Origin: Pseudomonadota bacterium
GTDB taxonomy: Bacteria > Pseudomonadota > Alphaproteobacteria > Rhizobiales > Pleomorphomonadaceae
Assembly (NCBI GenBank): GCA_018262575.1
Contig: JAGSYU010000022.1
Coordinates: 1 to 35,216, forward strand
Length of the DNA stretch: 35,216 nucleotides
Reading direction: 5' to 3'
Below the pieces are notes generated by a model. It did no database searches and was not told the DNA's origin. It was given only the letters and a program-made list of their open reading frames with translations. The position numbers and the translations under genes were made by a program. This document shows, one piece after another, positions 1 through 35,216 of the stretch; the first letter of the stretch is position 1, and every line of letters begins with the position of its first letter.

Positions 1-483
1 ACGCTTGGCCTCGCTGATCTTCTCCAGCATCTCCTCGATGAACGGCTGGCCGGCATAGCCGGGATCGACCGTCATGATGGTGATCTTGTCGACGAGGTGA
101 ATGTAGTGGCGCAGCGTGTCGAGTGGCGTCGACGGATTGAGGACAACACCGGGCCTGCAGCCGAGTTCGCGGATCTTGGCGATGATGCGGAAGGCGATCG
201 CGTTGATGGTTTCGGCCTGCGGCGAGATGAAACCTGCGCCCGCCTTGGCCATGATCGGCACCCACATCCACGGGTCCGTGGTCATCAGGTGGCAATCCAT
301 CGGCAGCTTCGAGACCTTGGCGACATTCTCCATGAAGAAGGGCGACAGCGTCAGGTTCGGCACGTAATGGCCGTCCATGATGTCGATGTGCAGAAAGTCG
401 GCATGGCTGTCGAGGAAGGTAAGCTGCTCCTTGAAGCGCAGGAGGTCCATGCACATCAGGGAGGGGGAGATCTTGATCTTCAT
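1..483 (-). CDS. alsE: D-allulose-6-phosphate 3-epimerase (partial, 3' end off the window)
   Basis: The 161 visible codons encode an N-terminal part of a ribulose-phosphate 3-epimerase family TIM barrel. The opening MKIKISPSLMCMDLLRFKEQ, then HIDIMDGHYVPN (catalytic Asp and metal-binding His/Asp), HLMTTDPW, and near the left edge TIMTVDPGYAGQPF are the diagnostic motifs, and they resemble E. coli AlsE more than housekeeping Rpe. The family converts D-allulose 6-phosphate to D-fructose 6-phosphate, the last step of D-allose catabolism. About 70 residues are missing beyond position 1. The start at 483 is chosen because AGGA lies 7 bases upstream and the protein then begins as the family does; an in-frame ATG at 591 would add 36 proline-rich residues. 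It is the last visible gene of the als operon. AlsE is favoured by context; a general pentose epimerase is the alternative. Confidence 0.9.
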   Translation of the reverse strand, partial: MKIKISPSLMCMDLLRFKEQLTFLDSHADFLHIDIMDGHYVPNLTLSPFFMENVAKVSKLPMDCHLMTTDPWMWVPIMAKAGAGFISPQAETINAIAFRIIAKIRELGCRPGVVLNPSTPLDTLRHYIHLVDKITIMTVDPGYAGQPFIEEMLEKISEAKR

Positions 484-551
484 CGGGTCGTCCTGGTCTG
501 GGCCGGTACTGTCCGGCAAGCCCCCCGCCGTGGGAGGAGTGGCGGGAGCGG

Positions 552-574
552 GCCGCCCCGCCGGGGAGGGCGGC
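552..574 (-). terminator. GC-rich hairpin between alsC and alsE
   Basis: Arms GCCGCCC (552-558) and GGGCGGC (568-574) pair perfectly over a 9-base loop in the 129-base gap after alsC. There is no T-run on the minus strand, so it is more likely an attenuating or RNA-stabilising hairpin than a strong terminator. Confidence 0.4.
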
Positions 575-612
575 GGGACGGGGGTCTTCATACGCTATCC
601 GTCAAACCTGCA

Positions 613-1559
<947 letters not shown>

Positions 1560-1563
<4 letters not shown>

Positions 1564-3119
1564 TTGCCGTCCCTCATTGCGACGCTCAGAATGGACTCCT
1601 CGGCGAGGGTATCCATGATGCGGCCGTTGCGGAATACCGCGACGCGGTCGCAGACAGCCAGGATTTCGGGGAGTTCGGACGACACCATGATCACCGCCTT
1701 GCCGGCGTTGGCGAGCGCCCGAATGATTTCGTGGATCTGCGATTTGGCGCCGACGTCGATGCCGCGCGTCGGCTCATCGAAGATGATGACCGACGGCGCA
1801 ATCGACATCCACTTGGCGACCAGCACCTTCTGTTGGTTGCCGCCCGACAGCTCCAGGATGCTCTGGTCGATGCCGGCGCACCGAATGGAGAGTTGCCGGC
1901 GTTGCTCCTCGGCGACGACGCGCTCGGCCTTGTGGTCGACGAGGCCCCAGGTGCCGCGGAACGGGGCATCTTTCACCGACTTGGTGACGGCGATATTGCC
2001 CTCGATCGTGAAATTGGGCGTGAAGCCGGTCTGGCGGCGATTTTCGGTGAGATAGGCCATGCCCGATTTCACCGCCTCGATCGGGCTCTTCGGCGTGATG
2101 TCGGCGCCATTGAGAATGATCTTGCCGTCGGCGCGCGGCTCGGCGCCGAACAGGCAATTCATCAGGTCGGTGCGACCGGAACCGACGAGGCCGGCGAATC
2201 CCAGCACCTCGCCATGGTAGACCTCGAAGCTGACGTCGCGGACGCGCTTGCGGTCGGCGCTTGTGACATTCTCGACCTTCAGCACGGGCTGCGACGTGCG
2301 GTCGATCGGCTCTTCGGCGAGGAAGCGTTGCTTGACGACGCGGCCGACCATCAACCGGACGAGGTCATCGTTGGTGGTGTCGGCGATGCGGCCGTGGCCG
2401 GTGGAGACGCCGTCCTTCAGCACAGAGAAACTGTCGCCGATCTCGCGCACCTCATCGAGTTTGTGCGAGATGAACAGGACAGCCGTACCCTCGGCCTTGA
2501 GTTGGCGAACCAGGGTGAACAGCCGCTCGGTCTCCACCGAAGTCAGCGAAGACGTCGGCTCGTCCATGACGAGGAGGCGGACGTTCTTCATCAGCGACTT
2601 GGCGATTTCGATGATCTGGCGATGGGCGATCGGCATCTCACCGACCGGCTTGTTGAGGTCGAGATCGGCGAGGCCAAGGCGACCGATGATCGCTCGCGCT
2701 TCCCCCTCCATCACTTTCCAGTCGACCATGGGTATGCCGAGGCGGCGTTTCACCGGCAGCCGGCCGACGAACAGGTTCTCGAGCGCCGACAGCTCGTTGA
2801 TGACCGAGAGTTCCTGATAGATGATCGAGATGCCGGCTTCGCTGGCCTCGCGCGGCGTCACCAGCGGACGTGACACGCCGTCAATGACGATCTCGCCACC
2901 GGTCGGCTCGTGAATGCCGGTCAGGATCTTCATCAGCGTCGACTTGCCGGCGCCGTTCTCGCCAAGGAGAACGTGGACCTCGCCGGGGCGGATATCGAGG
3001 TTGACGCCCTTCAGCACCGCGACGTTGTTGAAATGCTTCTCGATGCCGACCATGCGGACGATCGGGGCGGCCGCTTCGGTGCTGGCCGGGCCGGCGGTGT
3101 TCGGAGCCAGGTTTGACAT
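1560..3119 (-). CDS. alsA: D-allose ABC transporter ATP-binding protein (two ATPase domains)
   Basis: 519 residues with the duplicated ATPase layout of RbsA-type sugar importers. Domain 1 has Walker A GENGAGKST (about 53-61), Q-loop IIYQE and Walker B LLVMDEP. Domain 2 has a degenerate Walker A (LVGSGRTDL), a good signature LSGGNQQK and Walker B VIIFDEPTRGID, as usual for this family. It energises import with AlsC and AlsB. The start at 3119 gives MSNLAPNTAG; a longer frame back to 3221 would run through the intergenic repeat and is not believable. GAGA sits about 6 bases upstream. The 230-base gap to alsB holds two strong hairpins and a repeat, so this gene may be made at a lower level than the binding protein. 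Confidence 0.92.
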
Positions 3120-3130
3120 GTCGATCTCGC

Positions 3131-3230
3131 TAGGGCATCGACCGAAAAGTTTTTGCACTTTCGGAAAAATCTGATGCGTGACAAAGGCATAGAGCAATAC
3201 AAAGCATCCCTCAGGATGCACGTTGCTCTA
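3131..3230. repeat. Mosaic palindromic intergenic repeat of the type seen in Hyphomicrobiales
   Basis: The element has two parts. The left part pairs CCGAAAAGT (3142-3150) with ACTTTCGG (3157-3164), one base bulged, followed by ATCTGATGCGTGACAAA. The right part is a nested palindrome: TAGAGCAA (3190-3197) pairs with TTGCTCTA (3223-3230), and inside it GCATCC (3204-3209) pairs with GGATGC (3214-3219) over the loop CTCA. Strings of the form GAAAAGT...TTCGG...ATC-ATGCG-ACAAA...AGAGCA are recalled as frequent intergenic repeats in rhizobia and relatives. The copy lies between alsB and alsA. Its spread in this genome cannot be seen here. Confidence 0.6.
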
Positions 3231-3260
3231 GATCGCCCGATCGGTTGCACTTCAGAAATT

Positions 3261-3292
3261 GTCCGGCGCACCGGGGGAGTGACGCGCCGGAC
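3261..3292 (-). terminator. Second hairpin downstream of alsB
   Basis: GTCCGGCGC (3261-3269) and GCGCCGGAC (3284-3292) form a perfect 9-base-pair stem over a 14-base loop. It follows the stronger hairpin at 3305-3333 and has no T-run, which fits partial termination or protection of the alsB message from 3' decay. Confidence 0.5.
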
Positions 3293-3304
3293 GGAGTGGG
3301 GAGG

Positions 3305-3333
3305 AAGGCGGCCGTATGCGCGACGGCCGCCTT
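3305..3333 (-). terminator. Strong hairpin directly downstream of alsB
   Basis: AAGGCGGCCGT (3305-3315) and ACGGCCGCCTT (3323-3333) pair without mismatch over a 7-base loop, about 17 bases after the alsB stop. On the minus strand the stem ends in TT followed by CCTCCCC, so it is a poor U-tract terminator but a strong 3' mRNA stabiliser. Confidence 0.6.
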
Positions 3334-3349
3334 ATCCCGGAGGCGTCGG

Positions 3350-4288
3350 TTACTTGGTGATGAGAACCGAATCCACCGCCACCTGCCTGGGCTCGGTGCC
3401 AACCGGGGTCAGCTTGCCGGCCTTGACGGCCTCGACCAGCAGCTCGAGGCTGGTGGCGCCAACCTTGGCCGGGTCCTGGGCCACGGTGGCGGTCAGGCGA
3501 CCGGCGGCCACCATCTCGCGGGCTTCCGGCGCGCCATCTGTGCCGACCACCAGCACCTTGCCGGCCTTGCCGGCGTTCTGTACGGCCTGCATGACGCCGA
3601 GCGCCATGGTGTCGTTGGCGCAGTAGAAGGCCTTGAGGTCGGGTGACGACTGCAGGATGTTGGTGGCGACGTCGAGTGCCTTCAGGCGATCCCAGTCGGC
3701 CGGCTGGCTGGCCACCAGCTTGACGTTCGAGGTCGCCTCGAAGGCGGCCTTGGCGCCATCATGACGGGCCTGGCCCGACGCATTGCCGGCTTTGCCCTCG
3801 ACGATGGCGACTTCGCCGCCGTCGGCGCCGAGCTGCTCGATGATGAACTTGGCACCCTTTTCGCCGACCTTGACGTTGTCGGTGGTGACGAAGCCCTCAA
3901 CGTTGGCGCCGGCGGCTTCGAGGGCCTTCATGTCGACCTTCTCGTCGATGTTGACGATCGGCTTGCCCTTCTTGTAGGCGGCGGCGGCCGGATTGACGAG
4001 GTTGACCGGCGACAGCGGCGCGAAGCCGAAGCCCTTGTAGTCGCGGTTCAGCATGTCCTCGAACAGCTGCAGCTGGGCCTGGAAGTCCTCTTCCGACGGC
4101 GAGGCGACGATGTCGACCTCGACGCCAAGTTCCTTGGCCTTGGCCTCGATGCCGTCCTTCATCTGCACCCAGAACGGGTTGGACAGCGTCTTGAGGACGA
4201 TGGCATAGTCGGCGGCCATGGCGCTGGCTGAAAAGCCCAGCAGTCCGGCGGCGGCGACAGTGGCGATGAGCAGGCCTCTGATTTTCAT
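3350..4288 (-). CDS. alsB: D-allose-binding periplasmic protein
   Basis: 312 residues. A Sec signal peptide (MKIRG, hydrophobic core to about 22, then ASAMA and a mature start near ADYAIV) precedes a type 1 periplasmic-binding domain. Landmarks such as VLKTLSNPFWVQMK, ASPSEEDFQ, NIDEKVDM, IVEGKAGNASGQARHDGA, ASQPADWDRLKALDVATN and FYCANDTMALGV match E. coli AlsB closely as I recall it, including ligand-contact regions, so this is called allose-binding rather than generic ribose-binding. It delivers sugar to AlsC-AlsA. Its ATG overlaps the stop of the upstream RpiR gene as ATGA. GGGTGGAG lies just before the start. Two hairpins and a repeat follow the stop. Confidence 0.94.
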   Translation of the reverse strand: MKIRGLLIATVAAAGLLGFSASAMAADYAIVLKTLSNPFWVQMKDGIEAKAKELGVEVDIVASPSEEDFQAQLQLFEDMLNRDYKGFGFAPLSPVNLVNPAAAAYKKGKPIVNIDEKVDMKALEAAGANVEGFVTTDNVKVGEKGAKFIIEQLGADGGEVAIVEGKAGNASGQARHDGAKAAFEATSNVKLVASQPADWDRLKALDVATNILQSSPDLKAFYCANDTMALGVMQAVQNAGKAGKVLVVGTDGAPEAREMVAAGRLTATVAQDPAKVGATSLELLVEAVKAGKLTPVGTEPRQVAVDSVLITK

Positions 4289-5283
4289 AACTCCACCCTT
4301 TTCCTTGCGGTTTCCTTCGCCGGCTGAACGCCGTCCGGCGAGTTTTTGTCTGCGCGGGGCGTACCGCGTCTTTCGGTCCGGCCGCGGTCGTTCGTCGAAT
4401 AGACGGCGACCGAGGTCAGCACCTTGTTCAGGTTCCGCTCGGCGGTCTGGTAGTCCTCGCGCGCGAGACAGATGAACATCGTGTCGAGAATGGCGAGCTG
4501 GGCGATGCGGGCAGCGGCATTCTGCCCCATCAGCGGCGCTTCCTTGGCCGGCGCGCACAGCACGACATCCGAATTACGGGCCAGCGTCGAGGCGATCGAG
4601 TTGGTGATGGTGATGACCTTGGCACCGGCGGCGCGGGCAACTTCCGCGCCAAGGATGACATCCTTGGATTCGCCCGAGTGCGACACCACTAATGCCACGT
4701 CACCTTCTTCCAGAAGACTCGCCGACATGGCGATCAGGTGGGCGTCTGAGAAGACACTCGACCGGATGCCGATCCGCAGGAATTTGTGAGAGGCGTCGGC
4801 GCAGACGGTGGCCGAGCCGCCGACGCCGTAAAGGTCGCGGTGACGCGCCTTGATGAAGACGCGCGCGGCTTCGGCGATGGCGTCGATGTCGAGGATGCTC
4901 TCCACCTCCTCGAGTGCCGAGCGTTCGGCGGCGAATACCTTGCGGACGATCTGAGAGACCGAATCTTCCCGCGACAGCTCCTCGTCGAGCTCCACCCGAA
5001 GATGGGAATAATAGGCAAGAAGGTCGGCGCGCAGATCCTTGAAGCCACCGTATCCCAGCCGACGGGCCACCTTGACAACCATCGCCTCGGAAATGCCAAG
5101 GGCCGTAGCGACTTCACCGATCTTCGGGTTACTCGTCAAATTTCCCCGAACCAACAACCAGAGGGCAACAGCCTGCTCCCCCTGTGATAGCGCAGGTAGT
5201 AACATGCGAATATGCGCCGCGACGGCCATATGGTCGCGGTGTCCGCTGTCTTTCGGGTGACTGGCTCGCTCCCTGCTCGTCAT
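4285..5283 (-). CDS. RpiR-family sugar-phosphate-responsive regulator (AlsR-like)
   Basis: 332 residues: an N-terminal HTH_6 domain (about 20-95; ALSQGEQAVALWLL, then SNPKIGEVATALGISEAMVVKVARRLGYGGFKDLR cut here into its recognisable helix-turn-helix) followed by a SIS sugar-isomerase domain (about 135-270) with GVGGSATVCADASHKFLRIG and the SHSGES phosphate-sugar loop. The SIS domain of this family senses a phosphosugar, here plausibly allose 6-phosphate or allulose 6-phosphate. It is the first gene of the als operon and overlaps alsB by 4 bases, so it would control its own transcription unit. The last 45 or so residues are charged and arginine-rich and look disordered. In E. coli the AlsR/RpiR gene is beside the als genes too, but the arrangement here is a single co-transcribed unit. 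Confidence 0.88.
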   Translation of the reverse strand: MTSRERASHPKDSGHRDHMAVAAHIRMLLPALSQGEQAVALWLLVRGNLTSNPKIGEVATALGISEAMVVKVARRLGYGGFKDLRADLLAYYSHLRVELDEELSREDSVSQIVRKVFAAERSALEEVESILDIDAIAEAARVFIKARHRDLYGVGGSATVCADASHKFLRIGIRSSVFSDAHLIAMSASLLEEGDVALVVSHSGESKDVILGAEVARAAGAKVITITNSIASTLARNSDVVLCAPAKEAPLMGQNAAARIAQLAILDTMFICLAREDYQTAERNLNKVLTSVAVYSTNDRGRTERRGTPRADKNSPDGVQPAKETARKRVEL

Positions 5284-5330
5284 GCTGTCGCAAATCCCGT
5301 CCGCTTGCCGTCATCGTGCGTGATGGCGAA

Positions 5331-5361
5331 ACTTTACGAAAGTGATGTTGGGATGTAAAGT
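5331..5361 (-). promoter_or_regulatory. Candidate als promoter with RpiR operator
   Basis: ACTTTAC (5331-5337) and GTAAAGT (5355-5361) form a perfect inverted repeat with a 17-base spacer, about 50 bases upstream of the RpiR start. Read on the minus strand the same bases give TTTACA, 17 bases, TAAAGT, which resembles a -35/-10 pair, so a regulator bound to the repeat would cover the promoter. Autoregulation by the first gene is inferred, not shown. Confidence 0.4.
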
Positions 5362-5569
5362 GCAAACCACCGACTCCTTTTGCCTTGGTATTTTTGCATA
5401 GGGACCGAAGGCGCATGGAAATGCCCGGCGCCGGCCGGTTTCCGGCCGCATCCGCGGAAGGTCGGTTCATCGATGTCACGGCAGTGGAACGCTGGCCCGG
5501 ATGATCCCCGGGAAACCGCCTTCCGTCCTGGTCGCCGGTGTTTCGGTCGACCTTGATGGCGACTCGCGG

Positions 5570-5595
5570 CGGCCCCGGGCAGACGTCCGGGGCCG
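5570..5595 (-). terminator. Hairpin downstream of katG
   Basis: CGGCCCCGG (5570-5578) and CCGGGGCCG (5587-5595) pair perfectly over 8 bases, starting 12 bases after the katG stop. It lacks a clear T-run on the minus strand; a terminator function is likely by position. Confidence 0.5.
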
Positions 5596-5606
5596 TCTGT
5601 CTGCCA

Positions 5607-9512
<3,906 letters not shown>

Positions 9513-11036
9513 TTACAGCACCTCATTGAGGAAGCGCCGAAGGCGCGGACTGTTTGGCCGTTCGAAGATGTCGTCGGGGGTGCCGGTCTCGACGATGCGC
9601 CCCTCGTCCATGAAGACGACTTGGTTGGCCACCTTGCGAGCAAAGCCCATCTCGTGGGTGACCACCACCATGGTCATGCCGCGGCGGCCAAGGTCGGACA
9701 TCAGGTTGAGGACGCCTTTGACCAGCTCCGGATCGAGGGCGCTCGTCACCTCGTCGAACAGGATCACCTCCGGTGCCATGGCCAGCGCCCTGGCGATGGC
9801 GACGCGCTGCTGCTGGCCGCCGGAAAGGCTGCTCGGCCGGTGGTCCATGCGGCTGGCCAGTCCAACGTCTGAAAGTCGCGCCTCGGCGATGCGCTTGGCT
9901 TCGGCCGGCGCCAATTTTTTTACTTTGGTGAGCGCCAGCATGACGTTTTCGAGGGCGGTGTGGTCGGGGAACAAGTTGAACTGCTGGAACACCATGCCGA
10001 CGCGTCGGCGCAGTGTCTCGGGTTTCATGGTGAGGATCGACGCACCGTCGATCGCCACGTCGCCGGCCTTCAGTTCCACCAGCCGGTTGAGGCAGCGCAG
10101 GAGCGTCGACTTGCCCGAACCCGAGGGACCGATGACGCAGGTGACCGTGCCGGCCATGACGTCGAGATCAACGTCTTTCAGCACATCAAGGTCGCCGTAG
10201 GCCATGCCGAGCCCCCGCACGGTGAGACTTCCTCCCCTGAAGACAGGCAGCTTTTCGGCGTCATTGGCGGCAGTCGCGGTGCTGCCCTGCAACTCGCCGA
10301 CCTCTTCAAGACCTGAGACCAGCGTCGTCGGTCGCCGGCCGGTGCGGAGACGGTTGTCGACATAGTTGACGAGGTGGGTGAGCGGCACGGTGATGACGAG
10401 ATAGAAGATGCCGGCGAGCAGCAGCGGCGACAGGTTGCCCGTCACCACCGCTTGGTCCTGGCCGACGCGGAAGATCTCCCGCTCGGAAGCGAGCAGGCCG
10501 AGGAAATAGACGAGGCTCGAATCCTTGACGTTGCCGATGAACTGATTGACCAGCGCCGGCAGCACGCGGCGGATGCCTTGCGGAATGACGATCAGGCGCA
10601 TGCCCTGGCCGTGGCTCATGGACAGCGCCCGGCAGGCTTCCATCTGGCCGCGCTCGACGCTCTGGATGCCGGAGCGGAAGATTTCGCCGATGTAGGCACC
10701 GGCGATCAGGCTGAGCGCCATGATGCCGAGCGGGTAGGGCGAGGGACCAAAGATCTCGCGACCGATCCGCGCAAAACCCTGGCCGATGATCAGGATGGTC
10801 AGGATGGCCGGCAGGCCGCGGAAGATATCGGTGTAGAAGCGGGCTGGCAGCCGCACCCAGGCCGACCGCGATGTGCCCATGACGGCGAGGATGATGCCGA
10901 TCAGCACGCCGAAAATCGTCGAGGCGAAGGCGAGGATGAGCGTATTCTTGAGGCCGATGAACAACATGTTCGGCAACACGGCCGCCATCGCATCGAAGTC
11001 CAGAAAGCTGCGACGAACGTTCTCGAACCATTCCAT
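9513..11036 (-). CDS. Polar amino acid type ABC importer, fused permease and ATPase
   Basis: 507 residues that join two subunits normally made separately. Residues 1-235 are a HisM/GlnP-type permease with about five membrane segments and the coupling loop [21 protein letters not shown] split around 132-153. A linker (236-265) leads to a GlnQ-type ATPase: Walker [10 protein letters not shown] (303-311), Q-loop [10 protein letters not shown], signature LSGGQQQR (404-411), Walker B VILFDE (425-430) and switch His461. One fused chain can dimerise to give a full importer. Start 11036 (MEWFENV) is preferred over the upstream GTG at 11087, which lacks a ribosome site. The substrate is probably a fructosyl-amino acid, inferred from the adjacent FrlB/FrlD genes and the shared operator; ordinary polar amino acids remain possible. 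Confidence 0.93.
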
Positions 11037-11113
11037 TGTGGAAGACTTTCCAAGTCGGCTGCTGACGAAACAAAAAGAGCCGGGCACGCGGGAGGGCGTC
11101 CCGGCTAAGGAGA

Positions 11114-11141
11114 CCGTCCGACGGGGGAGCGTTACGGACGG
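11114..11141 (-). other. Intercistronic hairpin, inner of a competing set
   Basis: CCGTCCG (11114-11120) pairs with CGGACGG (11135-11141). A wider arm pair GGAGACCG (11109-11116) with CGGTCTCC (11155-11162) overlaps both this hairpin and the one at 11161-11188, so alternative folds compete in this 161-base gap. Confidence 0.5.
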
Positions 11142-11160
11142 CTTTCACGAGGGCCGGTCT

Positions 11161-11188
11161 CCGCGCCCGGATGGGTCTCCGGGCGCGG
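11161..11188 (-). terminator. Strong hairpin downstream of the binding-protein gene
   Basis: CCGCGCCCGGA (11161-11171) and TCCGGGCGCGG (11178-11188) form a perfect 11-base-pair stem with a 6-base loop, ending 9 bases after the stop of the binding-protein gene. No T-run follows, so partial termination or 3' stabilisation is more likely than full termination. Confidence 0.6.
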
Positions 11189-11197
11189 ATGGTAGCC

Positions 11198-12031
11198 TTA
11201 CTTCTTCGACGGCAGATACTGGTCGGGCATCGGCGAACCCGGGAACCACTTCTGATAGAGGTCCCGCCACGTGCCGTCTTCCATGGCGGCGTGCAGGTTC
11301 TCGTTCAACACCTTCCGGAAGGCATCATTGCCCTTGCGGACGACAAAGCCGGCCGGCGCATCGAAGGACGGAATGTTGACGGCAAGTTTCAGGGCCGGGT
11401 AGGTCTCGCCATACTGCTTGGCCGCCTCGTAGTCGAGGAAGTGAGCGTCGACGGTACCGTTGTTGAGGCCGGAGACCGCCGAGTTGTTGTCCGGGAACTT
11501 GACGATGTCCGAGCCAGTGAAGTTCTTCTCGGCGTAGATCTCTTGCAGCGTGCCCTGCACGACGCCGAGACGCTTGCCCTTGAGGCCTTCGGCGGTGGTG
11601 ATCGCGGCATCCGGGGTCAACACGGTGAGATAGCCTGCGAGATAGCCATCCGAGAAGTCGACGTTCTTCTTGCGGGCGTCTGTGGTGCCGATGGCGGCGA
11701 CAGCCACGTCGAAGCGACCGTTGGCCACCGACGGCATCAGGGCCGAGAAGTCCTGGCCGGTGAAGGTGACGTGATCCTTGTCGAAGCCCATGCGCGAGAC
11801 GACGTTGAGGAAGAACTCGATGTCGAACCCGCTGAACTGGCCGTTGGCGTCGACGAAGGCATAGGGCTTGGCGTCGCCCATGGTGCCGACGCTGATGCTG
11901 GTGGGATCGATCAAGTCGTAGGGATTGTCTCCGGCAGCCATGGCGGCCGATGCGCCGGTGCCGGCGAGGACGGCCATAAGGCCAAATGTGCGGATATGGC
12001 GGCCAAAGCCTTTCATGACACTGCTGATCAT
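11198..12031 (-). CDS. Amino acid/opine-type periplasmic substrate-binding protein
   Basis: 277 residues of the SBP_bac_3 family (polar amino acid and opine importers). A signal peptide (hydrophobic core about 15-28, ASAAMA cleavage site near 32) precedes the domain: [33 protein letters not shown]-like [23 protein letters not shown] and the hinge return [15 protein letters not shown]. Start 12031 has AAGGAG 9 bases upstream. It is the first gene of a two-gene importer operon with the fused permease-ATPase. The divergent LacI gene and the palindromes at 12316-12365 suggest substrate-dependent control. A fructosyl-amino acid ligand is inferred from context, as in the soc systems of Agrobacterium, which also use this importer class. 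Confidence 0.9.
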
Positions 12032-12315
12032 GTGCTGTTCTCCTTGTTGTTCAGACCTCTGTTTGCCGTTTTCGCCGCATCCATCCGCGGCAACCGACAA
12101 CCCTTAGTTCCGGACGGACGCCTACTGGACCCCCGATCGGATTTCTTTAATGGGCGAAGTAAAAGTAGCTAAACGTCGTCCAGACAAGATTCTACCTTGC
12201 GTGTATCCCTGAAACACGGCGATAGAACCTTAGATTGTCCAAAAGCGACCATCGACGCTGGTCGTGTCATTGCCGAGTGCCCATTTTCAACGCTCTTTCC
12301 GGTCAATATGTAGTG

Positions 12316-12329
12316 TGAGACCGGTCTCA
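12316..12329. promoter_or_regulatory. LacI-type operator, TGAGACCGGTCTCA
   Basis: A perfect 14-base palindrome with the central CG typical of LacI-family operators, about 60 bases upstream of the LacI gene. It most likely binds that regulator. Confidence 0.7.
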
Positions 12330-12348
12330 ATTCGGAGGTTATTGCGAC

Positions 12349-12365
12349 ATTGACGTGACGTCAAT
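12349..12365. promoter_or_regulatory. Palindrome ATTGACGT-G-ACGTCAAT
   Basis: Two 8-base arms pair perfectly around one base, 21 bases before the LacI start. It contains TGACGTCA (12356-12363), which also forms the core of the palindrome in front of the deglycase gene at 15463-15474. It is therefore a candidate site for the GntR regulator rather than for LacI. Confidence 0.6.
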
Positions 12366-12386
12366 CGCTATGTAGTGCTACAGTCC

Positions 12387-13475
12387 ATGGACAGGAAAAT
12401 GTCTCCCTTTCGCCCGGTGACGGTGGCTGACGTGGCGCGGCGCGCCGAGGTATCCAAGGCCACGGCAGCCCGCGTCCTTGGCGGCTATGGCCCGGTCAGC
12501 GACGAGGTGAAGCTGCGTGTCCAGGCGGCCGCCAAGGCGCTCGACTATCGGCCCAACGAACTGGCGCGTTCGATGAGCACCGGCAAATCCGGCACCATCG
12601 GCATTGTGGTCGGCGACATTGAGAATGCCTTTTTCGGCATTGCCGTGCGCAGCATTTCCGACACCGCTCACCGGCATGGCTTCAACGTCATCCTGGCCAA
12701 TTCGGGTGAGGAGGTGGAAGCGGAGAAGGCGGCGCTCAAGGTGCTGGTCGGCAAGCGGGTTGACGGATTGATCGTCACGCCGGCCGATAATCGCAACATC
12801 GCCCATCTCAGGGATATTGTCCGCTCGCGGCGGCCACTGGTGCTGTTCGATCGGCCGATCGACGGCCTCGCCGTCGACATGGTGGCCACCGACGACCGCG
12901 ACGCGGCCTTCGCCGCCACGATGCGTCTGGTAGAGGCCGGTCACCGGCGCCTCGCCTATGTCACCGCGCTCAATGCCGAGCCGCCGATTTTCATCGGCCC
13001 GGAGCAACTCTACACGTCGTCGGTCAAGGCGCGCATCGACGGGTTTCTCGCTGCCTGCCACGCCACCGGCATCGAGGAGCCCGAGCGCGGCATCTGCCTT
13101 GCCGGCGGCACCGCCACCGGTCAGCAGCGGGCATCGGTCGAGCAATTGTTGTCTGCTGCCGAGCCGCCGACCGCCATCCTGGCTTCGGACAGTTTGGTTG
13201 CCTTCGAGATCTTCAAGGCAATGCAGGCGCGGGGCCTGCGGATTCCGGAAGACCTGTCGCTGGTTTCCTTCTACGACGCCGAGTGGACGTCGGTGACAAC
13301 GCCGCCGATCAGCGTCATCGACCAGCCGGTCTATGACATGGGCACGCAGGCGGCCGAACTGTTGATTGCCCGTATCAACGGCGAGTCGCCCCCCGCCCGC
13401 CATTGCGTCCTTCCCACCCGCTTCATCGAGAGAGGCTCGATCGGCGCACCGCGCCGGACGATGGCGGCCAGCTGA
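12387..13475 (+). CDS. LacI-family transcriptional regulator
   Basis: 362 residues. The N-terminal helix-turn-helix and hinge (VTVADVARRAEVSKATAARVLGG broken at the turn, then DYRPNELARSMSTGKSGTIG) are followed by a periplasmic-binding-like effector domain (about 70-350) with GIVVGDIENAFFG, GKRVDGLIVTPAD, TAILASDSLVAFE and the C-terminal ISVIDQP segment. The recognition helix reads KATAARVLG instead of the common TVSRVLN, so its operator may differ from classical LacI sites. The start is uncertain: GTG 12375, ATG 12387 or ATG 12399, the last with AGGA too close. It faces the importer operon and converges with the FrlD-like kinase gene. It probably represses the importer until a sugar or fructosamine ligand binds. 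Confidence 0.9.
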   Translation: MDRKMSPFRPVTVADVARRAEVSKATAARVLGGYGPVSDEVKLRVQAAAKALDYRPNELARSMSTGKSGTIGIVVGDIENAFFGIAVRSISDTAHRHGFNVILANSGEEVEAEKAALKVLVGKRVDGLIVTPADNRNIAHLRDIVRSRRPLVLFDRPIDGLAVDMVATDDRDAAFAATMRLVEAGHRRLAYVTALNAEPPIFIGPEQLYTSSVKARIDGFLAACHATGIEEPERGICLAGGTATGQQRASVEQLLSAAEPPTAILASDSLVAFEIFKAMQARGLRIPEDLSLVSFYDAEWTSVTTPPISVIDQPVYDMGTQAAELLIARINGESPPARHCVLPTRFIERGSIGAPRRTMAAS

Positions 13476-13533
13476 CCGCGATCGGGCCATGGCCGGAAAG
13501 GGGCGGTCCGTCATCTCGGCGGGCACGGCGGCC

Positions 13534-14379
13534 TCAGTCGCTGGCGGGATGGGGGTAGCCGAAGGCACCGAAATAGGTACAGGTGGCGGCGGCGCATTCG
13601 GCGGCAAAATCGAGTGCGGCCTCGATCGTGCGGCCGCTCAGTACGCCGGTGAGATAGCCGGCGAGAAACGAGTCGCCGGCCCCCAGCGTGTCCACCACCT
13701 CGACCGGCTTGATACCTTGGCGGTGGCGTTGGCCGTCGGCCAGCCAGAAGGCGCCGTCGCTGCCGCGCGTCACCCCAACCGTGGCGACCCCGAAGCCGGC
13801 GACGTAGCCGATGAGATCGTCAATGTCGCCATCGGAAAGGCCGGAGCCGGACAGGAAGGCGCCGGTGATATGCGGGGCAACCGAGGCGATGTAGGTGGGA
13901 TCGCGATGGGTCGAAAAATCGAACGTCAGCGTTTGCGCATGCGCTCGGATCTTCGGCAGCTCGGGTTCGACGTAGCTGAACACCGAGGTGTGGACGTTGC
14001 CGAAGCTCTCGATGGCCTCGATATCCTCGGCGTCCATGCGCAGAGCAAGCGCCCGCTGGATGCCGCCCTTGTTGGAGCCCAGAAAGACGCGATCGCCCTT
14101 GTCGTCGAGCGATACGACGGCCTTGCCGTTCGGGCCGATCGCCTGCCGAAGGCGGCCGAGCCAGATACCCTCGCGCGTCAGGGCGTCGCGAACGTGGGCG
14201 CCTTCGGCGTCGCTGCCGATCAGGCCGATGTAGCCGGCCCGGGCGAGGCCGTCGCGCTTGGCCAAGACCGGCACGTTGACGGCGTTGCCGCCTGGATAGA
14301 ACTCGCCGCGATCTCTGTAGAAATCGACCACATTGTCGCCGATGCCAAGCAGGGCCGGCGAGGACACCGAAGCAGCCAT
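13534..14379 (-). CDS. frlD: PfkB-family sugar kinase, fructoselysine 6-kinase-like
   Basis: 281 residues of the ribokinase/PfkB fold. The substrate-binding start IGDNVVDFY with YPGGNAVNV, the central TFDFSTHRDP segment and the catalytic anion-hole motif DTLGAGDS (230-237, base Asp236) are present. GDNxVD plus FYPGGNAVNV is the pattern of E. coli FrlD as I recall it, which phosphorylates fructoselysine at C6. The start at 14379 has AAGGA 8 bases upstream; a GTG one codon earlier is also in frame. It lies downstream of the FrlB-like gene on the same strand with an 83-base gap containing a hairpin. The exact amino acid attached to the fructose cannot be told from sequence. Confidence 0.8.
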   Translation of the reverse strand: MAASVSSPALLGIGDNVVDFYRDRGEFYPGGNAVNVPVLAKRDGLARAGYIGLIGSDAEGAHVRDALTREGIWLGRLRQAIGPNGKAVVSLDDKGDRVFLGSNKGGIQRALALRMDAEDIEAIESFGNVHTSVFSYVEPELPKIRAHAQTLTFDFSTHRDPTYIASVAPHITGAFLSGSGLSDGDIDDLIGYVAGFGVATVGVTRGSDGAFWLADGQRHRQGIKPVEVVDTLGAGDSFLAGYLTGVLSGRTIEAALDFAAECAAATCTYFGAFGYPHPASD

Positions 14380-14425
14380 CACTCATCCTTTCGGCCGTCG
14401 CGGCACGGCCAACGTCACACAAGAA

Positions 14426-14452
14426 GCGGGGCAGGGCGGCCCTCCGCCCCGC
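14426..14452 (-). terminator. Hairpin between frlB-like and frlD-like genes
   Basis: GCGGGGC (14426-14432) and GCCCCGC (14446-14452) pair perfectly, with AGGG/CCCT able to extend the stem inside. On the minus strand it is followed by TTCTTGTGTG, the most terminator-like tail in the window, so read-through to the kinase gene may be partial. Confidence 0.55.
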
Positions 14453-14462
14453 CCTTAAGCTA

Positions 14463-15440
14463 TCAGTATTCCATGCGCCACATGTAGCGGCGAACGGTCA
14501 GCGGATGGCCGCGGCTGTCGGCGAGCGCCACCGCATAGGCGCGCAGCAACGCCGTGAACAGCATGGGCGTCAGATATTCGGCCGCGTCGCCGGCCTGCGC
14601 CTCGAGACCGAATTCAGCGGCGTCGAGCACGAGCAGGCGCTTGGAATACTTCTCCGCGAAGGCGAGTGCCCGCTCGTCCATCTTGCGGGCGTTGCCGAGG
14701 CCCTTCAGGACGATGAACGGCACGTCGAAGTCGGTGATCTCGAAGGGGCCGTGGAAATATTCGCCGGAGTGGATAGCCGCCGAATGTACCCACTGCATCT
14801 CCTGCAGGATGCAGATGGCGAAGGAATAGGCCGAACCCCAGTTGGCGCCCGAGCCCATGGTGTAAATGACCGGCTCGCGCTTGGAACTCTCAGCCCAGGC
14901 AGCGATCGACGGCTTGTGGCGCGCGATGACGGTCTCGATGGTCTTTGCCATGCCGGCAAGCGCCGCTTCGATCTTGGCGAGCTTGCCGTTACCCTCGCGG
15001 GCGGCGAGGATGCCGAAGACGAGGCGCATCAACATCGGCGCCGCGTGGTCCTCGGAAACGGCCAGCGGGTTGTACTGATAGAGGATGGTCGCCTCGGCCG
15101 CCTGATCGAGCGGCGAGTTCTCGAGGTTGGTGAAGGCGATGGTCAGCGCGCCGGCCTCGCGGGCATACTTGGCGGCGGCCACTGTCTCCGGCGTATTGCC
15201 CGAATGCGAGCACAGGATGACGACCGACCCCTTGCCGAGACGTTTCGGCGCCCGGGCCAGGAATTCGGCGGCGCTATAGGAGAAACTGGCGATCCTCTCG
15301 GCCTCGCGCTCGACGGCGTAATGGCCGGACATGAGCAGCGCGTTGGAACCGCCGCAGGCCACGAAGAAGATGTCCGTCACCGCCTCGCGGGCGGCCGCTG
15401 CCTTTACGGCTGCCTCGACGTTCTTCAGCACTTCTGTCAT
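14463..15440 (-). CDS. frlB: SIS-domain fructosamine 6-phosphate deglycase
   Basis: 325 residues with two SIS domains (about 20-155 and 190-310). FFVACGGSNALLMSG and ILCSHSGNTPETVAAAK form the first phosphosugar site; VIYTMGSGANWGSAYSFAIC, EMQWVHSAAIHSGEYFHGP and the terminal RRYMWRMEY belong to the FrlB group, which splits fructoselysine 6-phosphate into glucose 6-phosphate and the amino acid. Sequence pattern, the PfkB kinase downstream and the GntR/UTRA gene beside it all agree with an frl-type pathway. AAGGA lies about 9 bases before the start. A glucosaminate or related amino-sugar deaminase is the main alternative. Transcription should start near 15480, under the paired GACGTC boxes. 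Confidence 0.82.
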   Translation of the reverse strand: MTEVLKNVEAAVKAAAAREAVTDIFFVACGGSNALLMSGHYAVEREAERIASFSYSAAEFLARAPKRLGKGSVVILCSHSGNTPETVAAAKYAREAGALTIAFTNLENSPLDQAAEATILYQYNPLAVSEDHAAPMLMRLVFGILAAREGNGKLAKIEAALAGMAKTIETVIARHKPSIAAWAESSKREPVIYTMGSGANWGSAYSFAICILQEMQWVHSAAIHSGEYFHGPFEITDFDVPFIVLKGLGNARKMDERALAFAEKYSKRLLVLDAAEFGLEAQAGDAAEYLTPMLFTALLRAYAVALADSRGHPLTVRRYMWRMEY

Positions 15441-15462
15441 GATAGAATCCTTGATAACGTCC

Positions 15463-15505
15463 TATGACGTCATATACGCTAATATGGCTTACGGACGTCT
15501 GTCAA
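15463..15505 (-). promoter_or_regulatory. frlB promoter region with two GACGTC boxes
   Basis: TATGACGTCATA (15463-15474) is a perfect 12-base palindrome, and ACGGACGTCTGT (15491-15502) is a near-palindrome with the same GACGTC core, 28 bases away. On the minus strand TTGACA, a consensus -35, lies at 15505-15500 and overlaps the second box; the -10 is not clear. The form fits GntR/HutC-type operators, and the divergent GntR gene starts about 140 bases away. Confidence 0.65.
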
Positions 15506-15645
15506 CGCTGTTTTCAAAGCCAGGCCGCACAGCCGGGAAGGCGACACCGCGCCATTGGAAGGCGGTGGCTCTGCGCAAGGGGTGGTCGCGGTGGAAACGG
15601 TGACTTGGCGGACGTTCTGTGGCACCGTTGCCGCTCTATCGGCTG

Positions 15646-16416
15646 ATGTCGCATCCCGAACCGAGGAGAAAAGTCGTCTTGTCCCAGTCCGCCGACAGCC
15701 TTGCGAGGCAGGACGCTTCGCCGCTGTATCTCCAGCTCAAGAACAGTCTGACGGAGGCGATCCGGAGCGGACGCTACGCGCCGGGCGAGCCGGTGCCGAC
15801 CGAGACGCAGCTCTGCGAGCAATATGCGGTCAGCCGCATCACGGTGCGGCGAGCGATCAGCGACCTGCAGGAGGAAGGCCTCTTGGAAAAGCGGCACGGC
15901 AAGGGCACCTTCGTCTCCTTCCGCCGCATGGAGACCAGCCTCGTCGACCTTGCCGGCTTCTCGGAGACGTATTCGCTGCAGGGCTACAAGGTGAGCAAGG
16001 TGTTGCTCGGGATTGCCGAAGGCACCGCCGATGGCGCGCTCGCCCAGAAGCTGGCGATATCCAAAGGCGCGCCGATCCTGACCATCAGGCGGCTGATCAT
16101 GGCCGCCGAGGCGCCGATGACCATTGAAATTTCAGACTTTCCGCTGGCTCTGTTCCCCGGTCTCGCCGCCGAGATCGTCGGCGCGAGCTCGATCTACCAG
16201 CTGCTCAAAACCCGCTATGGCCGCGAGGTCCGTCATGCGCGCCGGGTCATCAACGTGCGCCTTGCCGGCCCCGAAGAGCGCGAGCCGCTCAACTGCCGCA
16301 GCGGCGAGCCATTGTTCGAGGTCGAGAAGACGGTGTTCGACGAGGTGGGCACGCCGCTGCAACGCTCGCTGCTGCTGACGCCCAGCAACCGGGTCAACCT
16401 CGTTATCCAGGTATAG
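15646..16416 (+). CDS. GntR-family regulator with UTRA domain (FrlR-like)
   Basis: 256 residues from ATG 15646. The winged helix (about 25-90: PLYLQLKNSLTEAIRSG, EPVPTETQLCEQYAVSRITV, LEKRHGKGTF) is of the HutC/FrlR type, and the UTRA effector domain (about 105-245) is recognisable from APILTIRRLIM, SSIYQLLKTRYG and LFEVEKTVFDEVGTP. UTRA domains bind sugar phosphates or amines, so fructosamine 6-phosphate is a natural ligand here. TTG 15679 has a much better ribosome site (GAGGAG, 10 bases upstream) and would give MSQSADSLARQ; this may be the true start. The gene is divergent from the deglycase gene and converges with the alpha-mannosidase gene. E. coli frl also carries a GntR/UTRA regulator. 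Confidence 0.9.
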   Translation: MSHPEPRRKVVLSQSADSLARQDASPLYLQLKNSLTEAIRSGRYAPGEPVPTETQLCEQYAVSRITVRRAISDLQEEGLLEKRHGKGTFVSFRRMETSLVDLAGFSETYSLQGYKVSKVLLGIAEGTADGALAQKLAISKGAPILTIRRLIMAAEAPMTIEISDFPLALFPGLAAEIVGASSIYQLLKTRYGREVRHARRVINVRLAGPEEREPLNCRSGEPLFEVEKTVFDEVGTPLQRSLLLTPSNRVNLVIQV

Positions 16417-16450
16417 GTCGCCGGCACCACGGAGCCGTGGCGACGGCGAC
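16417..16450. terminator. Bidirectional terminator-like hairpin
   Basis: GTCGCC (16417-16422) pairs with GGCGAC (16445-16450), and inside it CCACGG (16427-16432) pairs with CCGTGG (16435-16440). It fills the 46-base gap between the convergent GntR and alpha-mannosidase genes, with AAAA following on the plus strand. Confidence 0.6.
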
Positions 16451-16462
16451 CGAAAAGTGCCT

Positions 16463-19400
16463 TCAGAACCGATAGCTGGCGAGGCCGAAGGGGCGGCCGA
16501 GGGCGGTCTCCTGCTCTTGCGTTGTCCGTTCGAGCGCGTCCACGGCCGTGGCAGTCCTGCCTTGCGGCAGCGACAGCGAGAAGGGTCCGCGTCGTCCGGA
16601 TGCTTCCGACAGGCGCAGCACGTAACCCTTGCCATCCTCTGACGGTTTCAGCGCATGCAGGCGCACCTGCTGGCCGGCGAGGCCGATCGGCGCGATGTCG
16701 TAGTCGGCATCGCTGCTGGCGACGACGAAGGCCGGCGGCGTGGCGAGATGGTCGGCCTCGGCCTGCACCGTCTCGCTCCACCAGCGGCCGTCGTGCGGCA
16801 GAATGGCATAGACGAAGTGGTGCGCTCCCTCGTCGGCCAGCATGTCGGGATACATCGGCCCGCGGATAAGGCTCAGAGTCAGCCGATTGCCCTTGGCCGA
16901 GAAGCCGTATTTGTCGGCCGACAACAGCGCCGCGCCCCAGTCGGTCTCCGACAGCGAGGCAAAGCGGTGGCCGCAGGATTCGAACTGGGCGCGCTGCCAG
17001 GTGGTGTTGTCATGCGTTGCCCGGCGGGTGACGCCGATCGCCTGGTCAAACACCGCTTCCTCGGCCAACACGGTGACCGGGAAGACCGCCCGCAGGTAGG
17101 TGCGGCGGTCGTGCCAGTCGAGATCGGTGACCACTTCGAGGCGCGGACTGTTGGCCCACAGGCGCAGCTTCTGGCGAATGGTGCTGGCCGAATGGCGGCG
17201 GACGATCTCGATTTCCGCCAGATGCGGCCCTGCCGCGGTCACCCGGCGGCTCTCGATCGACAGCCATTCTTCCTCGCCCAGTTCGAAACCGGCCTCGATA
17301 TCCCAGGCGTCGTACTGCCGTGGCAGGTCGTTGCGATAGAGCATCAGCCGGTTGCCGGGGCCGTCGAGAAGTTCGCGGCCGCAGCGCTTGTCGACGAGGC
17401 TGGCAAGGCGGCCGAATTCGTCGAGCGTCACCTTGACGAAATCATTCTCCAGGACGTTGCCATCGGTGGTGACCGTTCGCGTACTTGCCGTTCCGGCGAA
17501 GGCCAGCGACAGCGGTGCCACCGGGCGATCGATGGCCACGACGTAGCCCTCCTCGGTCCGCTGCGGCCTGAGCGCTTCCGGCAACGGGGTACGGCTTTCC
17601 AACTGCAATGCCGTCTTGGCCGACCCGGAAACGTTGGCGACCAGCAGGCCATCGCGCGATCCGGCGCGCCGGGCAGCGATGGCGGCGAGATGCTGCCGGC
17701 TGATGACAGACGCGCGGTCGACGACACCCGAAAGCTCCCCCTCCGTCTGCTCATAGACCTCGCGCACCGACGAGCCCGGCAGAATGTCGTGGAACTGGTT
17801 GCGCAACAGCAGCGTCCAGTCGGCGGCAAGATCGGGCATGTCAGACGCCCCACCGTCGAGCGCGTCGATCACCGACATTGCCTCGGCGGTGACAAGGCCG
17901 GATTCGGCCCGACGGTTGAGCTGCTTGACGCGCGCCTGCGTCGTCAGCGTGGCGCGGTGATATTCGAGATAGAGTTCGCCCCGCCAGACCGGCAGCGCTG
18001 CGCTCTCAAGCTTTTCGGCCAGATCGAGGACGTGCGGTTCGAGGGCGCCGTGGCTGACGGTCGGAATGGCCGGCATGGCATTGAGGAACGGCAGCGATTC
18101 GATCTGGTCGGGATCCGGGCCACCACCGCCGTCGCCCCAGCCGTAGGAAGCGATCACCGTGTCGGACAGATCCTTGCCGCCATGGTTGCGCCAGACCTCC
18201 AGCAGGGCGGGCGGCGAGATGGTCATGTTGTAGCCTTCATGCGCCGAGGCGTCGAAGGTGTGCACGAACACCGGCGATCCGTCATTGCCATGCCAGCGGA
18301 ACAGGTTGTCGGTCAGGCGATTGGTCTCGTTCCAGGTCACCTTGATGGTGACGAGCGCCTCGATGCCGGCATGGCGCATGATCTGCGGCATGGCGCCGGT
18401 GAAGCCGAAGGTATCCGGTAGCCAGGCTACTTTGCTGATACGTCCGAAATGCTTCAGGAAATAGCTCTGGCCCAGCACGAACTGGCGCAGGAAGGCTTCG
18501 GCCGAGGGCATGTTGGTGTCGCACTCGATCAGCATGCCGCCGATCGGCTCCCACCGTCCCTCGGCGACCCACCGCCGAATCTCCTCGAACAGCGCCGGAT
18601 CTTCCTGCTCGACATGGGCGTAGAAGATCGACGACGACTGCAGGAAGCGGAAATCGGGGTGCCGTTTCATCAGCGAATTGACGCTCGAGAAGGTACGGAT
18701 GATCTTGCGCACGGTCTCCGGCTGCGGCCACAGCCAGGCGTAATCGATATGGGCATGGCCGCTGACCAGCACATTGCCCTGCTTGGGATAGGCCTCGCGC
18801 AGCTCGGCAACGAGGTCGTCGAACTGGCGGCTTGCCGCCACCACCGAGGCAATGACCTCATCGGACAGCGGTGCCGGCTGGGACGACGGTTCGAAGCTGC
18901 GTTCCCAGATGTCGCGCGCCCAGGCCCGGTCGGCGAGCCGTGGCCCGATCTCGGTGGTCACCGTCGGCAGACGCAGGCCGGAGACGACGACCGACGCCGT
19001 CTCGAACAGAGAACGTGCCAGTTCCTTGTCGGCGACGGCATCAGCCGTCTCCTTCAGCGTCGACAGCTGCCGGCGCAGATGGCGGATTTCCGGGTAATAT
19101 TCGTAGATCTCGGCCATGCCGAGCCGCGGCTCGCGGTTGGGAATGCCGAACAGCGTCCGGGCGGCCGCTTCCACCTGGATGCGGAAGGGCACCCCCCGCG
19201 GCGCCTCGAACCGGCGATGGCGTGGATTGGCCGAGAAGCTGTCGAGGAGTGCTCCGTCCGTCCCGACGAGCCGCACCAGCGACTCGCCGCCGAAATCAAA
19301 GCGCAGTTCCACGCCCGGACTCTCGGGCAGCGTCACGGGCTCGTCGAGTTCGAAACTATGGATGCCATGGCGATCGCCCCAGCCCTCGCCGAGGTCGATC

Positions 19401-19549
19401 TGACGCCGTGCTCCATCGGGGCCGGTTTCCACAAAAGGCCCCAAATGTCGCCGCGCCTTGAGCTCGAAAGCCTCCAGCTCATCCGCCCAGGTCTCAACGT
19501 GGCGGGAAAGCTGTTCCAGAGTTCTCTGACGGTCACGATAGGGGCGCAT
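16463..19549 (-). CDS. Alpha-mannosidase, glycoside hydrolase family 38
   Basis: 1028 residues, the usual length for bacterial GH38. An N-terminal beta domain (about 1-255) precedes the catalytic barrel with the zinc motif GHAHIDYAWLWP (His265, Asp269) and the nucleophile Asp379 in WLPDTFGF. NQFHDILPGSS, a conserved GH38 middle-domain motif, and a long C-terminal beta-sandwich follow. There is no signal peptide, so it should act in the cytoplasm on imported short alpha-mannosides, with retention of configuration. It is the last gene of the set dehydrogenase, LacI, mannosidase; the gap to the LacI gene is 51 bases. This locates a mannose-containing substrate in the pathway, though GH38 enzymes vary in linkage and some act on other sugars. 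Confidence 0.95.
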   Translation of the reverse strand: MRPYRDRQRTLEQLSRHVETWADELEAFELKARRHLGPFVETGPDGARRQIDLGEGWGDRHGIHSFELDEPVTLPESPGVELRFDFGGESLVRLVGTDGALLDSFSANPRHRRFEAPRGVPFRIQVEAAARTLFGIPNREPRLGMAEIYEYYPEIRHLRRQLSTLKETADAVADKELARSLFETASVVVSGLRLPTVTTEIGPRLADRAWARDIWERSFEPSSQPAPLSDEVIASVVAASRQFDDLVAELREAYPKQGNVLVSGHAHIDYAWLWPQPETVRKIIRTFSSVNSLMKRHPDFRFLQSSSIFYAHVEQEDPALFEEIRRWVAEGRWEPIGGMLIECDTNMPSAEAFLRQFVLGQSYFLKHFGRISKVAWLPDTFGFTGAMPQIMRHAGIEALVTIKVTWNETNRLTDNLFRWHGNDGSPVFVHTFDASAHEGYNMTISPPALLEVWRNHGGKDLSDTVIASYGWGDGGGGPDPDQIESLPFLNAMPAIPTVSHGALEPHVLDLAEKLESAALPVWRGELYLEYHRATLTTQARVKQLNRRAESGLVTAEAMSVIDALDGGASDMPDLAADWTLLLRNQFHDILPGSSVREVYEQTEGELSGVVDRASVISRQHLAAIAARRAGSRDGLLVANVSGSAKTALQLESRTPLPEALRPQRTEEGYVVAIDRPVAPLSLAFAGTASTRTVTTDGNVLENDFVKVTLDEFGRLASLVDKRCGRELLDGPGNRLMLYRNDLPRQYDAWDIEAGFELGEEEWLSIESRRVTAAGPHLAEIEIVRRHSASTIRQKLRLWANSPRLEVVTDLDWHDRRTYLRAVFPVTVLAEEAVFDQAIGVTRRATHDNTTWQRAQFESCGHRFASLSETDWGAALLSADKYGFSAKGNRLTLSLIRGPMYPDMLADEGAHHFVYAILPHDGRWWSETVQAEADHLATPPAFVVASSDADYDIAPIGLAGQQVRLHALKPSEDGKGYVLRLSEASGRRGPFSLSLPQGRTATAVDALERTTQEQETALGRPFGLASYRF

Positions 19550-19600
19550 GTCTGAATTCCAGTCGGTATCCGGTCGGGGCAGGGGCAGGGCTCGGGTGCG

Positions 19601-20590
19601 TCAGGCGGTAGCGCCCCATCGGGTCGAGCATGTCAGGGTGATGGTATCGGGCTTGTCGTCACCGGCCTCGTGCCGCTCGATAAGCTCGACGACGGCGTTG
19701 ATGAAGGCGATATGGTCAAGGCTGAGCGTGGTGAGGTCGTTGCAGTCCCAGCTGGCCATGGCGATGCCATCCTGGCCGACGATGGCGACGTCCTCCGGTG
19801 CCGATTTGCCCAGCACACGCTTCACGGCGTCGCGGGCACCGATCGCCATCACGTCGTTGCCGCAGATGATCGCGTCGGTCTTGGAACGGTGGACCAGCGG
19901 TACGGCCTCCTTGAAGCCGCTATCATAGGTGTAGGTGCCGGTGGCATCGGCCACGAAGGCAAGGCCGCGTCGGGCGAGCGCATCGGCAAACCAGGTTCGC
20001 CGGAGCTTGTCGATCCAGCTCGAACTTGTGCCGGAGAGATAGGTGAAACGGCGCTTGCCGTCGGCGACCAGCTTGTCGACGATCTCGTCGGCCGCCGCTG
20101 CACCGTCGATGCGGATGGTCGACACGTCCTCGTTTTCCAGCGGTTCGAAGGAAACGATGATCGGTTTGGTGGTTGGAAAGATGTCGACGGCGTCGCGCAG
20201 CGACACCATGTCCGAGAAGATCACCACATGGTCGACCTGATAGGTCGCGGCGAGTCGCATCAGCTGCAGCCGGTCGCTATGGTCGCCGCAGCACAGGATG
20301 ATCGGCAGCAGCTGGCGCGCCTGCAACGCGTGGACGAGCAACTGCTGCTCCTCCGCCTCGCAGGGATTGCCGATGGCATTGACGACCACGGCGACCAGGC
20401 GAGATCTCTGGTTGTTGAGCGAGCGGGCGATGGCGTTCGGCTGATAGCCGTATTTGCGCGCTGCCGCCAGGATGCGGCTGCGCGTCTCCTCGCCGATGCG
20501 GGCATCCGGCGAAAAGGCTCGCGAAATGGTTGCCGACGAAACGCCGACCAGTTCCGCAAGCTCTTTCGACGTGATGCGTTTCCTGCTCAT
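19601..20590 (-). CDS. LacI-family transcriptional regulator of the glycoside locus
   Basis: 329 residues. The helix-turn-helix reads ITSKELAELVGVSSATISRAF and the hinge GYQPNAIARSLNNQRSRLVA; the effector domain (about 62-329) includes YQVDHVVIFSD, IRIDGAAAADEI, RFTYLSGTSSS, AIICGNDVMAIGARDA and IVGQDGIAMASW. Its ATG overlaps the stop of the dehydrogenase gene as ATGA (20587-20590). Position inside the operon means it is produced with its target genes. The best candidate sites are the boxes at 21634-21649 and 21748-21758. The effector may be a mannoside or a derived keto-sugar; this is inferred only. Confidence 0.93.
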   Translation of the reverse strand: MSRKRITSKELAELVGVSSATISRAFSPDARIGEETRSRILAAARKYGYQPNAIARSLNNQRSRLVAVVVNAIGNPCEAEEQQLLVHALQARQLLPIILCCGDHSDRLQLMRLAATYQVDHVVIFSDMVSLRDAVDIFPTTKPIIVSFEPLENEDVSTIRIDGAAAADEIVDKLVADGKRRFTYLSGTSSSWIDKLRRTWFADALARRGLAFVADATGTYTYDSGFKEAVPLVHRSKTDAIICGNDVMAIGARDAVKRVLGKSAPEDVAIVGQDGIAMASWDCNDLTTLSLDHIAFINAVVELIERHEAGDDKPDTITLTCSTRWGATA

Positions 20591-21612
20591 CGATCCGTCC
20601 GCTCCTCGGCCCCGCCAATATGCACCGGGGCGCCATTCGCTGCTGCCGAAGCCTTGATGCCATCCCAAAGCCGGGCAAACCGCAACCCCATCGCTACCGA
20701 GCCGGTGTTCTCCATGGTACCGGCCCGGATGGCAAGAAAGCTTTTGAGCGGGTTGTCGAGGATTTCCGCCGTCTCGCGCGGCTGCGCCACGCCGTCGAGG
20801 AGGATTTCACGCCAGCCGCCCCAGGCGTCGATCCGGACGATCGCCTTGGTGAAGAACAGCGAGATGAACGAGGCGCAGCCCTTCGGCCCTTCGCCGGCCG
20901 CTGTCAGTGTTGCCAGCGCGCCATTGGCGAGGCGGGCGGCCACGGCGGTGACGATGTCGACCGGCGCGCCGCGATTGTCCATGTAGGCGCCGACGCTGGA
21001 AAAATCGGCATTGGCCAGGAGGCAGACGGTGTTCATCAGGTGGGCGCCGGTGTCGAACATGAAGCCGCCGCCGGAAATCTCCGGCTTCTGCTTCCAGTGG
21101 CCGGCATAGTTGGTCGCCCAGCTTTCCCAGATCATGCCGGAAATGGCGACGAGGTCGCCGAACTCGCCGGCCAGCGACCGCTGGCGCGTGTCAAGCACCA
21201 GGGGTGACAATCCGCCCTGGAAGGCGGTGACGATGGTTCCCTTGCCGCGCTTCTGTGCGGCGACCAGTGCCTCGGCTTCGGCGACTGTCGTCACCATCGG
21301 CTTTTCGAGAAACATGTCGATGCCGCGTTCGGCTACGGCGATCGCCTGCTCGGCGTGAAAGGCATGGGGGGTTGACACGTAGACGACGTCGAGCCGGTCA
21401 CCGCAGGTGGCCAGCATGTCGCGATAGTCGGCAAAGCAGTGCGGGCGCGGCGCGCCAGCGGTCTCGCAGATGTTGGCGAGCCGGTCGAGCGAGACGGGTG
21501 ATGTGTCGCTCAGCGCCACGAACTCCACCTCCGGCATCGCCACCCAGCTCGCGGCATATTCCGCCGCCTTCAAGCCGGCACCGATCACTCCCAGCCTCAA
21601 TCGCCCGACCAT
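20587..21612 (-). CDS. Gfo/Idh/MocA-family NAD(P)-dependent sugar dehydrogenase
   Basis: 341 residues. The N-terminal Rossmann fold has GVIGAG (8-13), the NAD-site loop STPHAFHAEQA and the catalytic-lysine motif EKP (103-105); the C-terminal domain has GGGFMFDTGAHLMNTV with the conserved His. Members oxidise or reduce sugar hydroxyls, often at C3. In rhizobial thu operons the ThuB partner of ThuA belongs to this family. The start is set by the ribosome site: GGGAGG touches the ATG at 21621, so the ATG at 21612, with 9 bases spacing, is used. It is the first minus-strand gene of the glycoside locus and is divergent from the importer. The substrate is unknown. Confidence 0.9.
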   Translation of the reverse strand: MVGRLRLGVIGAGLKAAEYAASWVAMPEVEFVALSDTSPVSLDRLANICETAGAPRPHCFADYRDMLATCGDRLDVVYVSTPHAFHAEQAIAVAERGIDMFLEKPMVTTVAEAEALVAAQKRGKGTIVTAFQGGLSPLVLDTRQRSLAGEFGDLVAISGMIWESWATNYAGHWKQKPEISGGGFMFDTGAHLMNTVCLLANADFSSVGAYMDNRGAPVDIVTAVAARLANGALATLTAAGEGPKGCASFISLFFTKAIVRIDAWGGWREILLDGVAQPRETAEILDNPLKSFLAIRAGTMENTGSVAMGLRFARLWDGIKASAAANGAPVHIGGAEERTDR

Positions 21613-21633
21613 CTTCGTCATCCTCTCCCGTTT

Positions 21634-21649
21634 GTGCAAACGTGTACAC
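21634..21649. promoter_or_regulatory. LacI-type operator box 1, GTGCAAACGTGTACAC
   Basis: The 16-base pseudo-palindrome has a central CG and 5 of 7 matching arm positions. It contains AAACGTGTACA (21638-21648), repeated exactly at 21748-21758. It lies close to the dehydrogenase start. Confidence 0.6.
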
Positions 21650-21747
21650 GCCCGCGTTTTTCCTGACAAGCCGTTTTTTATCCGTCATTTTCAGTATGTT
21701 GCGCGGCATATCAGACAAAAGGATAGGGCTACTTGCCGCGATTGCGA

Positions 21748-21758
21748 AAACGTGTACA
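21748..21758. promoter_or_regulatory. Operator box 2, AAACGTGTACA
   Basis: An exact 11-base copy of the core of box 1, 110 bases to the right and about 55 bases before the binding-protein start. Two copies flanking a divergent promoter region fit DNA looping by a tetrameric or dimeric LacI protein. Confidence 0.6.
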
Positions 21759-21813
21759 TTGCTTTCGGTCGACGCTGGAGGGCGCCGGCCATCAATCATG
21801 GGAGGATTGTCCG

Positions 21814-23106
21814 TTGAACAAGGCGGTCTTAGGTGGCCTCTGCGCCATCCTGCTCGGTTGCACGTCTACGCTCGTGCAGGCCGAGACTCTTCGCCTGGCC
21901 AACCATGGCCAAGCCGGTGTCGACGCGATGAAGTCGACGGTCGAACGCATCGAAAAGAAGCTCGGGGTTACGGTCGAGGTGGTCGAATACCCCGCCCCCG
22001 ACAAGGACTATCTTTCCAAGCTCCTGACCGAGCTCGGTGCCGGCAACGGGCCTGACCTGTTCTCGCTGCCGTCGACGGCAGCCGTCGCCGACATGGTCGA
22101 GGCCGGCTATCTCGCGCCGATCACCACTGAGATCAACGCCTGGGAGGGCTACAGGAACTTCTACGACGTCGCCAAGAAACTGGCGGTCAGCCCGGACGGC
22201 GAGACCTACGTCATGCCTTACATGCTGGGCATCCAGGAGATCTACTATCGCAAGGACGTGCTGGAAAAAGCCGGCATTTCCACCGACCAGCCGAAGACCT
22301 GGGACGACCTGATCGCTCGCGCCGAGGAGATCAAGGCCAAGACCGGCGCCTATGGCCTGCTTTTCCCGGCCGGTGTCAGCTGGGGCTCGGGCGCCTTCGA
22401 TGAAGGCTTCCAGCACCTGATCGTCGGCTCCAAGACGCCGCAGATCGTCACCGACGACGGCAAGCTCGATCTGAGCGGTGAGGGTGTCAGGGACGTGTTC
22501 AACGTCTACAAGACGCTGATCGACAAGGATCTGATGCCGGTGCAGCCCCTGCTCGGGCCGGAACCCTGGGTGATCCCGAAGTATGAAATGTTCCCGGCCG
22601 GCAAGCTGGTCGCCACCACCTGTGGTTCGTGGTGCTACATTTTCGACTGGGGCCGCGAGAGCAAGACCCCGATCCCCGACGTACTCAAGGTGGTTGGCAC
22701 CTGGACCGTTCCCGGCCAAGCCGGAGGCCAGTACGTCCTCGCCAACCTCGCCGGCCCCTGGGCCGTCAACGCCAAGTCGGCCAATGTCGAGCTGGCCAAA
22801 AAGGCGTTGCTCGAGATCGGCTCGGTCGAGACGCAGGTATCTTACGCCGCTCGCATCGGCAACATTCCGGCCAGCAAGGATGTTGCCAAGGATCCTGAGT
22901 TCCAGAAGCTCACCGAACTGGTGCCGATCCATGCCGCCGCCGAGAATGGAACGTTCCTGAAGCAGGCCGCCGGCTTCGGCACCGTTGCCGAGGGCGTCGC
23001 GCGCGCCACCGACGCCCTTCTACGCAAGGAAGTCGACGCCGCCGGCGCCCAGAAGATCCTCGTCGACTACGTCACGGAAACGCTCGGCGAAGACGCGATG
23101 AAATGA
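21814..23106 (+). CDS. Sugar ABC importer, periplasmic binding protein (SBP_bac_1)
   Basis: 430 residues from TTG 21814, which has GGAGGA 7 bases upstream; an ATG at 21733 would prepend a non-signal sequence. The signal peptide MNKAVLGGLCAILLGC runs on to VQA/ETLRLANHG; a cysteine at 16 sits in LLGC, a weak lipobox. The mature domain shows GPDLFSLPSTAAVADMVEAG, VMPYMLGIQEIYYRKDVLEKAG, WDDLIARAEEIKAKTG and AGKLVATTCGSW, the pattern of UgpB/ThuE/MalE-type proteins for oligosaccharides. It is the first gene of a five-gene plus-strand operon. The length and family point to a disaccharide or larger glycoside rather than a monosaccharide. Confidence 0.92.
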   Translation: MNKAVLGGLCAILLGCTSTLVQAETLRLANHGQAGVDAMKSTVERIEKKLGVTVEVVEYPAPDKDYLSKLLTELGAGNGPDLFSLPSTAAVADMVEAGYLAPITTEINAWEGYRNFYDVAKKLAVSPDGETYVMPYMLGIQEIYYRKDVLEKAGISTDQPKTWDDLIARAEEIKAKTGAYGLLFPAGVSWGSGAFDEGFQHLIVGSKTPQIVTDDGKLDLSGEGVRDVFNVYKTLIDKDLMPVQPLLGPEPWVIPKYEMFPAGKLVATTCGSWCYIFDWGRESKTPIPDVLKVVGTWTVPGQAGGQYVLANLAGPWAVNAKSANVELAKKALLEIGSVETQVSYAARIGNIPASKDVAKDPEFQKLTELVPIHAAAENGTFLKQAAGFGTVAEGVARATDALLRKEVDAAGAQKILVDYVTETLGEDAMK

Positions 23107-23133
23107 TGTCGCTTTTGCGTTGATGAACAACAC

Positions 23134-23160
23134 GGGGACGCGGGCCCACCTCGCGTCCCC
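23134..23160 (+). terminator. Hairpin downstream of the sugar-binding protein gene
   Basis: GGGGACGCG (23134-23142) and CGCGTCCCC (23152-23160) pair perfectly over a 9-base loop in the 83-base gap before the first permease gene. ATAGTCTT follows, so it is not a full terminator; it may protect the binding-protein message. Confidence 0.6.
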
Positions 23161-23189
23161 ATAGTCTTCGATCCATTTATGTGAGCCCC

Positions 23190-24077
23190 ATGGCCAAAAC
23201 GCTCCAGGAACGGCGCGCCGAACGGCAGCTGATGATCGTGCTGTTGCCGTCGCTGCTGCTGCTTTTCGCCTTCGTCATCTATCCGGCCATCTATTCGGTC
23301 TACCTGTCGTTCACCAATGAGGCCCTGACCGGCGCCGCCGCGCGCGCGCCCCGCTTCGTCGGTTTGCGCAATTACACGCGGCTGTTCAACGACGCCAAGT
23401 TCTGGAACGCCCTGTTCGTCACCTTCATCTTCGTGCTGGGATCGGCCATCATCGGCCAGTTCGTGCTCGGCCTTGTCTCGGCCATCGCCCTGCGCCGCCG
23501 CCTCGTCTTCCGCACCCTGTTCTCATCGATCATCCTGCTGCCCAATGCGGCACCGGAAGTGGTGGCTGGCTTCATGTGGATCTCGATGCTGGCCGGCGGC
23601 GACCACGCCACGCTGAGCCGCATTGTCTCTTTCTTCGGCCTGCCGACCGCCGACTGGCTGCAGGTATTTCCGCTGTCGATGATCATCGTCGTCAATACTT
23701 GGCGTGGCATCGCCACGGCGATGATCCTGCTGACCGCCGGCCTCAGTACCATTCCGCAGGAGATCTACGAGGCGGCACGCATGGACGGCGCCACGCCGGC
23801 GCAGATGTTCCGCCGCATCACCGTGCCACTGATGATGCCGACCATCCTGCTCTACATGCTGATCTCGACCGTTTCGACCATCGCCGTATTCGGGCTCGTG
23901 TACGCTCTGACCCGTGGCGGCCCCGGCGGCGCCACCGAGCTCATCAGCATCTACATCTACAATCAGTCGTTCACGGCCTACCAGCTCGGCTATGGCGCGG
24001 CGGTGGCAGTGATCGCCCTGCTGGTGTCGCTGGTGCTCGGCATCGCCTATGTCCGCGCCGCCAAGGTGGAGATCTGA
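23190..24077 (+). CDS. Sugar ABC importer permease, MalF/UgpA type
   Basis: 295 residues with six predicted membrane segments (first about 14-36). The family coupling motif is EAARMDGATPAQMFRRITVP (about 190-209). The loop NEALTGAAARAPRFVGLRNY between segments 1 and 2 is typical of the MalF-side subunit. ATG 23190 is used; GTG 23181 would add three residues and has no better ribosome site. The downstream permease gene begins 1 base after this stop, so the two are coupled and should form the channel heterodimer. Confidence 0.93.
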   Translation: MAKTLQERRAERQLMIVLLPSLLLLFAFVIYPAIYSVYLSFTNEALTGAAARAPRFVGLRNYTRLFNDAKFWNALFVTFIFVLGSAIIGQFVLGLVSAIALRRRLVFRTLFSSIILLPNAAPEVVAGFMWISMLAGGDHATLSRIVSFFGLPTADWLQVFPLSMIIVVNTWRGIATAMILLTAGLSTIPQEIYEAARMDGATPAQMFRRITVPLMMPTILLYMLISTVSTIAVFGLVYALTRGGPGGATELISIYIYNQSFTAYQLGYGAAVAVIALLVSLVLGIAYVRAAKVEI

Positions 24078-24078
24078 C

Positions 24079-24990
24079 ATGTCTGCTGCGCCTCCCGGCG
24101 AATCCGCCAACCGCCTCCGTGGCGACCTGATGGCCTATGCGAGCCTGTCGCTGATCTCGATCTTCTGCGCCATTCCGTTCTTCTGGCTGCTGGTCGGTTC
24201 GCTCGACGGCAACGCCCAGCTATTCCTGCGCTGGCCCGAGACCTGGACCTTTGCCAACTACCTGCGCGTCTTCGCCAAGGAAGATGGCGCCAAGTGGCTG
24301 TTCAATTCGCTGTTCGTCGTCGGGTCCGCCACCTTCCTGGTGATGGTGCTGTCCGGCCTTGGCGGCTACGCGCTGTCGCGGACGCGGGCCTGGTGGAAGC
24401 TGCCGTTCCTCTACGCCATCCTGCTGATCCGCGTGCTGCCGTCGACGGCGCTGATCGTGCCGCTCTACAAGTTCCTGCTGACGCTGAACAACGCCGAAGG
24501 CGCCCTTCTCCGGCCGATTTTCGGCAGCACGACGCGCGACATCATGCGCTGGACCGGCTTCATCGATGGCTACCTCGGCCTGATCCTGGTGCTGGCCACC
24601 ATGCAGCTGCCGCTGTCGCTGTGGATCATGAAAACCTTCTTCGACGGCCTGCCGCGCGATTATGAGGAAGCCGCCCTGATGGACGGCGCCACCATGCTCC
24701 AGCGTATCCGTCGTGTTCTGATACCGCTGGCCCTGCCCGGCCTCGCCGCGTCCGGCCTGTTCGCCTTTATGGCGGCCTGGGGCGACTTCCTGCTGCCGCT
24801 GATCTTGTTGTCGTCGCCGGAACTGCAGACGTTGCCGATCGGCCTCTTCCGCGCCTTCCTGCGCATTAACGAGATCGATTACGGCCTGCTGACCGCGCTT
24901 GCCTTCATCTATCTGGTTCCTGCCGTCGTCGCCTTCGGCTTCGCGCGCCGCTTCCTCGTCCAGACCTTCTCGGGCGGCGTGAAGGGGTGA
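24079..24990 (+). CDS. Sugar ABC importer permease, MalG/UgpE type
   Basis: 303 residues with six membrane segments (first about 17-37). The motif EEAALMDGATMLQRIRRVLIP (split across about 195-215) is the EAA loop that contacts the ATPase, and the C-terminus LVQTFSGGVKG is the conserved tail of MalG-type subunits. GGTGGAGA lies inside the end of the previous gene, 6-7 bases before the ATG at 24079. It pairs with the MalF-type subunit. Confidence 0.93.
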   Translation: MSAAPPGESANRLRGDLMAYASLSLISIFCAIPFFWLLVGSLDGNAQLFLRWPETWTFANYLRVFAKEDGAKWLFNSLFVVGSATFLVMVLSGLGGYALSRTRAWWKLPFLYAILLIRVLPSTALIVPLYKFLLTLNNAEGALLRPIFGSTTRDIMRWTGFIDGYLGLILVLATMQLPLSLWIMKTFFDGLPRDYEEAALMDGATMLQRIRRVLIPLALPGLAASGLFAFMAAWGDFLLPLILLSSPELQTLPIGLFRAFLRINEIDYGLLTALAFIYLVPAVVAFGFARRFLVQTFSGGVKG

Positions 24991-25012
24991 GACAAAACAA
25001 GAGTTCGAGCCA

Positions 25013-26092
25013 ATGATCCACCTCAACAACGTCCGCAAGTTCTATGGCGCGCTGGAAGTCATCAAGGGTATCGACGTTACCGTCGAGGACGGCGAGTTCG
25101 CCGTCTTCGTCGGCCCGTCGGGCTGTGGCAAATCGACCTTGCTCCGGATGATTGCCGGCCTCGAGGGCATCGACGGCGGCGACCTCGTGCTCAACGGCAC
25201 GCGCATCAACGACGTGCCGCCGGACAAGCGCGGCATCTCCATGGTGTTCCAGTCCTATGCGCTTTATCCACATATGACGGTGGCCGAGAACATCGGCTTC
25301 TCGCTCAGTCTCAAGAAGGTAGCGCCGGCCGAGATCCGGCGTCAGGTCGGGGAAGTAGCCGACATCCTGCAGTTGGGCGAACTGCTCGATCGCCGGCCCG
25401 GTGCGCTGTCCGGCGGCCAGCGTCAGCGCGTTGCCATCGGCCGCGCCATCATCAAGAAGCCGTCGCTGATCCTGTTCGACGAACCGCTGTCCAACCTTGA
25501 CAGCGCGTTGCGCGTGCAGATGCGCGCCGAGCTGCAGCGGCTGCATCGCGAATTGTCCGCCACCGTCGTCTACGTCACACACGACCAGGTGGAAGCCATG
25601 ACCATGGCCGACAAGATCGTCGTGCTCAATCAGGGCACGGTCGCCCAGGTCGGCCCGCCGATGGAGCTTTACCATCGGCCCGACAACGAGTTCGTCGCCA
25701 CCTTCATCGGTTCGCCGAAGATGAACATCCTGCCGGTCGCTATGACACGAGACGGCGCAGACAGCATTCGCCTCGCCGGTCCGCTCGGCATGACCTTTGC
25801 GCTCGCCGATGCCTCACTCCCCGAAGGCGCCGCCCGAATGGGTGTGCGGCCCGAACACTTCAAGGTGGTCGCCGCCGATGCCGCTCATTTTGTTGCCGAG
25901 GTGGCGATCGTTGAGCGGCTGGGCGTCGAGACCTATCTGACCGTCGGTTCGATCGAACAGCCGATCGTCGTCCGCGTCGAGGGCGACGTTACCTTCCGGC
26001 CGGGCGATCGGGTGCCGTTCGCCGCCGACACCGCCGCCTGCCACATTTTCAGCACGGACGGACGGATCCTCCGCTCCGCCAATGTTGCCTGA
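25013..26092 (+). CDS. Sugar ABC importer ATP-binding protein, MalK/UgpC type
   Basis: 359 residues. Walker A GPSGCGKST (34-42), Q-loop FQSYALYPHMTV, signature LSGGQ (132-136), Walker B LILFDEP (152-158) and the switch His in VTHDQVEA are intact. The C-terminal part (about 235-355) is the OB/TOBE domain of MalK-type ATPases (MGVRPEHF). It powers the two permeases just upstream, 22 bases away. Length and motifs are normal. The ThuA-like gene follows after a 159-base gap that contains a structured element. Confidence 0.95.
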   Translation: MIHLNNVRKFYGALEVIKGIDVTVEDGEFAVFVGPSGCGKSTLLRMIAGLEGIDGGDLVLNGTRINDVPPDKRGISMVFQSYALYPHMTVAENIGFSLSLKKVAPAEIRRQVGEVADILQLGELLDRRPGALSGGQRQRVAIGRAIIKKPSLILFDEPLSNLDSALRVQMRAELQRLHRELSATVVYVTHDQVEAMTMADKIVVLNQGTVAQVGPPMELYHRPDNEFVATFIGSPKMNILPVAMTRDGADSIRLAGPLGMTFALADASLPEGAARMGVRPEHFKVVAADAAHFVAEVAIVERLGVETYLTVGSIEQPIVVRVEGDVTFRPGDRVPFAADTAACHIFSTDGRILRSANVA

Positions 26093-26094
26093 GA

Positions 26095-26232
26095 GCCTGA
26101 CTTGAAATTCGCTGGGGTGCGGTAGCTGGCGATGAGTTCGAGAACCGGAGCGGAGCGAACTTGACGTTCGTGAGCACCGGAAAGCGCAGACATCGAAGCT
26201 AGATGCCCGCCCAGTCGAGTTTCGGGTCAGGC
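26095..26232. repeat. 138-base imperfect palindromic element between ATPase and ThuA-like genes
   Basis: Outer arms GCCTGACTTGAAATTCG (26095-26111) and CGAGTTTCGGGTCAGGC (26216-26232) pair over 17 positions: 14 standard pairs and 3 that are G-U in RNA. CTGGG (26112-26116) and CCCAG (26210-26214) extend the stem past one bulged base. Inside lies CCGGAGCGGAGCGAAC-type sequence with CGAAC (26156-26160) pairing GTTCG (26166-26170) and CCGG on both sides. The element starts two bases after the ATPase stop. It could be a MITE-like or REP-like unit, or a structured RNA. No ORF is inside. Confidence 0.6.
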
Positions 26233-26251
26233 GCTGACGCATGAGGAAAGC

Positions 26252-26998
26252 ATGACCATCAAGGTAACCATCTGGAACGAAGGCCGCCACGAGCAGCTCC
26301 ACAAGGCGGTGAGCGACGTCTATCCCGACCGCATCGACGGTGCCATCGCCAAGGGCATCGCCCATCCTGATTTCGCGATCCGCCGCGGCACACTCGACGA
26401 TCCGGACGAGGGCCTGCCGCAGAGCCTCCTCGACGACACCGACGTGCTGCTCTGGTGGGGCCACATGGCCCATGACGACGTCAGCGACGGCTTGATCGAT
26501 CGCGTGCAGCAGCGCGTGCTCAAGGGCATGGGGCTCGTCGTGCTGCATTCGGGCCATCATTCCAAGCTGTTCAGGCGGCTGATGGGCACCAACTGCAATC
26601 TGTCTTGGCGCGAAATGCCGGAGGGCGATCTCGAGCGCGTCTGGGTGGTCAACCCGTCGCATCCGATTGCCGAGGGCCTGCCGCCCTATTTCGAGGTGGC
26701 GGCCTCGGAGATGTATGGCGAACCCTTCGACATTCCCCAGCCCGACGAGATCGTCTTCATGTCCTGGTACTCGGGCGGCGAGGTGTTCCGCTCCGGCTGC
26801 ACCTTCCAGCGCGGCCGCGGCCGCATCTTCTACTTCAGCCCCGGCCACGAGACCTTCCCGATCTATCACGACCCGATGGTGCACAAGGTGATCTCCAACG
26901 GCGTGCGCTGGGTGAAGCAGACCCACACCGACGGTCGCGTCCTCGAAAACTGGCACCGCGCCGAACCGCTGCACCCGCGGCCGGCAGCCAAGGGCTGA
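26252..26998 (+). CDS. thuA: ThuA-like protein (trehalose utilisation family)
   Basis: 248 residues of the ThuA family, a class I glutamine amidotransferase-like fold. Recognisable parts are VTIWNEGRHEQ, the LLWWGHMAHDDV strand-turn, LVVLHSGHHSKLFRRLMGT and FYFSPGHETFPIYHDP with its two histidines, followed by NGVRWV. In rhizobia thuA and thuB lie in the thuEFGKAB operon for trehalose, maltitol and sucrose isomers, degraded through 3-keto derivatives. Here it is the last gene of the importer operon and the dehydrogenase is divergent. The biochemical role of ThuA proteins is not firmly known; a hydrolase or isomerase acting on 3-keto-glycosides is possible. The ribosome site GAGGAAAG precedes the ATG. 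Confidence 0.88.
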   Translation: MTIKVTIWNEGRHEQLHKAVSDVYPDRIDGAIAKGIAHPDFAIRRGTLDDPDEGLPQSLLDDTDVLLWWGHMAHDDVSDGLIDRVQQRVLKGMGLVVLHSGHHSKLFRRLMGTNCNLSWREMPEGDLERVWVVNPSHPIAEGLPPYFEVAASEMYGEPFDIPQPDEIVFMSWYSGGEVFRSGCTFQRGRGRIFYFSPGHETFPIYHDPMVHKVISNGVRWVKQTHTDGRVLENWHRAEPLHPRPAAKG

Positions 26999-27004
26999 CA
27001 CATC

Positions 27005-27049
27005 GCCCCCTCTGGTTCGCCGGCTCCGGCCGGTGACCAGAGCAGGGGC
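27005..27049. terminator. Terminator-like hairpin between convergent genes
   Basis: GCCCC-CTCTGGT (27005-27016) pairs with ACCAGAG-ca-GGGGC (27036-27049), a 12-base-pair stem with a 2-base bulge and a GC-rich inner loop. It follows the ThuA-like stop by 6 bases. The rest of the 232-base gap to 27230 shows no gene. Confidence 0.55.
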
Positions 27050-27230
27050 AAATCCTTCTACGTTAAGGCCGAGACCATCCAGGGCCGGGGGCGACCTCCT
27101 GTCGCATAGAGGGGAACACAGCGCCGGGGTCGGCAAAGGCGACGTCACCCACCTCAAGACGCACCAAGAGCGATGTGGTGACGATGGCCGTCACCCGGCC
27201 GGTGAGCGCGCTCGATTTTTCAATGATCCG

Positions 27231-28151
27231 TCAGGCAGCCCGGCTGGATCGGCTGCGGGCGATCGCCTCGATATGCTCAGGCCCGATACCACAGCACCCG
27301 CCGACGATGGTGGCGCCGTTGCCGATCCAGCGGTCGACCCACTTGAGATAATTAGGCGGGTCGAGATCGGGTCTCAGCTCGGAGATGCCGGCATAGGGCT
27401 CGTCCGATGGTGGTTCCGGCACGAAGGCATTGGCGTAGACGCCGAGTCCGATGCCGGGCTTACCAAACGCGTCTATGGCTAGACGGGCGGCCTTCAGTGC
27501 GGTGCTCATCACCTCGGGCTGGCTGCAATTGAACAGGATAGCGGCGGCCCCGGCATTCAGCGTCCGCGACACGGCATCGCCGACGGGCTCCCAGGACCTC
27601 AGTTCGGCTGGACCGGTGCGCCCGCGCTCGTCGCGCAGCGTATAGGAAACATAAACCGGCTTGCCCGTCGGCGCGGCGGCTGCCAACGCCGTCAGCGCCT
27701 CTGCCGTCGAACTTTGAGTTTCGATCAACCAGACATCGACATGCGGCGCCAGGCCCGCCACGAGTTCTGCCAGGATGCGCGGAGCCTGCTCTTCGATGAA
27801 CTTGTCCGGCCGATAGCTCTCGAAGATTGGCGGCAATGAGCCGGCCACCGTCACCTTGTGGGACGCGGCGTCCGCCACCGCGCGGGCGATCGAGCCGGCA
27901 CGATCGGCAAGCACACGGCCTTCGGCGCTGAAGCGCTGCTCGCCGATCATGTGCGGGACGAGGCCGTAGGAGTTGGTGGTGATGATCTCGGCGCCGGCGT
28001 CGACATAGGCTTGATGGGCGCGGCGGACATAGTCCGGCGCTTCGATCAGCGACAGCGCCGACCATTCCGGCAGACGGAATGGCGCACCCAGCCGTTCGAG
28101 CAGGCGCCCCATGCCGCCGTCGAGGATGGTGAATGTGGGGTCAGCAGTCAT
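27231..28151 (-). CDS. mmuM: Homocysteine S-methyltransferase family protein
   Basis: 306 residues of the cobalamin-independent betaine/S-methylmethionine-homocysteine methyltransferase family. It opens with ILDGGMGRLLERLG, has TTNSYGL and keeps the three zinc-binding cysteines: Cys209 in FNCS and Cys286 and Cys287 in GGCCGIGPEHI. The usual reaction moves a methyl group from S-methylmethionine or betaine to homocysteine, giving methionine. It is downstream of a polar amino acid importer on the same strand (36-base gap), which suggests the importer supplies the methyl donor or a related amino acid. Other thiols such as selenohomocysteine, or roles in removing methyl groups from a transported compound, cannot be excluded. 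Confidence 0.9.
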   Translation of the reverse strand: MTADPTFTILDGGMGRLLERLGAPFRLPEWSALSLIEAPDYVRRAHQAYVDAGAEIITTNSYGLVPHMIGEQRFSAEGRVLADRAGSIARAVADAASHKVTVAGSLPPIFESYRPDKFIEEQAPRILAELVAGLAPHVDVWLIETQSSTAEALTALAAAAPTGKPVYVSYTLRDERGRTGPAELRSWEPVGDAVSRTLNAGAAAILFNCSQPEVMSTALKAARLAIDAFGKPGIGLGVYANAFVPEPPSDEPYAGISELRPDLDPPNYLKWVDRWIGNGATIVGGCCGIGPEHIEAIARSRSSRAA

Positions 28152-28187
28152 GGATCGGTTCTCTTTGAAGTGCGCTGGATGTGGCGA

Positions 28188-29030
28188 TCATCGGCGAGGA
28201 GCGCCGTAGGCGCGGCCGAAGCGTGTTTCCAGGCGGTGCTGGACAATTTCGAACAGGATGGACAGCAGCCAGTAGATGAAAGCGGCCGTCAGTAGCATCT
28301 CCATGTAGTGGTAGGTCGACCGACCGTAGGACTGGGCGAGGAAGTTGAGTTCCCAAAGGCCCATCAGCGACACCAGCGACGAATCCTTCAGCATCGACAC
28401 GAACTGGGCGCCGGCCGGTGGAATGATGACGCGCGCCGCCTGCGGAGCGATGATCTTGATCGCGGTCAGTGTCGGCGACAGGCCGAGCGACATCGCCGCC
28501 TCGCGCTGGCCGCGTGGCACCGCCGTGATACCGGCACGGATGGTCTCGGCCAGATAGGCGGCGTAGTTGAGCGATAAAGCCATCACGCCTGACGTCAGTG
28601 CCGACAGGACGATGCCGAACTGCGGCAGGGCGAGGTAGATCAGCAGCACCTGAACGAGAAGCGGCGTGCCGCGGAAGAAGGAGGCATAAAAGGTGGCAAC
28701 GGCGAAGGCGACCGGGTTGCGTGACAGCCGACCGAGCGCCGTCAGCACGGCGAGACCGACGGCGAACACCATCGACATCGCCGTGACCAGCAGCGTCAGC
28801 GCCACACCCTGAACGAAGCCATTGGGCGACAGACGCAGGCCGAGCATGAACGGCAGCTTGGTCCGGATCAGCGCGAAGTCGAGGCCCAGCTGGTAGAGCC
28901 CGGCGAGCAAGGCGGCCAGGAGCAGCGCCCAGGTGATCCAGACCCGAAGCCGGAAATCGAGATGCAGCCGGGGGTGTTTCGCCGGCTGCACAATGATCGA
29001 CGGCATCGCGCCGGTGATGTCACTCGGCAT
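28188..29030 (-). CDS. Polar amino acid ABC importer permease
   Basis: 280 residues of the HisM/GlnP family. Membrane segments begin at about 31-49; a long cytoplasmic loop holds the coupling motif REAAMSLGLSPTLTAIKIIAPQ split around 185-206, and FFRGTPLLVQVLLIY is the conserved substrate-pathway helix. Start 29030 overlaps the end of the binding-protein gene by 11 bases. Only one permease gene is present and no ATPase gene lies next to it, so the ATPase must come from elsewhere or from outside the operon. Confidence 0.9.
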   Translation of the reverse strand: MPSDITGAMPSIIVQPAKHPRLHLDFRLRVWITWALLLAALLAGLYQLGLDFALIRTKLPFMLGLRLSPNGFVQGVALTLLVTAMSMVFAVGLAVLTALGRLSRNPVAFAVATFYASFFRGTPLLVQVLLIYLALPQFGIVLSALTSGVMALSLNYAAYLAETIRAGITAVPRGQREAAMSLGLSPTLTAIKIIAPQAARVIIPPAGAQFVSMLKDSSLVSLMGLWELNFLAQSYGRSTYHYMEMLLTAAFIYWLLSILFEIVQHRLETRFGRAYGAPRR

Positions 29031-29841
29031 CTTTGGTGATGTCCGTGTGGAACCACGTCTGCGAAATCTTGGCGATCGTGCCGTCTGCCTTGAGCTCTTT
29101 GATGACGCGGGCGACCTCGGCATCCCACTCGGGATCGCCCTTGTCGGTGACGACGGCATTCGGCTCGGCGAACAGCGGCTTGCCGACCACCTTCAGCTTG
29201 CCGGTCGCTTCGACCTGCCCCTGCGCCGTCCCCGCCGAAGCGACGATGGCGTCGAGCCGGACACCGGGTCCGAGAGCAAGGTTCTGGAAGTTGACCGTCT
29301 CGTCGCCCGGCACCGCTTCGACGGTATCGAACGGGAACTCGATGGCCGGTTGGCCGGGAATGACAAAGCTGCGGTTGACGTAGGCCTCATAGGATGAGCC
29401 GGTGCCGACGCCGATCTTCTTGCCGGTGATGTCCTTGGCCGACTGGATGGCCGTCTCGTCCTTATTGACCACCAGCACCGCCGGCAGACTGTAGTAAATC
29501 GCCGGGAAATTGACCACCTTGGCGCGTTCTTCGGTCGGCGTCGCCGAGGAGATTGCAACGTCCCAGCGGCCGGCCCACTTGCCACCGATGATGGCTTCCC
29601 AGCCGGGTGTTTCGAGCTTCAGCTTGACGCCAAGTTTCTCAGCAAACGCCTTGGCGACGTCGACGTCAAAGCCGTCGAGCTCGTTCTTGTCGTTGATGAA
29701 GCCAAAGGGTGGATAATCATTGACCAACACATCGACGACTTCGCCTTTCGACTTGACGCGGTCGAGAGTTTCGCCAGCGAAGGCGGTAACAGGAAGGGTG
29801 ATGGCGAGAGCGGCGAAGGTGGCGATGTACTGGCGTCTCAT
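29020..29841 (-). CDS. Amino acid ABC importer, periplasmic binding protein (SBP_bac_3)
   Basis: 273 residues. A signal peptide (MRRQYIATFAALAITLPVTAFAG shortened here to its MRRQY and VTAFA ends) precedes the domain: VNDYPPFGFINDKNELDGFD, VDVAKAFAEKLGVK, GGKWAGRWDVAISSATPTEER, KKIGVGTGSSYEAYV and DGTIAKISQTWF. Start 29841 is an ATG; TTG 29850 would add three residues. Unlike the other three binding-protein genes in the window it has no hairpin after its stop and overlaps the permease gene. The ligand is unknown; the neighbouring methyltransferase and BisC-type gene suggest a sulfur amino acid or its sulfoxide. Confidence 0.9.
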   Translation of the reverse strand: MRRQYIATFAALAITLPVTAFAGETLDRVKSKGEVVDVLVNDYPPFGFINDKNELDGFDVDVAKAFAEKLGVKLKLETPGWEAIIGGKWAGRWDVAISSATPTEERAKVVNFPAIYYSLPAVLVVNKDETAIQSAKDITGKKIGVGTGSSYEAYVNRSFVIPGQPAIEFPFDTVEAVPGDETVNFQNLALGPGVRLDAIVASAGTAQGQVEATGKLKVVGKPLFAEPNAVVTDKGDPEWDAEVARVIKELKADGTIAKISQTWFHTDITKDAE

Positions 29842-29910
29842 GACTGGCAAGCCCCGATGGTTTTGATGTCGCCATCATGCGGCTTTCCATCGGCACTGCC
29901 GACCATGCGC

Positions 29911-30019
29911 CAACCAATTGCTGTTCGATGCGGGGAATATCTTGCCCGCCAATTTGGGCGGATTGGTTGTTGTTTTCGGGCTCTGCGGCTGGCGGATTGC
30001 GATACCAAACCCATCCGCC
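29911..30019. promoter_or_regulatory. Inverted and direct repeats upstream of the second amino acid importer
   Basis: CAACCAAT (29911-29918) pairs with ATTGGTTG (29962-29969), enclosing CCGCC (29946-29950) with GGCGG (29957-29961). GGCGGATTG occurs twice (29957-29965 and 29991-29999), and GGCGGAT (29991-29997) pairs with ATCCGCC (30013-30019). These lie in the 200-base gap between the molybdoenzyme and the binding-protein gene and may be a terminator for the former plus a regulator site for the latter. Confidence 0.4.
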
Positions 30020-30041
30020 CCGTTTCGATGGCCGCCATTGC

Positions 30042-32348
30042 TTACACAGAGGGGCTATGCGGCGTGGTCGAAAGATCTGGCTGCCGGTCGATCGACAGGT
30101 CGGGCAGCGGCTTGGTCCAGCGCTCGATCGATACCAGCGCCGTGTGGGCGATGTTGCCCTGCGACAGGCCCGAGGCACCCTTGTCGATGGTCAGCGTGTT
30201 GGGGTTGCCGTGTACGTCGATCAGCTCGCCGTCTACCTCCCGCGGGTCATACCAGGCGCCGGTGGCCATCCAGGCGACGTCCTCGCGGATGCCGTCGGTG
30301 ACGACGACGGCGCCCAGCGCTTTGCCGCGGGCGTTCGATAGCAGGACGATGTCCCCCGCCGACACCTCGAGACGAGCGGCCGTGGCCGGATGGAGATAGA
30401 CCGGCTCGCGGCCGTCGATCTTGGTCGCCCTGGCGACCGGGCCATTGTCGAGTTGGCCGTGCAGGCGAGTGATCGACTGGCCTGATGTGAGGTGCAACCG
30501 ATCACCGGCATCCGCCGCCCCCAGCCATTCGGCAGGCTCGATCCATACCGGGTGGCCGGAACAGTCGGGGAGAGCCAGGCTGGCCAGCCAGTCGCTGTAA
30601 AGTTCGATGCGACCACTCGGCGTGTCGAGCGGAAACGCCTCGGGATCGGCGATGAAGTCGCCGAACTGGATTACCTCGCCAGCTGGATCGGGCCGGTCGA
30701 AGCGGCCGGCGTCCCGGAAGGCGTCGAAATCGGGCAGCGTCACCCCGTGCCGCTCGGCGACAGCAGCCGAGTCCTGCCAGAGCCGCTTGAGCCAGCCGGC
30801 TTCATCAAGACAATCGGTGAAGGCGTCGGCGACGCCGAACCGCTCGGCCAGACCGCGGAAGGTGGCATGGTCGTCGCGCGCTTCACCCTGGGGCGGCAGC
30901 ACCTTGTCCATGAACACCAGCGATCCGTCGCGCCGGTTGATCATGATATCCTCGCGTTCGAGCGGCGAGGTAATGGGGAAGACGATGTCGGCGCGGCGGG
31001 CGGTCGGTGTCCACCAGATGTCGTTGACGATCACCGTTTCCGGCCGCGTCCAGGCCTCGGCGAGCCGGTTGAGATCCTGATGGGCATGGAAGGGATTGCC
31101 GCCGGTCCAGTAGACGAGGCGGATGTCGGGATAGACCAGCGTCTCCCCGTTGTAGGTGAAGCTGCCGCCTGGATCGAGCAGCAGGTCGGCAATGCGCGCC
31201 ACCGGGATATGGTCGGCCACGGCATTGCGGCCCTGCGGCAGTGACGGCCAGGGCAGCGGCCGGATGGGGCGACCGACCGGCGTCGTCGAACCATAGCCGA
31301 AGCCAAAGCCACCGCCCTTGCTGCCGATCTGCCCCAGCATGGCAGCCAGTGCCAGGCCCATCCAAAGTGGCTGCTCGCCGTGATCGGCACGCTGGATGCC
31401 CCAGGCGAGCGAGATCATGGTGCGCCGCGCCGCCATCTCGCGGGCAAGATCGCGGATGCGGTTGGCGTCGATGCCGGTAATGGCCGCCGCCCAATCGGCC
31501 GACTTCACCGTGCCGTCGGCTTTGCCGGTCAGATAGGCCTCAAGATGCGGCCAGCCGTGGGTGTAGCGGTCAAGGAAGGCGCGGTTCACCAGCCCGTCCT
31601 CGATCAGCACATGGGCAAGGCCCATCATCAATGCCGTGTCGGTGTTGGGGCGCGGCGCGATCCATTCCGCTTCGAGCGCCTCGGATACATCGGCCCGGCG
31701 TGGCGAGATGTTGACGATGCGGGCGCCGGCCTGGTGGATGCGGCCGAGCCAGCTTTCCACCTCGTGGCCGGTGGTGCCGCTCGACATCACCTGCGCCGTT
31801 CGGCCGGAGATGCCGCCGAAGCACAGCAGCAGCTCGGTGTTGCCCTCGAGCAACGACCAGGACGTCATACGATCCTGGAACAGGCCGTTGCTCATGCCGG
31901 TGATGTGCGGCAGCAGCACTTCGCCGACGGCGTGCGAATAGGTGTCAACCGAGCGCGTGTAACCGCCGATCAGATTCAGAAAGCGCCTCAGCTGCGATTG
32001 GGCATGATGGAAACGGCCGGCGCTGGCCCAACCGTAGGAGCCACCGAAGATCGATCGGTTGCCGTGGGTGTCGACGACGCGGCGGAGTTCACCGGCGGCG
32101 AGATCCAGCGCCTCGTCCCATGGAAGCTCGACGAAGCTGTCGCGGCCGCTGCGGTTGCGGTCGCGCTTTTCCAGCCACGCACGACGAACGGAGGGTCGGC
32201 GGATGCGCGTCGCCTCGTCGCGCACGGCCCCCAGCCAGCCGCGACCGATCACCGACGGCTGCGGATCGTCGGCGAGCGGCGTCAGATCGGGGGCGTCCGC
32301 CTTGCCGGTGACGGTGTAGGTCCCCCAGTGGGCGGCGGTGTAGCGCAT
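30042..32348 (-). CDS. BisC-type molybdopterin oxidoreductase (biotin/methionine/TMAO sulfoxide reductase family)
   Basis: 768 residues, the length of cytoplasmic BisC enzymes, with no Tat signal and no cysteines for an iron-sulfur cluster at the N-terminus. It starts THWGTY-like (AAHWGTYTV), contains the molybdenum-ligand motif GGSYGW (Ser104 as I align it), VYWTGGNPFHAHQDLNR, NDIWWTPTARRADIVFPITSPLER and the C-terminal guanosine-dinucleotide-binding domain (NARGKALGAVVV). Known relatives reduce biotin sulfoxide, methionine sulfoxide, DMSO or TMAO. It begins 24 bases after the RuBisCO-like gene and so appears to be the last gene of that operon. AGGGAA lies 9 bases before the ATG. The physiological substrate, and whether it is part of the sugar-phosphate pathway, are unknown. 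Confidence 0.92.
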   Translation of the reverse strand: MRYTAAHWGTYTVTGKADAPDLTPLADDPQPSVIGRGWLGAVRDEATRIRRPSVRRAWLEKRDRNRSGRDSFVELPWDEALDLAAGELRRVVDTHGNRSIFGGSYGWASAGRFHHAQSQLRRFLNLIGGYTRSVDTYSHAVGEVLLPHITGMSNGLFQDRMTSWSLLEGNTELLLCFGGISGRTAQVMSSGTTGHEVESWLGRIHQAGARIVNISPRRADVSEALEAEWIAPRPNTDTALMMGLAHVLIEDGLVNRAFLDRYTHGWPHLEAYLTGKADGTVKSADWAAAITGIDANRIRDLAREMAARRTMISLAWGIQRADHGEQPLWMGLALAAMLGQIGSKGGGFGFGYGSTTPVGRPIRPLPWPSLPQGRNAVADHIPVARIADLLLDPGGSFTYNGETLVYPDIRLVYWTGGNPFHAHQDLNRLAEAWTRPETVIVNDIWWTPTARRADIVFPITSPLEREDIMINRRDGSLVFMDKVLPPQGEARDDHATFRGLAERFGVADAFTDCLDEAGWLKRLWQDSAAVAERHGVTLPDFDAFRDAGRFDRPDPAGEVIQFGDFIADPEAFPLDTPSGRIELYSDWLASLALPDCSGHPVWIEPAEWLGAADAGDRLHLTSGQSITRLHGQLDNGPVARATKIDGREPVYLHPATAARLEVSAGDIVLLSNARGKALGAVVVTDGIREDVAWMATGAWYDPREVDGELIDVHGNPNTLTIDKGASGLSQGNIAHTALVSIERWTKPLPDLSIDRQPDLSTTPHSPSV

Positions 32349-32372
32349 GGCGTCGGTTCCCTGTCGTCGGCT

Positions 32373-33482
32373 TCAGGTAAGGCGGGCCCGCATTTCCTTG
32401 ATGGTTTCGCCGATGCGGTCAAGATGCCTGAGCAGACTGCCGCCGAGAAGATAGACGACGTCATCACCATACATGGTGCGCATGTCCGAGGCGCGATCGA
32501 CGCTCATGCCGCCACCCGGGCTCGGGAAGATCGTCCGGCCGATACCGTCCGATGCCCGGCAGGCGTCGGCGATGGACAGGCATTCGGCGGTTGAGAAGCC
32601 GAAACGGCCGCCGACATTGGGGAAGATCGAAATATCGGCACCGGCAAGGCGCTGCAGCACGCCGAACATCATGGCGTGGGTAAAGCCGAGCGTGTCGGAC
32701 AGCACATGGCTGCCGAGGAAGGTCGGGTGCGCCATCAGTGGCAGGTCGAACCAGTCGGCGGTCGCGAGGCGACGGGTAAGGTCGAAGCCGAACAGGCCCG
32801 GCATCACCAGCGCGCCGCCCGCGCCCGCTTCCTTGGCGAAGCGGGCAAAGTCGACAAGCTCGTCGCTGTCCCCGGCGATGTTGGGAAAATAAAGGCTATG
32901 GCCGCCGGTCTCGCGGTTGGCGCGTGCCACGGCCGCAGCCACCTTCTCGACCCGCCGCTTGAACGGGGCGGATTTCTGATTGGTCAGGCCGTGGTCGTCC
33001 TTGATGATGTCGGCGCCGCCGAGAGCGGCGGCATAGGCGATGGCGGCCAGCGTATCGGCGTCGCTGCCCTGCGGCTTGATCACCGGGGCAATCAGACCGC
33101 CGGTCGGGCGATGCGCCCGGTCACGCAGGCCGGCGATGCCGAAGCGGGCGCCGGTGAAATCGGCCGAAAGGCGTTTTCCCGGCTCGAAGCCGACGACCTT
33201 GATGCCTTTCTGGATCGACGAGTTGCCAAAGATGACGTTGAGGAGCTGCGGCAGCTCGGCACCGGTGCTGTCGGGACTGTAGGTCAGATGGGCAAGAAAG
33301 GCGCCTGGACCCTCCGGCGCGACGCTGACGATTTTGCCGAGGATGACATCCTCGATATAGCCCTTCGGCACCACGTCACGCGGGATCTCGACGGTCTGTT
33401 CGAGGGCGATGCCCTCGGCACGCTCGGCGGCTTCGTCGAGGCTGGAAGCGAAAATGCGATAAAAGACAGAAAAGCGCGACAT
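32373..33482 (-). CDS. RuBisCO-like protein (type IV large-subunit homologue)
   Basis: 369 residues: an N-terminal alpha/beta domain (1-125) and a TIM barrel (126-369). The barrel shows IKPQG (Lys136 equals catalytic Lys175 of RuBisCO; Lys177 is replaced by Gln138), GGADIIKDDHG (Lys161 equals the carbamylated Lys201, Asp163 equals Asp203, but Glu204 is His164), MAHPT (His252 equals His294; Arg295 is Pro) and LLGGS. Loop 6 lacks the usual Lys334. These changes rule out CO2 fixation. RuBisCO-like proteins act as enolases, isomerases or decarboxylases of sugar-acid phosphates (methionine salvage, oxo-isoapionate). The ATG at 33482 has GGAGG 7 bases upstream and shares one base with the stop of the transketolase gene. 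Confidence 0.95.
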   Translation of the reverse strand: MSRFSVFYRIFASSLDEAAERAEGIALEQTVEIPRDVVPKGYIEDVILGKIVSVAPEGPGAFLAHLTYSPDSTGAELPQLLNVIFGNSSIQKGIKVVGFEPGKRLSADFTGARFGIAGLRDRAHRPTGGLIAPVIKPQGSDADTLAAIAYAAALGGADIIKDDHGLTNQKSAPFKRRVEKVAAAVARANRETGGHSLYFPNIAGDSDELVDFARFAKEAGAGGALVMPGLFGFDLTRRLATADWFDLPLMAHPTFLGSHVLSDTLGFTHAMMFGVLQRLAGADISIFPNVGGRFGFSTAECLSIADACRASDGIGRTIFPSPGGGMSVDRASDMRTMYGDDVVYLLGGSLLRHLDRIGETIKEMRARLT

Positions 33483-34486
33483 CACAGTGCCTCCGCCTTG
33501 GCCGACGAGTGGACGGCGTCGATGCGGACGGCGTCGAGGTCGGCGTCGGTGATGCCGAAGTTTTCGCCGGTCAGCCGTTCGATGGCGGCCACCAGCGCTG
33601 GGGCGTCAAGGCCGTAGGTGCGCATCAGGTAGGGTCGTGAGCCGCCGTGGGCGTAGGTGTCCTTCAGGCCAAGCCGGATCAGCCGCTTGGCGATGCCGGC
33701 GTCGGCGATGGTCTCGGCCACCAGCGAGCCGATGCCGCCTTCGGTGACGTGGTTCTCGAGGGTGACGACGCCGTGGCGCACCGACTGCAGGTGGTCGAGC
33801 AGATATTGGGCGTCAAACGGCTTGATGGTGTTGAGGTGGATGTGACGGATCGACACGCCGGCCTTCTTCAGTGCCGCGCGGGCGCGCAACGCCTCCTCGG
33901 TGGTGATGCCGGCGGTGATCACCAGCACGTCGGTGCCGAGCGATAATTCACGCGCCTTGCCGACGACGATCGGCGTGTCGAACAGGCGTGGCACCGATCC
34001 GCGCAGCACACGGGCGTAGACCGGACCGTCGACGCTGTCGGCCGCCTCGACGATCGACTCCACCTCGGTCGCGTCGCCGGTCTCCAGAATGGTCATGTTG
34101 GGGATCGAGCGCATCACCGAGATGTCCTCGATCGCCTGATGCGTCATGCCGCCCGGCGTGGTGACGCCCGGCAAAAAGCCCATCAGCCGCACCTTGCGGC
34201 GCGGATAGGCCACCGAGGCGACCAACTGGTCGTAGGGGCGGCGATAAAGGAAGACGCCGAAGGTGTGCAGAAAGGGGCGAAAGCCGGCAAGGCCAAGGCC
34301 GCCGGCAAAGCTCATCATGTTCTGCTCGGCCATGCCGAGCGAAAGGAACTGGTCCGGATGGCGGTCGCGGAAGCCATCGATCTCACAGGACGATGTGAGG
34401 TCGGCTGACAGGCAGAGCACTTCCGGGTGGGCGACGGCATAAGCCTCGAAGGCGCCGGCGTAGGGACGGTTGACGAGTTCGACCAT
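33482..34486 (-). CDS. Transketolase C-terminal subunit (pyrimidine-binding and C-terminal domains)
   Basis: 334 residues matching the second half of a split transketolase. The thiamine-diphosphate-activating Glu54 is in LGMAEQNMMSFAGG; LHTFGVFLYRRPYDQ, GVTTPGGMTHQAIEDISVMR and PVYARVLRG form the pyrimidine domain and VLVITAGITTEEALRARAAL with VVTLENHVTEGG the C-terminal domain. It needs the N-terminal subunit encoded directly upstream (9-base gap, with GAGGT overlapping that stop). Split transketolases are known, for example, for D-apulose 4-phosphate (AptA/AptB), an enzyme giving dihydroxyacetone phosphate and xylulose 5-phosphate. The substrate here is not known; being locked to a RuBisCO-like gene by a one-base overlap argues for a shared pathway. 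Confidence 0.92.
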   Translation of the reverse strand: MVELVNRPYAGAFEAYAVAHPEVLCLSADLTSSCEIDGFRDRHPDQFLSLGMAEQNMMSFAGGLGLAGFRPFLHTFGVFLYRRPYDQLVASVAYPRRKVRLMGFLPGVTTPGGMTHQAIEDISVMRSIPNMTILETGDATEVESIVEAADSVDGPVYARVLRGSVPRLFDTPIVVGKARELSLGTDVLVITAGITTEEALRARAALKKAGVSIRHIHLNTIKPFDAQYLLDHLQSVRHGVVTLENHVTEGGIGSLVAETIADAGIAKRLIRLGLKDTYAHGGSRPYLMRTYGLDAPALVAAIERLTGENFGITDADLDAVRIDAVHSSAKAEAL

Positions 34487-34495
34487 GACGGGACC

Positions 34496-35216
34496 TCAGC
34501 GGACGTAATCGACGGGGGAGACGCCGAGCTCGGCGGCGATGGCATCATTGGTGGCAGCGCGGTCGGCCTCGTCCTTGAACCGGACGTAGTGCAGGCGCGG
34601 GAAGCGGCGCTCGAGGTAGCTCATGCTCTGGAAGGGACTGGTCTTGGCCAGGATGATCAGCGGCTGGCCGGGATGGGACATTCTGGCGGCATCGCGCATC
34701 TCGGTGAGGTCGTGACCGTTGATCTCGGCGACGATGGCGCCGAACGCCTCGAACTTGGCGCGAATGTCGCGCACGTCCATCACCGAAGCCATGGCGCCGT
34801 CGCACTGCTGGGCGTTGACGTCGACGATGGCGTTGAGCGTGTCGATGCCGTGGTAGGCCGCGGCCTGCACCGCTTCCCAGGTCTGGCCTTCTTCAACCTC
34901 GCCGTCCGACATGAACACCCAGACCCGACCGGTCTCGCCCCTGCGCCGCCGCCCCCAGGCAAGGCCGGCCGCCGTCGACAGGCCGATGCCGAGCGTGCCG
35001 TTGTGCATTTCCATGCCCGGCGAATGCTCGGCGCCGATCATCTCCACCGACGAGCCATCCTTGTTGAACTGGCCGAGCGCTTCCGGTGCCAGGCGGCCGA
35101 CTTCGATCAGCGTCGCGTAGGCGACGAGGGCATAGTGGGCCGGCGCAAAGATCAGCCGATCGAAATGCGGCAGCGCCGGGCCGTTGTAGCCGGCGCCAGT
35201 GTGGTAGTCGGCGTTG
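34496..35216 (-). CDS. Transketolase N-terminal subunit (partial, 5' end off the window)
   Basis: 240 codons are visible; the start lies beyond the right edge. The translated edge reads NADYHTGAGYNGPALPHFDR, then IFAPAHYALVAYATLIEVGR, AEHSPGMEMHNGTLGIGLSTA cut here, and the thiamine-diphosphate motif SDGEVEEGQTWEA...NAIVDVNAQQ (GDG-type start with its metal-binding Asn). It is the pyrophosphate-binding half of a two-subunit transketolase, with the C half downstream. About 30 to 40 residues are probably missing. The stop is at 34496-34498, with 9 bases between it and the next ATG. Confidence 0.93.
   Translation of the reverse strand, partial: NADYHTGAGYNGPALPHFDRLIFAPAHYALVAYATLIEVGRLAPEALGQFNKDGSSVEMIGAEHSPGMEMHNGTLGIGLSTAAGLAWGRRRRGETGRVWVFMSDGEVEEGQTWEAVQAAAYHGIDTLNAIVDVNAQQCDGAMASVMDVRDIRAKFEAFGAIVAEINGHDLTEMRDAARMSHPGQPLIILAKTSPFQSMSYLERRFPRLHYVRFKDEADRAATNDAIAAELGVSPVDYVR

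Follow-up and report, generated by a model that had tools for sequence, protein, structure and literature searches.

A split transketolase in place of the cupin methylsulfurylase beside a RuBisCO-like protein suggests a variant of the MTA-isoprenoid shunt

The stretch of DNA analysed here, a contig of 35,216 nucleotides referred to as the window (G000:C121:1-35216, G000 being the genome), encodes a RuBisCO-like protein (RLP) beside which the usual companion of such proteins, a cupin methylsulfurylase, is replaced by a split transketolase (TK). This combination suggests a variant of the MTA-isoprenoid shunt that we have not found described, with a chemistry that is predicted from sequence. The reading that we favour and consider reasonably probable is a sulphur-sugar route in which the RLP would act as an isomerase, the TK would cleave its product in place of the cupin, and a BisC-type enzyme together with a second gene module would serve as a second feeder. 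A literature search that covered few subscription papers returned no report of an RLP with a transketolase in MTA metabolism, and among the matches listed for methylthio-sugar S-oxides only other methylsulfinyl compounds were concerned.

Gene organization

An earlier note on this DNA had described four tightly spaced genes on one strand, and the open reading frames bear this out. The genes tktN, tktC, RLP and that of a BisC-type molybdoenzyme form a run on the minus strand (Table 1), with 9 bases between tktN and tktC, an overlap between tktC and RLP (at ...CTGTGATGTCG) and 24 bases between RLP and BisC. The RLP start codon is either GTG 33485 or ATG 33482, giving an overlap of 4 bases or 1 base, respectively. 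Contig C271 was checked for sequence overlapping the end of the window, and none was found; C271 may be placed upstream of the window contig only by analogy with loci L002 and L003.

Table 1. Features of the window discussed in the text
Feature	Position	Strand	Basis
tktN, ThDP-binding N-terminal half of split transketolase	34496..35216, open at contig end	-	Transketolase_N 6.1e-16
tktC, pyrimidine-binding and C-terminal half of split transketolase	33482..34486	-	Transket_pyr 8e-25, Transketolase_C 1e-21
RLP, predicted 5-methylthio-ketose-1-phosphate 1,3-isomerase, DeepYkr-type group	32373..33485	-	RuBisCO_large 1e-16, tree, motif
BisC-type S/N-oxide reductase (predicted)	30042..32348	-	Molybdopterin 4e-52, Molydop_binding 3e-23 (Pfam)
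Family-3 solute-binding protein, cystine-type	29020..29850, ORF start approximate	-	profile matches
Amino-acid-type ABC permease, same importer as the solute-binding protein	28188..29159	-	profile matches and L002/L054 comparison
Homocysteine S-methyltransferase family protein	27231..28151	-	S-methyl_trans 3.5e-56

In other genomes, 21 of 24 same-clade loci likewise have the two TK genes next to the RLP gene, and the arrangement is therefore more than chance. Only the GTDB genus of the window (the window, L002, L003 and G715) showed all four genes in exactly this order, with BisC downstream, and BisC is present in 4 of the 24 loci, which rules it out as an obligatory partner. Thus the claim of a four-gene unit stands for the TK halves and the RLP, which travel together, but not for BisC, which rarely accompanies them. 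BisC (E <= 1e-150) and the C-terminal TK half (E <= 1e-120) occurred in the same four genomes of a 20-genome family sample, the other 16 being without them at these thresholds, and the order sample showed that these four also carry the window-type RLP.

Beyond BisC, the solute-binding protein has homologues in L002 (93%, behind BisC), G715 (89%, close to the TK operon) and L054 (92%, adjoining an mtnA), and possibly belongs to the same regulon as the four-gene unit. The permease reading frame is probably overlong at its start. The homocysteine S-methyltransferase family protein has counterparts of 91% identity in both L002 and L054.

Relatedness of the RuBisCO-like protein

The phylogenetic tree unites the RLPs linked to a TK with those linked to a cupin, among them 3qfw, taken here as R. 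palustris RLP1, in a single group of 71 rows. A branch with 100/97 support sets this group apart from 8 RLPs of the MtnW, four-carbon-acid-kinase-linked and Photo kinds. The TK-type RLPs make up a clade of their own, which we do not place inside a characterised clade since its fork with the cupin-linked clade and L098/L099 is supported at 82/81 only. The window RLP is predicted to group with the DeepYkr-type RLPs, which serve the MTA-isoprenoid shunt as 5-methylthioribulose-1-phosphate 1,3-isomerases. For R. rubrum and R. palustris, the reactions of the DeepYkr RLP and the cupin are in the literature, as given in the available portions of PMC5893883 and PMC4958253. A class-level sample of 385 genomes contained no RLP of >45% identity except that of the window, and order-level sampling was added for this reason.

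The window RLP shares the RuBisCO superfamily domain PF00016 with OiaX (3-oxo-isoapionate-4-phosphate decarboxylase) and MtnW, but lies outside their group and differs from them at the end of a K-x-D-x motif. The last position of this motif is His in 45/46 TK-type rows, the window RLP included, and in 25/25 cupin-type rows, so that the R. rubrum/R. palustris shunt has the same substitution, while it is Glu in 2/2 MtnW and 5/5 OiaX-like rows. No other position of the motif gives a nearly constant difference; at the second one, 67% of the TK-type rows have Asp. Against the MtnW models the window RLP scored 140 bits (TIGR03332, cut-off 513.6) and 177 bits (NF007095, cut-off 409), and against the OiaX model NF042437 it scored 46 bits with a cut-off of 700. 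Model scores and tree, together with the motif, rule out an MtnW enolase, and together with gene context they rule out an apiose or OiaX reading of this protein.

MTA genes and exclusion of the cupin

Within the stretches fetched, mtnA was present in 20 and mtnK in 18 of the 24 same-clade loci, and most relatives resemble the known shunt in having mtnA, with mtnK or a phosphorylase, inside the operon or close to it. An mtnA match was obtained in 29 of 30 genomes searched, 28 of them above the cut-off. The window genome carries mtnA beside mtnK on a different contig, C285 (398 bits vs a cut-off of 279), where they adjoin a class II aldolase that could route MTR through the DHAP shunt instead. 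The first steps of that shunt (MtnK/MtnP, MtnA, class II aldolase) are common to the proposed route, but RLP and TK would act in place of, or alongside, the aldolase. A match to a bifunctional aldolase/dehydrogenase, as named in the record annotation, was found in 11/24 loci. Around a distant TK-RLP pair on a Vibrio plasmid, 21 kb were read and contained no mtnA.

None of the RLP loci read contained both the TK and the cupin methylsulfurylase. With a cupin seed closest to Rru_A2000 (3jzv), a homologue was detected in 5/5 cupin genomes and was not found in 25 of 26 TK genomes, nor in the window genome (86% complete); the exception was TK genome G003 (48%). Across 397 genomes of the order, the window-type RLP was accompanied by the window-type TK in 22/22 cases, and the TK occurred in 0/12 genomes with only the other RLP type. 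This co-occurrence and the exclusion of the cupin call for a pathway-specific role of the TK.

The split transketolase

The best solved relative of tktC is 6yaj, a split transketolase of C. hydrogenoformans (186 bits), and that of the full-length tktN homologue in L002 is 6yak, the N-terminal half of a split transketolase. In a residue numbering that we assume to be the canonical one, the Glu411, Asp155, Asn185, His473 and Arg520 columns were kept in 47/47 distinct pairs, as was the catalytic Glu column, with a Ser column kept in 46 of 47; the canonical His26, His100, His461 and Asp469 columns were lost in all 47. The changes are not unique to the proposed function, because they are partly common to another split TK from Bosea, which has Tyr, Met, Ala and Tyr at the His26, His100, His461 and Asp469 columns, respectively.

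An ordinary pentose-phosphate transketolase, which would supply or remove triose and be linked to the RLP by regulatory convenience, would agree with the retained ThDP and Mg ligand columns and catalytic Glu, and with the presence of the TK beside a xylulokinase-like kinase and a 4-epimerase-like enzyme in the second module described below. We regard it as distinctly unlikely, given the lost His100 and Asp469 columns, the genomic pattern described above, and the further transketolase- or DXS-like frames in the window genome (open frames of 468-683 aa, 27-31% identity).

D-apiose catabolism is known to involve split transketolases as well as RLPs, and the earlier note had linked the locus to apiose or sugar acids. 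Such a route, with the TK as an apulose-4-phosphate transketolase and the RLP as an OiaX-like enzyme, has in its favour that a role of an RLP in D-apiose catabolism is mentioned in the available part of PMC6302742. It appears highly improbable here. In addition to the OiaX score, the tree separates these RLPs from those linked to four-carbon-acid-sugar kinases, relatives lie beside mtnK/mtnA, and no apiose gene was recognised in the annotated neighbourhoods. The TK resembles AptAB (apulose-4-phosphate transketolase) and other split transketolases in being encoded by two genes, but annotated AptAB is 26-28% identical to it and keeps the His26, His100 and Asp469 columns, all three of which are absent from the window-type TK in 47/47 pairs, so that the apiose-type assignment fails for the TK as well.

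Three RLP loci without a nearby TK have one elsewhere in the genome (81-82% identity). Genomes G682, G739 and G776 have the TK with no RLP match at E <= 1e-40, and substrates of the TK besides the RLP product therefore probably exist.

The BisC-type enzyme and a second module

The BisC-type protein of 768 aa resembles the BisC/DMSO reductase family, with a Ser column, presumably the Mo ligand, kept in 15/15 sequences; its first 45 residues contain no twin-arginine motif. Its name, as used in the earlier note, is right insofar as TIGR00509 is the best of 20 models listed (859 bits), but the score stays below the curated cut-off of 1017.55, and unlike that family the window enzyme has a sugar pathway as its operon partner. 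BisC mostly accompanies a second, separable module that shares the transketolase and consists of a xylulokinase-like FGGY kinase, a polyol dehydrogenase, a 4-epimerase-like protein, a SorC regulator and an importer, with a PfkB kinase also; in the window genome most of it is on another contig. The best model listed for the AldII gene is L-ribulose-5-P 4-epimerase NF005123, whose cut-off of 251 bits was missed in the window genome (238) and Marinovum (245), and the FGGY protein does not reach the NCBIfam XylB cut-off. With these two proteins in it, the second module points to a donor of the D-xylulose-5-P type, as does the RLP branch, the other proposed feeder.

The second module occurs with no RLP at the locus in Marinovum L095, L091, G682 and G776 (no BisC was seen in G776), and the RLP-TK unit lacks BisC in 20/24 loci. 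These distributions would fit a BisC, FGGY, dehydrogenase, 4-epimerase and PfkB module for an unrelated sugar, the window operon being a chance fusion of two catabolic clusters with only the TK in common, which we think rather unlikely but worth serious weight. That the two clusters have one unusual TK in common suggests instead that their intermediates are chemically alike, and BisC is linked to mtnA elsewhere, lying between mtnA and tktN in Ponticoccus and adjoining mtnA in L011, with no FGGY in either stretch. The mtnA argument is weak because these BisC proteins are only 48-50% identical to that of the window.

Proposed pathway

In the sulphur-sugar route that we infer, 5-methylthioribulose-1-P would be made by MtnK or a phosphorylase with MtnA, possibly by the PfkB kinase too. 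The RLP, as a 1,3-isomerase of the DeepYkr kind, would convert the 5-methylthio-ketopentose 1-phosphate to 1-methylthio-D-xylulose-5-phosphate, the predicted intermediate in common with the MTA-isoprenoid shunt of R. rubrum and R. palustris (MtnP, MtnA, DeepYkr RLP and cupin MTXu-5P methylsulfurylase). Where the cupin acts in that shunt, the split TK would cut the C2-C3 bond of this xylulose-configured donor, and the predicted products are not DXP but glyceraldehyde-3-phosphate and a methylthio-C2 unit on ThDP. Most simply, the C2 unit might be lost as methanethiol and an acetyl group by a phosphoketolase-like elimination, or as free methylthioacetaldehyde; since no acetyl-group or methanethiol handling gene was recognised among recurrent annotated neighbours, gene context lends this step no support. 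Also unlike the known shunt, the window-type loci add sugar ABC importers (20/24) and, in some, BisC. The latter may reduce S-oxidised methylthio-sugars or polyols, which the polyol dehydrogenase, pentulokinase and 4-epimerase would then convert to the same ketose phosphate, BisC and these enzymes together acting as a second feeder. The earlier proposal of a new route is retained in that the RLP would rearrange a sugar phosphate and the TK would split the resulting ketose phosphate, but neither sugar acids nor a decarboxylating RLP have a place in it.

The same two enzymes might serve other 5-deoxy sugars, such as 5-deoxyribose from 5'-deoxyadenosine, with the RLP converting 5-deoxyribulose-1-P to DXP and the TK yielding glyceraldehyde-3-P and a C2 unit. 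The accessible part of PMC8102628 describes MtnP, an MtnA-type isomerase and an aldolase as promiscuous enzymes that accept 5-deoxy sugars, and mentions the suggestion that M. jannaschii salvages 5'-deoxyadenosine with the help of a promiscuous transketolase; the C-terminal TK half matches the DXS model with 159 bits. We nevertheless rate this as unlikely, since a BisC-type reductase with mtnA in Ponticoccus and L011 points to a sulphur substituent, and the nearest characterised RLPs use methylthio substrates, as far as the available portion of PMC5893883 goes.

It is tempting to speculate further, although we hold this doubtful, that the TK of the sulphur-sugar route represents a new kind of ThDP enzyme, which would split 1-methylthio-xylulose-5-phosphate and then eliminate methanethiol much as a phosphoketolase does, leaving an acetyl group besides methanethiol and glyceraldehyde-3-phosphate. 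As the hub of a pathway that yields both carbon and sulphur, it would receive MTA/MTR by way of the RLP, and S-oxidised methylthio-pentitols by way of BisC, the polyol dehydrogenase, the pentulokinase and the 4-epimerase.

Biological implications

If the sulphur-sugar route is correct, RLPs would gain a second downstream partner in MTA metabolism, an MTA salvage route would become one that yields central carbon, and a function would be assigned to the split-transketolase family that co-occurs with the window-type RLP. It would also offer a starting point for finding S-oxidised methylthio-sugars that serve as natural nutrients, and for giving BisC-type reductases a biological role in the breakdown of sugars.

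Linkage of the split transketolase to the RuBisCO-like protein

The four genes named in the earlier note, those for the two halves of a split transketolase (tktN and tktC, encoding TKN and TKC), a RuBisCO-like protein (RLP) and a BisC-type molybdoenzyme, were borne out by reading frames and domain matches, with tktN cut by the end of the window (which is G000:C121:1-35216). The window genome is a member of the Pleomorphomonas carboxyditropha genus, as is G779, which carries locus L003. Among 397 genomes of the order, 34 contained an RLP at E <= 1e-40, and in 22 of these (counting G691, whose RLP is cut by the contig end) it was of the transketolase-linked type, at 46% identity or more. All 22 encoded TKC at 67% or more, and TKC was found at E <= 1e-75 in none of the 12 genomes with only the 35-40% RLP type; G478 had both RLP types and TKC. 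TKC directly adjoined RLP in 21 of the 22, including the window and G581, where only the TKC end lies on the RLP contig; in G482 the two are ~20 kb apart. The overlap of 22 RLP and 25 TKC genomes had a hypergeometric p of 3e-33, with the 397 genomes taken as unrelated. The three genomes having TKC without RLP belong to one genus. Sampling the class gave an RLP at E <= 1e-40 in 17 of 385 genomes; besides the window, two RLPs were linked to transketolase and 13 to a cupin, and L102 had neither in the 2.6 kb fetched.

Pattern scanning of genome contigs with the RLP gave 30 loci, 24 of which (L002-L025, RLP identity 55-91%) we assign to the same clade. TKC directly adjoined RLP in 21 of these, with TKN ahead of it, and in the three lacking a nearby transketolase (L008-L010) TKC lay elsewhere in the genome, at 81-82% identity. 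The 24 fetched stretches contained mtnA in 20, mtnK in 18, a purine-nucleoside-phosphorylase-type methylthioadenosine (MTA) phosphorylase candidate in four, BisC in four and a cupin in none. Eleven also matched an aldolase/dehydrogenase gene at 38% or more, and R. palustris likewise retains an RLP as well as an aldolase route, according to the available text of PMC5893883. The order mtnK-mtnA-tktN-tktC-RLP is annotated on plasmids of Shinella, Ensifer, NT-25, Pararhizobium and Mariluticola, and phosphorylase-amidohydrolase-mtnA-BisC-tktN-tktC-RLP in Ponticoccus. At L024 the 15 kb with transketolase and RLP contained no mtn genes, and where one contig of its genome ends there was an incomplete mtnA match, under the cut-off. 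Five of the other six loci (four Nitrospirae-type, one Fibrobacter) had a cupin without transketolase, and L031 had transketolase. The TKC search gave matches of only 25-30% in three cupin genomes and none on the Terrarubrum plasmid.

The closest solved relative of the cupin query is Rru_A2000 (3jzv), named a 1-methylthio-xylulose-5-P (MTXu-5P) sulfurylase in the accessible part of PMC4958253; the R. palustris RLP1/cupin pair is backed by knockouts and assays in what is available of PMC5893883. A cupin occurred in seven of eight fetched non-transketolase RLP loci (13 such loci in the order sample), and the G612 locus L141 had none, nor did G612 have a cupin homologue genome-wide. In this search, which included several incomplete genomes, a homologue was found in 1 of 26 transketolase genomes (G003, 48%) versus 5 of 5 cupin genomes. 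No RLP locus had both transketolase and cupin, in stretches that were wide for L002-L025 and ~1.5 kb each side of the match for many others. Locus L181, from the same-genus genome G612, is one more RLP arrangement.

Positions of loci and flanking features
Locus	Positions	Strand	Features
G779, contig C22 (L003)	440611		RLP
Window	27231-29850	-	solute-binding protein, permease, homocysteine S-methyltransferase family gene, 3' of the operon on the same strand
L054 (Pleomorphomonas)	10954-14865		SBP3-permease-homocysteine S-methyltransferase, adjoining an mtnA copy
L052 (window genome)	4110-13941		mtnK-mtnA operon adjoining SorC-type regulator and class II aldolase
L181 (G612)	4552-9454	+	S-methyl-5-thioribose kinase (396 bits, above cut-off), glycerol-1-phosphate-dehydrogenase-like gene, PfkB kinase (79% identical to L002 PfkB), cupin-type RLP without cupin
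L039 (Vibrio nigripulchritudo plasmid)	8031-12608		distant split transketolase (47-50%) and RLP (31%), adjoining xylulokinase-like FGGY kinase and sugar ABC importer
L011	681-3559		sulfatase genes adjoining BisC/transketolase cluster (Pfam)
L095 (Marinovum)	1-1366		sulfatase genes adjoining BisC/transketolase cluster (record annotation)

RLP phylogeny and motif

In a midpoint-rooted maximum-likelihood tree of 79 RLP rows, the transketolase-linked and cupin-linked RLPs formed one side (71 rows) of a branch with support 100/97; the eight rows opposite were MtnW, four-carbon-acid-sugar-kinase-linked (OiaX-like) and Photo RLPs. The window RLP groups with L002, L003, G715, L023 and L004, the last with mtnA-mtnK and a sugar importer. 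A 42-row clade (92/80; 38 transketolase-linked, four without recognised partner), a 25-row cupin-linked clade including 3qfw (87/95) and transketolase-linked L098/L099 join at an unresolved fork (82/81). Since transketolase-linked L131 and L039 lie below this fork, transketolase linkage may be the older state, but supports are moderate, L039 is on a long branch and the tree is midpoint-rooted. L039 is a transketolase-RLP pair outside a methylthioribose context, and no mtnA was found in its stretch.

The closest solved structure to the window RLP is 3qfw (220 bits; MtnW, 123 bits). With four rows without recognised partner entered as transketolase-type, and two such rows and 3qfw as cupin-type, the final residue of the K-x-D-x motif is His in 45 of 46 transketolase-type and 25 of 25 cupin-type rows, and the second is Asp in 67% and in all of them, respectively. 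The final residue is Glu in MtnW and OiaX-like rows.

Transketolase residues and a proposed route

The nearest solved relative of the transketolase is the C. hydrogenoformans split enzyme. The 70 loci yielded 47 distinct TKN+TKC pairs, which we aligned with canonical transketolase, DXS, annotated apulose-4-phosphate transketolase (AptAB) and another split transketolase, using E. coli transketolase numbering. Every pair retained the Asp and Asn columns for Mg/ThDP, the catalytic Glu column and those of His473 and Arg520. The His26 column was Tyr, His461 Phe and Asp469 Gly in all 47, and His100 was Met in 46 and Gln in one; the alignment was gapped, and thus uninformative, at His261 and Arg358. 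Unlike these pairs, AptAB has His26, His100 and Asp469. The Bosea split transketolase shares the Tyr and Met and also lacks His461 and Asp469, so these substitutions characterise a broader group. Fewer polar contacts to the sugar chain, as predicted from these columns, would fit a donor bearing a C1 methylthio group.

Beside the established gene linkage, clade, residues and cupin replacement, we propose a route in which MTR/MTA would yield 5-methylthioribulose-1-P through MtnK or a phosphorylase, plus MtnA, and the RLP would convert this to MTXu-5P. The latter has the D-xylulose configuration needed by transketolase donors. The transketolase would then release G3P and a methylthio-C2 unit, lost perhaps as methanethiol with an acetyl group, or else in the form of methylthioacetaldehyde.

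BisC, the second module and flanking genes

The BisC Mo-ligand Ser column was kept in 15 of 15 sequences and a twin-arginine motif was seen in the first 45 residues of none, the set including two 29-30% paralogues from other places in L170/L171. Thirteen BisC carriers were read (the window, L002, L003, L023, G691, G482, L091, G682, G739, Marinovum, G715, L011 and Ponticoccus), and 10 had, at 77% or more, the AldII of a second module comprising FGGY kinase, ADH polyol dehydrogenase, AldII, SorC regulator and importer; AldII was absent from G715 and the L011 genome, and the Ponticoccus scope was 21 kb. Of 28 genome handles searched, 12 carried this AldII type, or 10 distinct genomes, since G001/G755 and G022/G719 give identical contigs. 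The nearest models are xylulokinase for FGGY and L-ribulose-5-P 4-epimerase for AldII, both below cut-off.

In Marinovum, L091 and G482 (L175), the transketolase pair adjoins BisC-FGGY-ADH-AldII-SorC. In L003 (with L059), G022/G719 and G691 the module also has PfkB, an SBP-RbsA-RbsC-RbsC importer and RLP, and L002 has the same set, visible from within ADH onward. Contig C271 of the window genome carries FGGY-ADH-AldII-PfkB-SorC-SBP, matching L002 at 96% (AldII), 91% (PfkB) and 93% (SorC). PfkB was present in all six genomes whose module takes in RLP (G000, L002, L003, G022/G719, G691, G482) and in none of four modules read without RLP (L095, L091, G682, G776). This distribution would fit a PfkB supplying ketose-1-P to RLP and an FGGY supplying an RLP-bypassing ketose-5-P. 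The surroundings of the G776 module showed no BisC. Methylthio-pentoses and their S-oxides are natural, methylthioxylose and its sulfoxy form occurring in mycobacterial lipoarabinomannan (PMC8531672, available text); as substrates of BisC or the second module they are only a possibility.

The L054 transporter-methyltransferase genes are 87-92% identical to those flanking the window operon, and their position beside mtnA suggests that the homocysteine S-methyltransferase acts in the same sulphur metabolism. The mtnK-mtnA-aldolase set of L052 is likely a DHAP shunt; it also lies near genes that cluster with L053 genes of the NosD and nitrous-oxide-reductase types.

Relation to known MTA metabolism

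We found no description of RLP with transketolase in MTA metabolism in the open-access literature, the scope of our search, and the combination does not appear in the available portions of PMC6302742, PMC7895386 and PMC8102628; the last, as far as available, describes transketolase acting promiscuously on 5-deoxyribose. The transketolase-RLP system is a real, conserved variant of the MTA-isoprenoid shunt, undescribed as far as we have searched, and its mechanism, as predicted from sequence, is plausible.
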